Shown: positions 1 to 64,000, numbered from the stretch's first letter. The stretch: 64,000 nucleotides of DNA from Rhodospirillaceae bacterium (GCA_018660265.1 JABJKS010000059.1:124001-188000); one strand, 5' to 3'. Made by a program: numbers and translations. The notes: a model not told the origin generated them from the letters alone.

Positions 1-668
1 TTGGCGTCGATCATCTGGCCCTGGTCTATGGCTGGTCCATGGGCGCGCAACAGGCCCTTCATTGGGGTGCGATTTTCCCAGACCAAGTTGATGCGATTTG
101 CGCCGTCTGCGGCTCTGCCCGCACAACGCCTCACAACAAGGTATTTCTGGAAGGCGTGCGCGCGACCCTGACGGCCGACCCGGCCTGGCAGAATGGCGGC
201 TTTACCGACCGTCCCGTACGCGGCCTGCGCGCCATGGGTCGTCTGTACGCCGGTTGGGCCATGAGCCAGGCGTTCTATCGGGAGGAGACGCACCTGAAAC
301 TGGGCTTCGCGTCGCTGGAAGATTATCTGGTGCGGGGCTGGGAAGCGAATTTCCTGCGCCGCGACGGTGATGATCTGCTGGCCATGCTGTCGGTCTGGTA
401 TCGCTCCGATATCTCCAACAATGAAATCTACAACGGCGATCTGAAGGCGGCCCTGGGGGCCATCAAGGCACGGGCCATGATCATGCCGTCCCGGACGGAT
501 TTATATTTCACGCCCGAGGATAGCGAGATCGAATGCGCCCAGATGCCGAATGCTGAATACCGACCTATAGAATCTATCTGGGGTCATCGCGCCGGCAACC
601 CAATCGACAATGGCGATGATGAGGCCCACATTCGTGACGCTGTCCAGACCCTGTTGGGAGCGCGATGA
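1..668 (+). CDS. Alpha/beta hydrolase, MetX-like (5' end outside window)
   Basis: The reading frame is open from base 3, so the gene begins upstream of the window. The visible part starts just before a nucleophile elbow, GWSMG (around base 30-45), with Ser as the likely nucleophile. A TDLYF stretch and a later WGHRAG stretch near the C-terminus supply plausible Asp and His of the triad. The layout resembles homoserine O-acetyltransferase (MetX) relatives, which acylate or hydrolyse small substrates. In this catabolic context it is more likely a hydrolase than a methionine enzyme. It overlaps the next gene by four bases (ATGA), so it belongs to the same operon. Its N-terminal third cannot be assessed. 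Confidence 0.8.
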   Translation, partial: GVDHLALVYGWSMGAQQALHWGAIFPDQVDAICAVCGSARTTPHNKVFLEGVRATLTADPAWQNGGFTDRPVRGLRAMGRLYAGWAMSQAFYREETHLKLGFASLEDYLVRGWEANFLRRDGDDLLAMLSVWYRSDISNNEIYNGDLKAALGAIKARAMIMPSRTDLYFTPEDSEIECAQMPNAEYRPIESIWGHRAGNPIDNGDDEAHIRDAVQTLLGAR

Positions 669-1840
669 TGCAGGATATCGCAGGCGCTTTGGTGCCGGGC
701 ACGTCCGTGCATATAGACGGTGTGCCGGGCGGGCCCCTATCGGGTCTGACGTTCGTGGCCAAGGATTTGTTTGATGTGGCCGGCCACCCAACAGGCGGTG
801 GCAACCCGGACTGGCCCGGCAATGACCGCCCAGCGGATCAACATGCCTGGGCCGTGCAGACATTGCTGAACGCCGGTGCGGATCTGGTGGGCAAGACCAT
901 CACCGATGAAGTTTCGCTGGGTATTCTGGGCGAAAGCGCCTTTCACGGCACGCCCCTGAACAGTGCCGCGCCGGACCGGGTGCCGGGGGGATCGTCCGCC
1001 GGTTCCGCCGCCGCGGTCGCCGCTGGGATGTGTGATATCGCACTTGGTACGGATACCGGTGGCTCCGTCCGGGTGCCGGCCAGTTTTTGCGGTTTGTACG
1101 GCATCCGACCGACCCATGGCCGGTTGGATCTTAGTGGCATGATGGCCCAGGCGCCCACGTCCGATACCACCGGCTGGTTTGCCCGTGACGCCGCCACCTT
1201 TGCCAAAGCCTCCGCCGTAATGTTGGAAGAAGATATTCCGACTACATTGCCGGACCGCCTGATCGTTGCCGTTGACGCCTTTGGTTTTGCCGATGGCCCC
1301 ATGCGGGCTGCCCTGCGGCCCATGATCGAACGGTTAAGCGATCTGATCGGTGCCGTCGAGGAGGAGGTTATGGCCCCACCGGGTTTGAGCACCTGGGCCA
1401 AGGCGCAACGCACCTTGCAACCTTATGAAGGCTGGCTGACCTTCAAAGACTGGCTGGATAGCAATCCCAACATGGCCTACAGCGTGGCCCGAGGCCTGGC
1501 AGCAGCCTCCGCCACGCCCCAGGTAGATCGGGATTGGGCCGATGTGATGCGTCAGGAGGCGCGTGCCAGGTTGAACTATTTGTTGGCCCCGAATACGGTG
1601 CTGTGTCTGCCGACCACGCCTTTCCCCGCGCCCCTGAAAGACCTGCCGATTTCACAGACCGATCCCCTGCGCCTGCAGATCGCCTGTTTGTGCAGTCACG
1701 GCGGGCTGACCGGGGTGCCGCAGGTTTCTATTCCCGGTGCGGAACTGGACGGCCTGCCGGTGGGTCTGTCGATCATTGGGCGCTGGGGCACGGATGCCCA
1801 ATTGGTGGCCCTGGCAAAAGCAATGGAGAAAAATGCATGA
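665..1840 (+). CDS. Amidase-signature family amidohydrolase
   Basis: A 391-residue amidase-signature enzyme that hydrolyses a carboxamide to acid and ammonia in the cytoplasm. The Ser-cisSer-Lys triad is readable: Lys33 in VAKDLFDVAG, Ser110 in VPGGSSAGS and Ser134 in GTDTGGSVRVP, with the usual 24-residue spacing between the serines. It is shorter than GatA (about 480), so a role in tRNA-dependent amidation is unlikely. It overlaps the upstream gene (ATGA at 665) and the downstream AtzH-like gene (ATGA at 1837), which implies translational coupling. Amidase next to an AtzH/HpxZ-like gene is a known pairing in cyanuric acid and oxalurate catabolism. By inference it acts on a linear amide made by the hydantoinase pair downstream. 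The substrate is unknown. Confidence 0.9.
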   Translation: MMQDIAGALVPGTSVHIDGVPGGPLSGLTFVAKDLFDVAGHPTGGGNPDWPGNDRPADQHAWAVQTLLNAGADLVGKTITDEVSLGILGESAFHGTPLNSAAPDRVPGGSSAGSAAAVAAGMCDIALGTDTGGSVRVPASFCGLYGIRPTHGRLDLSGMMAQAPTSDTTGWFARDAATFAKASAVMLEEDIPTTLPDRLIVAVDAFGFADGPMRAALRPMIERLSDLIGAVEEEVMAPPGLSTWAKAQRTLQPYEGWLTFKDWLDSNPNMAYSVARGLAAASATPQVDRDWADVMRQEARARLNYLLAPNTVLCLPTTPFPAPLKDLPISQTDPLRLQIACLCSHGGLTGVPQVSIPGAELDGLPVGLSIIGRWGTDAQLVALAKAMEKNA

Positions 1841-2241
1841 GTACGTTGGCGGTGAATGATCCAGGCGTGGTGGCCGAGGTCACGGCGTTGTTCGAGGCTT
1901 ATGAGCAGGCCCTGATCGACAAGAATGTGGATGTTCTGGACAATACATTCTGGAACAGCCCCAAGACCATCCGCTATGCCATGCACGAAAATGGCTACGG
2001 CTTTGATGAAATCCACCGCCACCGTGTCGGCCGCGCACCGGGCCCCGGTATCAAGGAAGTACGCCGCCGGTTGGAAATTCTGACCCTGGGCGATGCCTTC
2101 GCCACCGTGAACCTTGAATTCAAGGTCCGCGATCAGGATGAGGTCGGGCGGCAGTCTCAGACCTGGGTGAAATTCCCCGACCTTGGTTGGAAAGTTGTTG
2201 CCGCCCATGTCTCTATCCAGGACAAGGCACCCCGGTGGTGA
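1837..2241 (+). CDS. AtzH-like / HpxZ-like small NTF2-fold protein
   Basis: A 134-residue protein starting at the ATG inside the amidase stop (ATGA). The reading frame is open further upstream, but the overlap and the sequence MSTLAVNDPGVVAEV fix this start. Features of the AtzH-like (DUF3225) NTF2-fold family are visible: an N-terminal helix with LFEAYEQAL, an FWNSPKTIRYAMHENGYGFDEI segment and a C-terminal VAAHVSIQ strand. Family members sit beside AtzE-type amidases in s-triazine degradation and in the hpx oxalurate cluster, where their exact role is not settled. The direct neighbourhood with an amidase is the same here. It overlaps the downstream hyuA by GTGA. Confidence 0.85.
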   Translation: MSTLAVNDPGVVAEVTALFEAYEQALIDKNVDVLDNTFWNSPKTIRYAMHENGYGFDEIHRHRVGRAPGPGIKEVRRRLEILTLGDAFATVNLEFKVRDQDEVGRQSQTWVKFPDLGWKVVAAHVSIQDKAPRW

Positions 2242-4346
2242 CCGCCCCAACTGCAACGGCTCAACCTATCCCGCCGTGGCGCATCGGCGTCGATGTGGGC
2301 GGCACCTTCACGGACATGGTACTTCGTGATCAGACGGGCGGCCTTTGGGTGTTCAAGGCACCATCCGTGCCCAGCGATCCCAGCCAAGGTGTCATGGCGG
2401 TGCTGCAACGGGCCGCGAAAAGTCTGGACATGGCGCTGTCGGATCTGTTGGGGAATTGCGCGCTGTTCTTCCACGGCTCCACAGTCGCCACCAACACGAT
2501 TTTGGAAAAGAAAGGCGCCACGGTTGGTTTGCTGACCACGACCGGGTTTCGCGACAGCCTGGAGGTGCGCCGGGGCATTCGGGAAAACATGTGGGATCAC
2601 CGCGCGCCTTTTCCTGATGTTATTGTCCCCCGCTATCTGCGCCAACCTGTGGGTGGTCGTCTGGATAAGGATGGCGACGAGCTGGAAGCACTTGATCTTG
2701 GCGACGTTGATAAGGCAATGACGCTTTTCGCAGATGAAGGCGTGGAAGCAATTGCCGTTGCTCTGTTGAACAGCTACGGCAACCCAAAGCATGAGGATGC
2801 GGTGGCTGAACACATGGCCGGCCACTTGGCCGACCACCCCGCCGATAGTTCCTGGGTTTCCCTCTCCAGCCGTATCGCCCCTATTATGGGAGAATACGAA
2901 CGCACCTCGACCGCTGTGATCAATGCCTATATCGCCCCAAAGGTGGTTGGTTATTTGCGCAACTTGGATAGCCATTTGCGCGATAACGGTCTGGCGCGGC
3001 CCATCCTGTTGTTGCAAAGCAACGGTGGTGCTGTGTCTGTGGAACAGGTCGCGGAACGACCGGTCAATCTGGTGCTCTCGGGCCCCGCTGCCGGTGTTGG
3101 TGCCCTGGGCCTTTATAGCCGTTGTGCGGGATCTGATAATCTGATCGCCATGGAAATTGGCGGCACATCCTGCGACGTCACCTTGATGGGCGAGGGGGAG
3201 GTTTCGGTCACGGACGAATTGATGATCGACGGCTATCATCTGGCCACGCCCTCCGTGGATATCCATACGGTCGGTGCGGGCGGTGGTACCATTGCCCATG
3301 CTGATGATGCCGGCTTGCTTCACGTTGGCCCCCAGGGCGCCGGTGCCACACCGGGGCCGGCCTGCTATGGCCTGGGCGGTGAACAACCAACCGTGACGGA
3401 TGCTTATATGGTTCTGGGCCGTTTGCGCCCCGGTCCTTATGCAGGCGGCAGTGTCACTTTGGATGACAATCTGGCCCGTCGCGCCATAGAGGAAAAAATT
3501 GCCAAGCCGCTGGGCATCGCGGTGGAGGAAGCCGCAGCCGGTATCATTCGTCTGCTGGAACAAAACCTGCTGCATGCGGTGGAACATATTTCCATTCAGC
3601 GGGGCCATAACCCGCAACGCTTTACCCTTGTCGCAGCGGGTGGTGCGGGGCCCATGCATGGGGCGACCGTGGCCCGTGCGCTGGGTTGCCGTCAGGCCTA
3701 CGTACCGCGCCAGGCTGGGGCCTTTTGTGCCTTGGGCATGTTGCATACGGATATCCGCCAGGACTATCTGGCGGTGCATTTCGACAATCTGGATACGGTC
3801 GCCGAGGAGGCGCTGCAAATGGGCTTTGCGCCCCTTGAAGAACGGGCCGGGGCGGCCCTGGCAGCGGAAGGCTTCAACGGTGACGCCGCAGTTGTCCATC
3901 GGGAGCTGGATTTGCGTTATCGGGGCCAGCTGTGGTCGATCCGGGTGCAATTACCCAGCGGTGCTTTTGATCCGATGGCGGTGCGAGAGGCCTTTGATGC
4001 AGACCATCAGCGGCAATATGGCCACACTCAACCTGGTGGCACCATCGAGATTACCGCCCTGCGCGTGACGGCCAGGGGTCTTATCGAGACATCTGATCCA
4101 AGCGTCACAGCGTCAGCCTACAAAGCGCCCGACCCGACCGCTGTCCGGCCAGTATATATGGACAGCAATCATGGCTGGCAGGACACCCCGATTTATGCCG
4201 GTGCCGATCTGCAGCCCGGCTTTGCTGAAGATGGCCCGATGTTGGTGGAAGAATTGACGACCACGGTCTTCGTCGGGCCCAGGGACCGGCTCATCGTGGA
4301 CAATTCTGATAACTTTATGATTGAGATTGATGGGGCGGGCGATTGA
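2238..4346 (+). CDS. Hydantoinase/oxoprolinase family protein, subunit A (HyuA)
   Basis: A 702-residue HyuA-type subunit of the ATP-dependent N-methylhydantoinase/5-oxoprolinase/caprolactamase/acetone carboxylase superfamily. It starts at GTG 2238, which overlaps the preceding stop (GTGA). Visible motifs are the N-terminal actin-like phosphate loop DVGGTFTDMV, HGSTVATNTILE, LSGPAAGVGALGL, EIGGTSCDVTL and a GAGGGTIAHAD segment. These build the ATP-binding HSP70/actin fold that phosphorylates the substrate carbonyl before ring opening or carboxylation. The partner HyuB follows one base after the stop. With an amidase and an AtzH-like gene upstream, a cyclic amide or imide is a reasonable substrate, but this family cannot be assigned a substrate from sequence. 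Confidence 0.92.
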   Translation: MTAPTATAQPIPPWRIGVDVGGTFTDMVLRDQTGGLWVFKAPSVPSDPSQGVMAVLQRAAKSLDMALSDLLGNCALFFHGSTVATNTILEKKGATVGLLTTTGFRDSLEVRRGIRENMWDHRAPFPDVIVPRYLRQPVGGRLDKDGDELEALDLGDVDKAMTLFADEGVEAIAVALLNSYGNPKHEDAVAEHMAGHLADHPADSSWVSLSSRIAPIMGEYERTSTAVINAYIAPKVVGYLRNLDSHLRDNGLARPILLLQSNGGAVSVEQVAERPVNLVLSGPAAGVGALGLYSRCAGSDNLIAMEIGGTSCDVTLMGEGEVSVTDELMIDGYHLATPSVDIHTVGAGGGTIAHADDAGLLHVGPQGAGATPGPACYGLGGEQPTVTDAYMVLGRLRPGPYAGGSVTLDDNLARRAIEEKIAKPLGIAVEEAAAGIIRLLEQNLLHAVEHISIQRGHNPQRFTLVAAGGAGPMHGATVARALGCRQAYVPRQAGAFCALGMLHTDIRQDYLAVHFDNLDTVAEEALQMGFAPLEERAGAALAAEGFNGDAAVVHRELDLRYRGQLWSIRVQLPSGAFDPMAVREAFDADHQRQYGHTQPGGTIEITALRVTARGLIETSDPSVTASAYKAPDPTAVRPVYMDSNHGWQDTPIYAGADLQPGFAEDGPMLVEELTTTVFVGPRDRLIVDNSDNFMIEIDGAGD

Positions 4347-4347
4347 T

Positions 4348-6081
4348 ATGAATACGCAAGACAATTTGGACCCTATCGTTTTGGCCTTGGTGCAAAATCG
4401 CCTGGACCATATCTCCCGGCAAATGGGTTGGGTCATGACGCGCACGGCGCGCAGCCCGATTTTTTCTCAAAGCCATGATTTCTCCTGCTTCATTTCCGAC
4501 CCCGACGGCACCTTGGTCAGCCAGGCCGATGGTATCCCCATCCATACCGGCGGCGGTGGCTTTGCCGTGCGCGCTTTGTTGCGGGATTTTGCCGGTGATA
4601 TTGACGATGGCGATGTCTTTATCCTGAACGATCCATATACAGCCGGTGGCAACCATCTGCCGGATTGGGTCATTGCCCGCCCGGTCTTTGTTGTCGATCA
4701 GCTGGTCGCCTTTGCCTGCAACCGGGCGCATCAGGCTGATATCGGCGGCGGGGCGGCCGGTACATACAATTCCGAGGCCAAGGAGATCTTTCACGAAGGC
4801 ATTCGCCTGCCCGTCATGAAACTGGCCGCCAAGGGAGAAACCCGCCAGGACATCTGGCGTTTGTTGATGATCAATACCCGCACGGCAGAGGCATTGGACG
4901 GTGATCTGCGCGCCATGATCGGTTCGACCAAGATCGGTGCGGATCGCATCGCGGGGTTGGTAGAGGAACTTGGCATAGAGCTATACCGGGACTATTTCGA
5001 AGGTATCCTGGAACATGCGGACCGCAGTTTTCGCCGTTGTGTCTCGGATATGGCGGACGGCGATTATCTGGGCGAAGAAGCCATCGACAACGATTGTTTC
5101 GAACCTGTAGACGATGCCATTCGGGTGCGTCTGGGCGTTCAGGGTGATGCCCTGGCCGTTGATTTCACGGGCACCGCGCCCCAGGTGCGCGGCTTCAAAA
5201 ATTCCTCCGTCGCCAATACCTGGTCCGCTGTCTACATGGCCCTGGCGTCGTATTTCGATCCGGACCTGCCCCGCAACGAGGGCACATTTCGCTGCGTGAC
5301 CATCACGGCACCTGAGGGCACAATTATTAATGCCAAACCGCCGGCGGCGATGACCATGAACACGGTCTTTGTGGCGCATGAAATCGTCCATGCCATTTGG
5401 AAAGCCCTTAACAAAGCGGTGCCCGAACGCAGCTGCGCCGGGTGGGCCAAGGCGGTGCACGGCACCACGTCGGGCCGTCTGGGCGAAGAGAGCCCGTTTG
5501 TGATGTATCATTGGAATTCCGCGCCCGGCGGTGGCGCGGTTGATGGCCGGGACGGCTTCAACCAGATTGGCCATCTGATCGCCCTGGGCGGTCTGGTGCT
5601 GCCGAATGTGGAGACGTACGAGCAGTTGTATCCGGTGCTGTTCAAGCGCCAGGAATTCCGCACGGATGCCGCCGGCCCCGGTGCCTATCGCGGTGGTACG
5701 GGCTGTGATTTCGAGGTTGAGGTCAAGGTGGCTGCCGATTACGCCTTTCGCGGCGAAGGCCTGTATAATCCATCCTGCTTTGGTGCGGCGGGCGGTGATG
5801 CGGGAATGGTTGGTGAGATGGAGCTGTCCCACAGCAGCGGCGAAAGAGAAAATCCCCCAAAGTACGCCGTACGCCATTACGACGCCCTGACCCTGCGCGC
5901 GGCATCGCCGGGCGGTGGTGGTTGGGGGCAGCCGAAGCAGCGGGACCCCGCCCGCGTATTGCGCGATGTACGCGATGGTGTGGTCAGTATCGAGGCCGCG
6001 GAAAGCGTCTACGGCGTTATCCTTGATGGCGATGGCCGGTCGGTCGATGAAGACGCCACGGCAATCTTGCGGGCCGGCTGA
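4348..6081 (+). CDS. Hydantoinase family protein, subunit B (HyuB)
   Basis: A 577-residue HyuB subunit, the partner that completes the ATP-dependent hydrolase or carboxylase. The start at ATG 4348 is preferred because it lies one base after the hyuA stop and has GGGGCGGG about 8 bases upstream. In-frame TTG 4321 and ATG 4330 would lie inside hyuA. Family signatures include the N-terminal DPIVLALVQNRLDHI, a SHDFSCFI segment, the NDPYTAGGNHLPDW motif near residue 100, and the Gly-rich C-terminal PGGGGWGQP. The first base of the following serine hydrolase start overlaps its stop. No key motif is missing, so it looks functional. Confidence 0.92.
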   Translation: MNTQDNLDPIVLALVQNRLDHISRQMGWVMTRTARSPIFSQSHDFSCFISDPDGTLVSQADGIPIHTGGGGFAVRALLRDFAGDIDDGDVFILNDPYTAGGNHLPDWVIARPVFVVDQLVAFACNRAHQADIGGGAAGTYNSEAKEIFHEGIRLPVMKLAAKGETRQDIWRLLMINTRTAEALDGDLRAMIGSTKIGADRIAGLVEELGIELYRDYFEGILEHADRSFRRCVSDMADGDYLGEEAIDNDCFEPVDDAIRVRLGVQGDALAVDFTGTAPQVRGFKNSSVANTWSAVYMALASYFDPDLPRNEGTFRCVTITAPEGTIINAKPPAAMTMNTVFVAHEIVHAIWKALNKAVPERSCAGWAKAVHGTTSGRLGEESPFVMYHWNSAPGGGAVDGRDGFNQIGHLIALGGLVLPNVETYEQLYPVLFKRQEFRTDAAGPGAYRGGTGCDFEVEVKVAADYAFRGEGLYNPSCFGAAGGDAGMVGEMELSHSSGERENPPKYAVRHYDALTLRAASPGGGGWGQPKQRDPARVLRDVRDGVVSIEAAESVYGVILDGDGRSVDEDATAILRAG

Positions 6082-7229
6082 TGACCGACACTTTGATTAC
6101 GGGCGATTGCGAGGCGGCGTTTGCCAATTTGCGCGATGTCTTTGCCGGCAGTTTCTCGCCGGATCAGGAACATCCCGAAGTTGGGGCATCCGTCTGCGTC
6201 TATCTAAAAGGCCGCAAAGTCCTGGATCTTTGGGGCGGCTATTGCGACCGTGATCGCACCCGGCCCTGGCAGCGGGATACCATCGTCAACATGATGTCAG
6301 TTGGCAAAGGGATCCTGGCGCTCTGTACCCATATTCTGGTGGACCGTGGCCAATTGGACCTGGATGCACCCGTCGCCCGCTATTGGCCGGAATTTGCCCA
6401 GGCAGGCAAGGGCGATTTGCCGGTGCGATATCTTTTGGACCATCGGGCCGGTCTGGCGACGGTGGACGAAATGTATCGCGGCATGGCCTATGACTGGGAG
6501 GCAATGGTCCGGGCCCTGGAACGGACCAGGCCCATGCATCCCCCTGGCACAACACCTTGCTACCACTCCATCACCATGGGGCATCTGTTGGGTGAGGTCA
6601 TCCGCCGTATCAGCGGCCAGGGCATTGGCGCGTTCCTGGCCACGAATGTCACCAACCCCCTGGGACTGGATTATCATTTCGGTCTTCGGGATGAAGACCT
6701 GCCCCGGTGCGCGGATTTCCTCGAGGACGAAGGCCAAGGCCTGGCTGACTATCTCCTTGCCAATCCGGATAGTCTGCCCGCCCGTACATTTGGGCCGATC
6801 GCGGTAGACGAGAATTTTAATAGCCTCGAATGGCGTCAATCAGAGGTGCCATCCGCCAATGGCCACGGCAACGCCCGTGCCCTGGCGAAACTTTATGGTG
6901 CCCTGGCCCTGGGCGGTGAATTGGATGGTGTGCGGATCATTGGCAGGGAAACATTATTGCGCGCCAGTGCGGAACAGTGGGAGGCACCGGATCTTGCCAC
7001 GGGCCTTCGTATGCGCCTTGGCTTGGGCTTTCGCCTTGGTTCCGCCGACACGCCCATGGGTCCAAACCGGGCCGCTTTTGGTAGCACGGGCGCAGGCGGT
7101 GCCATCAGTTTTTGCGATATGGACGCGGGCATCGGCTTCGGCTATGCCATGAACGCGAAATATCCCGGCCTGGCTGTGGGCCCTCGAACCGCAGCCTTGG
7201 TCGATGCCCTATATGATTGCGAATTTTGA
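6081..7229 (+). CDS. Serine hydrolase, beta-lactamase (class C / EstB-like) family
   Basis: A 382-residue beta-lactamase-fold hydrolase. The SxxK catalytic motif is Ser73-Val-Gly-Lys76, followed by LDLDAPVARYWPEF and LLDHRAGL, both usual in this family. PCYHSITMGHLLGEV supplies the Tyr motif, and STGAGGAISF near the C-terminus replaces the KTG-type strand. No signal peptide is visible, so it is probably cytoplasmic and acts as an esterase, amidase or lactonase rather than a drug-resistance enzyme. It overlaps hyuB by one base and is followed after 24 bases by the ThDP enzyme, so it belongs to the same operon. Confidence 0.88.
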   Translation: MTDTLITGDCEAAFANLRDVFAGSFSPDQEHPEVGASVCVYLKGRKVLDLWGGYCDRDRTRPWQRDTIVNMMSVGKGILALCTHILVDRGQLDLDAPVARYWPEFAQAGKGDLPVRYLLDHRAGLATVDEMYRGMAYDWEAMVRALERTRPMHPPGTTPCYHSITMGHLLGEVIRRISGQGIGAFLATNVTNPLGLDYHFGLRDEDLPRCADFLEDEGQGLADYLLANPDSLPARTFGPIAVDENFNSLEWRQSEVPSANGHGNARALAKLYGALALGGELDGVRIIGRETLLRASAEQWEAPDLATGLRMRLGLGFRLGSADTPMGPNRAAFGSTGAGGAISFCDMDAGIGFGYAMNAKYPGLAVGPRTAALVDALYDCEF

Positions 7230-7253
7230 GAAATTTTTTGGAGTTGCGAGCAA

Positions 7254-8840
7254 ATGAGTGACAACACGAACCCTGAAGTGAACGGGGCTGACATGAATGG
7301 TGCTGAAAGCCTGGTGCGAACCCTGATTGCGGGCGGCGTCGATGTTTGTTTCACCAATCCCGGCACCTCCGAGATGCATTTTGTCGCCGCCTTGGACAAG
7401 GTGCCCGGCATGCGTTGTGTCCTGGGCTTGTTCGAAGGCGTGGTGACCGGTGCTGCGGATGGTTATTACCGCATGCTGGGCAAGCCGGCCTCCACCCTGT
7501 TGCACCTTGCCCCCGGCCTGGCCAATGGCCTGGCCAATCTGCACAACGCCAAGAAAGCGGATTCGGGCGTCGTTAACATTGTTGGCGAACATGCCACTTA
7601 TCATATCCAATATGACGCACCCCTGACCGCCGATATCGAAGGTACAGCCGCGCCTATGTCGCATTGGGTGAAGACATCGCCGACATCCCAGACCATCGCC
7701 GCCGATGGTGCTCTGGCGATAGAGGCCGCGACGCAAACGCCGGGACAGATCGCCACGCTTATTCTGCCGGCGGATACTGCCTGGGGTCCGGCGGACGCGG
7801 TTGTCGAGGCGACCGCGCCACCCGCTTTGCCAAAGGCTTCCGATGCAGCCGTCAAGGCGGCGGCTGAGATGTTGCGGACCAGCGAGACCGCGACTTTGTT
7901 GATGGGCGGCGGGGCATTACGTCATCGCAGCCTGGAACTGGCCGGTAAGATCGCTGCCAAGACCGGCTGCGGCATTCTGACCGAAGGCGCCAATGCCCGG
8001 CTGGAGCGGGGCGCGGGGCGGGTTCAGGTCGAACGCATTCCATATGTGGTGGAACTGGCCCTCGACGTCATGAAAAAGGCTGGCAATCTGGTTCTGGTCG
8101 CCTCGCGGGAGCCGGTGGCGTTTTTTGCCTATCCGGACAAACCCAGCCTGCTGGTGGATCCCGATAGCACCTCGACCCAATTGGTCAAAACCGAAGAAGA
8201 TATTGAGGCCGCTTTGGAAGCGCTGGCCGTGGAGCTTGATTGCCTGGACCTCGAACCCGCAGGTGTTGCCCAGCCCTATCGCCCGCCCTTGCCCACCGGT
8301 GAAATTACCAAGGAAGCCATTGCCGCCGTCCTAGGCGCCATGTTGCCTGAAGGTGCCATCGTGGTGGATGAAAGTGTCACGACGGGTCGTGAATTTTTCC
8401 CCGTCACCGCAGGCGCACCGCCGCATGACTGGATCAACAACCGTGGTGGTTCAATTGGTTATGGCCTGCCCGTCGCGGTAGGTGCCGCCATTGCCTGCCC
8501 TGATCGTAAGGTTATCGCCTTGGAGGGGGACGGCAGTTGCATGTACACGGTGCAGTCTTTGTGGACCATGGCGCGGGAAAATCTGGACGTCACGGTGATG
8601 GTTTTTGCCAATGGCACCTACAACATCCTGCGTGGCGAATTGACCAATGTGGGCGTGCAAAACCCAGGCCCCCGCGCTGTTGATATGCTGTCCATAGATC
8701 GCCCCAACCTGGACTGGGTCGCCCTATCGAAGGGCATGGGTGTCGATGCGGTCAGGGTCACGGACGCCGAGGAACTGGTCAATGCCTTTGATGCAGGCTT
8801 GCACAGCGACGGGCCTTATCTGATTGAAGTGGCGATGTAG
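7254..8840 (+). CDS. Thiamin diphosphate-dependent enzyme (acetolactate synthase / benzoylformate decarboxylase-like)
   Basis: A 528-residue ThDP enzyme. The Pyr domain contains FTNPGTSEM and GLFEGVVTGAADGYY, where Glu61 aligns with the cofactor-activating Glu. The PP domain near residue 425 carries the GDGSCMYTVQSLWTM metal/ThDP motif ending at an Asn. The NPGTSE start resembles benzoylformate decarboxylase (NPGSNE) more than the FGYPGG of IlvB. Many relatives are annotated as acetolactate synthase large subunit without proof. GGAG at about 7239 supports the ATG. Being last in the operon, it probably decarboxylates or ligates a 2-oxo acid made by the upstream amidohydrolases. No small regulatory subunit gene is adjacent, which argues against a biosynthetic AHAS. 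Confidence 0.88.
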   Translation: MSDNTNPEVNGADMNGAESLVRTLIAGGVDVCFTNPGTSEMHFVAALDKVPGMRCVLGLFEGVVTGAADGYYRMLGKPASTLLHLAPGLANGLANLHNAKKADSGVVNIVGEHATYHIQYDAPLTADIEGTAAPMSHWVKTSPTSQTIAADGALAIEAATQTPGQIATLILPADTAWGPADAVVEATAPPALPKASDAAVKAAAEMLRTSETATLLMGGGALRHRSLELAGKIAAKTGCGILTEGANARLERGAGRVQVERIPYVVELALDVMKKAGNLVLVASREPVAFFAYPDKPSLLVDPDSTSTQLVKTEEDIEAALEALAVELDCLDLEPAGVAQPYRPPLPTGEITKEAIAAVLGAMLPEGAIVVDESVTTGREFFPVTAGAPPHDWINNRGGSIGYGLPVAVGAAIACPDRKVIALEGDGSCMYTVQSLWTMARENLDVTVMVFANGTYNILRGELTNVGVQNPGPRAVDMLSIDRPNLDWVALSKGMGVDAVRVTDAEELVNAFDAGLHSDGPYLIEVAM

Positions 8841-8965
8841 CCCGGATCAACCGATCATGAAGAACACTTTGGCCAACCGCAGCCCTTAGGCGTCAGTTCC
8901 TTGGCATAACCTTAAGTATTTCGTCTTTGCCCGCAAAATCGATTAGGCTTGTCCGCAGCTAGAAA

Positions 8966-8982
8966 ATTGGATCCAATATTGG
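8966..8982. promoter_or_regulatory. Two overlapping palindromes before the signalling cassette
   Basis: ATTGGATCCAAT (8966-8977) is a perfect 12-bp palindrome, and CCAATATTGG (8973-8982) is a perfect 10-bp palindrome sharing its right half. They end in the G-run (8981-8986) that serves as ribosome binding site for the GTG start at 8995. The 154-bp gap before this gene has no other clear structure. The site could be an operator or an RNA structure masking the ribosome binding site. Only the sequence symmetry is direct evidence. Confidence 0.35.
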
Positions 8983-8994
8983 GGGGCGATACCC

Positions 8995-9696
8995 GTGTTG
9001 CCATTTAAGATACCGAGCCTTTGTTCCATCCTATGGGCTGTTGTTTTCGCAGCAGGCGTGGCTGGCGGGTCGTCCGTTCTCGCCGCCGAGGGTGCTGTTG
9101 CCGTGGTTGAGGCTGTTGAGAACGCGCCGGATGCGGGCGTAGGTTTTCTGGACTATGTCTATAAAGGGCAAAGCATCTCTCTTGGGCAGGGGATGATTGT
9201 GTTGTCCTATTTCGATAGCTGTCTGAAGGAGACGGTCCGCAGCGGCGAATTGACCGTTGGCGAAGGCAGCAGCGAAATTTCCGGTGGTGAGGTCAGCGTT
9301 GAAAAGATGCCCTGTCAGGGGCAGCGACTGCTGGTTACCGAAGCGACCGGTGAGGCCGGGGTGACGGTGACCAGGATCAAGGAACAGAACGCCGGTGAAT
9401 GGGCGGAATGGACGGTCAAAAGTGCCACGCCGATCTTTAAATGGAAGTCCAACGGCGCGGATGAAATAAAACTTTACGATATGGATACCGAACCACCGCA
9501 ACTGGTGTGGAGCGGTAGGGGTGCGGTCGGGACATCCACCTATCCTGATACCGCGCCGGCATTGGAAATCGGCCTGCCGTACGAGGTTCGGGTAAGCTTG
9601 GCTGATGGCGGTCAGATCAAGGCCTTGTTTTCGATCGATCCCGATATGGACGGGCCTGATAGCGCGGTAAGCCGTATGGTGCCGGTACGGCCCTGA
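8995..9696 (+). CDS. Exported FecR-like protein encoded with a CHASE2 cyclase
   Basis: A 233-residue protein starting at GTG 8995 with GGGGGG eight bases upstream. Residues 1-30 form a signal peptide ending near SSVLAAEG, so the protein is periplasmic. The segment from about residue 50, with VYKGQSISLGQGMIVLSYF and then SGELTVGEGSSEISGGEV, resembles the beta-rich FecR-type domain. That domain in related genomes is often encoded next to CHASE2 sensors. Two cysteines (SCLKET and MPCQG) could form a disulfide. The stop lies two bases before the cyclase start, so both are co-transcribed. By inference it binds or presents a signal to the periplasmic CHASE2 domain. No enzyme motif is seen, and the FecR call is moderate. 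Confidence 0.65.
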   Translation: MLPFKIPSLCSILWAVVFAAGVAGGSSVLAAEGAVAVVEAVENAPDAGVGFLDYVYKGQSISLGQGMIVLSYFDSCLKETVRSGELTVGEGSSEISGGEVSVEKMPCQGQRLLVTEATGEAGVTVTRIKEQNAGEWAEWTVKSATPIFKWKSNGADEIKLYDMDTEPPQLVWSGRGAVGTSTYPDTAPALEIGLPYEVRVSLADGGQIKALFSIDPDMDGPDSAVSRMVPVRP

Positions 9697-9698
9697 CT

Positions 9699-11876
9699 GT
9701 GGCCCCAGGGGTAAAAGCTGCTGAACGCGTGTCTTTCCTGGCAGGCCCGTGGCGACGGCGATTGGCGATATCCCTACTGATTGGCCTTGTAATGGGCATT
9801 TTGGGGATGCCTTCGGGGATACCCGAAAACGACGATGGTGATTTCAACTCCTATCAATCGCGCGTCGCAACCACCCATCGCAGCGGCGTCGATTTACTGT
9901 TGATGGCCCAAGCTGCCCTGATCGGCCCGCGGTTTGATCCTGCGCAGTCCCGGGTGGCCGTCGTCGTGATCGATGAAGAAACCTATGCCACCGAACCTTT
10001 TCGCGATACACCCAAAGTCGCCTGGACACCCATGTTGGCACAGCTGATCGAGAGGCTGGACAGGGCTGGGACAACGGTGATCGGCCTGGATCAGATCTAT
10101 CCGACCAGCCTGGACCGGAAAACTCTATTGCCGGGTTTTGACAAGCCGATGCTGAAGGCGTTTTACAAGGTTGGGCGTTCGGGACGCCTGGTTCTGGGCG
10201 AAACCCGATTATCGGAACAGGTTATCCGGCCCTATCCGGGGCAGGTCATGGCCGTGGGCGGCACCGGAAACATCGCACCCTTGAACCTATTGTTGGACGG
10301 CGATGAAATCGTCCGTCGCCAGGCCCTGCGCTTTCCCAACGTGTCGGGCGGATCACAACTCAGCTTTGCTGCGGCCCTGGCCGACCGCGCCGGCTTCGAC
10401 CTTCCAGCAGGTGATTTCATGATCAATTTCAATACAGGCGCCCATGATATTCCCCGTTTTAGCCTGGCGGATATCAATGCCTGCACGGGTGCCAAGGCGG
10501 AGGCTTTCTTTAAACGGCATTTCGCCAATCGTGTGGTGTTGATCGGCTCCGCCCTGGATGTGGAGGACCGCCATCGTACCGCCAAACGCTTCGCCAATGC
10601 CTATGATCCATCCTACCAACCGGCCCGTTGCGCCCTGCCATATGAAATTGAAAAATACGGCGAAACCATTGTTCGCCGTTCCATGCCGGGGGTTTTCATT
10701 CATGCTGCCGCAATCAACACCATGGCCCGGAACGACGCTTTGCAATTGACCGGTGGGTTGGCAAACTTTGCCCTGATCACGGCGGTCGCTACCCTGATCT
10801 CGATCATCTTTTTCTCTCTGCCCCCCCTGGCCGGTGTCTTCGCGGGGTTTGCCGGCCTGGCCGTTGAAGCTGCTGCTGCATTATTTGCCTTTGAGGCAGG
10901 CATAATTCTCCCCCTCGTCGCCATGCTGCTTTCCAGTCTGGCCTGCTTTGCCATCGTTTACGCCTATCGCTTTACCTTGGAAGACCGGACAAAGCGCCGT
11001 ATTCACAACGCCTTTCGTCATTACCTGGCCCCGACATTGGTAGATCAACTGGCGGAGCGGGCCGATAGCCTCGTCCTGGGCGGCGAGGTCCGGCGGGTCA
11101 CAGTCTGGTTCTCGGATATTGTCGGCTATACATCCATTTCCGAGGCTCTGACAGAAGAGCCGGAGAAATTGGTCGAGGTGGTGAACCGCTATTTCACCAC
11201 GCTGTGCGCCGTTGTTGAAAAGCACGGTGGTTATGTCGACAAGTTTATTGGTGATGCGGCGTTGTGTGTCTGGGGTGCGCCGCTGGAAGATGAGCAGGCC
11301 GAACGACGCGCCTTATTGGCGGCTCTGGAATGCCTCGACGCCCTGGAGGTTTTCAACCGGGATGTGATGATCGGTGAATACGGCCTGCCACCCATCGGCA
11401 CACGGATCGGCATCAACAGCGGCGCTGCAGTCGTTGGCAATATGGGCTCCACCACCCGCTTCAACTATACGGTTACAGGGGATACAGTGAATTTGGCATC
11501 CCGTCTGGAAGGGGCGAATAAGGTCTATGGCAGCCTGGTTATGCTTGGCGAAGAAACCGTAAAGGGGGCGGGAAATGGCTTTATTGTGCGCCGCCTTGAT
11601 CGCTTGATCGTCAAGGGAAAGCAGCAGCCCGTCACTGCCTATGAACTTATCGGCCAGGAAGGCAGGCTTGATGAGAAAAAGATCGAGGCAATATCTGCAT
11701 TTGAGGCCGCATTGGATCTATACTACGGGCGCGACTTTGCCGCTGCCCTGACGGTCTTTGCAGGCCTGGCGGAGGGTGACCCTGTCGCCGCCCTGTATCA
11801 GGAGCGTTGTAGCCGTTTTGTCGACACGCCGCCCGAAGAAGATTGGGACGGCAGTTATACCATGACCAGCAAATAG
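9699..11876 (+). CDS. CHASE2-domain adenylate/guanylate cyclase
   Basis: A 725-residue membrane sensor starting at GTG 9699. A transmembrane segment lies near residues 22-42, and a CHASE2 periplasmic domain follows (about 45-345, with VVVIDEETYA and a GLDQIYP motif). Three membrane helices span roughly residues 350-430, followed by a class III nucleotidyl cyclase domain. Metal-binding aspartates are Asp473 in FSDIVGYTS and Asp519 in DKFIGDAAL. Lys515 and the Asp of VTGDTVNLASRLE are the adenine-type specificity positions, so cAMP is the likely product. The C-terminal tail has a tetratricopeptide-like segment. It is co-encoded with an exported FecR-like protein and an M48 protease, suggesting an envelope-sensing cAMP module. 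Confidence 0.93.
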   Translation: MAPGVKAAERVSFLAGPWRRRLAISLLIGLVMGILGMPSGIPENDDGDFNSYQSRVATTHRSGVDLLLMAQAALIGPRFDPAQSRVAVVVIDEETYATEPFRDTPKVAWTPMLAQLIERLDRAGTTVIGLDQIYPTSLDRKTLLPGFDKPMLKAFYKVGRSGRLVLGETRLSEQVIRPYPGQVMAVGGTGNIAPLNLLLDGDEIVRRQALRFPNVSGGSQLSFAAALADRAGFDLPAGDFMINFNTGAHDIPRFSLADINACTGAKAEAFFKRHFANRVVLIGSALDVEDRHRTAKRFANAYDPSYQPARCALPYEIEKYGETIVRRSMPGVFIHAAAINTMARNDALQLTGGLANFALITAVATLISIIFFSLPPLAGVFAGFAGLAVEAAAALFAFEAGIILPLVAMLLSSLACFAIVYAYRFTLEDRTKRRIHNAFRHYLAPTLVDQLAERADSLVLGGEVRRVTVWFSDIVGYTSISEALTEEPEKLVEVVNRYFTTLCAVVEKHGGYVDKFIGDAALCVWGAPLEDEQAERRALLAALECLDALEVFNRDVMIGEYGLPPIGTRIGINSGAAVVGNMGSTTRFNYTVTGDTVNLASRLEGANKVYGSLVMLGEETVKGAGNGFIVRRLDRLIVKGKQQPVTAYELIGQEGRLDEKKIEAISAFEAALDLYYGRDFAAALTVFAGLAEGDPVAALYQERCSRFVDTPPEEDWDGSYTMTSK

Positions 11877-11888
11877 GAAGAGGCCGTT

Positions 11889-12872
11889 ATGACCGTTGCA
11901 AGAATTAACAAGGCTGGGTCCAGGAAATCCACCATCACCCGCCGCTCATTTGCCCTTGGGCTTGGTTTGACGGCGTTGTCTTACCCTGCCGTGGCGCAGA
12001 TTAAATTCGGTTTCGGCGGCAGCAGCAATAATGATAGCGGCGGCGGCTTTAACCTCAATTTGAACAAACTCCTCTCCAGCGTCGAGAACCTGTTCGAAAG
12101 TTTTAGTCTGAGTGAGGAAGATGAGATCAAAATTGGCGAGACACTGTATCCGAAACTGATCGATAAATCTGGCGGTGCCTATGCTAATCGGCGCATTCAG
12201 GGCGATATGGATCGTTTCGCGGCCCCCCTGATGGCCACCAGTGGACGGGACAATCTATCGTGGGAGATTACCGTCATCAATGATAACCGGGTTAATGCCT
12301 GGGCCTTGCCCGGCGGTAAGCTGGCGGTGAACAAGGGATTGCTGCGCTACGTCAATGATGAAAGTGAATTGGCGGCGGTGATTTGCCATGAAATCGGCCA
12401 CGTGGAGATGTCCCATGGTTTAAAGCATCTAAAATCAGAAAAATTCACTTCCGGCCTGACGGATGCGGCCAGTGCCGCCCTGACGGCGGAGGTCTCCTCC
12501 ATGGGGGAACAGATTCTGACGGACAAGTTGATCGAAAAACTGGAAGGGCCGATCCATCAATTGGTTACCTCCGGGTATTCCCGGGATTCCGAGCGGGAGG
12601 CCGATGCGCATATCCTGACGGTGTTCGAAAAAACCGGCCACGACCCGGCCAAGGCCGCGAACTTATTCAAGGTCCTGCTGGAAATTACACCGGAAGAGAC
12701 GGAGGAGACCACCTCCCTCTATTCCAACCATCCCGATACAAGAGAGCGTATTGCCGCGATAGAAGAACAGGCGGCAGGCCGGACCGCCTCATCCGCAACG
12801 CCTCCCGCCGACGGTTTCAAGGATTTGAAACGGTCCTTCCCAACCCGAAGGAAATTCCGCCGGAAAGCCTAA
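11889..12872 (+). CDS. M48 family zinc metalloprotease with Tat signal
   Basis: A 327-residue M48 peptidase. The N-terminus carries TRRSFALGLGLTALSYPAVAQ-type features of a twin-arginine signal ending near residue 37. A Gly/Asn/Ser-rich linker follows, with GFGGSSNNDSGGGF. The zinc motif is His167-Glu168-xx-His171 in ICHEIGHVEMSH, and the third ligand is probably the Glu of SEREADAHIL. The end is rich in basic residues. It lies 12 bases after the cyclase gene on the same strand, so it is probably co-transcribed. Relatives such as BepA/LoiP act in outer-membrane protein quality control. Here it may process envelope proteins sensed by the CHASE2 pair, which is inference. Confidence 0.88.
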   Translation: MTVARINKAGSRKSTITRRSFALGLGLTALSYPAVAQIKFGFGGSSNNDSGGGFNLNLNKLLSSVENLFESFSLSEEDEIKIGETLYPKLIDKSGGAYANRRIQGDMDRFAAPLMATSGRDNLSWEITVINDNRVNAWALPGGKLAVNKGLLRYVNDESELAAVICHEIGHVEMSHGLKHLKSEKFTSGLTDAASAALTAEVSSMGEQILTDKLIEKLEGPIHQLVTSGYSRDSEREADAHILTVFEKTGHDPAKAANLFKVLLEITPEETEETTSLYSNHPDTRERIAAIEEQAAGRTASSATPPADGFKDLKRSFPTRRKFRRKA

Positions 12873-12901
12873 ATTCGGGGGCCTAGATCAGGGAACCTCA
12901 C

Positions 12902-15900
12902 TCACCAGGCGTCGATCCAGGGGCGTTTCTTGCCCTCCCGCGGCGGTGCTGCGGGGGCTGCGCGCAGGCCGGACATGATCCATTCCCGGGTATCGGCGGG
13001 GTCGATGACGTTGTCCAGTTCAAACAATGACGCTGCATTGATAGCCTTGCCCTGGGCGTACATGGCGGCGACCATTTCTTCGTACTTCTCCATGCGTTCT
13101 TCCGGGTCTTCGATGGCCATTAACTCATCCCGCCGGCCCAGCTTGACCGCGCCTTCCAGGCCCATGCCGCCGAATTCGCCGGTTGGCCACGATATGGTGA
13201 AGAAGGGTGCGTGAAAGCCGCCGCCCGCCATGCCCTGCGCGCCCAGGCCATAGCCCTTGCGCAAGACGATGGTAAAGGTGGGCACGGTGACGTTGGCACC
13301 GATGACATAAAGGCGGCAGCAATGGCGCACCAATGCAGTTTGTTCTGCGATAGGGCCGACCATGTTGCCCGGCGTATCACACAGAAAGACCAAGGGAATG
13401 TCATAGGCATCGCATAGCTGCATAAAGCGGGCCGCTTTGTCGGCGGCATCGCTGTCGATGGCACCTGCCAGATGGTTCGGATTATTCGCAACAATGCCAA
13501 CGGGTCGCCCTTCGACGCGGGCCAGTGCCGTGACCATACCCAGACCGAAGCCGGCGCGAAGTTCAAGCACCGACCCTGTGTCACACATATTTTCCACCAC
13601 CTTGCGCACGTCATAGATGCGCAAACGGTCTTCGGGAATGGCCTGGCGCAGGATGCGCTGATCGGCGCATTGCCAATCTTCCACCGTGCCCTGGAAATAG
13701 CTGAGATATTGCTGTGCGACCTCAACCGCTTCTTCCTCGTCCTTGACGGCCACATCGACCACGCCGTTGGGTACCTGTACGGACATCGGCCCCACTTCCT
13801 CGGGCCTGAAAACGCCCAGGCCACCGCCTTCAATCATCGCCGGGCCGCCCATGCCGATGGTGGAATTCTCTGTTGCGATGACAACATCGCAACAACCCAG
13901 CAGCACCGCATTGCCGGCAAAACAACGCCCCGAGGTGATGCCCACCAAGGGGACAAGGCCGCTCAATTTACCAAATAGATGAAAGGCCGGCACATGCAGG
14001 TTGGCGGCGAAAATCATGTCCGTATCACCGGGACGGCCACCGCCGCCCTCGGTGAAGAAGACGATGGGCAGACGCCATTTCTCCGCCATCTCGAACATGC
14101 GGTCTTTCTTTTTGTGGTTATTCTTGCCCTGGGTTCCGGCCAGAACCGTGTAGTCATAGGACATCACGGCGCAGCGGGCGATTTCGTCAGGGAACAGATG
14201 GCCGTTGATCCGCCCCAGGCCGGTGACCAGGCCGTCGGCGGGGGTGCGTTCGATCAATTCATCCATACTGTGCATGCCGCGCCGGGCTGCCAGGACTAAT
14301 GATCCCAGTTCGGTGAACGAGCCGTCATCGCATAGCTGTTCGATATTTTCCCGCACCGTGCGCTGGTTGGTCTTGCGCCGCCGGGCCACTGCGTTGGGCC
14401 GTCTATCATCCTTGGTGATACCTTGGCGATCCATGACCTCGGCCAGATCCGGGCGAATATAATCCAGGTCGATGGCAACCACATCGCCGGTATCGGGAAT
14501 ATCCACATCCTGTTCCGCCACGTAAGCCAGAGCGTAACCTTCAAACACCGTATCGCCGGGCCCCACGGGTAGTTGTCGCAGGACGCCGCTGATCTCCGCC
14601 TCGATCACGTGCTGCATTTTCATGGCTTCCATAATCAGCACCTGACGGCCGGGATAGACGTCTTCGCCTTCCGCGACATCAATGCTGACAATGGTGCCTT
14701 GCATGGGGGCTGCAATGGCCGTGGTGCCATCGGGGCCGGAAAGATCGTTGCTCGCCGCCGCTACGGGTGCGGCCTCTGATTTGCCGTGGCTCAACACAGC
14801 CAGGGGATCGGAGGCATCGACCTTGACGCCAACCAGGTTGCCGTCGACGGGCGTCTCATCCGCAGGCTCGAAAAACAGCCGCTGATGCTCTGTGCCCGCC
14901 ACCAATGCCGCCAGATGGTCATCGATGAAATGGGTATTGATGCCCCCCGCCTTAAAGTCCGGGTGACGCACTAGGTTCTGCAAAAAGGATATGTTGCTGG
15001 AAAGCCCGGTAATCCGGCATTCGCACAGGGCACGATAGGTTTTCTGCGCCAGAGTTGCGAAGTCGCTGCCATTGGTGTGGGCGATCAGCTTGGCCAAAAG
15101 AGAATCGTAACTGGGGGAAGTGCGATAACCCGCGTAACCGAAACTATCGACCCGGATGCCCGGCCCTGACGGCATCTCGAAGCTGTCCAGTATGCCGCCC
15201 GATGGCCGGACGCTGCCATCGGCCTCAATGGTTTCCATATTGATGCGCACCTGCATGGCCTGACCACGCGGCGGGCCGACTTGGTCCTGGGTCATTTCCA
15301 GATCCGCCAACGAGGCACCGCCCGCCACGCGCAACTGGCTTTGTACCAGATCGATGCCCCAGACCTCCTCCGTCACCGTGTGTTCGACCTGTAAACGGGG
15401 GTTCGCCTCGATAAAGAAAAATTCGTCCCCCTCTACCAGGAACTCAAAAGTTCCCAGGTTGCGATAATCCACCGCGCTGGCCAGGGCCACCGCCGCCTGG
15501 GTCAAACGTTCCCGTAAGTCCGCTGTCAGGCCAGGTGCGGGGGCCATTTCGACGATTTTCTGATGGCGCCGTTGAATGGAACATTCACGTTCACCGAGAT
15601 GACTGATCGCACCCTGGCCATCGCCGATGATCTGAATTTCAATGTGGCGGGGTTTTTGCAACAACCGCTCTACAAAGACATCGCCGTTGCCGAAACCCTG
15701 CAAGGCCTCGGCCTGGCAAATGCCGTGGGCGGCGGCAATTTCGCCGCCGTCCGTGATGGCGCGCATGCCCCGCCCGCCGCCGCCGGCAATGGCCTTAATC
15801 ATGGTCGGGCCATGTGCGGCGAAGAACGCTTCCGCCTGCCCAACCGATACAGCGCCCTGGCTGCCCGGCAATACGGGTACGCCGTTGCCGGCTGCCAGTT

Positions 15901-16261
15901 CCCGTGCCGCGGCCTTGTCGCCGAACATCTGTAGGGTTTCCGCTGCAGGCCCGACAAAGATTATGCCTGCCTGGGCGCAGGCGGTGGCGAATTCCGCGTT
16001 CTCGCTTAAAAAGCCATAGCCGGGATGAATGGCGTCACAACCAGTGTCTTTCGCGATGGCCAATATGCCCGCGCCATCCAGATAGGCCGGAACGCCCCGG
16101 CCCGACAGGGCCACGGCCTCATCCGCCTTGGTCAGATGCAGGGAGGCTGCCTCATCCTCGGCATACACGGCGACGCTGGGGATATTCATTTCCGCTGCCG
16201 CGCGTAGGATGCGGATGGCGATCTCGCCACGATTGGCGACCAGTAATTTTTTCACACTCAT
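12902..16261 (-). CDS. Single-chain biotin-dependent acyl-CoA carboxylase (BC-BCCP-CT fusion)
   Basis: A 1119-residue fused carboxylase. Biotin carboxylase spans about residues 1-450 (LLVANRGEIAIRI, GGGGRGM, FIEANPRLQVEHTVTE). The biotinyl domain lies around 510-590, with Lys548 in EAMKM as biotin attachment site. Both halves of the carboxyltransferase fill the rest, including GRCFAGNAVLLG and AGGGFHAPFF. In most bacteria these are separate genes. The order matches the single-chain long-chain acyl-CoA carboxylase (LCC) family described from Mycobacterium avium and Rhodopseudomonas. It is the last gene of a minus-strand operon, 39 bases after an amidase. It makes a malonyl- or methylmalonyl-type CoA from an acyl-CoA using ATP and bicarbonate. 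The acyl chain preference is not predictable. Confidence 0.93.
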   Translation of the reverse strand: MSVKKLLVANRGEIAIRILRAAAEMNIPSVAVYAEDEAASLHLTKADEAVALSGRGVPAYLDGAGILAIAKDTGCDAIHPGYGFLSENAEFATACAQAGIIFVGPAAETLQMFGDKAAARELAAGNGVPVLPGSQGAVSVGQAEAFFAAHGPTMIKAIAGGGGRGMRAITDGGEIAAAHGICQAEALQGFGNGDVFVERLLQKPRHIEIQIIGDGQGAISHLGERECSIQRRHQKIVEMAPAPGLTADLRERLTQAAVALASAVDYRNLGTFEFLVEGDEFFFIEANPRLQVEHTVTEEVWGIDLVQSQLRVAGGASLADLEMTQDQVGPPRGQAMQVRINMETIEADGSVRPSGGILDSFEMPSGPGIRVDSFGYAGYRTSPSYDSLLAKLIAHTNGSDFATLAQKTYRALCECRITGLSSNISFLQNLVRHPDFKAGGINTHFIDDHLAALVAGTEHQRLFFEPADETPVDGNLVGVKVDASDPLAVLSHGKSEAAPVAAASNDLSGPDGTTAIAAPMQGTIVSIDVAEGEDVYPGRQVLIMEAMKMQHVIEAEISGVLRQLPVGPGDTVFEGYALAYVAEQDVDIPDTGDVVAIDLDYIRPDLAEVMDRQGITKDDRRPNAVARRRKTNQRTVRENIEQLCDDGSFTELGSLVLAARRGMHSMDELIERTPADGLVTGLGRINGHLFPDEIARCAVMSYDYTVLAGTQGKNNHKKKDRMFEMAEKWRLPIVFFTEGGGGRPGDTDMIFAANLHVPAFHLFGKLSGLVPLVGITSGRCFAGNAVLLGCCDVVIATENSTIGMGGPAMIEGGGLGVFRPEEVGPMSVQVPNGVVDVAVKDEEEAVEVAQQYLSYFQGTVEDWQCADQRILRQAIPEDRLRIYDVRKVVENMCDTGSVLELRAGFGLGMVTALARVEGRPVGIVANNPNHLAGAIDSDAADKAARFMQLCDAYDIPLVFLCDTPGNMVGPIAEQTALVRHCCRLYVIGANVTVPTFTIVLRKGYGLGAQGMAGGGFHAPFFTISWPTGEFGGMGLEGAVKLGRRDELMAIEDPEERMEKYEEMVAAMYAQGKAINAASLFELDNVIDPADTREWIMSGLRAAPAAPPREGKKRPWIDAW

Positions 16262-16300
16262 GTGGATGGGCTTCCTCGGTTCGTTATTTTGATTTTAACT

Positions 16301-17641
16301 TTAACTTAGCTGTGGCTTGGCCAGGTGCCAATCAGTGGCGCTCTGATAGGCCACGCCCGCGCGCAACAACGTAGGCTCCTCCCACCAGGCGGCTTCCAAT
16401 TGCAGGCCCATGGGCAGGCCCGCCCTGGAAAAGCCAACCGGCAGGGACAGGCCCGGATTGGCACCAAAGCCGCCCGCATAGGTGTTGCGGGATGCGTCCT
16501 TGGTTGCCTCCAACAATGACTTGTCCTCAATGATAGGTGGCGGTGGGGCCGGCGTGGTGGGGGAGGCGAGAACATCAATGTCCTGATACAGCGCCGCCAG
16601 GGTTCGTTGCCAGGCTTCACGGGCCCGGCAGGCATCGGCATAATCCACACCCGTAAAGGTGCGCCCTACCAGCATGCGATCCAGAACGCCTTTGGAAAAC
16701 AGCTCTGGATGGCTGTCCAGGCGTTCCTTGTGATAGGCGCAGGCATCGGAATAGACCTGGATGGTGGCCCATTGATGGGTCGTTTCCGCCTCCGCCACAT
16801 CAACTTCGATCAGCTTCGCGCCCTGGGCTTCCAAGGTGCGAACGGCGGTCATTACCGCCTCGGCTATTTCATCATCGCAATTATCAAAATAGAAATTGCC
16901 CGGAATACCAATACGAAGACCGGCGACGCCATCGTTCAATGTGGGCAGGAAATTACCCAGGTCCGGTCCGGTCATGGGTGCTGCCCCCGGTACTTCGGAT
17001 GCGGTCACCGCCAAGATACGGGCCAGGTCGCTGACATGCCGGGCCATGGGGCCGATGGTATCGTAAGAAACGGAGACGGGCGTGGAACCATGGTTGGGTA
17101 CCCGGCCATGGGTGGGGCGTAACCCCGCGACGCCGTTCATGGCTGCGGGCAGGCGGATGGAGCCGCCGGTGTCCGTGCCCAAGGCCGCTTGCGCCATTCC
17201 AGCCGCCACTACAGCGCCGGAGCCGCCCGACGATCCACCGGGAACGCGCGTTAAATCCCACGGATTATGGCACTGCCCACTAACCGGGTTGTCTGAACGG
17301 ATACCAAAGGCCAGCTCCTGCATGGTGGCCTTGCCGACAATCACGGCACCTGCGGCATGGAGGCGTTGGATGACAAATGCGTCCTGGTTCGGCACCACGT
17401 CCTTGAAATGCAGGGAACCGGAGGTGGTTCGCACGCCTGCCGTCTGAATGTTGTCCTTGATCGCCATGGTCATGCCGTGCAGCAGGCCCAGCCATTGGCC
17501 ATCCGCTGCCGCCCTGTCGGCCTCATCCGCCGCCGCCCGTGCCTGATCGGCTGTGACCGTGATCATGCCATTGATGGCACTGTCGTGGCGTTCGATGGCG
17601 TCCAGTGCTAATTCGAGACTATCGCGGGCGCTAGTGGGCAT
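16301..17641 (-). CDS. Amidase-signature family amidohydrolase
   Basis: A 446-residue amidase with Lys62 (MAIKDNIQTAG), Ser137 (VPGGSSGGS) and Ser161 (TDTGGSIRLPAAMNG) as the Ser-cisSer-Lys triad. These positions nearly match malonamidase E2. The length fits standalone amidases rather than GatA. It overlaps the upstream GST gene by 11 bases, so it is in the same minus-strand operon. It is only distantly similar to the amidase at 665-1840 and is not a recent duplicate. Likely it frees ammonia from an amide before or after CoA activation in this pathway. No substrate can be named. Confidence 0.9.
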   Translation of the reverse strand: MPTSARDSLELALDAIERHDSAINGMITVTADQARAAADEADRAAADGQWLGLLHGMTMAIKDNIQTAGVRTTSGSLHFKDVVPNQDAFVIQRLHAAGAVIVGKATMQELAFGIRSDNPVSGQCHNPWDLTRVPGGSSGGSGAVVAAGMAQAALGTDTGGSIRLPAAMNGVAGLRPTHGRVPNHGSTPVSVSYDTIGPMARHVSDLARILAVTASEVPGAAPMTGPDLGNFLPTLNDGVAGLRIGIPGNFYFDNCDDEIAEAVMTAVRTLEAQGAKLIEVDVAEAETTHQWATIQVYSDACAYHKERLDSHPELFSKGVLDRMLVGRTFTGVDYADACRAREAWQRTLAALYQDIDVLASPTTPAPPPPIIEDKSLLEATKDASRNTYAGGFGANPGLSLPVGFSRAGLPMGLQLEAAWWEEPTLLRAGVAYQSATDWHLAKPQLS

Positions 17642-18275
17642 CTAAGTCCTCGTTTCGTCTTTTCGCTGCCAGGAACGCGGGCCGGGCATAGGCACGGTCC
17701 CGATAGGCGCGACAGGAGGCAGGCAACGTCACTTCATAACGTTCGGCAAAATCCAGTGTCGAGGCCAGCAGGATATCCGCCGCGCTTATCGTCGCGCCAA
17801 AGATAAGATCCTCAATGTCCCCTATGGCAGGGGCGACGGCATTGATTTGCTTTAGACAATATTCCGCTGCAGAGGCCACCGCGACCGGTGCCTCGCCATA
17901 GATCTCGGGCAGGAATTTGTGCCGGCGGATCAGGTACAAAGAATGTGCATCCAACTCCATCATGGCGAAATAACTCCATTCATCCGCCCGGGCCTGTTCC
18001 ACTGGGTTTTGCGGCAGGTAGACATCTTTCCCCGCGCCATAGGTATTGAACAGATAGTTCACAATGGCCGGGCTTTCCGTCAGGGTAAAATCACCATCCT
18101 GGAGGGTGGGAATTTTCTGCTTTGGATTGAACCTGGTATATTCCGTCGTCAGGGTCTCACCCGTACGAGACCCGATGGGCCGGAATTGATAGCTCAAACC
18201 CAGCTCCTGCAAGGCCCAATGGACGCGTAGGGCGCGCAGGGAAATGGCGCCCCATAAAATGATCTCTCCACTCAT
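17631..18275 (-). CDS. Glutathione S-transferase family protein
   Basis: A 214-residue GST-fold protein. The start at 18275 is chosen because AAGGAAGG lies about 9 bases upstream and the ATG overlaps the preceding hydrolase stop (ATGA). A TTG nine bases further upstream has weaker support. The N-terminal thioredoxin-like half has the usual cis-Pro region (FNPKQKIPTLQDGDFTLTESPAIVNYL). The helical C-terminal half carries the ISAADILLASTLDFAERY motif. It could conjugate, dehalogenate or isomerise a pathway intermediate with glutathione. GSTs are common in catabolic operons and this one has no subclass signature that allows a firmer call. Confidence 0.85.
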   Translation of the reverse strand: MSGEIILWGAISLRALRVHWALQELGLSYQFRPIGSRTGETLTTEYTRFNPKQKIPTLQDGDFTLTESPAIVNYLFNTYGAGKDVYLPQNPVEQARADEWSYFAMMELDAHSLYLIRRHKFLPEIYGEAPVAVASAAEYCLKQINAVAPAIGDIEDLIFGATISAADILLASTLDFAERYEVTLPASCRAYRDRAYARPAFLAAKRRNEDLDAH

Positions 18276-19237
18276 GCGGACCAACCTTCCTTCAGAAAAC
18301 CATCCACGGTGCGCTGCAACGCCCCGCGTTGGTTCTCGATCAACAATGAATGGGTGCCGCCGCCGACCAGCACATAGCGCCGCTCCGCCGTATTGGACAA
18401 AAGATCAAACAACGCCTTGCCTTGTTCCGGTCGGGTTTCCCGGTCCCATTCGCCGACAATGATCATGGTGGGTGCCTGGATCAGGCTGGGATCATAAGGT
18501 TGCTGCTTGCCCAACAGACGTTTCTGTACATCCTTGACCACGCCGGCAGGGGCGCGGGCTTGCGGTGGGTCGTGTCGGGTGGCCTCTGGGTCCGAGGCCA
18601 GGAATGCCGTTGTCCAGGTCTTCATATGCGCCGGCGTGGCGATGGTGGAAATCTGGCTGTCGTCCAGTTCCCGGCACCAACGGGTGATCGCCGCCTCGGC
18701 ATCCACCATGCGGTAGGCTCCCGGCATTTGCCCCGTTGATATGGCACCGCCGGTTCCCATCCATGCCGCCCCATAGAGGACCAGACGCTCCACTTTTTCC
18801 GGACATTGCCCGGCATAAGTACCGCCAATCATGGTGCCCCATGAATAGCCGATCAGGGCCAGGCGGGGTAGCGACCGCTGAGCCAGAATAAAATCAACAA
18901 CCCGGCTCACATCGGCTACGGCATCGTCTGTATCCACCACAGGCGGGTTGTCCTCTGCCGGTACGGACATTTCCGCCGGCCGGTCCGATGCGCCATAGCC
19001 CAACAGATCAACGCACCAGATGTCAAAGCCGGCCCTGGCCATGATATCCATCCAAGAGACGCCATCTATGGCATAATCGAACGTCGCGGTGGATGGATAG
19101 GTCGCGCCATGGACGAACAGTACGGTTTCCGCCGGGTTGAACGTATCGCGATGCGCCAAACGCTTGTTGCGCACAAAAACGGACAGGCCCGGCCAGGCGC
19201 TTTCGACACGATGGTCAGTGATGCTCAGGTCTGACAT
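18272..19237 (-). CDS. Alpha/beta hydrolase
   Basis: A 321-residue alpha/beta hydrolase. The start at ATG 19237 has GGAG eight bases upstream; an in-frame start further upstream would run into the SDR gene. The oxyanion region is LFVHGATYPST, the nucleophile elbow is GYSWGTM, and the acid and His are likely in GEWDRETRPEQ and GGGTHSLLIE. No signal peptide is visible. It sits in the minus-strand catabolic operon between an SDR and a GST. It probably cleaves an ester, thioester, lactone or C-C bond of an intermediate. Confidence 0.87.
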   Translation of the reverse strand: MSDLSITDHRVESAWPGLSVFVRNKRLAHRDTFNPAETVLFVHGATYPSTATFDYAIDGVSWMDIMARAGFDIWCVDLLGYGASDRPAEMSVPAEDNPPVVDTDDAVADVSRVVDFILAQRSLPRLALIGYSWGTMIGGTYAGQCPEKVERLVLYGAAWMGTGGAISTGQMPGAYRMVDAEAAITRWCRELDDSQISTIATPAHMKTWTTAFLASDPEATRHDPPQARAPAGVVKDVQKRLLGKQQPYDPSLIQAPTMIIVGEWDRETRPEQGKALFDLLSNTAERRYVLVGGGTHSLLIENQRGALQRTVDGFLKEGWSA

Positions 19238-19259
19238 TGGCGTTGCTCCATAGACATTG

Positions 19260-20036
19260 CTAATCGACGGTCCAACCGCCATCGACCAGCAGAGAGGTTC
19301 CCGTGATCATAGAGGCGGCGGGAGAGGCCAGAAACAACACGGCGGCGGCGACATCGCCGATCTGGCCCAGGCGGGGTAATTTGATCTTGCCCTCTACATA
19401 ATCACGAAAATCCTTTTGCGCCAAACCGGCCTTGGTCATGGGTGTTTCGACAAAGGTCGGGGCTACGGAATTTACGCGAATATTTTGATCCGCCAATTCA
19501 AAAGCCATGGCTTTGGTCAGGCCCTCAATGGCGAATTTGGAGGCGGAATAAACACTGCGGTCCTGTAAGGCACGATGGCCCGCCTGGGAAGACATGTTGA
19601 TGATGCTGCCGCCCGTCTTATGCGCGGCCATCAGACGGGCGGCGGCCTGGGCGGCAAAGAAAGCGGCGCGCAGGTTCAGGTCCATAACCATGTCGAAGGT
19701 GTCTTCATCCACCTCCAGAAACGGTTGCGGGTGATTGGTGCCCGCATTGTTGACGAATATCTGAAAGGGAGGCAGTTCACCCAGCGCCTGGGACAGTGCT
19801 GTCGTCTCGGTCACATCACCGACCAGGACATGGGCTGTGCGGTCCAGGTCGATAATTTTCCGGGCGACGGCATCAAGGTCATGCTGGCTGCGTCCAATCA
19901 GGGCGACATCCGCACCCGCACCCGCCAGGGCGACGGCGCAGCCTTCCCCCAAACCGCGGGAGGCACCGGTCACCACGGCCAATTGGCCGTCCAGGCGAAA
20001 GCCCTCAATCGTATTTGCAATGTTCTCCGGGGTCAT
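19260..20036 (-). CDS. Short-chain dehydrogenase/reductase
   Basis: A 258-residue classical SDR. The NAD(P)-binding motif TGASRGLGEG begins near residue 24, NNAG is near residue 90, the catalytic Ser lies in INMSSQAGH, and the YSASK motif follows. Pro-Gly is replaced by VNSVAPTFVETPM after the active site. It overlaps the upstream lambda-crystallin-type dehydrogenase by ATGA at 20033-20036. It is likely an alcohol or 3-hydroxyacyl dehydrogenase working on the same carbon chain as its two oxidoreductase neighbours. Cofactor preference is uncertain. Confidence 0.9.
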   Translation of the reverse strand: MTPENIANTIEGFRLDGQLAVVTGASRGLGEGCAVALAGAGADVALIGRSQHDLDAVARKIIDLDRTAHVLVGDVTETTALSQALGELPPFQIFVNNAGTNHPQPFLEVDEDTFDMVMDLNLRAAFFAAQAAARLMAAHKTGGSIINMSSQAGHRALQDRSVYSASKFAIEGLTKAMAFELADQNIRVNSVAPTFVETPMTKAGLAQKDFRDYVEGKIKLPRLGQIGDVAAAVLFLASPAASMITGTSLLVDGGWTVD

Positions 20037-20977
20037 GCGCTGCTCTGCTTGGCTCTATGGGCGGCCAGGGCCATGAGACGGCGGTCACGCCAATTGCGGC
20101 GTTCCGCCAGTTTGCTGCTGGGTAATACGGCGCGGCGTTCCTTGTCCACGGCACTGATCAGATCCGTGCTCCACGGCGCTGGGTCCGTACGGGATTTTTG
20201 AATGGAATGATACAGCGGCCCCAACCGTTCCGCATAGTCGGCGACGCCGCCCGGGGCATTCATATCAATGGTCTCAAAAGGCCCCATGAAGGACCAGCGC
20301 AGGCCCAGGCCTTCGGACACAGTCTTGTCAATATCTTCGGCTGAGGCATAACCCTCCTGAAACAGATCCCAGGCCTCTCGCAACAGGACCCCTTGCAGGC
20401 GGTTAAGAATAAAACCCTCCACCTCCCGGCGCACCAGGACAGGCGACTGCTTGACCTCAGCCATTAATGCCAGGGCCCCATCGATGGCGTCCTGTGCCGT
20501 CCAGGGCGCGGGGACCACTTCGACCACCGGGGCCAAATAGGGTGGGTTGACCGGATGGGTGACCAGAAATCGTTCCCGGTTCGGGGCACTTTCTGTAAAG
20601 GCGGAACTGGGAATGCCGGAGGTGGAGCTGCCCACGATGGCACCGTCAGCGAGTAAAGGGCCGATGGCATTGGAGATTTCGGTCTTCACATCCGTACGTT
20701 CAAACACGGATTCCTGGATGAAGCGCGCGCCGTCCACGGCATCGCCTAGATTTTCACAAACGGTAATCCGCGCAAGGATCGCCCGGACGTCATCAACCAG
20801 ATTAAAACTTTTCAAATCGTCCAACTGGCCTGTGATAATCTCCATAAATTCGTCGCGTATGGCCGCAGAGGAGTCATAGACGCGCACCTGCTCCCCTGCG
20901 CGGGCAAAGACAATCGTCCAGCCGCCGCCAACCAGGCCGGCCCCGACGATGCCTATATGCCCAGTCATCAGTGTCAC
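20033..20977 (-). CDS. 3-hydroxyacyl-CoA dehydrogenase family (lambda-crystallin / gulonate or carnitine dehydrogenase-like)
   Basis: A 314-residue NAD-dependent dehydrogenase with IGIVGAGLVGGGW as the dinucleotide fold near residue 8. The signature THPVNPPYLAPVVEVVP follows, and EGFILNRLQGVLLREAW gives the C-terminal helical domain. These segments resemble lambda-crystallin (L-gulonate 3-dehydrogenase) and L-carnitine dehydrogenase more than the FadB-type enzymes. The GTG start at 20977 overlaps the last base of the HisD-like stop. An ATG at 20968 is an alternative. It oxidises a 3-hydroxy acid or acyl-CoA, using a conserved His and Asn of the family. Confidence 0.88.
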   Translation of the reverse strand: MTLMTGHIGIVGAGLVGGGWTIVFARAGEQVRVYDSSAAIRDEFMEIITGQLDDLKSFNLVDDVRAILARITVCENLGDAVDGARFIQESVFERTDVKTEISNAIGPLLADGAIVGSSTSGIPSSAFTESAPNRERFLVTHPVNPPYLAPVVEVVPAPWTAQDAIDGALALMAEVKQSPVLVRREVEGFILNRLQGVLLREAWDLFQEGYASAEDIDKTVSEGLGLRWSFMGPFETIDMNAPGGVADYAERLGPLYHSIQKSRTDPAPWSTDLISAVDKERRAVLPSSKLAERRNWRDRRLMALAAHRAKQSSA

Positions 20978-22290
20978 TATGCCGGTTCCACCGCCGTATA
21001 GGGCGGCACGTTACGCCCGCCATAGCGGCGTACCCGTACGTTGGCCTGTTCCGCGTGGCCCGCGAAGCCCTCCAACATGCACAGGCGGGAGCAATATTCC
21101 CCGATCAGGGCCGAGGCCTCGTCGGTTAGGACGCGCTGGTAGGTATGGGTCTTGATGAATTTGCCCACCCATAAGCCGCCCGTATAGCGACCCGCCCGCT
21201 TGGTGGGCAGGGTGTGGTTGGTCCCGATCACCTTGTCCCCATAGGAAACGTTGGTGCGGGGCCCCAGGAACATGGCACCATAGTTGGTCATATTATCCAG
21301 GAAGTATTCGGGGTCTTCGGTCATCACCTGAACATGTTCAAAGGCCAGGCGGTCGGCTTCCGACAGCATTTCTTCGTCACTGTCACATAGTATGACGGCA
21401 CCATAGTTGGCCCAGGATTCACGGGCAATCTCTGCTGTGGGCAGGATCTTCAGCTGACGCGCGATCTCTGCCATGGTGTCTTTGGCCAGGGCCTCTGACG
21501 TGGTCAGCAATACGGCGGGCGAGGTGGGCCCATGTTCCGCCTGGCCCAGCAGATCGATGGCGCAAAGCTCCCCATCACTGCTGTCATCGGCAATGATCAG
21601 GGTTTCTGTGGGGCCTGCGAACAGATCGATGCCGACCCGGCCATAGAGCTGCCGTTTCGCCTCCGCCACGAACATATTGCCGGGCCCGACCAGCATATCG
21701 ACGCCGGTGACGGTTTCGGTGCCCAGGCCCATGGTGGCCACGGCCTGAATGCCGCCCAGGACCAGAATTTCATCTGCCCCGCCCATGTGCATGGCGGCGA
21801 CGATGGCCGGATGGGGGGCTCCCCCCTGGGGTGGGGCGGAGGCAACGATACGGGGGACGCCCGCGACCTTCGCCGTCACCACGGACATATGGGCCGAGGC
21901 GACCATGGGATATTTGCCGCCCGGTACATAACAGCCAACGGAGTTGACGGGGATGTTCTTATGACCCAAGACAACGCCGGGCATGGTCTCAACCTCTATG
22001 TCGCGCAGTGCGTCTTTTTGGTGCTGGGCGAAGTTGCGCACCTGCGTTTGGGCAAAGCGGATGTCGTCCAGATCACGCTTGGCGACATTTGACATGGCGG
22101 CCTCAATCTCTGTCTCGGACAAGCGGAATTTTTCCGGGCTCCAACGATCGAATTTTTCTGACAATTCCCGCACAGCAGCATCGCCGCGCGCCTCAATATC
22201 ACTCAATATGCCCTCGACCTGGACCCGCACCTTGGCATCGGCCTCGTCAACCTCCGCCTGACCAAGCCCTTGTTTCAGGTATCTTGCCAT
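20977..22290 (-). CDS. HisD-family dehydrogenase (histidinol or sulfopropanediol dehydrogenase-like)
   Basis: A 437-residue HisD-fold enzyme. The ATG at 22290 has a GAGAGG ribosome binding site, whereas an earlier in-frame start lacks one. Family motifs include [12 protein letters not shown], the [16 protein letters not shown] segment, [12 protein letters not shown] and [19 protein letters not shown]. The gene stands in a catabolic operon and not among histidine genes. The [11 protein letters not shown] stretch fits the HpsN-type clade (sulfopropanediol 3-dehydrogenase) better than true HisD. By inference it performs an NAD-dependent two-step oxidation of an alcohol to a carboxylate. It appears to be the first gene of the minus-strand operon that runs to 12902. 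Confidence 0.85.
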
Positions 22291-22353
22291 ATCGCCTCTC
22301 CCATAATTTATTGAGGAGAGCCTAGCCAACATCGCCATTGCGCGCTAGATGCC

Positions 22354-22374
22354 GGTGTGGCTTTTTGCCACGCC
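22354..22374. other. Hairpin in the divergent promoter region
   Basis: GGTGTGGC and GCCACGCC form an 8-bp stem with one wobble pair and a TTTTT loop. It lies in the 149-bp gap between the HisD-like gene (minus) and the monooxygenase (plus). It could be an operator or an RNA hairpin in either leader. The T run sits in the loop and not after the stem, so it is not a typical terminator. Confidence 0.3.
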
Positions 22375-22439
22375 CTTGATGAAACAGGGATAATTGGTGT
22401 TATTAAGGCGGTCAGGATTTGTTGTGAGGTAGGTGAGTG

Positions 22440-23927
22440 ATGAGTGTGCAGGAGACTTCGAACCAGGAGAATGCGGCCAAACGGACACCGCGCATTGCCG
22501 TCATTGGCGGTGGCATGTCGGGAATCTTGACCGCGATCAAACTGCAGGAAGCCGGCATGACGGACTTCACCGTCTATGAGAAAGCCGCCAGCCTGGGTGG
22601 CACCTGGCGTGAAAACACCTATCCCGGCCTGTGTTGTGATGTGCCTTCACACATGTACCGCTATTCCTTTGAACCGAATTCGGAATGGAGCCATCGTTTC
22701 TCTCCAGGTGCGGAAATCATGGCCTATTTCGATGGAGTGGCGAAAAAATACGACATTGAGAAGTTCGTCAAATTCAACAGCGAGATCACCTGCGCCCGTT
22801 ATCAAAATGGCAAATGGCATCTGGAAAGTGGCGACGAAACCCTTGATGTGGTCGATATAATCGTCTCCGCCGCAGGTGTCCTGCACAAACCGGTCTATCC
22901 CGATATTGACGGCGTGGATAATTTCGCCGGTGCTGTCTTTCATTCCGCCCGCTGGAACCATGATGTCCCCCTGGACGGCAAACGCGTCGGCATCATCGGC
23001 ACCGGTTCCACTGCCGTGCAGATTACTGCCGATATTATCGACCGCGTGGAACATCTGTCTCTGTTCCAGCGTACGGCGCAGTGGATTTTTCCCCAGGAAA
23101 ATCCGGAATTTTCCGAAAAGGAAAAAGACGTCTTCCGCAATATTCCCGGTGCCATGGATGATCTGTACGCCAATTTGACCAACCTGTTCGCTTCCACCTT
23201 TGGCGAGGCGGTGATTGGCGACGAGGAACAGATGAAATTGATCCAGGACGCTTGCCGCGCCAACCTGGAAGACAGTGTCCAGGACCCTGAATTGCGGGCC
23301 CGCCTGACGCCCGACTATCAGGCCGCTTGCAAACGCTTGATCGTCTCCGACGGTTTTTACGCAGCAATTCAGAAGCCCAATGCCGAATTGGTTACCGATC
23401 AGATCGAACGGGTGGAGGCCGGCGGCGTACGCACCAAGGATGGCCGGCTGCATGAATTGGATGTATTGGTGCTGGCGACGGGTTTCGATGGCCATAGTTT
23501 CATGCGGCCGATGGAGCTAATCGGCAAGGATGGCCTGAACCTGGACGATTTCTGGGCCGACGCGACGCCGGCCCATCGTTCCATCTCCCTGCCCGGTTTC
23601 CCCAACTATTTCATGCTTGTGGGCCCCAACAGCCCCATCGGTAACTTCTCCCTGATCGATATATCAGAGCGGCAGTTGGCTTATGTCATGCAGCTGATCG
23701 ACCTGTGGCGTGGGGGGGAGGTTAATGAGATTTCCGCCAAGCAAGAGTCCATGGAAACTTTCAATGCGACCATTAAAGATGCCATGAAGGACACGGTCTG
23801 GGTGACGGGTTGTCAAAGCTGGTATCTGGATAAAAACGGCAATCCGGCCATGTGGCCCTTCAGCTTTGGCAAATTCTGCGAAGATATGACCGCGCCAAAT
23901 CTGGATGAATTCGATCTGGTGTCCTGA
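22440..23927 (+). CDS. Flavin-containing Baeyer-Villiger-type monooxygenase
   Basis: A 495-residue FAD/NADPH monooxygenase. ATG 22440 is preferred over the adjacent GTG 22437. The FAD motif is VIGGGMSGI near residue 22, followed by SLGGTWRENTYPG. The FxGxxxHxxxW fingerprint appears as FAGAVFHSARW, followed by the NADPH-binding GIIGTGSTAVQI and an ATGFDGH motif. It inserts oxygen into a ketone to give an ester or lactone, or N/S-hydroxylates a substrate. It is transcribed away from the HisD-like operon and followed by yajQ. It may supply esters or lactones to the hydrolases nearby, which is inference. Confidence 0.92.
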   Translation: MSVQETSNQENAAKRTPRIAVIGGGMSGILTAIKLQEAGMTDFTVYEKAASLGGTWRENTYPGLCCDVPSHMYRYSFEPNSEWSHRFSPGAEIMAYFDGVAKKYDIEKFVKFNSEITCARYQNGKWHLESGDETLDVVDIIVSAAGVLHKPVYPDIDGVDNFAGAVFHSARWNHDVPLDGKRVGIIGTGSTAVQITADIIDRVEHLSLFQRTAQWIFPQENPEFSEKEKDVFRNIPGAMDDLYANLTNLFASTFGEAVIGDEEQMKLIQDACRANLEDSVQDPELRARLTPDYQAACKRLIVSDGFYAAIQKPNAELVTDQIERVEAGGVRTKDGRLHELDVLVLATGFDGHSFMRPMELIGKDGLNLDDFWADATPAHRSISLPGFPNYFMLVGPNSPIGNFSLIDISERQLAYVMQLIDLWRGGEVNEISAKQESMETFNATIKDAMKDTVWVTGCQSWYLDKNGNPAMWPFSFGKFCEDMTAPNLDEFDLVS

Positions 23928-23982
23928 ACGGGACTTTGCGCTATGATGATGGCTCTTTAGTCCTAGCGGAAAGCAGATCATT

Positions 23983-24468
23983 ATGCCCTCATTCGACGTC
24001 GTCTCGAAAACTGAAATTGCAGAAGTGGATAACGCCATTCAAGGTGCCATGCGGGAGATTTCAACCCGCTTTGACTTCAAGGGCAGTCAATGCACCATCG
24101 AACGGGACGACGTGGTGTTGACGCTGCATGCCGATGATGAATTGAAGCTGAAGCAGATGCAGGAGCTGCTGCGCGGCTATCTGGCCAAGCGCAAGGTGGA
24201 TTACAAGGCCTTCGATTTCAAAGATCCGGAAAAGGCCTCGGGCAACACCATCCGCCAATCGGTGCTGATCAAACAGGGGATTGAGCGGGAATTGGCGCAA
24301 AAGATCGTCAAGGGTGTTAAAGCCGCCAAGCTGAAGACCCAGGTTGCGATCCAGGGCGACGAATTACGCGTCACCGGCAAAAAGCGCGACGATCTGCAAA
24401 CCGCCATCGCCTTGATCAAAGACATGAAGTTGGACCAGCCGCTACAGTATGTGAACTTTCGGGACTAG
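23983..24468 (+). CDS. yajQ: YajQ family nucleotide-binding protein
   Basis: A 161-residue YajQ protein of typical length. The start MPSFDVVSKTEIAEVDNAI, the FDFKGS motif, the KVDYKAFDFKDPEKASG segment and the conserved VRVTGK-like end (ELRVTGKKRDDLQTAI) are all present. Members bind c-di-GMP or other nucleotides and can act as transcription cofactors. There is a 55-base gap from the monooxygenase with AGCAG-like weak ribosome binding sequence. It probably has its own promoter. Downstream lies the higBA pair. Confidence 0.95.
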   Translation: MPSFDVVSKTEIAEVDNAIQGAMREISTRFDFKGSQCTIERDDVVLTLHADDELKLKQMQELLRGYLAKRKVDYKAFDFKDPEKASGNTIRQSVLIKQGIERELAQKIVKGVKAAKLKTQVAIQGDELRVTGKKRDDLQTAIALIKDMKLDQPLQYVNFRD

Positions 24469-24527
24469 ATCGCGATAGATTTGGTTGTCTTCCAATGAAT
24501 GCATAGGCTTTGTTTCACTTGATTTTC

Positions 24528-24551
24528 GTATAGCGTAGCGTTACGCTATAC
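24528..24551. promoter_or_regulatory. Perfect inverted repeat, likely higBA operator
   Basis: GTATAGCGTA (24528-24537) and TACGCTATAC (24542-24551) are exact reverse complements separated by four bases. The right arm ends one base before the toxin ATG at 24553. HigA-type antitoxins bind such palindromes to repress their own operon. TTGATT at 24519-24524 could be a -35 element, so the repeat would cover the -10 region. No Shine-Dalgarno sequence fits between repeat and start codon, which suggests a leaderless or very short-leader transcript. Confidence 0.75.
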
Positions 24552-24552
24552 T

Positions 24553-24834
24553 ATGATAGTGTCGCTTCGTCACAAAGGTTTGCGGTTATTCTATGAAACG
24601 GGCAGCGCCAAAGCGTTACCGTCTGAGCAAGCCTCGAAGATACGCCGGATTTTGACTGCAATTGATGAAGCCAATGACCCAGAGGAGATTGGGTTGTTTC
24701 CCGGTTGGCGGTTGCACCCACTAACTGGAGACATGCAAGGGTTTTGGAGCGTGACCGTCACGGGCAACTGGCGGATTATTTTCCGCTTTGCAGATGGTGA
24801 CGCCTCGGACTTGGATTTCATCGATTATCATTAG
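24553..24834 (+). CDS. higB: HigB-like toxin (RelE/ParE superfamily)
   Basis: A 93-residue toxin with the HigB start pattern MIVSLRHKGLRLFYETGS. It continues with FPGWRLHPLTGDMQGFWSVTVTGNWRIIF and ends in DLDFIDYH. Such proteins are ribosome-dependent mRNA endonucleases. The basic/aromatic residues of the NWRIIFRF strand and the final His are family positions. Toxin precedes antitoxin, as in higBA and unlike relBE. The gene is 15 bases upstream of higA. The start codon directly follows the operator palindrome. Confidence 0.92.
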   Translation: MIVSLRHKGLRLFYETGSAKALPSEQASKIRRILTAIDEANDPEEIGLFPGWRLHPLTGDMQGFWSVTVTGNWRIIFRFADGDASDLDFIDYH

Positions 24835-24849
24835 AGGAGACGTTTTATT

Positions 24850-25149
24850 ATGGCGATGAACAGCCCCGCACATCCAGGCGAGATGATCCGGGAAGAGGTT
24901 TTAAATCCACTTGCGCTGGATGTAACGAAAGCGGCTTCCGTATTAGGCGTGACCCGACCGGCCTTGTCCCGACTGCTGAACGAAAAAGCAGCCCTGTCGC
25001 CGGAAATGGCTTTGCGGATCGAGAAAGCCTTTGGCCCGAAAGCGGATCACCTTATGCGAATTCAGCTCGCATACGACATGATGCGCGCCCGTGCCAAGGC
25101 GGGTCAGCTAAATGTATCGACGGAATATGCTGACCGGTCCTCTGTTTGA
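24850..25149 (+). CDS. higA: HigA-like antitoxin, HTH (Xre) family
   Basis: A 99-residue antitoxin of the HigA/VapA type. It begins with the typical PAHPGEMIREEVLNPLAL segment, followed by a helix-turn-helix in VTKAASVLGVTRPALSRLLNEKAALSPEMALRI. It neutralises the upstream toxin and most likely binds the palindrome at 24528-24551. GGAGACG lies upstream of the ATG. The pair is complete and shows no decay. Confidence 0.94.
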   Translation: MAMNSPAHPGEMIREEVLNPLALDVTKAASVLGVTRPALSRLLNEKAALSPEMALRIEKAFGPKADHLMRIQLAYDMMRARAKAGQLNVSTEYADRSSV

Positions 25150-25183
25150 ACGCCAATAGATGGTGCCCCTTATTTCATCCCTC

Positions 25184-25948
25184 TCACGGCGCTTCTATTC
25201 CGACCATTTCGGTGCCGGTGTAAAAAACGTCCGTGTTATCATAATCGACGAAATTCTTCATGCCGTCGGGCTCGATATGGTCGCGATAGCGGTCCCAGCC
25301 GGATGGGTCGGGGAAGTATAGTTCCGCCATGCCGGCATAGGTTTCGCTGCTGGGATCCAGGCTGTGGCTGACCACATAGCGAAAGCCGCCCACCGCCTCC
25401 ATTGTGTTGCGGACATTGGGGACGTGTTCGTTCAGCCAACAATCAAAAAATTCCCCACTGTCCTTACCGGCCTTGAGGGCGACCAGGAACGTGACTTTGA
25501 AAAACCCGCTACGGGTACAGGGGAAGGGCGGGTTCAGGGTCAGGGGGTTCAGGGGCAGGGCACCGTCCATGATGACATATTCCCGCGTTGCCCATGGCCA
25601 ATAGGGCGCCGCCCGTTCCTGAAAGCTGTCGGCGGGAACCTCACCATGGGCGGATGTTGACGGCGGTGGGGCCTGGTCAAACCAAAGCTGCGCCATACCA
25701 TCCCAAGGGTGGGGCTTGTCATGCTGGGGGTCGAACAAGATGCCAAGATATCGCGATGCAGTCAGGCTGGCCGTTGCCCCGCCTTGTTCATTGCGGGCGA
25801 TGACGGCAGGCATGTGATTGGCAAACCAGTGGACGATCAATTCTTCCCGGCTGGCATGCGCCCGGCGCTTGATCAGATATATCATCTTGGCACCCGGCGT
25901 CGCTTGGGGAGTCGCTGTGGGCGTCGCTTGGGATACTGATGGCGTCAT
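25184..25948 (-). CDS. EthD-domain protein (two dimeric alpha/beta barrel units)
   Basis: A 254-residue protein with two EthD-like halves: about 22-120 (MIYLIKRRAHASREELIVHWFANHMP) and about 145-245 (FFKVTFLVALKAGKDSGEFFDCWLNEHVPNV). The HxP-type motif of the ferredoxin-like dimeric barrel is seen in both (HMP, HVP). EthD proteins accompany degradation of ethers, polyketides or aromatics, but the biochemical role is rarely known. The N-terminal tail SQATPTATPQATPG is a degenerate repeat, with 13-bp copies at 25906-25918 and 25930-25942. The ATG at 25948 has GAGG upstream. It faces higA convergently. Confidence 0.82.
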   Translation of the reverse strand: MTPSVSQATPTATPQATPGAKMIYLIKRRAHASREELIVHWFANHMPAVIARNEQGGATASLTASRYLGILFDPQHDKPHPWDGMAQLWFDQAPPPSTSAHGEVPADSFQERAAPYWPWATREYVIMDGALPLNPLTLNPPFPCTRSGFFKVTFLVALKAGKDSGEFFDCWLNEHVPNVRNTMEAVGGFRYVVSHSLDPSSETYAGMAELYFPDPSGWDRYRDHIEPDGMKNFVDYDNTDVFYTGTEMVGIEAP

Positions 25949-25966
25949 GCTGTCATCCTCACTTTT

Positions 25967-26470
25967 TTATGTGTTGTAGAATGTGCCGCCAAACAACCAG
26001 GTTTCGTCGTCTGTGTTGTTGCGAATAGGCAGGCTCATGGTTTCTATTTGCAGATGCTGTAAATCCATATTGTGCGGTTTCAAGCGAAAATATCGCGGCC
26101 TGCCAGAGGCCGCAATTTCATTGCTGATTTGGATCAGATGCTCCACATGCTCGGGATCATTAAAATCCCTTAGTGTCTCTCCTGTTCGGTCAATGCTGAA
26201 GCGGGCGACAATTTCCGTTCCCAGCAGCCGATAACGCCAATCGGTGTTTCCTTCGACTGGTTCCAGAACGAAAACATGCTTGGCAAGACCCGACCGTGCC
26301 AGCTCCGGCAGTTTAAAATCGCGCCAAAAGGGCAGGCCTTGGGCCGCTGACATCTTTTCTTCATAGTAGGCCGCCAAGGCGCACGCCAGCGGCATTTCCG
26401 GTGCCTCCATCGGCACTAGTTCCAAATAGGGTAATCCCGTTCCCAGATATTTGCCGTCGCTATAAGGCAT
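25967..26470 (-). CDS. PAS_5-type PAS domain protein
   Basis: A 167-residue protein starting at ATG 26470. The frame is open further upstream, but that stretch is only the shadow of the GST gene. The sequence has a GLPFWRDFKLPEL segment, WRYRLLGTEIV, FSIDRTGETLRDF and a SLPIRNNTDDETWLFGG end. This is the pattern of the short PAS_5 proteins abundant in Rhodospirillales. They lack an output domain and their function is unknown. It follows the GST gene by 25 bases and precedes the EthD gene on the same strand, so these may be co-transcribed. Confidence 0.8.
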   Translation of the reverse strand: MPYSDGKYLGTGLPYLELVPMEAPEMPLACALAAYYEEKMSAAQGLPFWRDFKLPELARSGLAKHVFVLEPVEGNTDWRYRLLGTEIVARFSIDRTGETLRDFNDPEHVEHLIQISNEIAASGRPRYFRLKPHNMDLQHLQIETMSLPIRNNTDDETWLFGGTFYNT

Positions 26471-26495
26471 GCCGCTCAGATCGATATCGTGGTTA

Positions 26496-27107
26496 CTATG
26501 ATGCGGTGTTTTTGAAGCTGTCCCGCTCTGCCACGCGGGCGAAATAGGCTTGCAAATTCGGGCTGTTCGCCATGTTTTCCTTACCCTCGGGGAAGGTTTG
26601 GACCCCCGCCAGCATGGGCACAAGGAAGCAGTCGGCCATGCTAAAGCTGTCACCGCCCAGATATCCGTCTGCGACGGCAGCATCCAAAAATTTGAACATT
26701 TTAGGCAGGCGTTTGACCGTCTGGTCGATGACGTCGCGAACCACGTTGCCGTCCTTGTCCTTGTGGAAGGCGTATTCGACGACATATTTGCGCATGATCA
26801 TCTGATCGACAGTGGTGTTTACGGTCATGATCCAGCGGTTCACGACCGCCGCCGCCCGGGGTTCAGTGGGCACCAGGGCGGGGCCGTCAAAGGCCGTGTC
26901 GATGTAGTGCGCAATGGCATAGCTTTCCACCAGGTCCAGGCCGTCGTGGCGCATGACGGGGATGTAGCCGAAGGGATTGATGGCTTTGACCTCGTCCGAA
27001 TGGGGCATGGCGGCGATATGCTCGTATGGCACGCCCTTTTCCTCTGCCACCATACGCACGGTGCGGACAAAGTTAGAGCGCGGGAAGCCGATAATTTCTA
27101 AAGCCAT
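26496..27107 (-). CDS. Glutathione S-transferase family protein
   Basis: A 203-residue GST. The N-terminal half has GFPRSNFVRTVRMVAEEKG (Ser/Asn at the glutathione-activating position) and the cis-Pro region NPFGYIPVM, then DLVESYAIAHYID. The C-terminal helical half carries DSFSMADCFLVPML. The ATG at 27107 has GGAG seven bases upstream. It is distinct from the GST at 17631-18275, with a different N-terminal motif. Its place between PhyH, PAS and EthD genes suggests detoxification or side-chain catabolism, but no substrate is evident. Confidence 0.88.
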   Translation of the reverse strand: MALEIIGFPRSNFVRTVRMVAEEKGVPYEHIAAMPHSDEVKAINPFGYIPVMRHDGLDLVESYAIAHYIDTAFDGPALVPTEPRAAAVVNRWIMTVNTTVDQMIMRKYVVEYAFHKDKDGNVVRDVIDQTVKRLPKMFKFLDAAVADGYLGGDSFSMADCFLVPMLAGVQTFPEGKENMANSPNLQAYFARVAERDSFKNTAS

Positions 27108-27187
27108 GAGGTGTCTCCATTCGAATAATTTTTATCCAGTGGCAGACATTGTTGGCCGGAATGATGGCCCGTGGCAAGACTATAACG

Positions 27188-28024
27188 CTATATCTTGGCA
27201 CCCTTCATCAGAATTGCTTTGACGGCCTTGTTTGCCCCCTCACGAAAGGCCACGGCGTCCGGGTGCATGTCTGATTGGGGTCGGGGTACGGTGTCGAAAT
27301 GGTTGTAGCGATCCTCACCCCGAACTAAAAGGGACGTGGTGCGTCCGCCGATCTGTTTGCAATAGGTAGGAATATAACGGATCACGAAACCGTGCCGGGG
27401 TACTTCTGTGCGGTTCGGCTCCGACCCGTGGACGACCAGGACATGGTGCAGGGACATCTCGCCCGGCTGCAGTACGATATCCACTGCATTGTCTTCGTCA
27501 ACATCGACATCCAGCGCCTGACCACGGCTGAGAAGATTGTCGGCCTTATAGGTATCGCTGTGGCCCAGCTGTCCCTGAATATGGGTGCCCGGTGACATCC
27601 GCATACAGCCACTTTCCGGCGTGGAAGGCGTCAGGGCGATCCAGGCGGTGACGATGTCCGCCGGCTCCAGCCCCCAATAGGTTGCGTCCTGATGCCAGGT
27701 GACGAAACTGGGATCATTTGCCGGTTTGGAAAAGAACGATGATGACCAGCATAGAATATCCGGGCCCAGGACATCTTCCACATGGTCCAAAACGCATGGG
27801 TCATTGACCAGATCGAACAGTTCGGGAAAAACAAAATGCGAATTGGAACCCAACAGTCCCTTGGCCTCATCGCCATAGGTCTCATAGATGCCGGCAATTT
27901 TGTCAGCTAGGTGGCTGGCCCGTTCCGCTGACATGACCCGGATCGGGCTAAGGAAACCCTGCGCCTGATACGCCTCATGCGCCATCGCCGCAGCTGTCTT
28001 TGTCTCTGGCATTGTCTCCGGCAT
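27188..28024 (-). CDS. Phytanoyl-CoA dioxygenase (PhyH) family oxygenase
   Basis: A 278-residue Fe(II)/2-oxoglutarate-dependent oxygenase. The iron ligands are His111 and Asp113 (TWHQDATYWG) and distal His199 (LVVHGSEPN). A downstream Arg in HGFVIRYIP would bind 2-oxoglutarate. The segment ESGCMRMSPGTH is also characteristic. Bacterial PhyH relatives hydroxylate small natural products, phosphonates, ectoine or fatty acyl groups. The ATG at 28024 has GGAG upstream. It heads a minus-strand run (PhyH, GST, PAS, EthD) separated from the GST by 80 bases. Confidence 0.92.
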   Translation of the reverse strand: MPETMPETKTAAAMAHEAYQAQGFLSPIRVMSAERASHLADKIAGIYETYGDEAKGLLGSNSHFVFPELFDLVNDPCVLDHVEDVLGPDILCWSSSFFSKPANDPSFVTWHQDATYWGLEPADIVTAWIALTPSTPESGCMRMSPGTHIQGQLGHSDTYKADNLLSRGQALDVDVDEDNAVDIVLQPGEMSLHHVLVVHGSEPNRTEVPRHGFVIRYIPTYCKQIGGRTTSLLVRGEDRYNHFDTVPRPQSDMHPDAVAFREGANKAVKAILMKGAKI

Positions 28025-28088
28025 AGCGAATGCTCCAATATCAATACTTTACGCGGGTATGATAGAAGGCCAGTGGGTGTGGTGTAAA

Positions 28089-28114
28089 CCGGTGGTTGAT
28101 CTATTCTCCACCGG
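28089..28114 (-). terminator. Possible weak terminator after the FecR gene
   Basis: CCGGTGG (28089-28095) and CCACCGG (28108-28114) can pair with a 12-base loop. On the minus strand the stem is followed by TTTAC, so the U tract is short. The right arm overlaps the last codons of the FecR gene. Confidence 0.3.
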
Positions 28115-31004
28115 GCAAGGGCACGCTGGCTGTCTTTGTGGCGGCAACGATGCCGGCGGCCTGATAGTCAGTGCCGGTAACACGAAAACCGCCTGCTACT
28201 TCTGCGGCTGTATCGCCGCCGCCGCCATAGAAGGCACCATTGATTGCCAAGGTACGATCCTCGCCGCCACCGCTAATCGCCACACCAAATGTGCCTTGGG
28301 ATCCGGCAACGCCGGTGCGGGTATATGTCTCGCCGTCAAAATCCGGGACGGTAATGGAATAGCTATAGCTGCCGGGGCCGTTGAAATCGACAACCTGCTC
28401 ATAGCTGCCAGCGGCCAGATAAAGCTGCCCTGCATTGATGACGCTGCCGATCAAGTGGCCCTGATAGGTTGCGCGAATGCCAGTCGGCAGAGTGCAACCA
28501 TTGCAAATATCGCCGCCTGCGACCCAGGTCGCCAGATGAATTCGAGCGTTTTCGTCACCAGCCGAGCCATCGAAATGGGTGCCGCCCCAGAAGCCCCACT
28601 TAACGTACTCGCATACGCAAAGTTCGGTGCCGTCGGGCAGGAAGTTGTTGCTGTCGAAATAGTTCGACGTGACGAGGTAGAATTTTGCATCGCCGTCGAC
28701 TTGATTTGTCAAAAAGCCGCCTGTATTGAATGAACTGATTAAATCCGGATTCTCAATCGCCGCGAATGTGTCGTCATCCAGATAGACGCTTTCAGCGCCT
28801 GCCGTGCAGGGGCTGTTGGTACAGCCAAAATAAACAGCAACATCGTTGCCACGGTCGTCAAACAGATCGAGCAAATGAAATTCGGCACTGAAGGATCGTT
28901 CCGATGCGTCAAATGTCAAAAAGACATCGCTGGGGAAGATGCCATTGGGATTTGGCGTTTCATTGCAACAGGCCCCGTCATTCTCGAATACGAAGGGACG
29001 ATCGCTTCCCGTGGCCAGTTCACCGTCAAACAACACATACTGTGCCACACCGGCGGCATATCCACGCAATTGCGTCAGGGTGCGGCTTCCCGTGGTGCCT
29101 GACGTCGCCGTGGCAATGACCGCCGGTCGGAACATTGCTGCATTTGAGGGGTCTGTCTGGAAATGCTCGTTTGCCCCGCCGCTGCCCGCAATAAGGGTGA
29201 AAGCGTTTGGTGCCGCAGTGCCAAAAAAGGCGTTGCTCCCGTCTTCGACCGAACTGCGTTCCGTCTCAGCCGTGGACGAAAAACCGAAAACGGTTTCCGT
29301 GCCGGGCGCTTGGGAGGTGCCGCGCATCTCCGCAAAAAGTTCGGCGGATGACGGATTGTCTCGGTCCAGTACATAGCCAACGAATACGCCCGCGGCAGAG
29401 GTTTGGCCCGGGCCCGAACCCTCGACAGCAATACGCCAGCCGGCAAACGGCGGCAAGTCTCCGGCACTCCAATCGATGAAGGCACCACCTTCGCCCGGTG
29501 GGACGCCGCTGCCGCCGGAGATGCCACGCACGAACGGTACGGAGGACCCCAAGACAAAATCGGGCCGCAAGGCATAGTGCATCGTCGTGGCAGTTCCCAG
29601 CGCCGGTGCCGGCGTTGGCAGGCCGGCCCATGCCATGACACGAATGTCGTCGTCCTCAAGTAGGGTAAACTCATAGATAAGAAAGTCCTGGCTGGGCAGC
29701 AATGTGCCGAAGCCGGTGACGGGGGCGTCCAGGATTTGGCTTATGGGAAAGGTGCCGGCTTCGACCACGCCAATGTCAAGGTCGTCTCCCACCCGCGCCG
29801 TAAAAAAGCCATCGAGAACGATACCGCCTTCGACCGGGAAGTCTGCTTCATAGCCAATATCCGCAGTCTCATTAAACACAGTTAAATAGAGGCGCCCGGC
29901 CCAGTTCCCTGGCAGGGTCAACGGCACAGCGACTTCTATCGGCACCTGGGGCTCCACTATCACCGGGGGCTCCGTTATCACGGGTTCCAGCACGACTGTC
30001 GGTTCCAGTAATGGCGGCAGCCCTAATTCCGATGGCGGAATACAGTTTGTTTGGCCGATCTCGGCGCATATTGGCAGTGGTTCGATAGGCGTTTGGCTTG
30101 CATCTTTAAGAATGCCTTCACCCTCGGTTTCAAGCCCGGCAATGGCACCAAGCGGCGCGCCTCCAGGCCCGGCCGATGTGACGCTATTGGGATTATTATC
30201 CGAGCCAAGACTGGCCATCTGACTGTTCGCCACGTCATCATCGCCAACCGCCGGCCCGCCGCCCGCCGGCGCGATTGCCGCGAGTTGTTCCGGTGTCTGT
30301 TCGCCGTCATCGCCTGGTGGGGGTGTTTGCGGCTCTTCCAACGCTGCCAGCGCCTGGTTCAGTTGGGCTTGTGTCGCCTTTTGCGGTGACGACACGCCGC
30401 CGCTGTTTTGGGAAATCATAAAGCCGGGGCGGGTGATGGATTGGGTCTGGTTCCCCACCTGCATGGTGACCCGATCGCCGTACAGCATAGTTGCAGCGGC
30501 AGGCGGCAGGGTCTGGCCGTTATTTTGTGCCGCTGCAATTTGCTGTGGCGTGTTAACTTGCACGATGGCGACGCCACCGCGGATACCGATCACGGCGGTC
30601 GGGGCCTTGAACAGCACGGCGTTCTTCTTGGAGATCCTGCCGCCGACAAAGCGAAACAGGCCCTTGGAAACGTTGACGACAAGTTCGCCTTCCTTTGCCT
30701 CGGAATCATAGACGAATTTGTCCAGACGCAGCGAGGCATTTGGCCCGATGGAGATGGTGGAGCCGTCTACGAACAACAAATGTGTCTGGCCGGTGGCACC
30801 GGTTTCGATCTGCTCATTAGCTTGCAAGTCCAGGCCAACCTGCAAAATCCGCGCCTCCGCACCAGGTGGGGTGCCGTGGGCTGCTGGACGTACCGCCGCC
30901 GGCACACCGATTTTCGGTAATCCCGCGGTTGCAGGGCCTGCTATAGCCAGCAGCAATGACAGGCCAATAGCGGTCCTGAAAATCATACGCGTTGCACTAA
31001 ACAT
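28101..31004 (-). CDS. Large exported FecR-domain protein with TbpB-like C-terminal barrel
   Basis: A 967-residue secreted protein; ATG 31004 is preferred over the adjacent GTG. Residues 1-28 form a signal peptide ending PATAG. A FecR-type domain covers about 50-160, with THLLFVDGSTISIGPNASL and APTAVIGIRGG. A Pro/Glu/Val-rich linker follows near residues 210-350, with repeats such as VLEPVITEPPVIVEP. The C-terminal half is beta-rich and Gly-rich. The last 60 residues (AFYGGGGDTAAEVAGGF, then YQAAGIVAATK) match the end of transferrin-binding-protein-like barrels. Cysteine pairs occur (ACCNE, CVCEY, CNGC). It may act as an envelope surface protein or signal receptor. No FecI/FecR regulator pair is adjacent. 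Confidence 0.75.
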   Translation of the reverse strand: MFSATRMIFRTAIGLSLLLAIAGPATAGLPKIGVPAAVRPAAHGTPPGAEARILQVGLDLQANEQIETGATGQTHLLFVDGSTISIGPNASLRLDKFVYDSEAKEGELVVNVSKGLFRFVGGRISKKNAVLFKAPTAVIGIRGGVAIVQVNTPQQIAAAQNNGQTLPPAAATMLYGDRVTMQVGNQTQSITRPGFMISQNSGGVSSPQKATQAQLNQALAALEEPQTPPPGDDGEQTPEQLAAIAPAGGGPAVGDDDVANSQMASLGSDNNPNSVTSAGPGGAPLGAIAGLETEGEGILKDASQTPIEPLPICAEIGQTNCIPPSELGLPPLLEPTVVLEPVITEPPVIVEPQVPIEVAVPLTLPGNWAGRLYLTVFNETADIGYEADFPVEGGIVLDGFFTARVGDDLDIGVVEAGTFPISQILDAPVTGFGTLLPSQDFLIYEFTLLEDDDIRVMAWAGLPTPAPALGTATTMHYALRPDFVLGSSVPFVRGISGGSGVPPGEGGAFIDWSAGDLPPFAGWRIAVEGSGPGQTSAAGVFVGYVLDRDNPSSAELFAEMRGTSQAPGTETVFGFSSTAETERSSVEDGSNAFFGTAAPNAFTLIAGSGGANEHFQTDPSNAAMFRPAVIATATSGTTGSRTLTQLRGYAAGVAQYVLFDGELATGSDRPFVFENDGACCNETPNPNGIFPSDVFLTFDASERSFSAEFHLLDLFDDRGNDVAVYFGCTNSPCTAGAESVYLDDDTFAAIENPDLISSFNTGGFLTNQVDGDAKFYLVTSNYFDSNNFLPDGTELCVCEYVKWGFWGGTHFDGSAGDENARIHLATWVAGGDICNGCTLPTGIRATYQGHLIGSVINAGQLYLAAGSYEQVVDFNGPGSYSYSITVPDFDGETYTRTGVAGSQGTFGVAISGGGEDRTLAINGAFYGGGGDTAAEVAGGFRVTGTDYQAAGIVAATKTASVPLPGGE

Positions 31005-31192
31005 CACACCCCAACCCTTTGTCTGACGAGCCTACCCCCATAATACCCTTAATTATTTTTTTACCATAATATACGACATGGCAAATTCGAGGCAATGCAT
31101 ATTCATGGTTAACGCCAGGACGAATTTTGCCGGCGATAGATTGGTGATATGTGTCGTAATATCAGTTGAACAATAATTCGGGATGCTCAATC

Positions 31193-32242
31193 ATGAAATT
31201 CGGTTACTTCACGCTATCGGATAACGCCTATCCGGATAATCCGCGCAGCGCTAACCAGTTCGTGGCTGAAATCAGGGCCCAGGCCATATTGGCGGATCAA
31301 TTGGGCTATCACTCCGCCTGGATCGGGGAACATCATTTTGACTCCCTCGGGGTAAATTCCCGTCCCGGCACCTTGTTGGCCAGCATTATCCCCGAAACCA
31401 CGAATATTCGCCTGGCCCCTGCGGTCAGTGTCCTGCCCCTGCATCACCCCCTGCACGTGGCGGAGGAATGGGCGACGATTGATCTGATCTCCGGCGGGCG
31501 GGTGGATTTTGCCGCCGGGCGTGGTTATGACGCCCGGGAGTTCGCACCCTTTGGCGCGCCTTTTATGGATTCAGCCGAGATATTCGAGGAGGGAATGGAA
31601 GTGGTCCTCAAGGCCTGGAACTCGCCGGGCCCCTGGTCCCACAAGGGGCGGTTCTACGACATCCCCACGATGGAGATGACGCCAAAGCCCGTGCAACAGC
31701 CGATCCCCTTTTATGTCGCTTCATTCTCCGAGACCTCCGCCGATATGGCGGCTAAACATGGCCTGAATATCATCTACGCACCTTTTGCCGCCGGTATGGT
31801 CTATGGCGGGTTGGAGCCTGCGGTGGAGAGCTATCGGGAAAAGTGCCAGGCGCGGGGCAACAAGCCGGGCCGGGCCATGTGCAGCTATTTCATCCATATT
31901 GCCGACGATCCCGGGTCGGAGGACTATGGCCGGGAGTGCCAGATGGATTATTTTCGTCATTGTGTTCTGCCCGCCTTTCCCGATGACCTGGCCAAGGCAC
32001 CCCCCACCATGCACTATTTCATGGATATCGTGGCTATCCTGCAGAATATGAAAAAGGAAGATTTGGGTGAACGTTCCATACTAATCGGCTCCCCGGCCAA
32101 GATCATCGATAGCCTGAAACGGGTGGAAGCCGCCGGGATTGAGGAGGTCATTTTGTACTTCAACGTCGGCAACAAGCCTGATGGAATGGTGCGTGAGCAG
32201 ATGCACCGCTTTCAAGAAGAGATAGCGCCGGCCTTCAACTAG
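31193..32242 (+). CDS. LLM-class flavin-dependent oxidoreductase (luciferase-like monooxygenase)
   Basis: A 349-residue luciferase-like TIM-barrel flavoprotein. The start at ATG 31193 (MKFGYFTLSDNAYPDN) is taken; an in-frame start 27 bases upstream adds residues not typical for the family. Motifs are AWIGEHHFDSLG, APAVSVLPLHHPLHVAEEWA and GRVDFAAGRGYDAREFAPFG. Such enzymes use reduced FMN or F420 to oxygenate substrates. It is 46 bases upstream of a class III aminotransferase and probably starts the operon that runs to 38296. A 185-bp divergent gap separates it from the FecR gene. Confidence 0.92.
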   Translation: MKFGYFTLSDNAYPDNPRSANQFVAEIRAQAILADQLGYHSAWIGEHHFDSLGVNSRPGTLLASIIPETTNIRLAPAVSVLPLHHPLHVAEEWATIDLISGGRVDFAAGRGYDAREFAPFGAPFMDSAEIFEEGMEVVLKAWNSPGPWSHKGRFYDIPTMEMTPKPVQQPIPFYVASFSETSADMAAKHGLNIIYAPFAAGMVYGGLEPAVESYREKCQARGNKPGRAMCSYFIHIADDPGSEDYGRECQMDYFRHCVLPAFPDDLAKAPPTMHYFMDIVAILQNMKKEDLGERSILIGSPAKIIDSLKRVEAAGIEEVILYFNVGNKPDGMVREQMHRFQEEIAPAFN

Positions 32243-32288
32243 AGTCTAAACTGGCGGACGTTGAATTTTCCAATGTCGGGAGCCATCC

Positions 32289-33662
32289 ATGAACATCATG
32301 CCTAATTCCGCCGCCGCGCGGGACATCGCCTATTATATCCATCCGCAAACCAATCTGCGCCGCCATGCCGAAGTTGGCCCGGTTATCGTCAGCCACGGTG
32401 ACGGCGTCTATGTGACGGACGAAAACGGCAACCGTTATATGGAAACGGTGGCGGGTTTGTGGTGTGCGGCGTTGGGTTTTTCCGCCAACGAACGGATTGC
32501 CAAGGTGGCTTATGATCAGATGCGCAAACTTGGCTATTATCATACCTATCGCCACACCGCGAACGAGAGCAGCATCGACCTGGCCGAAAAACTGATCCAG
32601 CTGGCACCGGTGCCAATGTCCAAGGTGTTGTTCCAATGTTCCGGCTCGGAAGCCAATGACACGGCGGTGAAGCTGGCCTGGTATTATCAGGCCGCCATGG
32701 GCCGGCCTGACAAAATCAAAATCATTGGCCGCGAGAGGGGCTATCACGGCAGTACCATTGCCTCCGTCAGCGTCTCGGGCAAACCGGACATGCACGCGGA
32801 TTTTCCCCTGCCATTGCCCATGATGCGGCATACGGAGTACCCCCATTATTATCGCCAGCATAGGGATGGGGAGAGCGAGGAGGAATTTGCCACCCGTATG
32901 GCGGAGGCGTTGGAAAATCTGATCCTGGCGGAAGGGCCCGACACGGTTGCCGCCTTCTTTGCCGAGCCTGTCATGGCCGCAGGCGGTGCCATCGTGCCGC
33001 CAAAGACCTACTTCGCCAAAATGCAGGCGGTCTTGAAAAAGTATGATGTGTTATTCATCGCTGACGAAGTGGTCTGTGGATTTGGCCGCACGGGCAGTTG
33101 GTGGGGCAGCCAGACCTTTGATTTACAGCCCGACATGATTTCCTGCGCCAAGGCTCTCTCGGCGGCCTATCAACCCATATCGGCCCTGATGGTGAATGAG
33201 AAAATTCACCAGGCCATGCTGGCCCAAAGCGACAAGCTGGGGGCTTTTGCCCATGGTTATACCCACGCGGGCCACCCGGTCACCACGGCGGTGGCCCTGG
33301 AGGTCATCAATATCTATGAGGAAATGGATATTGTTGAGAGGGCCCAGCGGGTCGGCGGACGCATGTTGTCCGGTTTGCAGGCTTTGGCGGCGCACCCGAT
33401 GGTGGGCGATGTGCGGGGCGTCGGCTTTTTGGCAGGTATGGAACTGATGGCGGACAAGGCCACGCGAACCCCGTTCGAGGCGGGTACGGCAGGTGCCGCA
33501 GCCGACAAGTTCGGGCGTCAGAATGGCCTGATCCTGCGGGTCATTGGTGATCGTCTGGCCTTTGCCCCGCCGTTGATTATCACCGAGGATGAAGTCGACC
33601 ATATGTTGGCGATGTTGTCCAAAACCCTTGATCAAGCGCACGCGGAGCTGACGACGGCATAA
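32289..33662 (+). CDS. Class III (omega-type) aminotransferase
   Basis: A 457-residue PLP aminotransferase. The PLP lysine is Lys288 in SCAKALSAAYQP, with FIADEVVCGFGRTG before it and FQCSGSEANDTAVK near residue 115. The family includes beta-alanine:pyruvate, 4-aminobutyrate, 6-aminohexanoate and taurine transaminases, which act on distal amino groups. TAATG overlaps the start of the second hyuA at 33662. This makes a lactam or hydantoin-derived omega-amino acid a good candidate substrate. The true donor and acceptor are unknown. Confidence 0.93.
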   Translation: MNIMPNSAAARDIAYYIHPQTNLRRHAEVGPVIVSHGDGVYVTDENGNRYMETVAGLWCAALGFSANERIAKVAYDQMRKLGYYHTYRHTANESSIDLAEKLIQLAPVPMSKVLFQCSGSEANDTAVKLAWYYQAAMGRPDKIKIIGRERGYHGSTIASVSVSGKPDMHADFPLPLPMMRHTEYPHYYRQHRDGESEEEFATRMAEALENLILAEGPDTVAAFFAEPVMAAGGAIVPPKTYFAKMQAVLKKYDVLFIADEVVCGFGRTGSWWGSQTFDLQPDMISCAKALSAAYQPISALMVNEKIHQAMLAQSDKLGAFAHGYTHAGHPVTTAVALEVINIYEEMDIVERAQRVGGRMLSGLQALAAHPMVGDVRGVGFLAGMELMADKATRTPFEAGTAGAAADKFGRQNGLILRVIGDRLAFAPPLIITEDEVDHMLAMLSKTLDQAHAELTTA

Positions 33663-35773
33663 TGATCCGGGTTGCCTTTGACATCGGTGGCACGTTCACC
33701 GACTTCGTTCTGAGTGATGGCGGAGAAGATGGCGGGGCCAGTCATTTTCTCAAAGTCCCGTCGACACCCAAAGACCCCAGCCAGGCCGTGCTGGCGGGGC
33801 TGGATGTTCTCTTCCGCCAAGCTGATATCGGGGCTGATATCGGGGCCGAAGCCGTTGACAGCGTCCTCCACGCAACCACCGTGGCCACCAATGCCGTGCT
33901 GGAACGCAAGGGGGCAGCAACCGGTTTGATCACCACAGATGGTTTCCGTGATGTCTTGATCATTGGCCGGCAAAAACGCTTCGAGACGTACGATCTGTAT
34001 ATTGAAAAGCCTGAACCGCTGGTGCCCCGCCGGCATATATTTGAGGTGCTGGAGCGTCTGGATCACAACGGCGATGTGGTGCTGTCCCTGGATATGGCCT
34101 CCGTCGACCGGGCCATTGATGCCCTGGTTGCCGCAGGCCGGGAAACAGTGGCGGTATCCCTGCTGCACGCCTATGCCAATCCGATCCACGAACAGGCCAT
34201 CCGGGCCCGTATTCATGAACGCGCGCCGGGGCTGTCGGTCTCTATCTCATCCGAAGTCGCGCCGAAATTTCGTGAGTACGAACGGACCAACACCACCGCC
34301 GCCAATGCCTATATCAAACCCATTGTCGAACAATACATCACCCAGCTGCAGGGTGCTTTGGCACAACTTGGCTTCACCAAAGATTTGTTTGTGATGCAAT
34401 CCAGCGGCGGCTTGGTGTCCCCCACTATCGCCAAATCCTATCCCATCCGGATTATCGAATCCGGGCCTGCCGCCGGCGTCCTGATGGGCGGCATCGTTGG
34501 TAAAAGTGAGGGCCGGGATCACGTCATCACCTTCGATATGGGCGGTACCACGGCCAAACTGGGGGCGGTAGATAATGGCGCGCCGGCGATCATGCCGACG
34601 TTTGAGATCGACCATGTGCGCTATAAAAAGGGCAGCGGCCTGCCCATTAATGTCCCGGCTGTGGAATTGTTGGAGATCGGTGCCGGCGGCGGCTCCATCG
34701 CCCGGGTCGATATGGGTATGATTGCCGTGGGCCCGGAAAGTGCGGGGGCTGATCCGGGGCCCATATGCTATGGCCGGGGTGACCGCAACCGCGACACCTG
34801 GGCCCCGACGATCACCGATGCCAACCTGGTGTTGGGCTATATTGATCCTGACTGGTTCAACGGCGGGACCATGCGCTTGGACAAGGCTGCGGCTGAGGCC
34901 GGTATCATGGCGGCAATTGGCGAAAAGTTGGATTTAGACCTGGGCCAGGCTGCCTGGGGTATTCATCTTGTTGCCACCATGAACATGGAAAATGCCCTGC
35001 GCATTGTTTCGGTAGAGCAGGGGCGCGATCCCAGGCGTTATGCCATGATCGCATTTGGCGGTGCCGGGCCATTGCACGCTGCACGTCTGGCCCGTGCGGT
35101 GGGTATCCCAACGGTGATCGTGCCCCATGGCGCCGGTGTCGGGTCCGCTATTGGGCTGCTACAGGCAGCCCCCCGTATAGATGTTTCCATGACCAGGGTG
35201 ATGGAATTGAATGGCGATGCGGGGCCCGCCATCGCCGCTGTCTATGAGGAATTGGAAGCCAGGGCGCGCAATGACATAGAACAATTCGGCAGTGCCGCAG
35301 CGCCGCAATGGTCGCGCCGGGGTTATATGCGCTATGCCGGGCAGGGCTTTGAGGTTCAGGTCGATTTGCCTGATGGTGCGATCGGGGATGACTTCGGTGA
35401 TCAGGCCATCGCCGCCTTTAATCAGGCTTATATGCAAAAGCATAAATTCCTGGATCCCGAAGCCCGTATCGAGGCCGTGGATTGGACCTTGGTGGCGACC
35501 CTGCCCAGCGGTCATGAAGGCAGCCCGATCCGAAGTCATGAAACAGCGGACGAGGGAGCCCGCAGCGGCAGCCGCCCCGCCTGGTTCCCCGAGGCTGGCG
35601 GCTATGTCGAGACGCGGATCGTTAACCGCGCGGCCCTGGCCAAGGGTGAAACAATATCCGGCCCCGCGATCATCGAGGATCCTGACAGTACGACAGTGGT
35701 CCTGCCGGGAGACCTGGCGCGGATCAGCGAAAATGGCCATCTGATTATAGACGTTGAGGGGGCGGCATCATGA
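33662..35773 (+). CDS. Hydantoinase/oxoprolinase family protein, subunit A (second copy)
   Basis: A 703-residue HyuA subunit. Its N-terminus is IGGTFTDFVLSD, followed by HATTVATNAVLERKGA, ESGPAAGVLMGG, DMGGTTAKLG and AGGGSIARVDMG. It has the same architecture as the 2238-4346 gene but clearly different sequence, so the two are old paralogues rather than a recent duplication. An exact 12-bp tandem repeat (33821-33844) gives GADIGADIGAE, an in-frame duplication near residue 58. It overlaps the aminotransferase by one base and hyuB by four. It should couple ATP hydrolysis to opening or carboxylation of a cyclic amide or ketone. Confidence 0.92.
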   Translation: MIRVAFDIGGTFTDFVLSDGGEDGGASHFLKVPSTPKDPSQAVLAGLDVLFRQADIGADIGAEAVDSVLHATTVATNAVLERKGAATGLITTDGFRDVLIIGRQKRFETYDLYIEKPEPLVPRRHIFEVLERLDHNGDVVLSLDMASVDRAIDALVAAGRETVAVSLLHAYANPIHEQAIRARIHERAPGLSVSISSEVAPKFREYERTNTTAANAYIKPIVEQYITQLQGALAQLGFTKDLFVMQSSGGLVSPTIAKSYPIRIIESGPAAGVLMGGIVGKSEGRDHVITFDMGGTTAKLGAVDNGAPAIMPTFEIDHVRYKKGSGLPINVPAVELLEIGAGGGSIARVDMGMIAVGPESAGADPGPICYGRGDRNRDTWAPTITDANLVLGYIDPDWFNGGTMRLDKAAAEAGIMAAIGEKLDLDLGQAAWGIHLVATMNMENALRIVSVEQGRDPRRYAMIAFGGAGPLHAARLARAVGIPTVIVPHGAGVGSAIGLLQAAPRIDVSMTRVMELNGDAGPAIAAVYEELEARARNDIEQFGSAAAPQWSRRGYMRYAGQGFEVQVDLPDGAIGDDFGDQAIAAFNQAYMQKHKFLDPEARIEAVDWTLVATLPSGHEGSPIRSHETADEGARSGSRPAWFPEAGGYVETRIVNRAALAKGETISGPAIIEDPDSTTVVLPGDLARISENGHLIIDVEGAAS
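33821..33844 (+). repeat. 12-bp perfect tandem duplication inside hyuA
   Basis: GCTGATATCGGG occurs twice back to back (33821-33832 and 33833-33844). It is in frame and adds four residues to HyuA. It looks like a slippage or short duplication event. Confidence 0.85.
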
Positions 35774-37452
35774 CGCGTGATAAATCAGTGGACCCGATTA
35801 CTCTGACCGTGATCTGGAATACCTTGATGTCCATTGCCGAGGAATTGGGCACCACTTTGCGCAACACCGCCTTTTCCGAAGGGGTGCGGGAGGGAGATGA
35901 TTTCGCCACCGCCTTGTTCGACCGCACGGGACGCCTGATTGCCCAGGGCAATTTCAGCCCCGGCCATCTCGGCTCCATGACCGCCTGTGCCCGGCACGCT
36001 ATCGAATACTTTCCGCCCGACACTTTGCGCCCCGGCGACAGCATTCTGTTGAATGACAGCTTCATGTGTTCCGGCCATTTCCCGGATACCTTTCAGGTCA
36101 TGCCGATTTTTGTCGACGACGGCCTGGTTGGATATGTCGCCTGTTCCGCCCATCAGGTGGATATGGGCGGGGCGGCACCGGGCTCGCAAAAAGTTCATGG
36201 GGTAACGGAAGCTTTCCAGGAAGGTTTGCGCATTCTGCCCGTGCGTTTCGTCCGTGAAGGCCAGATTGACGAAGACATCCTGCGTCTGGTTCTGGGCAAT
36301 GTACGCATGCCCGACAAAGTGCGCGGCGATTTGCTGGCGCAGCATACGGCGAATTTAAGTGCCGCCTCCCGCCTGCAACAACTGTTCCGCGAGCATGGCG
36401 ATACGACCCTGGCGCAGGCTTACGAGATTATACTGGATCGATCCGAGGCCGCCATGCGCGCCGCCCTGGCAGCGGTGCCTCGCGGTACTTACAGTTTCGA
36501 TGATTGTATGGATGATTACGGCCCGGGCACGGATCCCATCAAAATCTCCGTGGACATCACCTTTGACGGTGTCGGCGCGGTGGAGCTCGATTTTTCCCGC
36601 TCCTCCGACGCAGTACCTGCTGCCATCAATTCCTACATCAACTACACCCGCGCCTATGCCATCTTTGCCATCAAGGTTTTTTGCGATGCCCTGCAACCGC
36701 AGACAGAGGGCAACATGCGGCCCATTACCGTGACCGCACGGGAGGGGTCGTTTTTTAATCCGGCCTTCCCTGCACCTTCGGGCGGGCGGGCTATATTGCA
36801 GGTACGCATTTTCGATGCCATCAATGGTGCTATTGCCCAGGCCCTGCCACATAGGGCCATGGGGGCCTTTTCCCATTGGTCGAACCCCAATATTGGTGGC
36901 ATCCATGATGATACCGGCCGGCCCTTCGTAATGTATGACCTTTCCCTCGCGGGTTACGGCGGGCGTCAGGGCAGGGACGGTGTTGAGGCATTAAGCCCGG
37001 TGATGAATTGCTCGAACATTCCAGTGGAGGTGCACGAGACCCATAACCCGGTCCGGATACGCCGCCTGGAATTCATCCCCGATACCGGCGGGCCCGGGCA
37101 ATGGCGCGGCGGTTGCGGTCTACGCAAGGATATTGAACTGTTGAACTCCACCGCTGTTTTGTCGCACCTGGGCGACCGCCATCGTTTTCAGCCCTATGGC
37201 CTGTTTGGTGGCGGGCCTGGTGCCTTGGGCGAAACCTTTTTGAATCCGGACGGTAATGCGGAACCTTTGCATTCAAAGGGCATGTATGATTTGAAAAAAG
37301 GCGATGTGGTCAGTTTCCGCCTGTCGGGCGCGGGCGGCTACGGCCCGGTAGATGCGCGTGATCCTGAAGCCGTCAGGGAGGATATGGCTGACGGCTATAT
37401 CACGGAGGAAGGGGCAAGGCATGACTACGCTTGGCAGGCCGAACCTAAGTAG
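35770..37452 (+). CDS. Hydantoinase family protein, subunit B (second copy)
   Basis: A 560-residue HyuB subunit starting with ATGA overlap at 35770. It has the N-terminal DPITLTVIWNTLMSIAEE, the LNDSFMCSGHFPDTF motif near residue 100 in place of the NDPY...GGNH of the first copy, HQVDMGGAAPGS, and GPGQWRGGCG near the C-terminus. It pairs with the upstream HyuA to form the ATP-dependent enzyme. The difference at the NDPY/NDSF motif suggests the two HyuB proteins handle different substrates. It overlaps the downstream desaturase start by 32 bases. Confidence 0.92.
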   Translation: MTRDKSVDPITLTVIWNTLMSIAEELGTTLRNTAFSEGVREGDDFATALFDRTGRLIAQGNFSPGHLGSMTACARHAIEYFPPDTLRPGDSILLNDSFMCSGHFPDTFQVMPIFVDDGLVGYVACSAHQVDMGGAAPGSQKVHGVTEAFQEGLRILPVRFVREGQIDEDILRLVLGNVRMPDKVRGDLLAQHTANLSAASRLQQLFREHGDTTLAQAYEIILDRSEAAMRAALAAVPRGTYSFDDCMDDYGPGTDPIKISVDITFDGVGAVELDFSRSSDAVPAAINSYINYTRAYAIFAIKVFCDALQPQTEGNMRPITVTAREGSFFNPAFPAPSGGRAILQVRIFDAINGAIAQALPHRAMGAFSHWSNPNIGGIHDDTGRPFVMYDLSLAGYGGRQGRDGVEALSPVMNCSNIPVEVHETHNPVRIRRLEFIPDTGGPGQWRGGCGLRKDIELLNSTAVLSHLGDRHRFQPYGLFGGGPGALGETFLNPDGNAEPLHSKGMYDLKKGDVVSFRLSGAGGYGPVDARDPEAVREDMADGYITEEGARHDYAWQAEPK

Positions 37453-38296
37453 GGATCAATGGTCGGCGCTGCTTGTCACCTCCAACTGGCGGGGGGCGGT
37501 GCACTTGGCCGGTCACCTGGGACTGCTGGCGATCACATCCACATTGATTTTGGCAAAGGTTCCCTTGTGGCCGGTACTGTTGCTGCCCCAGGGCATTTTA
37601 CTGATCTTCCTGTTCGCGCCCCTGCATGAATCCGTCCACCGCACGGCGTTTCGCAGCAAATGGTGCAACGATGCGGTGGCATTCTTTTGCGGCTGGCTTT
37701 TGCTGTTGCCGCCGATCTGGTTCCGCTATTTTCACATCGCCCATCACCGCTTTACCAATCTGGCCGACAAAGACCCGGAACTGGCCATTGAAAAGCCCGA
37801 TAGCCGGATCGAATATATTGTCTATTTGTCCGGCATTCCTATTTGGGCCTCGCGATTTCAGGATCTGCTTGGTCATACCCATGGCCGGAATATCGGTGAA
37901 TTTGTCCCACGCAAGGCACAGAACCACGTTGCAATGGAAGCGCGATGGTTTCTGGCCCTTTACGTCATTGCCTTTGCCCTCGCCGGTGAACAGTTATTGC
38001 TGATTTGGGTCTACCCGGCCCTTATTGGGCAGCCGTTTCTGCGGGCATTTTTATTGGCGGAACATTGGCAATGCCCGCAGATCCCCGATATGCTGGCCAA
38101 CACCCGGACAACATTCACTACCGCCGCTATGCGCAAGCTCACTTGGAATATGTGCTACCACGCGGAGCATCACGCCCAAAAGGCAATACCGTTCCACAAA
38201 TTGCCGGAATTCCACCGCCATACGGCACCGCACTTGAAGGTAACCCAGGGTGGCTATTTCAACCTGCACAGAGCTATATGGCGGGGTTTTCCGTAA
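37421..38296 (+). CDS. Membrane fatty acid desaturase family protein
   Basis: A 291-residue membrane di-iron enzyme. The three histidine boxes are HESVH (about residue 69), HIAHH (about 108) and HAEHH near the C-terminus. Hydrophobic segments lie around residues 25-65 and 80-100 and near 185-210. The ATG at 37421 has GGAGGAAGGGG upstream and lies inside the end of hyuB, which suggests co-translation. An in-frame start further upstream would only extend into hyuB. It could desaturate or hydroxylate a lipid-like substrate. Its place in a hydantoinase operon is unusual. Confidence 0.85.
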   Translation: MTTLGRPNLSRDQWSALLVTSNWRGAVHLAGHLGLLAITSTLILAKVPLWPVLLLPQGILLIFLFAPLHESVHRTAFRSKWCNDAVAFFCGWLLLLPPIWFRYFHIAHHRFTNLADKDPELAIEKPDSRIEYIVYLSGIPIWASRFQDLLGHTHGRNIGEFVPRKAQNHVAMEARWFLALYVIAFALAGEQLLLIWVYPALIGQPFLRAFLLAEHWQCPQIPDMLANTRTTFTTAAMRKLTWNMCYHAEHHAQKAIPFHKLPEFHRHTAPHLKVTQGGYFNLHRAIWRGFP

Positions 38297-38821
38297 TTAG
38301 TGCTTTTTCATCTTGCCATGGGTGTTGTGGTCGCCGTGGCCACCGTGACCGGATTTAGTTTCGGCATTCATAGCACCGACGCCCATAATCCGGACATCGA
38401 CAGTGACGTCGCCCGCCTTGGCGAAATGCAGGGTTAAGGGAAAGCTGCCGCCTTTCTTCAGGGCATGTTTCAACTTCATCAACATGACGTGGTAACCGCC
38501 TGGCTTCAACATGACCATTTCGCCCGCAGGAACGTCCAGGCCGTGAACTTCGCGCATTTTCATGACGCCGTTCTCGTTGCTGTGGCCATGTATGGCTGCC
38601 TTTTTTGATACGGGGGTTTCAGCCCCCGTCAATTGATCGTCTGTGGCACCGCCTTTGATCATAAGGTAGGCCCCGCCATTACGCGGCTGGCCCGGTGTGG
38701 CGCGGGCCCAGGGGTTGGTGATGGTGATGTCGCCGGCCTTGTATTCCATGGCGGCCGACGGCGTGATGGCAAGTGTGATGAGTGATAGCGCCAGAGCGCC
38801 CGCTGTCAGTAGGGTCTTCAT
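38297..38821 (-). CDS. Periplasmic copper chaperone PCu(A)C
   Basis: A 174-residue PCu(A)C protein. Residues 1-24 form a signal peptide ending in SAAMEY. The copper-binding set is visible as AAIHGHSNENGVMKMRE and KPGGYHVMLMKL (family pattern of His and Met ligands). The C-terminus has an extra His/Gly-rich tail, SGHGGHGDHNTHGKMKKH, which could add a second metal site. It delivers Cu(I) to cytochrome oxidase. The DUF2946-like gene lies 45 bases upstream on the same strand. Its end directly abuts the desaturase end without a gap. Confidence 0.92.
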   Translation of the reverse strand: MKTLLTAGALALSLITLAITPSAAMEYKAGDITITNPWARATPGQPRNGGAYLMIKGGATDDQLTGAETPVSKKAAIHGHSNENGVMKMREVHGLDVPAGEMVMLKPGGYHVMLMKLKHALKKGGSFPLTLHFAKAGDVTVDVRIMGVGAMNAETKSGHGGHGDHNTHGKMKKH

Positions 38822-38866
38822 GTTCAGATACCTCGAATAAGTCCAAAAAAAACAAATTGTGTTGGA

Positions 38867-39268
38867 TTATGCGAAGTGAGGTGGCCCCCGGGCCGGATGA
38901 TTGCGCTGAGGTGCGGTCTTGGGTGTTTCGAATTGTTGGAGGCGGTGGTGCGCCGGATTTCTGCTCGCCTCAATAGGGGTGGATGCGGCAAGGGGGACGG
39001 TACAATGGCTGCAACCCGCACAGGCCGTACAATCGTGGCCGCCAAACGCCCGATCCTGTTGTTCCTGGGAGGGGACGGGCCTGCCGTCTTCGCTCAGGCG
39101 AATGGATTTGTAGCCATTTGGCGTGCAAATGATGATGCTTTCGCTGCCATCCACGGCGACGGCCATGGCCATCGCGGGCAGCAAGGCGTTAAGGCACAAA
39201 GACAGGGCCGCGATCCACACAATGGTGCGGCGGATTGATCCGTAGAATTTGAGCTGTCTTTTTAGCAT
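38867..39268 (-). CDS. DUF2946-like membrane-anchored protein
   Basis: A 133-residue protein with an N-terminal hydrophobic segment (about residues 14-35) and the motif IIICTPNGYKSI. A HDCTACAGCSHC cysteine cluster follows near residue 80. The pattern fits DUF2946 proteins, small proteins often found next to copper or cobalamin/TonB genes. The Cys/His cluster could bind copper. Its position upstream of the PCu(A)C chaperone supports a copper role. No clear Shine-Dalgarno sequence is seen before the ATG at 39268. Confidence 0.7.
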   Translation of the reverse strand: MLKRQLKFYGSIRRTIVWIAALSLCLNALLPAMAMAVAVDGSESIIICTPNGYKSIRLSEDGRPVPSQEQQDRAFGGHDCTACAGCSHCTVPLAASTPIEASRNPAHHRLQQFETPKTAPQRNHPARGPPHFA

Positions 39269-39398
39269 CTTGCTGAGGATTTACGGTGCCACCGCAACAA
39301 TTGCAATGATCTAGAACAATTGGCTCGACGCCCTTGCAATTTTCTCCCCGAAGCCGGAGTCTTGGGTAAAGCAATATGACACTCTGGGGGTGCCTATC

Positions 39399-40391
39399 AT
39401 GGCCAAAGAACTTCTATTCGGAATTCAAACCAACGGCATTCGTCATGGTGAGGCGGATGGTATGCCTGATATCGATACTCGGTTTGCCATGGTGCGTGAC
39501 GCGGGCGTTTTCGATTATGTCGATAAAACGCCGGATCCTCACGAAATAGAAGATTTTCGCGCTGCCGCCGCCAAATATGGCCTGCCTGTGCGGGGCAGCG
39601 GCTGGTTCTATAAAATCGGCCAGGACGAGGATCTGTTGGCGAAAAACCTGGCCGTCGCGGGTGATCTCGGCTCGACCGTGCACAATGTCCAGGTTCTGGC
39701 CCGGAACACGTCCGGGGATTTGGTCAGCGATAAGGAGATCGCTGATTTTTACGAGCGTGCGGTGGCGCTGGGTGACAAACAAGGCGTGATGCCCTGCCTG
39801 GAAGTGCACGTAAACATGTGGTCCGAGGATTTTCGCCGCGTCACTCCTGTTGGCAAAAAGATCGAAGCGCGCGGGCTGCCTTTCCGCATGACCTTGGATC
39901 ATAGCCACGTAATCTTCAAAATGGACAATCCGAAAGAACAGGACGTGCTGGATATTCGCGGCGATGTGGAAGCGGGAAAATTGGTGTTGGATCCCTTCAA
40001 GGACGGCGATGTCTGCAGCGAATGGGTCGCCAACAACTGGGTCGGCCATTGCCATGCCCGCGCCGCCATCCCGAATAATCCCCTGAACCTGGATGCCAAA
40101 GACGATGCGGGTAATCACGGCAGGGGCATCCAATATCCCTTCGTTGAACCCGCCCCAGGTGCCTATCACAGCCCCTGGCGGAGGGAGGCACTAGAGCCGT
40201 GGAAGGAAGTCGTACGCGGCTTGTTGGCCCACCATGCCCAGCACGACGACAGCCCCCTGGGCCAGATTTCAACCGAATTCATCCCTAACCTGGATTATGG
40301 CGAAGGCTGCCGCTATTCCCTGTTCGAACAGGCCATCGCCTGCGTCGAATGGATGCGCGGTGAATGGGCCGTGGCGCAAAAGGCGGCGTAG
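39399..40391 (+). CDS. TIM-barrel sugar-phosphate isomerase/epimerase-like protein
   Basis: A 330-residue protein of the xylose-isomerase-like TIM-barrel type. ATG 39399 (MAKELLFGIQTNGIRHGEAD) has GGGGG about nine bases upstream; a GTG at 39390 is possible. Candidate metal ligands are in PCLEVHVNMW, LDHSHVIF and GHCHARAAI, which resemble the Glu, Asp/His and His ligands of the family. The function is not assignable. It is transcribed divergently from the copper genes, and the next gene downstream runs the other way. Confidence 0.65.
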   Translation: MAKELLFGIQTNGIRHGEADGMPDIDTRFAMVRDAGVFDYVDKTPDPHEIEDFRAAAAKYGLPVRGSGWFYKIGQDEDLLAKNLAVAGDLGSTVHNVQVLARNTSGDLVSDKEIADFYERAVALGDKQGVMPCLEVHVNMWSEDFRRVTPVGKKIEARGLPFRMTLDHSHVIFKMDNPKEQDVLDIRGDVEAGKLVLDPFKDGDVCSEWVANNWVGHCHARAAIPNNPLNLDAKDDAGNHGRGIQYPFVEPAPGAYHSPWRREALEPWKEVVRGLLAHHAQHDDSPLGQISTEFIPNLDYGEGCRYSLFEQAIACVEWMRGEWAVAQKAA

Positions 40392-40409
40392 TTTAACCTA
40401 TAAAATGGT

Positions 40410-41246
40410 TTAGCTGCCGGTCTTCACGGCCTTCCAATAGTCGGAGTTCAGAACTTTCATCAGGCGATCATGCTGACCCTGCATGCAATAGCGCATATCG
40501 CCCTGTACAGACTGGTTCGCGTAGAAACGGCATAAATCAAAGGCGTTTTGGGCCAGATGAGCGGCATCGGGAGAAAGGCCGTCATCGCGGGCCTGGGCCA
40601 TGAGGCCACGCCAATGTTCCGCTGTCGCGTGGGCGTTATCTTCCACCTTGGGCAGATAATTGACCAGTCGATTGGTCACATGGGCCGCGGCCATGCCGGT
40701 GGAGTTTCGATCAACGACATAGTTGCCGACGGGGCGCAGCTCCGTCTCCACCAAGGCCAATTCATCCGCCGTGATGGGATTGTCGTCACCCTGTTCTGCC
40801 TCTGGTGTCAGGGTGATATTGTTCGCGAGGGCAAGGGAGACGGATTTCAGGCCCAGGCGTTGCACCAGGCCGGGGGCCAGGCTGATGCTGACCGCAGAAT
40901 GGCTGCGTAGGGACTGAAAGCGCAGGTCCTTGTGCGGCGACAGGGCTATGGCTTTGCCGTTCCTGTCAATGGCAGTTAGTGCAATGCGGCTTTTTTCCGT
41001 CAGGAAATAGTTGGTACCCCGCACGGGTGCGTGTCGTTCCGGCTGCAGGCAATAGGTGGTGAATTCGGCGCTGCATTTATCCCCCGCACAAGCCAACTGT
41101 ATCGGCGATGATGTCGCGACCAGGGCCAGGGCCTGGGGTGCCGCGTCTGCTACCCTTGGCACAAAGGAAATCGCCAAAAGCGCCAAACCTGCTGCCAAAC
41201 CTATCATAGTGGAACGCGCAATTTTACGTGTGCAATCAGGTGACAT
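40410..41246 (-). CDS. Exported protein of unknown function
   Basis: A 278-residue protein that I do not recognise. The start at ATG 41246 is supported by GGGGAGA seven bases upstream. Residues 10-36 form a signal peptide (MIGLAAGLALLAISFVPRVADA). The mature part contains CAGDKCSAEFTTYCLQ, which may form disulfides, then a beta-rich region (LRFQSLRSHSAVSISL). The C-terminal half is helical with AFDLCRFYANQS and MRYCMQG. It is probably periplasmic. It is convergent with the TIM-barrel gene. Confidence 0.7.
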   Translation of the reverse strand: MSPDCTRKIARSTMIGLAAGLALLAISFVPRVADAAPQALALVATSSPIQLACAGDKCSAEFTTYCLQPERHAPVRGTNYFLTEKSRIALTAIDRNGKAIALSPHKDLRFQSLRSHSAVSISLAPGLVQRLGLKSVSLALANNITLTPEAEQGDDNPITADELALVETELRPVGNYVVDRNSTGMAAAHVTNRLVNYLPKVEDNAHATAEHWRGLMAQARDDGLSPDAAHLAQNAFDLCRFYANQSVQGDMRYCMQGQHDRLMKVLNSDYWKAVKTGS

Positions 41247-41417
41247 GATGATCTCCCCAAAGTTGAGCCAGAGCTGGACCGGAGCCAATTTGGCACCACC
41301 CGAAAACCGCCCCGAACGACCATGCAGGTACGGCCATCGAGTGGTTCGGTTATATTATGACAAATAATTGCGAAAAGCCAGACTTCATCTGCGTCCGGGT
41401 TGTCCGGTCGGTACCGT

Positions 41418-42230
41418 CTATGTTTGTTGCTGCCGGGCTGACCAGAGCCTGCCCGCGACCATAATTATGGTCAAATAAGTAAAGGACGCTGCCAAGGCAG
41501 CGGCGGTACCTAAATAGACCCCCACCAAGGGAAAGCTGTAGCGGACAGTCAGGATGTAAAAGATGATTGAACCCATCCCGAGAGGGAAATTGCGGATGAT
41601 CGCATGCGTGCTGGGCGCGCCATAGGTCGTGTGGATGATCAACAAGGTGGGCAACAGCGCGGTGGGGAAACCCACCAACAAGCCGGTCCAGCGGCTGCCC
41701 AGACTCTCCGCCAGGGCGATGACGATGGTGATCATGGTAGCCGCCATGCCGCCACGCAGAAACAGCAGGCGGGCGGTAAAGCGAACGGGCCGGCTTACCT
41801 TGATGAATTCGATATGCCGCAGGATCCATAGGGCCAGGCAAATGACGATCATGGTCAGGGCGGTGGCCGTGAACACGGTAAAAGGAATGGCCATCTGGGC
41901 CAGGGCAACGGCCAGAAACGCCAATGTGGCGGCTGTGGTACCGGCTATGACGGAATAGGTGGTAAACCTTGCTGAGGCCCAATAATAAGCCAGCACAAAT
42001 ACGACAGTGCCGCTAAAGGCCGCGATGGCATGGGGTATGCTCGCCACAATGAAGGGTATGCCCATATCGCGCCCGACAAAGAAGAAGAACAATACCGCGC
42101 TAAGGGGCGCGCCAGCCAGAATGCCGGCGACGCGGGTGCTGACCCGTTCCGCGATGGCCGATATCCCCAAGACAATTATGGCGGACCATAGGGCTTTGAT
42201 GAGCAGGGATGTTTCGTGGGGATTGTCCAT
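41418..42230 (-). CDS. Multi-pass membrane protein of unknown function
   Basis: A 270-residue integral membrane protein with about eight hydrophobic segments from residue 8 to 260. A conserved-looking GILAGAPLSAVLFFFFVGRD stretch lies near residue 36, and a related RWTGLLVGFPTALLPTLL lies near residue 180. The two GFP/GAP-type loops suggest an internal repeat of about 140 residues. No transporter signature is firm. A GGAG lies only two bases before the ATG at 42230. It is divergent from the helicase gene with an 82-bp gap. Confidence 0.7.
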   Translation of the reverse strand: MDNPHETSLLIKALWSAIIVLGISAIAERVSTRVAGILAGAPLSAVLFFFFVGRDMGIPFIVASIPHAIAAFSGTVVFVLAYYWASARFTTYSVIAGTTAATLAFLAVALAQMAIPFTVFTATALTMIVICLALWILRHIEFIKVSRPVRFTARLLFLRGGMAATMITIVIALAESLGSRWTGLLVGFPTALLPTLLIIHTTYGAPSTHAIIRNFPLGMGSIIFYILTVRYSFPLVGVYLGTAAALAASFTYLTIIMVAGRLWSARQQQT

Positions 42231-42312
42231 TGCTCCAGGTTTACCACATCGTATGTCTGGTGAAACGCCGGGCTTGCATTTTTCGTCTCAAAACCTGACT
42301 CTAGCTAGCAGT

Positions 42313-44829
42313 ATGAGCACACATCGGGGACATCATGATAGCGGTCGTATAACGGCTGTTCTGGGACCGACGAATACCGGCAAGACCCACTTGGCCGTGG
42401 AACGCATGCTGGGGCATCGCACTGGTATCATTGGCTTGCCCCTGCGTCTGCTGGCGCGGGAAATTTATGATCGCGTGGTCGCCCAAAAAGGCGTTGGCGC
42501 TGTTGCCCTGGTCACGGGCGAAGAAAAAATCATTCCCAACCGGCCCAACTATTTCGTCTGCACGGTCGAGGCGATGCCCCTGACCTGGCGGGCGGATTTT
42601 CTGGCCGTGGATGAAATTCAGCTTTGTGCGGACCCCGAACGGGGCCACGTCTTCACGGACCGGTTGCTGCGTGCCCGTGGTGACCATGAGACTATGTTCC
42701 TCGGTGCTACCACCATGAAGCCGATCATTCGGCGGTTGTTGCCTGAGGCAGAATTTATTGAACGCCCGCGCTTTTCCAAGCTTTCATACGCGGGGGAAAA
42801 GAAGCTTTCCCGCCTGCCCAGGCGCAGCGCCATTGTCGCCTTTTCCTCCGCCGATGTTTATGCCTTGGCAGAATTGATGCGCCGGCAACGGGGTGGCGCG
42901 GCAGTGATCATGGGCGCGTTAAGCCCGCGTACCCGCAATGCCCAGATCGCCCTCTATCAATCGGGCGAGGTTGATTATCTAATCGCCACGGATGCCATCG
43001 GCATGGGCCTGAACATGGACGTGGACCACGTGGCCTTCGCAGCCCAGCGTAAATTTGACGGCATGGGCCATCGCCCATTGTGGCCTAACGAAGTTGGACA
43101 GATCGCGGGCCGGGCGGGCCGGCATATGAACGACGGCACATTTGGTGCCACCTCCGCCGCCGGGCCGTTCAGCGCGGAAATGGTTGAGTTGGTGGAAAAC
43201 CACCGCTTTCCAGCCATCAAGGGCCTGCAATGGCGAAATGCCGGGTTGGAGTTTCAGAACCCCGCCGCCCTGATGGCCAGTTTGCGCCAGGCCCCGCCAC
43301 GGGATGATCTGCGCCTGGCCATTGAAGCCGATGACAGCGTGGCCCTGTCCGCCCTGTTGGTGGATAGCGCGATTCGCGACAAGGTGCGCAGTCCGGCCAT
43401 GGTGCGCCAGCTTTGGGATGTCTGCCGCATTCCCGATTTTGCCAAGACCCTGCCTGAGGCCCATCATCGTATGTTGAACCGGATATTCCGCTTTCTGGCC
43501 ACGGAGAATGGAAAGATCCCGGAAGACTGGATCGATCGACACATGCGCCGCCTGGACCGCACAGACGGGGATATCGATACTTTGGCGGGCCGTATCGCCC
43601 ATGTGCGAACCTGGACCTATGTCTCCCATCAAGGAGAATGGCTGGATGACGCCCGCCATTGGCAGGAACGCACCCGTGGGGTGGAGGATGCGCTTTCCGA
43701 CGCCCTGCATGCGGCCCTGACCCAACGCTTTGTCGATCGTCGGACAACGGCCCTGTATCGGGGCCTGAACGCCCGCCGGGACCTCCTCGCCGCTGTCACG
43801 GCTGATGGTGAGGTTTTGGTGGAAGGGCAGTATGTCGGCCGCCTGCAGGGCCTGACGTATGAACCCGATGCCGCCGCCGATGTAGCTGAAGGCCGCGCGC
43901 TGCGAACAGCCGCCAACCGGGTTCTGGCGCGGGAGATCAGCCGCCGGGCCGTCAAATTGGCGGCGGCGGAAGGGGATGCGGTCAGCTGGCGGGATGATGA
44001 TCTTCTGTGGTGGGAAGGTGCCCCTGTGGCGCGCCTGGGCCAGGGCACCACGAGTTTGGAGCCCCGGGTTGAAATCCTGCCCATTGATCACCTCGACGGT
44101 GCCTTGCGCGAAAGGTGCCGCCACCAATTGCAGACCTGGCTGCGGGCTCATATCAAAACCGGTTTGTCGCCGCTGTTGAAATTGTCAGCGGCAAAATTTG
44201 AAGGTGCCGCGCGGGGGCTGGTTTTTCAGCTGGTGGAGGCCCTGGGCATTCTGCCACGGGATCAGGTCGCGGATATGCTGGCGGATCTGACACCGAAAGA
44301 CCGCGCGCAACTGCATCGCCTGGGCGTTCGCCTGGGCTATCGCGATGTATTTATGCCCACCCTGCTGCGTCCGGCCCGGATGCTGGTTCGCAACCACCTT
44401 TGGCATCTGGCGCATCCAAAGCAGGGACAGCCCGCACCCCTTATGCCGGAAGCCGGGCGGGTCACGGTGACCCTGTCCCCCAGTTCGCCGGATGCACAGC
44501 GTGAAAGTTATCTTGCCACCGTCGGGTTTCGTCCGGTCGGTGATTTTGCCGTCCGGGTCGACATATTTGATCGCTTGGCCGGGTTGGCCCATACGGCTGC
44601 CAAGGGGGGTGCCTTCCCGATCAGCCACGAGATGCTATCCCTGCTGGGCCGTGGCCGGGAGGCAATGGATCAGCTGCTGTTGGAGTTGGGCTATAAGGGC
44701 GAGGGCGCGATTGAGGCCCGGCACTATCGCTATATTCGGCGGAAGGCAAAAAAACCGAAAAATGCGAAGCGTTCCAGCACCGAGACTGTATCGGCGTTTG
44801 CCGATCTGCGCCATCTGTTGCGCCGATAA
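42313..44829 (+). CDS. Suv3-like superfamily 2 RNA helicase
   Basis: An 838-residue helicase close to mitochondrial Suv3. Walker A is GPTNTGKTH near residue 16, the DEAD-box equivalent is DEIQ, and motif III-like GATTMKPIIRR follows. Motifs V and VI are in IATDAIGMGLNMDVDHVAF and QIAGRAGRH. The C-terminal third is basic (RRKAKKPKNAKR). It unwinds RNA or RNA-DNA hybrids, probably in RNA turnover. The reading frame is open upstream of 42313, but that region is the opposite strand of the membrane gene. Downstream, the S4 gene follows in the same direction, an order common in Alphaproteobacteria. Confidence 0.92.
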   Translation: MSTHRGHHDSGRITAVLGPTNTGKTHLAVERMLGHRTGIIGLPLRLLAREIYDRVVAQKGVGAVALVTGEEKIIPNRPNYFVCTVEAMPLTWRADFLAVDEIQLCADPERGHVFTDRLLRARGDHETMFLGATTMKPIIRRLLPEAEFIERPRFSKLSYAGEKKLSRLPRRSAIVAFSSADVYALAELMRRQRGGAAVIMGALSPRTRNAQIALYQSGEVDYLIATDAIGMGLNMDVDHVAFAAQRKFDGMGHRPLWPNEVGQIAGRAGRHMNDGTFGATSAAGPFSAEMVELVENHRFPAIKGLQWRNAGLEFQNPAALMASLRQAPPRDDLRLAIEADDSVALSALLVDSAIRDKVRSPAMVRQLWDVCRIPDFAKTLPEAHHRMLNRIFRFLATENGKIPEDWIDRHMRRLDRTDGDIDTLAGRIAHVRTWTYVSHQGEWLDDARHWQERTRGVEDALSDALHAALTQRFVDRRTTALYRGLNARRDLLAAVTADGEVLVEGQYVGRLQGLTYEPDAAADVAEGRALRTAANRVLAREISRRAVKLAAAEGDAVSWRDDDLLWWEGAPVARLGQGTTSLEPRVEILPIDHLDGALRERCRHQLQTWLRAHIKTGLSPLLKLSAAKFEGAARGLVFQLVEALGILPRDQVADMLADLTPKDRAQLHRLGVRLGYRDVFMPTLLRPARMLVRNHLWHLAHPKQGQPAPLMPEAGRVTVTLSPSSPDAQRESYLATVGFRPVGDFAVRVDIFDRLAGLAHTAAKGGAFPISHEMLSLLGRGREAMDQLLLELGYKGEGAIEARHYRYIRRKAKKPKNAKRSSTETVSAFADLRHLLRR

Positions 44830-44850
44830 AATGGTGGCGGTGATGCAGGT

Positions 44851-45234
44851 ATGAGCGAGACACAGCGTCTGGACAAATGGTTGTGGTTTGCCAGGTTTTT
44901 CAAAAGCCGGACCTCAGCCGCCAAGGCCTGCAATGGGGGCAAGGTACGGATCAACAGCCAGATCGCTGCCAAGGCATCCGCCACGATAAAACTCGATGAT
45001 GTCCTGACCTTTCCCCGGGGGCATCATGTTCGGGTCGTGAAAATTCTGGACCTGGGTCAGCGCCGGGGCCCGGCACCGGAAGCCCAGGGCCTGTACGAAG
45101 ACCTGGCCCCGCCTGTTGTCGATGAAGATGCACGGCGCAAGGCAGCGGAGGAAGCGGCCATGGGACGCCCCGCAGGTGCGGGCCGGCCAACCAAGCGGGA
45201 CCGCCGGGCCGTGGACCGTCTGCTGGATCGGTAG
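44851..45234 (+). CDS. S4-domain RNA-binding protein (HslR-like)
   Basis: A 127-residue protein with an S4 RNA-binding domain: QRLDKWLWFARFFKSRTSAAKAC, then NGGKVRINSQIAAKAS and DDVLTFPRG. This is the HslR/Hsp15 type that binds stalled 50S subunits carrying nascent chains. The C-terminus is basic and rich in Ala/Arg (GRPAGAGRPTKRDRR). It follows the helicase by 21 bases and is presumably in its operon. Confidence 0.92.
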   Translation: MSETQRLDKWLWFARFFKSRTSAAKACNGGKVRINSQIAAKASATIKLDDVLTFPRGHHVRVVKILDLGQRRGPAPEAQGLYEDLAPPVVDEDARRKAAEEAAMGRPAGAGRPTKRDRRAVDRLLDR

Positions 45235-45299
45235 TTTTCTTCCAAAGGGCGTGCACTATGCAACGCGCGCGCCAGGAGACGCCCGCTATGGTACGTCCG

Positions 45300-45914
45300 C
45301 TAGGGGACGCGCAAGGCGTAGACCGTGTTGCCCATGTTTGCGATCAGGGACGGCAGGATGGCTTCGACAAGGGTGAAGTCATCGGCGTCCGCCGCTTTGA
45401 AAACAATTTTCGCCTGCCAAATTTGATTTCGCTCGGCGTTGGCGAGGCTAACCGTTAGATGACGCGCACGCCGGGTTGGCGATGTTTTATCCGTCGTAGC
45501 CTTCCAACGCATAGTCAGATCGACATTTTCGGAACTGCTGCTGCTGCCGCCGTCGCCGCGCAGTTGAAATTGCGACCGGCGGGCATCTTTCGGTTTGTCA
45601 CCGGAGAGTTGAAAGCTCAAAACATAGCCTGTGGGGGTCGGCCCCTGATAGCCGGCTTCTTCCAGCTTCTCACGAAAAAGTTCCGCAATGGCCGTCATTT
45701 GAGGCGACCCTGACAAAGGCCGGACGCGGATGGCGACGCCTTTCGGCAGTGTATCCTGACCTTCCGCATCCAAGATGCCGACAATCCCATCGTCTGACTG
45801 CGCCTTGGCTTCGTATGTAGGGAGCAACGGTGCCAGGGCGCAGATAATCACCAGCAATGCCAACCGGGCCAGCCATTGCTGTGGGGGGGATTGATTTTTC
45901 CAGAACGTCATCAT
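45300..45914 (-). CDS. Membrane-anchored or exported protein of unknown function
   Basis: About 204 residues. The start is uncertain between two adjacent ATGs (45914, 45911) and a TTG further upstream; none has a good Shine-Dalgarno. A hydrophobic segment ALLVIICALAPLLPTYEAKAQ is a signal peptide or anchor. The rest has VGILDAEGQDTLPKGVAIRV, a GYVLSFQLSGDKP motif, and RARHLTVSLANAERNQIWQAKI. This resembles envelope lipoprotein-like beta domains, but I do not recognise a family. It interrupts the helicase-to-RpoH block and points the opposite way. Confidence 0.65.
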   Translation of the reverse strand: MMTFWKNQSPPQQWLARLALLVIICALAPLLPTYEAKAQSDDGIVGILDAEGQDTLPKGVAIRVRPLSGSPQMTAIAELFREKLEEAGYQGPTPTGYVLSFQLSGDKPKDARRSQFQLRGDGGSSSSSENVDLTMRWKATTDKTSPTRRARHLTVSLANAERNQIWQAKIVFKAADADDFTLVEAILPSLIANMGNTVYALRVP

Positions 45915-46022
45915 GCTGATTTGATGATAGAGCAAGCTGGCCCAGAGGCAAATTTTTAGAATAGAAATATTGTCGAATGAATACAGGTTGAACAGTGCCG
46001 TGGGGGCGTGTTAGGCAGCGGT

Positions 46023-46496
46023 ATGATAAATCGAATCAAGGCGTTATTTGCCGGTACGGGCGCTTCCGATGAACCGGCTATCGGCCAGCATACTCACGAT
46101 GAACTGCAATTGGCGGCCGCGGCCCTGTTAATCGAGGCGGCGACCCAGGACGGCCATTATGGCGAGGCGGAACAAGGTGCCATCGACGCCTTGTTGCAGC
46201 GACGCTTTGGCCTGACGGCGGAAGAGGCCCAGACATTGCACGATTTGGCGGTCGCGGAACAGACAGAAGCCAATCAATTGCTGGGCTTTACCCGGGTTAT
46301 TAAGGATCGCTATTCACCCGAAGAACGGCTTGAGCTGATTGAAATGGCCTGGGAAGTCGCCTACGCGGACGGTGAATTGCACGATCATGAAGCAAATTTG
46401 TTGCGTCGGTTGGGTGGCTTGCTTTATGTCTCGGATAGGGAGCGGGGGGATGCGCGAAAACGCGTTCTTGCACGGTTGCAGGCAACCGGTCCATAG
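46023..46496 (+). CDS. TerB family tellurite resistance protein
   Basis: A 157-residue protein with TerB-like sequence: LQLAAAALLIEAATQDGHYGEAEQ near residue 30 and ELIEMAWEVAYADGELHDHEANLLRRLGGLL in the C-terminal half. Both carry acidic D/E positions used for metal binding. The ATG at 46023 has GGCAG upstream; a GTG at 46008 is possible. TerB-domain proteins act in stress sensing, and tellurite resistance is not implied by this domain alone. It lies 96 bases before fdxA. Confidence 0.88.
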   Translation: MINRIKALFAGTGASDEPAIGQHTHDELQLAAAALLIEAATQDGHYGEAEQGAIDALLQRRFGLTAEEAQTLHDLAVAEQTEANQLLGFTRVIKDRYSPEERLELIEMAWEVAYADGELHDHEANLLRRLGGLLYVSDRERGDARKRVLARLQATGP

Positions 46497-46503
46497 TTCG
46501 AAT

Positions 46504-46540
46504 TAATCGTTTGCAACTAATCGTTTTGGACTAATCGTTT
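46504..46540. repeat. Three TAATCGTTT motifs at 14-bp period
   Basis: TAATCGTTT occurs at 46504-46512, 46518-46526 and 46532-46540, spaced by exactly 14 bases. It lies between terB and fdxA and ends in a T-rich run. It could be a duplicated regulatory site for fdxA. No hairpin is formed. Confidence 0.5.
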
Positions 46541-46591
46541 TTTTGGCCGGTCTCATTGCCGGATGACTATACGCTGTTAGGAGATTAAGGA

Positions 46592-46930
46592 ATGACGTAC
46601 GTCGTCGTCGATGCCTGCATTAAGTGCAAGTATATGGATTGCATTGAAGTTTGTCCGGTGGACTGCTTTTATGAAGGCGAAAACATGTTGGTAATTCACC
46701 CTGATGAATGCATCGACTGTGGTGTCTGTGAACCCGAATGCCCGGTCGAGGCTATTTTGCCGGACACCGAGGATGATACGGAAAAATGGGTGGAAATGAA
46801 TCGCGATTTTTCGGAAAAGTGGCCGAATATTACGCAAAAAGGCGACGCCCCCACGGACAGTGATGATTTCAAGGACGAAACTGGTAAGTTCGAGAAATAT
46901 TTCAGCGCAGAACCGGGCAAAGGTACCTAA
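46592..46930 (+). CDS. fdxA: Ferredoxin FdxA (3Fe-4S/4Fe-4S)
   Basis: A 112-residue seven-iron ferredoxin. Cysteines [14 protein letters not shown] and [12 protein letters not shown] give the two cluster-binding motifs near residues 9-21 and 40-51. The C-terminal extension ([21 protein letters not shown]) is typical of FdxA. It carries electrons in the cytoplasm and is essential in many alphas. GGAGATTAAGG precedes the ATG. It sits in the conserved helicase-S4-FdxA-CarD-RpoH neighbourhood. Confidence 0.97.
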
Positions 46931-47040
46931 ATCGGTATCGGTGTCACGTGGCAGCCAGGCCTGCCAAATTGCGACCAGATTACAACCAGGTTGTAACTTG
47001 GGTGCACTTTGACAGCCTGTCCCATTGAATTGTTTATTGC

Positions 47041-47073
47041 AAAGCGCCGGCGGCACCCGTGCCGTCGGCCTTT
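47041..47073 (+). terminator. Hairpin between fdxA and carD, likely terminator
   Basis: GCCGGCGGCA (47046-47055) pairs with TGCCGTCGGC (47060-47069) around a CCCG loop. The flanking AAAG (47041-47044) and CTTT (47070-47073) extend the stem past a single bulged C. The T tract is short, so efficiency is uncertain. It is 110 bases after the fdxA stop and 149 before carD. Confidence 0.55.
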
Positions 47074-47221
47074 GCTGTTCGACAGGCTTCTTATTGCACC
47101 ATATTTGTGATATGCCCTGTCACTTGTCACCTGTCACCTGGGGCAGCCGTCTGATTTCAGGGGGCATGGACCGACCAACGGTTCCACTGGAATAATTCTA
47201 AATACCTGATGAGAAGGCGAT

Positions 47222-47752
47222 ATGGCGATTAAGGCAAAGAAGAAAACCACCAAGGCAAAGCGCACCAATGGCTTCGCTATAGACGATTATGTCGTTTATC
47301 CGACCCATGGCGTCGGCCAGATCACGGGCATCGAAGATCAGGAAATTGCCGGCACGCAGCTGAAGTTATTCGTCGTCCTGTTTCACAAGGAAAAGATGAC
47401 CCTCAGGGTTCCCGTTAATAAGGCTGAAGTCAGCGGTATGCGCGCCCTGGCCAGCGCCGACAAAATGAAAACGGCAATGACCACCTTAAAAGGCCGGGCC
47501 CGGGTCAAGCGCACCATGTGGTCCCGCCGGGCTCAGGAATATGAGGCAAAGATCAATTCCGGAGACCCCGTCCTGATTGCCGAGGTTATTCGTGATCTGC
47601 ATCGTGGTGAGGGTCAGCCTGAACAGTCCTATAGCGAAAGGCAGATCTATGAAGCTGCCATGGAACGACTGGTGCGGGAACTGGCGGTTGTGGAAAGTCT
47701 GGATGAAGACCAGGCGACGGAAAAACTGAATGGTGTTTTAAACGCCGAGTGA
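47222..47752 (+). CDS. CarD family transcriptional regulator
   Basis: A 176-residue CarD/CdnL-type protein. The N-terminal RNA-polymerase-interacting Tudor-like domain shows DDYVVYPTHGVGQITGIEDQEIAG, followed by KEKMTLRVPVNKAE. The C-terminal helical part contains RAQEYEAKINSGDPVLIAEVIRDL. It binds RNA polymerase and promoters and stabilises open complexes. GAGAAGG lies upstream of ATG 47222. The N-terminus has a basic Lys/Thr-rich tail (MAIKAKKKTTKAKRTN). A strong terminator follows it. Confidence 0.95.
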   Translation: MAIKAKKKTTKAKRTNGFAIDDYVVYPTHGVGQITGIEDQEIAGTQLKLFVVLFHKEKMTLRVPVNKAEVSGMRALASADKMKTAMTTLKGRARVKRTMWSRRAQEYEAKINSGDPVLIAEVIRDLHRGEGQPEQSYSERQIYEAAMERLVRELAVVESLDEDQATEKLNGVLNAE

Positions 47753-47822
47753 TACCTATCGCCTGATAGCAATCGACGGTATTTGAGGCTTTTCGCGAAT
47801 AATTAGGCCACAAAAATTTAGA

Positions 47823-47852
47823 GTCCGGTGTCATTTGATGCCGGGCTTTTTT
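47823..47852 (+). terminator. Rho-independent terminator of carD
   Basis: GTCCGGTGTCA (47823-47833) pairs with TGATGCCGGGC (47836-47846) with three wobble pairs, followed directly by six T (47847-47852). It lies 70 bases after the carD stop. It isolates carD from rpoH. Confidence 0.85.
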
Positions 47853-48138
47853 CGTTATGCAGGTACCAAGCCTTAGCGCATGTTTCTTAAAAATTGCTCA
47901 ATACCTGAAGAATAGAGCAATTGAACCAATCACTTAGATCATGTGAGCTTTTGCAATTAATTGAAAATTGCCTTAGCCGCCATTGAAGCATCTGGTCGCA
48001 GAACTAATATTAGAATGCGTCTAATGATTACTTGAAATTGTATTTTATCTAATATAACGTAGTTATAAAAATGATGCAATGTTTCAATTATATTACTTTA
48101 TGTTGCGATAAAGCCCTATACGGCGTGGGAGTATAAAA
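47853..48138 (+). promoter_or_regulatory. AT-rich region upstream of rpoH with inverted repeats
   Basis: This 286-bp stretch is clearly more AT-rich than its flanks and holds no gene. AATTGCTC (47892-47899) and GAGCAATT (47915-47922) are exact inverted repeats 15 bases apart. GCAATT (47953-47958) and AATTGC (47966-47971) repeat the same core. A candidate promoter, TTGAAA at 48032-48037 and TATAAC at 48053-48058, has 15-bp spacing, which is slightly short. CTTGAA at 48031 also resembles a heat-shock -35 element, without a matching -10. Confidence 0.5.
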
Positions 48139-49029
48139 ATGGCGCATATGGACACCATTGAGGCGCAGCGGGCGGGTCGGCGTTTCATTAACCGGGCAAT
48201 GAAGGCACCCATGCTGGAAAGAGAGCATGAGCGGGATCTGGCCCGACGCTGGCGTGATGAAGGGGATGAGGACGCTTTGCACGAATTGGTGAATTCCTAT
48301 GTCCGCCTGGTCGTGGCCACGGCGGCCCGGTTTCGTAATTACAGCTTGCCCATGGGCGATTTGGTGCAGGAAGGCACCGTCGGCCTGATGCAGGCGGCAG
48401 AACGCTTTGACCCGGATCGGGAAGTGCGATTTTCGACCTATGCCATGTGGTGGATCAGGGTCGCGATCCAGGACTATATTTTGCGCAATTGGTCAATTGT
48501 CCGCACCGGAACAACAGCGGCGCAAAAGTCTCTGTTCTTCAATATCCGCCGTCTGCGGGCACAGTTGAACGATCGCCCCGACGGACCCCTGACCAAGACT
48601 GGCCAATCAAGAATTGCTGATGCGCTTAAAGTCTCCGTTGCCGACGTTCTGGCGATGGAGGGACGTTTGTCAGGCATCGACCGTTCATTGAATGCAGAAA
48701 TTAATGGTGATGGCGATAACGGGGGCGAATGGCAGGATCTATTGGTTGACCAACGCCCCGACCCGGAAGAAGTGGTCCGGGACAAACATGATGCAAATAC
48801 CTATTCCGAATGGTTGCAGGATGCCATAAGCCAGCTGAACGAACGTGAACAGATGATTATTCGCCAACGTCGTCTACGCGAAAAAGGCCTGACGTTGGAA
48901 TCGCTTGGCCGTATGTTGGGTATCTCAAAAGAACGGGTACGACAAATCGAATGTCAGGCCCTTGGAAAAATGAAAATCAGCCTTTCGGAAAAAGGCGGCA
49001 ATCCATTGGATGCCAGCCTGCCTGGTTAG
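48139..49029 (+). CDS. rpoH: RNA polymerase sigma-32 factor (RpoH)
   Basis: A 296-residue sigma-70 family factor of RpoH type. Region 2 has LVVATAARFRNYSLPMGDLVQEGTVG-like core sequence and FSTYAMWWIRVAIQDYILRNWSIV. The RpoH box is AQKSLFFNIRRLRAQL. Region 4 has LGRMLGISKERVRQIECQAL. It directs heat-shock transcription. GGGAG lies eight bases before the ATG. The segment between regions 3 and 4 (NAEINGDGDNGGEWQDLLVD) is usual for the family. Alphaproteobacteria often have two RpoH paralogues; which one this is cannot be told here. Confidence 0.95.
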   Translation: MAHMDTIEAQRAGRRFINRAMKAPMLEREHERDLARRWRDEGDEDALHELVNSYVRLVVATAARFRNYSLPMGDLVQEGTVGLMQAAERFDPDREVRFSTYAMWWIRVAIQDYILRNWSIVRTGTTAAQKSLFFNIRRLRAQLNDRPDGPLTKTGQSRIADALKVSVADVLAMEGRLSGIDRSLNAEINGDGDNGGEWQDLLVDQRPDPEEVVRDKHDANTYSEWLQDAISQLNEREQMIIRQRRLREKGLTLESLGRMLGISKERVRQIECQALGKMKISLSEKGGNPLDASLPG

Positions 49030-49051
49030 CCGGGAAGGACACCAGATTTCG

Positions 49052-49972
49052 TCATGACTGGCTGGCTGGTGTCGTTAATTCCTTTGCCACACTGACCACC
49101 AACTCTCTGAGCCATTTGTGCCGCGGGTCGCTGGCAAGCCTCGGGTGCCAGTTGGCAATGATTTCAAGTGACGGCGTAGGGAACTCCATTTCAAAGACTT
49201 TCAACTCCGATCGTCGTCTGCGCAGTAGCTGCTCGGGCACAAAGGCGAGAAAATCGTCAGTCCTGAGAACTTCAAACAAGACCGGGAACGTCGGCAGGGC
49301 AACGGTTACGCGCCGGCGATATCCGAGGCTGGCAAGTACGCTATCGACGGGCCCGGAGAAACTTCCGCCAGCCGGGGCAACCAATAGATGGTCGTACGCA
49401 CAAAGCTGCTGAAGTGATATTTGCTCAGTCCTTAATGGATGCTCTTTCCTTGCCACACAAACATAGCGGTCTTTGCAAAGGAGACGGGACGGCAGATCGG
49501 GAATCATAAATTCGGGGCTGGCGACATAATAATCGATCTCACCTCGTGCCATGAGATCCGGCAAGCCAGTGACAGGCCTTGGAACAACCGACACCCTGGC
49601 CCGAGGGGCGATTTTTCTAAGTTCCGCGATCACCGGGCTTATGACTGCAAATAGCATATAGTCGTTTCCGCTGAGTTTGAAGGTCGTCTCGGTGGTGGTC
49701 GGATCAAAATCTTCGGGCGTGATCAGTGCCTGCGCGGTGCCCAGCAGATCTTTGATGGGTACGGCCAAGGCTTCGGCACGTGGCGTTGGTATGATGCCGT
49801 GCGAGCTCCTGATAAAGAGCTCATCGGAGAATAAATCCCGCAGCCGCTTGAGCATGCCGGACACTGTCGGTTGCGTAAGAGCGAGCCGATCAGCCGCGCG
49901 CGTAACGCTACGCGCATCGAACAGTGCATCAAAGGCTACAAGTAAATTGAGGTCGATGTTCCTGATATTCAT
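49052..49972 (-). CDS. LysR-type transcriptional regulator
   Basis: A 306-residue LysR regulator. The N-terminal winged helix-turn-helix is NLLVAFDALFDARSVTRAAD followed by LTQPTVSGMLKRLRDLF. The effector domain contains TFKLSGNDYMLFAVI and a GEIDYYVASPEF-like ligand region. It resembles NodD/NahR-type regulators. It is divergent from the small gene at 50068 with a 95-bp gap, so it may control that gene or its own promoter. It ends 22 bases from the rpoH stop on the opposite strand, with no terminator visible. Confidence 0.93.
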   Translation of the reverse strand: MNIRNIDLNLLVAFDALFDARSVTRAADRLALTQPTVSGMLKRLRDLFSDELFIRSSHGIIPTPRAEALAVPIKDLLGTAQALITPEDFDPTTTETTFKLSGNDYMLFAVISPVIAELRKIAPRARVSVVPRPVTGLPDLMARGEIDYYVASPEFMIPDLPSRLLCKDRYVCVARKEHPLRTEQISLQQLCAYDHLLVAPAGGSFSGPVDSVLASLGYRRRVTVALPTFPVLFEVLRTDDFLAFVPEQLLRRRRSELKVFEMEFPTPSLEIIANWHPRLASDPRHKWLRELVVSVAKELTTPASQS

Positions 49973-50067
49973 TTTATCGATACCAAATATTGAATTTTGC
50001 GATTGGAATTATATCAAAACCGCCGCCATCTTCAAGGGCATGAATAATCCCTGCAAGGAGATGGCAA

Positions 50068-50289
50068 ATGGCGCTCACCGATAGCAACAAAGACACAGCC
50101 TTGCATCACCGCCCGATAGAGGTCTGGGGCATGGCCCGCGTATTCAGGCGGGCCGCCTCGTCGTTATGGAACGGTCTCAAGCGTATTTCGCAGCCAAGTC
50201 CGCTTTCCGTCGATATTCCGAATGAGGAATTGCGTCAGGACATAGGGTTTGCGTTGAAGGGGGCGATAAATGGCAGAGGCTATTTGTAG
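50068..50289 (+). CDS. Small protein of unknown function (73 aa)
   Basis: A 73-residue protein with AAGGAG seven bases before its ATG, a near-ideal ribosome binding site. It has basic segments (FRRAASSLWNGLKRI) and a C-terminal IPNEELRQDIGFAL. The last part resembles the end of DUF1127 proteins (a short domain with an R-x-L-x-D-I-G pattern), but the match is weak. It is divergent from the LysR gene and could be its target. Confidence 0.6.
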   Translation: MALTDSNKDTALHHRPIEVWGMARVFRRAASSLWNGLKRISQPSPLSVDIPNEELRQDIGFALKGAINGRGYL

Positions 50290-50348
50290 ATTTCAGCCGT
50301 AAATCGGCTTGAACCGGCAGGCCGTTACATCCCCAAGGAGACACACAC

Positions 50349-50426
50349 GTGACCCTGCGGTTGTGGGAAAATAAAAATCGCTCTTTCGGAAAGGACACCA
50401 CGTTGCCTTATGACCGGCTGGGTTAA
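50349..50426 (+). CDS. Candidate 25-codon small ORF before glnE
   Basis: GTG at 50349 is preceded by AAGGAG with eight bases between. It opens a 25-codon frame with residues MTLRLWENKNRSFGKDT, ending at TAA 50424-50426. No homologue is known to me and the length is near chance level. The strong ribosome binding site and position 106 bases before glnE make it a reasonable leader or regulatory peptide candidate. Confidence 0.3.
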   Translation: MTLRLWENKNRSFGKDTTLPYDRLG

Positions 50427-50532
50427 TTGATAAGAGCCGGCATTGGGCGGTAAATCGCACTGTCGAAATCTATCAAGCGCGGTTATATAGGATCACGATG
50501 TTTTTTTGATTTTTTTCAAGTGTGCGCTTGCA

Positions 50533-53500
50533 ATGTCGCGATCAGCTTACCCTTACAAAGATCCAATCCCGGCCACCGCCTTTGATGAACAACGGGCTGC
50601 CTCGGTATTGGCGGATCTGCGCCAAGGCGGCGAGGCGCTGGAAGATCCCGTCATTTCAGCGGAATTTGCCGCCCTGTGGGATGACCCGGCCGCCGTGGCT
50701 TTGTTATCCGCCATCTTTGGCAACAGTCCATTTCTGGGCCGTCTGGCTTTATCCGATGTAGATTATCTGCCGCTGTTTTTTGCCGCCACGCCCCAGGATA
50801 ATCTTGAAAGTTTGCTGGACGCCCTGGCACAAGGGCTGACGGACGCTTCGGATATTGACGCTGCCATGGCGCAATTGCGTCTTAGCCGCCGCCGGGTGGC
50901 TTTCCTGGTTGCCCTAGCGGATGTTGGCGGTGTCTGGAATTTGCTTCAGGTTACCTCTGCCCTGTCGCAGTTTGCTGATGCTGCGATCGGCGGTGCCGTG
51001 CGCTGGCTGCTGCGGCAGGCGGGCCAAAAGGGCGATCTGGCCCTACCCGATATGACCCAGCCGGACAAGGGCAGTGGCCTTGTGGTGCTGGGCATGGGCA
51101 AGCTGGGCGCGTTTGAGCTGAATTACTCATCAGATGTCGATCTGATCATCCTTTACGATGACGAGGCAGCGCCCTATACGGGCAAACGAACGGCCCAGGA
51201 CTGTTTCATTCGTTTGGCGCAGTCCCTGGTCAAAATGCTGCAGGAGCTTACCCGCGACGGCTATGTCCTGCGCACCGATTTGCGCCTGCGCCCTGATCCG
51301 GGCGTTATGCCGGCGGTGGTGTCCATGCGTGCGGCGGAACAATATTATGAAAGCCTGGGCCAGAACTGGGAACGGGCGGCTATGATAAAGGCCCGCCCCG
51401 TAGCCGGTGATCTGGCCTTGGGCGCGGCCTATCTGGAACGCCTGCAGCCCTTTATCTGGCGGCGTAATCTGGATTATGCCGCCATTGCCGATATCCACGC
51501 CATTATGCGGAAAATTCACAGCCACACCGGTGCCGGTTCCGGTGGGATCGATGTGGAGGGCCACAATATCAAGCTGGGCCGTGGTGGTATCCGGGACATA
51601 GAGTTTTTTGCCCAGACCCAACAGTTGATCGCCGGCGGACGGCAGCCCGAATTGCGCCTGTCGGCCACTTGCGAAACCCTACGCGCATTGGCATCGGGGG
51701 GCTGGATTGATGATGTCGTCGCCGATGAGATGATCGCCGCGTATGACTTCCTGCGGCAGTTGGAACATCGCCTGCAGATGATTGCCGACGAACAGACCCA
51801 AACCATGCCCAAAACAGCGGAAGGCGTGGCCCTTTTGGCATGTTTCATGGGCTATGATGGCCCGGCTGAACCAGACATTGAACCTGCGGAGCCTGCGGGG
51901 CCAGGGCAGGATTTTCGCGGGGTGCTGTTGCATCACCTTGATCGGGTACATCATCACCACGGCCTGTTATTTGATGATGCCCCTGGGCCCACCGACACGG
52001 GTAATTTGATATTTTTCGGTACGGATGATGATCCCGAAACCCTGGATCAGCTGGCCGCCATGGGGTTTGAAGGGGCGCAGGGAATTTCGGCCACGGTGCG
52101 CGGATGGCACCATGGTCGCTATCGTGCCCTGCGTTCCACGCGCGCGCGGGAGCTGTTGACCACGCTGCTGCCCGCTCTGCTGCGCGCGATTGCCGATACC
52201 GCCAATCCCAACGCGACCCTGGCCCGCTTTGACAGGTTCCTCTCGAACCTGCCGACCGGGGTGCAGTTGTTTTCCATGCTGACGGCGCGCCCGAATTTGC
52301 TTGAGTTGCTGGCCGAAATTATGGGTAGCGCGCCACATCTGGCGAACTATCTGGCAGAAAACTCTAACGTGGTTGATGCCATGACCTCTGCCGAGTTTCT
52401 CGGTGCGCCACCCCGATTGACCGCGTTGCGACAGGAATTCGCCGATGATCTGGATCAGGCCCTTGATTTTCAGGACGTACTGGATTTAACCCGGCGCAGG
52501 GTGAAAGAGCGCAAGTTTCAAATCGGTGTGCAGATCCTCGGCGCGACCATCGATGCGGATCGATCGGGGGAAAGCTATGCGGACCTGGCAGAGACCGCAG
52601 TGGGTGCCATGCTGCCAAAGGTGGGGGAGGCGTTTGCGGTAGGGGAGCGTCATGGGGTTTTGAAAGGTGGTGCCATGGTGGTGCTGGCCATGGGCAAACT
52701 GGGCAGCCGGGAGATGACCGGCGAGTCCGATTTGGATTTGATTTTCGTCTATGACTACCCCGATCCCGACAGCGTCTCAGTCGGTGACCGTCCCCTGCCC
52801 GCACAGCAATATTATTCTCGTTTCAGCCAACGCCTGATCAATGCCCTGACCGTGCCCACAGCCGAAGGAAAGCTGTATGAAGTGGATATGCGTCTGCGGC
52901 CTTCGGGTAATTCGGGTCCGGTGGCAACGCGGTTCGATGGTTTTGGCGACTATCAACGCAAGGAAGCCTGGACCTGGGAGCACATGGCGTTGAGCCGGGC
53001 GAGAATTATCGCCGGCGACGATGCATTGGCCGATAGGGTGCGCCAAACGATTGCCGAGGTGCTTTGCCGGCCCCGCGATCGCACGACCACGGCTGAGGAT
53101 GTCATTGCCATGCGGCAACGCCTGGTGACCAAAGCCGGGCCTGGCAATTCCAATCCATGGGATCTGAAGATGGTTCGCGGCGGTTTGCTGGATATTGAGT
53201 TCATTGCGCAGTTCCTGCAATTGGTGCACGCGCCAGAAGTGCCGGGGGACAAGCTGCGGATCCTCCACCCCAACACCTGTAAGGCGCTGTCGAATTTGAC
53301 CCGCGCGGGCGATCTGTCAAGGGTGGATGGCGATTGTCTGATTGAGGCGTCGGGCCTGTATCGTGATTTGATGGCGCTGTTTCGGATTGCCGTCGCCGGG
53401 GATTTCGATCCTGCCACGGCACCGCGGGGTATGGTGAACGCTGCGCTGCGTATTTCAGGCGCGTCGGATCTGGCGCAGTTGGAGCAACGATTGCTGGCCA

Positions 53501-53580
53501 CCCAAGCCGGGGTGCTGGAGATATTCCGGAAGATTGTCGGCGATACGGCAGAGACGGGGCCTAAAGCGGAACCGTGCTAG
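50533..53580 (+). CDS. glnE: Bifunctional glutamine synthetase adenylyltransferase/adenylyl-removing enzyme GlnE
   Basis: A 1015-residue GlnE, slightly longer than the E. coli enzyme. Two nucleotidyltransferase domains are visible. The N-terminal one has GMGKLGAFELNYSSDVDLI near residue 195 (adenylyl-removing), and the C-terminal one has MGKLGSREMTGESDLDLIF near residue 720 (adenylyl-transferring). Each carries the DxD metal motif. It adjusts glutamine synthetase activity to nitrogen status, with PII proteins as signal. ATG 50533 is chosen; a TTG at 50506 is possible. Its last four bases overlap the kinase gene on the opposite strand. It fits a catabolism that releases ammonia. Confidence 0.97.
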   Translation: MSRSAYPYKDPIPATAFDEQRAASVLADLRQGGEALEDPVISAEFAALWDDPAAVALLSAIFGNSPFLGRLALSDVDYLPLFFAATPQDNLESLLDALAQGLTDASDIDAAMAQLRLSRRRVAFLVALADVGGVWNLLQVTSALSQFADAAIGGAVRWLLRQAGQKGDLALPDMTQPDKGSGLVVLGMGKLGAFELNYSSDVDLIILYDDEAAPYTGKRTAQDCFIRLAQSLVKMLQELTRDGYVLRTDLRLRPDPGVMPAVVSMRAAEQYYESLGQNWERAAMIKARPVAGDLALGAAYLERLQPFIWRRNLDYAAIADIHAIMRKIHSHTGAGSGGIDVEGHNIKLGRGGIRDIEFFAQTQQLIAGGRQPELRLSATCETLRALASGGWIDDVVADEMIAAYDFLRQLEHRLQMIADEQTQTMPKTAEGVALLACFMGYDGPAEPDIEPAEPAGPGQDFRGVLLHHLDRVHHHHGLLFDDAPGPTDTGNLIFFGTDDDPETLDQLAAMGFEGAQGISATVRGWHHGRYRALRSTRARELLTTLLPALLRAIADTANPNATLARFDRFLSNLPTGVQLFSMLTARPNLLELLAEIMGSAPHLANYLAENSNVVDAMTSAEFLGAPPRLTALRQEFADDLDQALDFQDVLDLTRRRVKERKFQIGVQILGATIDADRSGESYADLAETAVGAMLPKVGEAFAVGERHGVLKGGAMVVLAMGKLGSREMTGESDLDLIFVYDYPDPDSVSVGDRPLPAQQYYSRFSQRLINALTVPTAEGKLYEVDMRLRPSGNSGPVATRFDGFGDYQRKEAWTWEHMALSRARIIAGDDALADRVRQTIAEVLCRPRDRTTTAEDVIAMRQRLVTKAGPGNSNPWDLKMVRGGLLDIEFIAQFLQLVHAPEVPGDKLRILHPNTCKALSNLTRAGDLSRVDGDCLIEASGLYRDLMALFRIAVAGDFDPATAPRGMVNAALRISGASDLAQLEQRLLATQAGVLEIFRKIVGDTAETGPKAEPC

Positions 53581-55889
53581 CCGTCCATGGCCATCCGTAG
53601 CTTGCTGGCCAGATCCGCCTTGCGGAATGGTTTTTGCAACAATATGACACTTTCGGCCAGTCGCCCCTGATGTATCAGTGCGTCCTGTGTGTAACCGGAC
53701 ATGTAAATAATTTTGATGTTAGGGTGATATTGGGGTGCTTGTTCGGCAATGATATTGCCGCTGACGCCGTTTGGCAGAATGACGTCGGTAAGCAGCAGAT
53801 CGATATGCCGTTCCCGCTTCATGACGTCCAGGGCGGCGGCGGCGTCTGCGGCCGCCAAAACCTGATAGCCCAGGGATGCCAACAGGGCGACCGTTAATGT
53901 GCGTACGTCGGGATCATCCTCAACAACCAAAATCCATTCGTCGCGGGCTTTGGGCACAACGGATTTATCGGCCTCTGTTCCATCCGGATTGGCCAAAGAC
54001 CTCCGGGCCTCCAAGAATCGTGGCAGATACAGCTTGATGGTTGTGCCATGACCAAGCTCACTATAAATGGTGACCTGGCCATTTGATTGTTTAACAAAGC
54101 CGAATACCATGCTCAGTCCCAGGCCGGTTCCATTGCCTTGATCCTTGGTGGTGAAGAAGGGTTCGAAAACCTTGCTCTTAACCTGCGGCGTCATGCCTGT
54201 ACCGGTGTCCGTAACCGACAATGTGACGTATTCGCCAGGCTTCAAGTCTGCCTGGGCGGCAGCATAGTCATCGTTAAGGTCGGTGTTGGTAGTTTCAATA
54301 CTCAATGTACCACCGTCGGGCATGGCATCGCGGGCATTGAGGGCCAAGTTCAACATGACATTTTCAATCTGGCCCGGGTCTATATAACAGGGCCAAAGAT
54401 CGGCGCTGCGGCTGGTTTCGATTTGGATTGTGGCACCAAGGCTACGTTGCAGGATGGTGATCATATCGTCAATTTGCCGGTCAAGCTGGACGACCTTTGG
54501 CGACAGGGTTTGCTTGCGGGAAAACGCCAGCAATTGCTGGGTGAGTTCCGCGCCGCGCTGTGCGGTTCGAAGTATGGTGTCGGCGAACCTTTCGGCGGCA
54601 ATTCCGTCTTCATTCGAGATTTCTAAATGATGGAGAAATTCCGCCAACATTTCAGTGTTGCCCAGGATGACGGCCAGAAGATTGTTAAAATCATGGGCCA
54701 CCCCGCCTGTCAGTTGTCCCACGGTTTCCATTTTTTGCGCCTGGATTAATTGCTCTTCCAACGCGCGATGTTCAGTAATATTCGTGGTGGTGCCGCGAAA
54801 GCCTCCGAATTCGCCATTCTCATCGTAGTACGGTTTGGCCGAGGTACGGAGCCATATGATTTCATCCGCCGTGCTGCCTTGGCGCTGATAAACGACGTCA
54901 CGAAATGGCTGTTGCGCTTCCATCTGCCTTTTGATGTATTGCCAGGGATCCATATCCGTATAGGCAGGCGCGATGCTGAATGCTACAGGCTGGCCAACGG
55001 CCTCCGAGACTTTGACGGGGATATGTTGGTCCACTGAAGGCGATAAAACTGAAGGCGATAAAACTGAAGGCGATAAATAGGTGTAGTGGAGTTGAGCATC
55101 GGTTTGCCAATAAAAATCAGCGCTGGCATCTGCAAAATCGGCCAATTGGGTCCGGCTGTTACGCAGATCGATTTCTATTCGATGCCGGTCCGTGATGTCC
55201 TGGGTCACCCCGAAAATGGATACCAGTTCGCCGGCCTCGCTATACTCCGGCTGCGCTTCTCCCGCCATGAACCGAAGTTCGCCATCGAGCCGTCTAAAGC
55301 GATAACTGAAACTATATGGTGCCTTGTTTGCCAGGGCGCGCGTACGCACCCGTTCCATCTCCCGAAGGTCATCCTCGTTTATGGACCTTTGCAGATCAAC
55401 CAGGCTGAGTTCTTGGTCGTCTTTAGAAAGGCCGAAAATACGATAGATTTCGTCGGACATTTCGACAAAATCCGTTTTAGGGTAGTACCGCCAATGGCCC
55501 ATCAGGGCGATGCGTTGGGCCTCTGACAAAGCCCGTTCGCTTTCCCTCAACGTGACTTCAGCGCGTTTGCTCGCCGTGACATCCATCACCATCACGCCGA
55601 TGCCTATTGGTTTGCCGTGATGATCAGCGATTAGAAATTTTGTGACTTCATAATCCGCCACGCTGCCATCAGGGTGGCGATGTCGGTAGGGTCGTGGATG
55701 GGGGACGGCACCGTTCAACGCACCCTTATCTCTACTTTCGGCAATTTCCGCTTCAGCGCTGGGAATAAGTTCAAAAATCGTTTTGCCGATGACATCTCGA
55801 TCACCAAGATTAAACAATTCCCGGTAGCGGTTATTGACCAATAGAAGATGGCCTTGACGATCTTTGAAGGCGATGCCGGCGGGGGAAAA
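53577..55889 (-). pseudogene. Hybrid histidine kinase, C-terminal part after in-frame stop
   Basis: About 770 codons from after the TAA at 55892-55890 (minus) to 53577. Several PAS domains are readable, from GIAFKDRQGHLLLVNNRYRE in the first to YLSPSVLSPSVLSPSV in the third. Then come a phospho-accepting GGVAHDFNNLLAVI, an NLALNARDAM N box, a TGTGMTPQ and GLGLSMVFGF ATPase domain, and a receiver domain with LLLTDVILPNG (phospho-Asp). The part before 55841 is in the same frame as the upstream fragment. It could be translated only by re-initiation (TTG 55841) or by readthrough. The other domains look intact. Confidence 0.8.
55033..55077 (-). repeat. 15-bp perfect tandem triplication in the kinase gene
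   Basis: ACTGAAGGCGATAAA repeats three times without mismatch (55033-55047, 55048-55062, 55063-55077). In the encoded strand each copy gives one SPSVL unit. A PAS domain normally would have one LSPSV here, so two copies are extra. The frame is kept. Confidence 0.9.
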
Positions 55890-56822
55890 TTAGACCACCT
55901 GACGAAACCATCTATTGCGCTCCAAAAACGCTTCCTCTGACCGCCTCTCCTCCGTGATATCGTGGATGGTACCGCTGATCAGGGTTCTGCCTTGCCATTG
56001 CACCGTCTGTGAGGTGATGCGCATCCAGATCTGACTGCCGTCTTTCTTGAACCCTTCACATTCATAAGTGTGCGGGGCGGCGCCGTCCCTTTTGCAATTT
56101 TCAGCCAGGCCCTGAATGCGGGTAGCGTCCTTTGGCGACCACAAGAGGCTTAAATCGCCGATGTCCATCAGTTCTTTCGTGTCGGCATAGCCGTACATAT
56201 CGCTTAAGGCGCGGTTGATGAATATGGGGCACTGGTCATCGTGGATGTAAAAGCCGGCGGACATGTTTTCGATCAGATGGCGAAAATTGTTTTCACTGCT
56301 TTCAAGGTTCGCCCGGTCCGTCTGGCGGCTGATTTTGCTGCCGATACGTTGGGATATAAGGGTCGAGAAAGTTTCCGTGAAACCGCCCTCAGCAATCGGC
56401 GATGACCTCAAGATCACCAAATGGCCCTGTACCTCCCCCTCGACGTTGTGACAGGGACACGCCAACGCATTCATCTCACCCAGACCAGCGATGGTTATGA
56501 TATCCCGCCGTTCAGTTTCCCGACCGCCGGGGCCACCCTGGTCCCTGGTCAAACCTTTGGCTATTGCAATAACACATGGATGAAAATCGGAATACCTGTC
56601 TTCAGCCCCATAAATTGCAAGCGCTTCGCCGGGCGTGCACGTGTGGGATAGAACGATGACCATTTCGCAGTTAACTGCCTGGCCCAAAATCCGTGCCGCA
56701 GCTGTGAAAAAACCATCGTCGCCATCCGCCAATTGACGCAATGCTGAGAGCGCTTCCAGCATTTTCCCGGCGCTAATCCCGGCGCTAATCCCGGTCATAT
56801 CAGGTGTTGGCAATTGCTGCAT
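55890..56822 (-). pseudogene. Hybrid histidine kinase, N-terminal part (GAF and PAS) ending in in-frame stop
   Basis: About 310 residues. The first ATG is at 56822; other ATGs are at 56798 and 56762, and a GTG at 56888. It has a GAF-like domain (ALSALRQLADGDDGFFTAAAR, VNCEMVIVLSHT, ending near residue 180). A PAS domain follows (NFRHLIENMSAGFYIHDDQ), with an SGTIHDITEERRSEEAFLERN linker. It ends at TAA 55892-55890 right after RNRWFRQVV. The next codons in the same frame (FSPAGIAFKDRQG) continue the expected next PAS domain. A single base change could have made the stop. Confidence 0.8.
56766..56789 (-). repeat. 12-bp perfect tandem duplication near the kinase N-terminus
   Basis: CCCGGCGCTAAT occurs twice (56766-56777, 56778-56789) followed by a partial CCCGG. 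It encodes GISAGISAG just before the GAF domain. It is in frame. Confidence 0.85.
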
Positions 56823-56973
56823 GTATGAAGGCCGTATACTGTTGCTTGTATATTTCGGAATGCTAGCTTTGAAACATTGCCAATACACTAATAAAGATAC
56901 AAATTTGCGAATTTCGCGATATTCTGCGACAAAATCGGATATTCGGCGTGTTTTTTTTCATGAGGATTTAGTT

Positions 56974-57630
56974 ATGGTTGAATTTCTTGGTTCGACGCAT
57001 CGTATTTTGCAGGATCGTTTTGGTACCCAGGCATTGGCGGACCGGATCGAACAAGTCGCTGTTCATGACAAGGTCGGCACGGCGGAAAAAGCTTTTATAG
57101 AAGGCCGGGATATGTTCTTCCTGGCCAGCGTTACGGCGGACGGTCAGCCAACCGTATCCTACAAAGGCGGCGATCCGGGCTTTGTACGTGTGTTGAGCGA
57201 GGGGGAGGTGGTATTTCCCAGTTACGACGGCAACGGCATGTACTATTCCATGGGCAACATTGCCGACAATGCCAAGTTGGGCCTGTTGTTCATAGATTTT
57301 GAGACGCCCCATCGCTTGCGCCTGGAAGGCACGGCGACGGTGAGCCATGATGACCCGCTGTTGGTGGATTATCCGGAGGCACAATTGCTGGTGCGCATCG
57401 CGGTGGCGCGGGTTTTCGTTAATTGCCCCCGTTATGTCCACCGTTACAAGCGGGTTGAAACCTCTCCCTATGTGCCGCGGGAAGGTCAACCCGCACCTTT
57501 AGCTGTCTGGAAACGCATTGATGGTATGCTGGATGTTCTGCCCGAAGGTGATCGTGACCGGGTCGCGGATGCCGGTGGCACGATCAGCCGCCAGGATTAC
57601 GCAGATAGAATACTGAAGGGTGATGTTTAG
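56974..57630 (+). CDS. Pyridoxamine 5'-phosphate oxidase family protein
   Basis: A 218-residue flavin-binding split-barrel protein of the PPOX type. The start at ATG 56974 has GAGG about ten bases upstream; the frame is open further upstream but that overlaps the kinase. Motifs are DMFFLASVTADGQPTVSYKGGDPGF, FPSYDGNGMYYSMGNI, GLLFIDFETPHRLRLEGTA and NCPRYVHRY. It resembles FMN-binding proteins that act on oxidised or small molecules rather than true PdxH. It ends four bases inside the DUF1223 gene on the opposite strand. Confidence 0.88.
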   Translation: MVEFLGSTHRILQDRFGTQALADRIEQVAVHDKVGTAEKAFIEGRDMFFLASVTADGQPTVSYKGGDPGFVRVLSEGEVVFPSYDGNGMYYSMGNIADNAKLGLLFIDFETPHRLRLEGTATVSHDDPLLVDYPEAQLLVRIAVARVFVNCPRYVHRYKRVETSPYVPREGQPAPLAVWKRIDGMLDVLPEGDRDRVADAGGTISRQDYADRILKGDV

Positions 57631-58400
57631 AAGGTAATCCGTGCCGCCGCCAAAATCGGGCCCACGGGGCCTTTTTGGACGATAATCGCGCAACCATCAC
57701 GGCCACCTTCCGCCAGCATTTCCTGGCTTAAATTCATTTGCAAAGCCTTGCCGCGCCACTGACCCAAGGGGCGCATTTCCCGTACTACATTGTGGTAGAC
57801 CAAATTGTTGCCAGCATTTTCGCCCCGTTCTATAGGCACATCCTGGCGCTGATCATAGCGGACCAGCCAAATGGTGGCATCCTTTAGACTATCGGGCGCA
57901 GCGGAGAGGGAGACCAGAACGCGGCCATCGAGATGCTGTAAGTGCAAAATCGGCCTGGCTGTATTACGGTTTTGTTCCGCTTCAATTGCCGCTGCCACGG
58001 CAGCGGAGTCGGACCCTACCGCATGTTGCCGCCCGCCGATGACCATTTGCGGGGTGTAGACCGTACGGTTGCGCAGGGCCGCGGCATATTGGCGTTGGCG
58101 TTCTGTATGGGCGGGCTGGGCCAGGGTGTCTTTCCAGCCCAGATAATCCCAATAATCGACATTGAAGGTCAGGGCGATGATATCTTCCCGGGAGGCCAGT
58201 TCGCCCAACAACCGGTCCGCCGGTGGACAGGAATTACAGCCCTGTGAGGTATAGAGTTCCACCACAACAGCCCCTGTCGGTTTCGCCATAGCACCTTGAT
58301 AGGCGGAAAATGCTGAAAGCAGTGACAGACAAAGGCCAAACGAAAAGGCTGCAAAAGCGCGGTTTGCGCGCAGCGGAATAATCCGGGTCAAATTTCTCAT
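57627..58400 (-). CDS. DUF1223 family thioredoxin-fold exported protein
   Basis: A 257-residue DUF1223 protein. The N-terminal signal peptide covers about residues 15-39 (FAAFSFGLCLSLLSAFSAYQGAMA). The key motif is LYTSQGCNSCPPADRLL, with a CxxC that fits a thioredoxin-like fold. VDYWDYLGWKDTLAQPA and RTVYTPQMVIGG are family segments. It is presumed periplasmic with an oxidative or disulfide-related role that is not settled. No co-directional gene lies close by. Confidence 0.92.
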   Translation of the reverse strand: MRNLTRIIPLRANRAFAAFSFGLCLSLLSAFSAYQGAMAKPTGAVVVELYTSQGCNSCPPADRLLGELASREDIIALTFNVDYWDYLGWKDTLAQPAHTERQRQYAAALRNRTVYTPQMVIGGRQHAVGSDSAAVAAAIEAEQNRNTARPILHLQHLDGRVLVSLSAAPDSLKDATIWLVRYDQRQDVPIERGENAGNNLVYHNVVREMRPLGQWRGKALQMNLSQEMLAEGGRDGCAIIVQKGPVGPILAAARITF

Positions 58401-58470
58401 GCCTGGAACTTAAGGATCACGGGCCTCACCTGAAAATCAAATGTAGGTGAGCGGCGATTTAACAAGCCTA

Positions 58471-58506
58471 AAAAACCCGGCACAAATGCTATTTTGTGCC
58501 GGGTTT
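58471..58506 (-). terminator. Strong terminator downstream of acnA
   Basis: A 14-bp perfect stem, AAACCCGGCACAAA (58473-58486) with TTTGTGCCGGGTTT (58493-58506), has a six-base loop. On the minus strand it is followed by more T (58471-58472). It lies 24 bases after the acnA stop. Confidence 0.9.
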
Positions 58507-58529
58507 GGGAACGTTTTTATCAGATTTGA

Positions 58530-61223
58530 TCAGGCTGCATCGTTCATCAGATTGCGCAGCACATATTGCAGAATGCCGCCGTGGCGGTAATATTCCACTT
58601 CATCCAGAGTATCGATGCGGCACAACAATGCGACTTGGCGCGAGGTGCCGTCGGCATAGTTGATGGTGCAATCGATATCCATGCGCGGCGTGATGCCGCC
58701 TGCAATGCCAGTAATGTCGAATGTCTCGGTACCCACCAGATTGAGGGAGCTGCGGCTATCACCATCCTTGAACTGTAAGGGCAGGACACCCATGCCGACC
58801 AGGTTGGAACGATGGATGCGTTCGAAACTTTCCACAATTACTGCTCCGACGCCCAAAAGCTGGGTGCCCTTGGCAGCCCAGTCACGGGACGAGCCGGTGC
58901 CGTATTCCTTGCCGGCCACGATGACCAGGGGAACGCCATCAGCCTGATAGCGCATGGCGGCATCGTAGATCGGCATTTCCTCACCACTGGGTTGATGACG
59001 GGTGATGCCGCCTTCCGTACCCGGTGCCATTTCGTTGCGAATGCGGGTATTGGCGAAGGTGCCGCGCATCATGATCTCGTGATTGCCACGGCGGGAGCCA
59101 TACGAGTTGAACTCCCGTGCGGGGACCTGGCGATCATTGAGATACGTGGCTGCGGGGCTATCGCCTGCGATGGAACCGGCGGGCGAAATATGATCGGTGG
59201 TGACCGAGTCTCCCAACATAGCCAATTCCCGCGCCCCGGTGATATCCGAGATGCCGCCGGCTTCGGGTGCCATACCGTCAAAATAGGGCGGGTGTTGCAC
59301 ATAGGTGGAGACCGCATCCCAATCATAGGTCAGGCTGTCCTTGGCGGTAACCGCCTGCCATTCCTTCGGGCCGGTGAAAACGTCACTATAGCGGCCGCCG
59401 AACATTTCCGGCGTCAGGGCCTTGGCCACCGTATCGGCGACCTCCTGCTGGCTGGGCCAGATGTCGGCCAGGTAGACCGGCTCTCCATCACTGCCTTTGC
59501 CAAGCGGTTCCGTGGTCAGATCCCGGTTCAGGCTGCCCGCCAGGGCGTAGGCCACGACCAGGGGCGGTGATGCCAGATAGTTGGCCCGGACATGGGGGCT
59601 GATCCGGCCTTCAAAGTTGCGATTGCCCGAAAGCACGGCGGCGGCTACCAGATCACCTTCAACAATGGCGTCTGAGATCGGCTCGGCCAACGGCCCGGAG
59701 TTGCCAATACATGTGGTGCAGCCAAAGCCGACCACGTTAAAGCCCAGGGCATCAAGGGGTTCTTGCAGCCCGGCCGCATTCAGATAGTCGGACACCACCT
59801 GGCTACCTGGTGCGAGGGAGGCTTTGACCCAAGGCTTGGTTTGCAAACCCTTGGCCCGCGCCTTTTGCGCCAACAACCCGGCTGCCACCATGACAGAGGG
59901 GTTGGAGGTGTTGGTGCACGACGTGATGGCTGCGATAACCACATCGCCGCTGCGCAGCTCGTGCGTGGCACCAGCCACGGGCACGGACTTCTCTGTATTC
60001 GCACCGGGCATCAATTTTGGCAGTTCTTCGTTAAAGGCTGCTTTTGCATTGTCCAGGGGCACCCGGTCTTTGGGCTGTGTCGGACCGGAAATACAGGGCA
60101 CCACCGTGCCCATGTCCAGCGCCAATGTCTCGGTAAATACCGGGTCCGGGCTGTCGGCATCGCGCCACATGCCCTGGGCCTTGGCATAGGCCTCTACCAA
60201 CTTGATCTGGCTCGCATCGCGGGATGTGAACTCCAGATAGCGCAGGGTTTCGCTGTCGATGGGGAAGAAGCCACAGGTCGCACCATACTCAGGCGCCATG
60301 TTGGCAATTGTGGCCCGGTCTGTCAGGGGCAGGTTATCCAGGCCGGGGCCATAGAATTCAACAAACTTGCCGACCACGCCTTGGGCACGAAGCATTTGCG
60401 TCACGGTCAGGACCAGATCCGTCGCCGTGGTGCCGGCAGGTAACTTGCCGGTCAATTTCATGCCGATGACCTCGGGCAACAACATGGAAACGGGCTGACC
60501 CAGCATGGCTGCTTCTGCCTCGATCCCGCCAACGCCCCAGCCCAGAACCGCCAGACCGTTGACCATGGTGGTGTGGCTGTCGGTGCCAACAAGGGTATCG
60601 GGATAGGCAATATTCTTGCCGCCGTTTTCCGAACTCCATACAACTTTTGCCAGGTACTCCACGTTGACTTGATGGCAGATGCCGGTCCCGGGCGGTACGA
60701 CGCGGAAATTGTCAAACGCCTGCTGGCCCCAACGCAGAAAGGCATAACGTTCACCGTTGCGTTCAAACTCCAGCTCAATGTTCTTGGCCAGGCTGTCGGC
60801 GGTGCCGGCGTGATCGACCATAACCGAATGGTCGATGACCAGATCCACAGGGGACAATGGGTTAATCTTTTCGGGATCACCACCCATGTCGACCACGGCG
60901 GCGCGCATGGCGGCCAGATCAACAACGGCTGGAACGCCGGTGAAATCCTGCATCAACACCCGGGCCGGGCGATAGGCGATTTCATGGTCAGAGCGGTGAT
61001 CTTTCAACCAGCCCGCCAGGGCATCGGCGTCTTTCGTGGTGACGCTGCGGCCATCCTCAAAGCGTAACAGATTTTCCAGCAGGACTTTTAAAGAATAGGG
61101 CAGGCGGGAAAGATCGCCCAAACCGCCCTCGTAGGCGGCGGGCAACGAGAAATAATCATAATCGGTTCCATCTACGGAAAGGGTGCGGCGGGTATTCCGG
61201 GAATCATTGCCGATGGATGTCAT
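58530..61223 (-). CDS. acnA: Aconitate hydratase A
   Basis: An 897-residue aconitase of AcnA type. The [4Fe-4S] cysteines are in [13 protein letters not shown] and [14 protein letters not shown]. Substrate-binding segments include [25 protein letters not shown] and [16 protein letters not shown] 61223 has GGAG seven bases upstream, and the upstream extension is unlikely. It interconverts citrate and isocitrate in the TCA cycle; AcnA-type proteins can also act as iron-responsive RNA regulators. It is monocistronic with its own terminator. The 244-bp gap upstream is shared with the SDR gene. Confidence 0.96.
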
Positions 61224-61467
61224 GGGCAGTCTCCTCAATATTAGAGTGTTCGATTTCAGTTTGTGCGGCCTCAAATAGGTGGCGCGCCGCGCGGTGTGCC
61301 GGCGGCGCGATCCAACTCTATTTGTAACCGTTAAATTTTACTGATCGTTTCATAGCCTCTTTCTCTGCAAAAATCACCTCCCCCCAGGGGAATTTATTTC
61401 CACATCCCTGGCCTAAGCGTGCTGGACGACATAGGCTACGGCAAATGTTGAACATGGGGAGGCGACA

Positions 61468-62241
61468 ATGGACTTGGAAATTGCTGGCAAAACCGCACTC
61501 GTTACTGGCGCATCTAAGGGTATCGGGTTGGCGGTGGCCAAAGGTTTGGCGGCTGAGGGCTGCAATCTACATTTGACGTCACGCACCGAAGCGGACTTGG
61601 AAAATGCCAAGGGAATCATCACGCAAGCCTACGGCGTTAGTGTCACAACCCACGCCATGGACCTGTCCGCACCGGGAAATGCAGCATCATTGGCGGCGGC
61701 GGTGGGGGAAATTGACATCTTAATCAACAACGCCGGTGCAATCCCGGGCGGCGACATAGGTACCATCGATGAGGCCACCTGGCGGGAGGCCTGGGACCTG
61801 AAAGTATTCGGTTATATTAATATGACCCGGCTGTTCTTGGCCGCCATGACGGCACGGGGTCATGGGGTCATCGTCAACGTGGTTGGCCTGGCAGGGGAGC
61901 GGCCGGCGGCGAATTATGTCGCAGGCTCCGCCGGCAACGCCTCGTTGATGGCGCTGAGCCGGGCGATTGGTTCAACCTCAATGGATCAGGGGGTCCGCGT
62001 ACTGGCAGTCAATCCTGGGCCGGTTGAAACAGACCGGATCACAACCCTTATGAAAGCCCGGGCCGAGGCCGAATTGGGCGATGCGGATCGTTGGCGTGAG
62101 CTGACCGGAAACTGGCCCATGGGCCGGGCCGCCAAACCCGAAGAATGTGCCGATCTGGTGATCTTCGCTGCCTCCGCCAGGGCGACCTATATTTCGGGCG
62201 TTGTGCTGACAATTGACGGCGGAATTGGCGCGCGCGGATAG
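61468..62241 (+). CDS. Short-chain dehydrogenase/reductase
   Basis: A 257-residue SDR with TGASKGIGLA near residue 15 and NNAGAIPGGD near residue 88. The usual catalytic Tyr position reads NYVAGSAGNASLMAL; the normal YxxxK is not obvious, as Tyr is followed by VAGSAGN and no Lys appears at the +4 position. The C-terminus has ISGVVLTIDGGIGARG. The missing Lys suggests altered catalysis or a non-catalytic SDR. It is divergent from acnA. Confidence 0.85.
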   Translation: MDLEIAGKTALVTGASKGIGLAVAKGLAAEGCNLHLTSRTEADLENAKGIITQAYGVSVTTHAMDLSAPGNAASLAAAVGEIDILINNAGAIPGGDIGTIDEATWREAWDLKVFGYINMTRLFLAAMTARGHGVIVNVVGLAGERPAANYVAGSAGNASLMALSRAIGSTSMDQGVRVLAVNPGPVETDRITTLMKARAEAELGDADRWRELTGNWPMGRAAKPEECADLVIFAASARATYISGVVLTIDGGIGARG

Positions 62242-62665
62242 GCCGAGGCGGAAAATTATCCATAAGTCAAGCGCAACAGAGGCTTGACCGATCTGACGTC
62301 AACCGCTTTAGTGTCGCCAGACATCTTTGCGGATGTCGAACTGGGACGCGCCGGATAAGCCGAAAATCGGCACACGGTGCGAGCTGAAAAGTGCGGCGAC
62401 AATGTCGGCGCTGGCTGGTGAATAGAATGTTTGTAAAAGTTTAGTACGGGGTCTGGCAGCGTGGAATTCCTATCATGACGTTTGAGGGTTTGCCTGAAAA
62501 TTTGGCTGCAGTTGCTGTTTTTCAATGTGACAGAATGACGCGACCCTTGGCTGGCGCGCGGTCTATTGGCCGACTAAGCGATTACATGTGCCCCAAAGGC
62601 GACCGTGCCAGGGGCGGCAATGCCAGGGGCGGCAAGGCCTTTCATAAAATCAAGGTGACGGCAGA
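62242..62665 (+). promoter_or_regulatory. Gene-free leader of the LivG operon with inverted and direct repeats
   Basis: No convincing gene is seen in this 424-bp stretch. TTGAC (62284-62288) and GTCAA (62298-62302) form an inverted repeat that contains the palindrome TGACGTCA (62294-62301). A GCCGA/TCGGC hairpin lies at 62359-62371. A 15-bp unit, TGCCAGGGGCGGCAA, is perfectly duplicated at 62606-62620 and 62621-62635. A 64-codon frame from ATG 62475 ends in the livG start (ATGA) but lacks recognised features. It may be a regulated leader for fatty-acid or amino-acid uptake genes. Confidence 0.4.
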
Positions 62666-63472
62666 ATGACTGATACGGCTGGCTCCGGTGGGAGCGTGAA
62701 ACTGAAATTAGATGGTGTGGCAAAAAATTTCGGCGGTGTGCGCGCCGTCTCGGGTGTCAGCGCGGAGGTGAAGGAGGGAGAGATCTTTTCCATCATCGGA
62801 CCGAACGGTGCCGGCAAGACTACAATATTGAATATGACATCGGGGTTCTATCACCCGGATGAGGGCAGCATTAATTTCGAAGGTACGGATATTTCCCAGA
62901 CCCTGCCCTCGAAAATTGCCTCTTTGGGGATTTCCCGAACTTTCCAGAATATCGCACTGTTTCGTGGTTTAACGGTGTTAGAGAACCTGATGCTGGGACG
63001 CCATGTCTTGATGAAGACCGGTGTGCTTGCCGCGTTCGCCTATTGGGGTCCGGCGCAGCGCGAAGAGGTGGAGCACCGGGAGCGGGTTGAAGAGATCATC
63101 GATTTCCTGAAATTGACCGATCTGCGTAAAACGCCTGCCGGCGCATTGGCTTATGGCCTGCAAAAGCGGGTGGAACTGGGTCGCGCGCTGGCGTCCGAGC
63201 CACGGCTGCTGCTGCTTGACGAGCCTATGGCCGGTATGAACCAGGAAGAAAAAGAGGACATGGTGCGTTATGTCCTTGATGTGAACCAGGAATGGGGCAC
63301 CACCATCGCCTTGATCGAACATGATATGGGCGTGGTGATGGATATATCCGACCACGTCATGGTGATGGATATGGGCGAGAGAATTTCCTTCGGTACGCCT
63401 GATGAAGTCCGTGGCGATCCTCGGGTGATCGAGGCTTATCTGGGCACGACGGATCACAAGGAGGTTGCATAA
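62666..63472 (+). CDS. Branched-chain amino acid-type ABC transporter ATP-binding protein (LivG-like)
   Basis: A 268-residue ABC ATPase of the LivG family. Walker A is GPNGAGKTT (residues 45-53), the signature is LAYGLQKRVELGRAL and Walker B is LLLLDEPMAG. The IALIEHDMGVVMDISDHVMVMDMG segment is typical of the second LivG half. It energises import of amino acids, urea, aromatic acids or similar, together with permeases and a binding protein that must lie outside the window. It is followed after three bases by an acyl-CoA synthetase gene, an arrangement seen in several alphaproteobacterial uptake operons for acidic substrates. Confidence 0.93.
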   Translation: MTDTAGSGGSVKLKLDGVAKNFGGVRAVSGVSAEVKEGEIFSIIGPNGAGKTTILNMTSGFYHPDEGSINFEGTDISQTLPSKIASLGISRTFQNIALFRGLTVLENLMLGRHVLMKTGVLAAFAYWGPAQREEVEHRERVEEIIDFLKLTDLRKTPAGALAYGLQKRVELGRALASEPRLLLLDEPMAGMNQEEKEDMVRYVLDVNQEWGTTIALIEHDMGVVMDISDHVMVMDMGERISFGTPDEVRGDPRVIEAYLGTTDHKEVA

Positions 63473-63475
63473 CCC

Positions 63476-64000
63476 ATGGCCGAACTCGTTACACTACCGC
63501 AATATATGCGTCGCAATGGTCAGACCATGGGCGACCAGCCCGCCATGCGGATGAAGTATCTGGGTATTTGGAATACTTATAATTGGTCCGATTATAACGA
63601 ACAGGTCTGTGATTTTGCCGCAGGCCTCTCAACCCTGGGCTTCGCCCGTGGGGGTAAGCTGGGTATTATTGGCAATAATATGCCGCAGCTTTATTGGGCC
63701 CAAATGGCGGCGCAAAGCCTGGGCGGCATGGCGGTGCCAGTCTATCAGGATTCCATCGCCAAGGAATTGGCCTATGTCCTGAACCATTCAGAGGCGACTG
63801 TCATCGTCGCCGAGGACCAGGAACAGGTGGATAAAATCCTCTCCATCCGGGATGAATTGCCGAAATTGCAGCATTTGGTTCATTGCTATGACCGCGGCAT
63901 GTCTGATTATGATGTGGATATCCTGATATCCTACGAAGATGTCCGGGCAGCCGGTAAAGCTTTCAATAGCTCCAATGCAGGCTTTATGGATGGGGAAATC
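63476..64000 (+). CDS. AMP-dependent acyl-CoA synthetase (3' end outside window)
   Basis: The first 175 residues of an AMP-binding ligase. The start MAELVTLPQYMRRNGQTMGD has GGAGG about eleven bases upstream. Family features visible are NWSDYNEQVCDFAAGLSTLG, KLGIIGNNMPQLYWAQMAAQSLGGMAVPVY and a TVIVAEDQEQVDKIL segment. The P-loop and adenylate motifs lie beyond the window. It resembles long-chain fatty acyl-CoA synthetases. Co-expression with LivG suggests activation of an imported acid. Confidence 0.88.
   Translation, partial: MAELVTLPQYMRRNGQTMGDQPAMRMKYLGIWNTYNWSDYNEQVCDFAAGLSTLGFARGGKLGIIGNNMPQLYWAQMAAQSLGGMAVPVYQDSIAKELAYVLNHSEATVIVAEDQEQVDKILSIRDELPKLQHLVHCYDRGMSDYDVDILISYEDVRAAGKAFNSSNAGFMDGEI

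Follow-up and report, generated by a model that had tools for sequence, protein, structure and literature searches.

Organization of the locus

The window, that is, the whole stretch of 64,000 nucleotides that was analysed, carries five genes on the plus strand which a preliminary description had taken as one operon. ORF calling and family scans placed all five at the same coordinates as before. The features of the locus, in window coordinates, are the following.

26496..27107, minus strand: glutathione S-transferase-like gene on the divergent side (family scan and synteny)
27188..28024, minus strand: PhyH-type dioxygenase, divergent partner (family scan)
28101-31007, minus strand: long FecR-domain-like ORF between PhyH and the operon
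31193..32242, plus strand: LLM (luciferase-like) flavin-dependent oxidoreductase, optional member (Bac_luciferase, 1.2e-53)
32289..33662, plus strand: class III (omega) aminotransferase (AT), PRK06105 subfamily (Aminotran_3, 2.4e-91)
33662..35773, plus strand: HyuA, ATP-binding (ASKHA) subunit of the hydantoinase/oxoprolinase family, Glu266/Lys299 class (Hydant_A_N/Hydantoinase_A/Hydant_A_C, best 1.8e-82)
34457..34459, plus strand: codon of HyuA Glu266, at the CapA Asn269 position (alignment)
34556..34558, plus strand: codon of HyuA Lys299, at the position of CapA Asp302 and Apc alpha' Lys281 (alignment)
35770..37452, plus strand: HyuB, predicted metal-dependent hydrolytic subunit (Hydantoinase_B, 3.6e-155)
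37421..38296, plus strand: membrane fatty-acid-desaturase-like di-iron enzyme (FA_desaturase, 1e-31)

As described before, the AT, hyuA and hyuB genes are joined by start/stop overlaps, which are 1 base for AT/HyuA and 4 bases for HyuA/HyuB. HyuB and the desaturase gene overlap by 32 bases, and the desaturase start at 37421 is backed by an MTT... start common to the relatives. The gap between LLM and AT is 46 bases. All five genes of the presumed operon are real, but the LLM gene is not always part of it.

Conservation of the operon across the genus

Synteny was compared in the window genome and 10 further genomes of its genus (n = 11). The AT, HyuA, HyuB and desaturase genes stand in this order in 11/11 genomes and mostly overlap; in G008 a contig end truncates the AT. 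This core is kept in order in all 10 other genomes, which is more than chance. When the five-gene order was searched for, as had been suggested, only the four-gene part was found throughout, and the order with LLM was present in 6/11 genomes (G000, G002, G003, G005, G009, and G008 across a contig break). Where present, the LLM gene has the divergent PhyH gene on one side and AT on the other. It is missing at the operon in G001, G004, G007 and G010, and no orthologue was found elsewhere in these four genomes. G006, in which a contig ends at the site and the rest of the genome gave no LLM orthologue, was counted neither way. Because at least 4 of the 11 genomes have the same operon without LLM, the earlier proposal that the LLM enzyme provides an obligatory first oxidation fails. 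The genus synteny therefore replaces the five-gene operon with a four-gene core, an optional LLM gene and a divergent oxygenase.

The PhyH gene was found in 10/11 genomes, where it is either adjacent to the operon or at the contig end that corresponds to this place. In most relatives it is divergent and lies directly beside AT/LLM, across the promoter region from the operon. The FecR-like ORF separates PhyH from the operon only in the window and in G007, and the two ORFs share 59% identity, much below their neighbours. The glutathione S-transferase-like gene, next to PhyH and to yajQ (it follows YajQ in most genomes), is possibly only a bystander. The core has no conserved partner gene for an aldehyde dehydrogenase, a transporter or a regulator. 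In a second genus, HyuA, HyuB and AT are together at one locus (L077) with 66/75/67% identity. Across the genus itself, the identity is 58-85% for the desaturase versus 85-95% for HyuB.

HyuAB belongs to the two-subunit amidohydrolase branch

Of the solved chains, the one named N-methylhydantoinase (7hk5) matches both HyuA and HyuB best, followed by caprolactamase 6yra (bit scores of HyuA and HyuB with these two: 420 and 334; 240 and 201). In contrast, the subunits of acetophenone and acetone carboxylases are far weaker matches than these amidohydrolase chains. The ATP-site motifs and four metal ligands of CapAB have been described (PMC8453981). In the alignment, the ATP motifs DxGGT, DMGGT and GxxPGP are all kept in HyuA, and the Asp-His-Asp-His metal site is kept in HyuB (D44, H103, D106, H128).

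Two-subunit amidohydrolases (Hyd) are recognized by two genes, no gamma, the subunit lengths and a beta-contact motif (PMC5214803). At this locus the gene order is A then B with no gamma or epsilon gene, HyuA (703 aa) and HyuB (560 aa) have Hyd-type lengths, and the beta-contact motif ERxDxxG is present in HyuA. The same order, lengths, motif and lack of gamma are seen in the Hyd enzymes OplAB and N-methylhydantoinase. Neither a carboxylase gamma (or Apc epsilon) gene nor the long alpha/beta subunits were found beside HyuAB. Judged by these sequence criteria, HyuAB belongs to the Hyd branch and is a predicted two-subunit ATP-dependent amidohydrolase.

A Glu/Lys active-site class of HyuA

In CapA, Asn269 and Asp302 are located around the expected substrate site, and Asp302 corresponds to Lys281 in Apc alpha' (PMC8453981). 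The window HyuA has Glu266 at the position of Asn269 and Lys299 at the position of Asp302. The second phosphate loop thus has Lys instead of Asp, paired with the Glu, a change seen in no solved Hyd member. Among the solved chains, the Glu/Lys pair occurs only in the alpha' subunit of acetophenone carboxylase (5l9w chain b), whose Glu248/Lys281 are at the same alignment positions and whose site was tentatively assigned to bicarbonate by its authors. This enzyme differs in its apcABCDE organisation, in its alpha' that does not touch beta, and in its low overall similarity to the window HyuA. The model scores gave no sign that the Glu/Lys class is closer overall to ApcA, as HyuA scored 187 bits to the ApcA model versus 488 bits to the CapA model.

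In the 59 HyuA motifs from genomic loci, Glu goes with Lys in 35/35 cases and any other residue goes with Asp in 24/24 cases. With a loosened motif pattern, which brought a few spurious matches, the Pfam-based sample of other Proteobacteria gave 5 Glu/Lys sequences and otherwise another residue with Asp, one spurious match aside, and the window genome gave 8 Glu/Lys, one Gln/Lys and the rest Asp, so that the pairing rule has one exception across the two sets. In a quick tree of 79 rows, which has long branches and leaves out the full-length Apc alpha', the Glu/Lys sequences group into one large clade (SH-aLRT 99), to which the window HyuA belongs and which also takes in a single Gln/Asp row; the solved chains of CapA, N-methylhydantoinase, Apc alpha and Acx beta fall outside.

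Because many Hyd-type HyuA proteins also carry Glu/Lys, the pair by itself is not diagnostic of carboxylases. CapAB activity depends on bicarbonate (PMC8453981), and this dependence together with the Apc alpha' pair makes a carboxyphosphate role of the Glu/Lys class a sharp and testable question. The class could be catalytically distinct, activating bicarbonate as carboxyphosphate like Apc alpha' while docked on HyuB, and opening or carboxylating oxidised N-heterocycles; the operon would then be a new route joining such an enzyme, a desaturase-like hydroxylase and a transaminase. We regard this extended proposal as rather unlikely. The use of bicarbonate in the family is directly testable via the two residues. 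The Glu/Lys versus Asp split is also a simple residue test, which could help to sort proteins called hydantoinase or oxoprolinase. What is of most general interest here is the Glu/Lys class, along with the extent of the HyuAB expansion described below, more than the operon alone.

The aminotransferase, the desaturase-like enzyme and the LLM protein

The AT scored 682 bits against the PRK06105 model (cut-off 517), which places it in this subfamily. It keeps the PLP Lys288, the carboxylate-binding Arg417 and the pocket Trp58 in the alignment with solved relatives. Among its best solved matches is 6g4b (510 bits), which we take to be the caprolactam-pathway transaminase of Pseudomonas jessenii (6-aminohexanoate transaminase).

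The desaturase-like protein has the Pfam FA_desaturase domain and the three histidine boxes of the superfamily (H69/H73, H105/H108/H109, H247/H250/H251), which are invariant in seven relatives. It scored far under the cut-off of every named NCBIfam desaturase/hydroxylase model, and the sequence search returned no solved relative. The AlphaFold model built from 7 sequences had a pLDDT of 41, too low for use. The domain and histidine boxes indicate that the protein is likely a hydroxylase or desaturase. Lactam pathways are not known to have a desaturase partner. The closest desaturase homologue (48-49%) is directly before a urocanate hydratase gene in two other genera of the family (L121:7533-10294 and L122:3717-6358), and the two genes overlap in G011. 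A histidine/imidazole link was considered from these orthologues (G011, G013) and not upheld, because hutU of the genus sits with a hutH-like gene elsewhere and the more distant desaturase homologues have no common surroundings.

The LLM protein does not reach the cut-off of any named LLM subfamily. Across the whole genome, neither the LLM genes (p about 0.09-0.16) nor the PhyH genes (p about 0.35) lie significantly close to HyuB genes. LLM orthologues (81% and 55%) were also seen in two other genera near different HyuA/HyuB pairs and amidohydrolase genes (L120:8499-17269 and L123:6082-14976).

Proposed function of the operon

The locus is best read as an operon for the aerobic catabolism of a cyclic amide, which may be a lactam, an oxo-N-heterocycle or a hydantoin-like ring, because of the relatives of the AT, the two-subunit amidohydrolase type and the lack of carboxylase gamma/epsilon genes. 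We propose it tentatively, with a chance somewhat below even. The substrate would first be oxidised by an oxygenase, which may be PhyH, the desaturase-like di-iron enzyme, or LLM where present. As its ATP motifs suggest, HyuA would activate the ring amide with ATP, either directly as a phosphorylated lactim or via carboxyphosphate, and HyuB, with its intact metal motif, would hydrolyse the activated amide at the metal site. From its subfamily and residues, the omega-AT would then pass the freed amino group to pyruvate, and an aldehyde or ketone would be formed. Several points stand against the cyclic-amide reading. Both subunits are far below the caprolactamase cut-offs, the pocket has the Glu/Lys of Apc alpha', no aldehyde dehydrogenase, transporter or regulator is conserved, the desaturase has no known counterpart in lactam pathways, and the LLM and PhyH genes show no significant genome-wide closeness to HyuB genes. 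No described cluster of this kind was found in the literature that was searched.

The closest known system is the caprolactam pathway of P. jessenii GO3, in which a HyuAB-type lactamase (CapAB) and a related omega-AT (PjAT) are likewise clustered (PMC6061476, PMC8453981). The ATP motifs and metal ligands of CapAB are kept here. The earlier proposal of HyuAB-type lactam opening followed by a class III aminotransferase is supported as a resemblance of pathways, but not for caprolactam itself. HyuA reached 488 bits and HyuB 263 bits, about half and a quarter of the cut-off of 1000 for both CapA and CapB (equivalogs NF050156 and NF050157), and the substrate pocket is changed at N269E and D302K of CapA and Y136Q of CapB (Tyr136 is Gln140 in HyuB). 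Caprolactam was therefore rejected as the substrate. True caprolactam degradation, although it uses the same two enzyme families (PMC6061476), is highly improbable, with no oxohexanoate dehydrogenase or adipate genes beside the operon. Unlike the P. jessenii cluster, this locus lacks the 6-oxohexanoate dehydrogenase and has in addition the desaturase-like enzyme, the PhyH dioxygenase and, in some genomes, LLM.

The main rival is that HyuAB activates bicarbonate as carboxyphosphate and carboxylates a ketone which the AT makes from an amine, acting as a gamma-less carboxylase. The AT gene immediately 5' of HyuA agrees with this, as do the Glu/Lys pair shared with the alpha' subunit, tentatively assigned to bicarbonate, and the bicarbonate requirement of CapAB itself (PMC8453981). 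However, the overall similarity is to amidohydrolases instead of carboxylases, no gamma/epsilon gene accompanies the Hyd-type subunits, and the window HyuA keeps the beta-contact motif whereas alpha' has no beta contact. A ketone carboxylase, which had been named earlier as the outcome that would overturn the lactam proposal, is thus disfavoured, with a small probability, and a bicarbonate step is kept as a rival because HyuA has the Apc alpha' pair.

The name of the top solved match, N-methylhydantoinase, and the many paralogues in the genome would suit an ordinary 5-oxoprolinase or (N-methyl)hydantoinase locus with unrelated neighbours. We consider this unlikely, since the Leu/Asp pocket of most family members is missing in the window HyuA and the AT and desaturase synteny kept across the genus argues that the neighbours are not random. 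Two adjoining modules were also considered, in which AT-HyuAB catabolism lies next to a lipid-modifying desaturase, and LLM and PhyH were inserted from expanded pools. The faster divergence of the desaturase, the unrelated surroundings of its distant homologues, and the gain or loss of LLM among the genus genomes speak for this arrangement. The HyuB-desaturase pair is missing from no genus genome, however, and the two genes overlap in the window, and separate modules appear improbable. The cyclic-amide operon remains our preferred reading.

HyuAB expansion in the genome and other features of the window

The window genome (5.5 Mb) has 24 Hydantoinase_A and 23 Hydantoinase_B matches, together with 77-78 LLM genes and 26 PhyH genes. 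For comparison, 0 to 6 Hydantoinase_A matches were counted in each of 59 other Proteobacteria. By these counts the organism is a catabolic specialist with many loci of this kind, of which the operon is one. SAR202 genomes likewise have many flavin monooxygenase paralogues (PMC5395668, PMC6946804), with up to 114 copies (PMC6946804). The difference is that the organism here is an alphaproteobacterium with expansions of HyuAB and PhyH as well; hydantoinases are not mentioned in the paper on the SAR202 pangenome (PMC6946804). By our own reading, the isolate names of the relatives refer to metagenomes from the Arabian Sea, the Caspian and other marine or saline sites, and the organism is probably marine. 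Chemically, cyclic amides and oxidised N-heterocycles are stable compounds, and most of the environmental genes for opening their rings have no assignment yet. With two dozen HyuAB pairs, each of which may act on a different ring, this genome would be a good place to look for such genes.

The window itself contains a second HyuA/HyuB pair (2187-6081, plus strand), a candidate amide-degrading cluster. Before it lies an amidase-like ORF (665-1840), and after it come a protein of the class C beta-lactamase family (6081-7229) and then a TPP enzyme (7254-8840). An unusual grouping on the minus strand (12902-22338) comprises a fused biotin carboxylase/carboxyl transferase (1119 aa), an amidase and a histidinol-dehydrogenase-family protein. 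At 24553-25149 on the plus strand, a small gene pair resembles, by sequence appearance, a HigB/RelE-type toxin and a HigA-type antitoxin.
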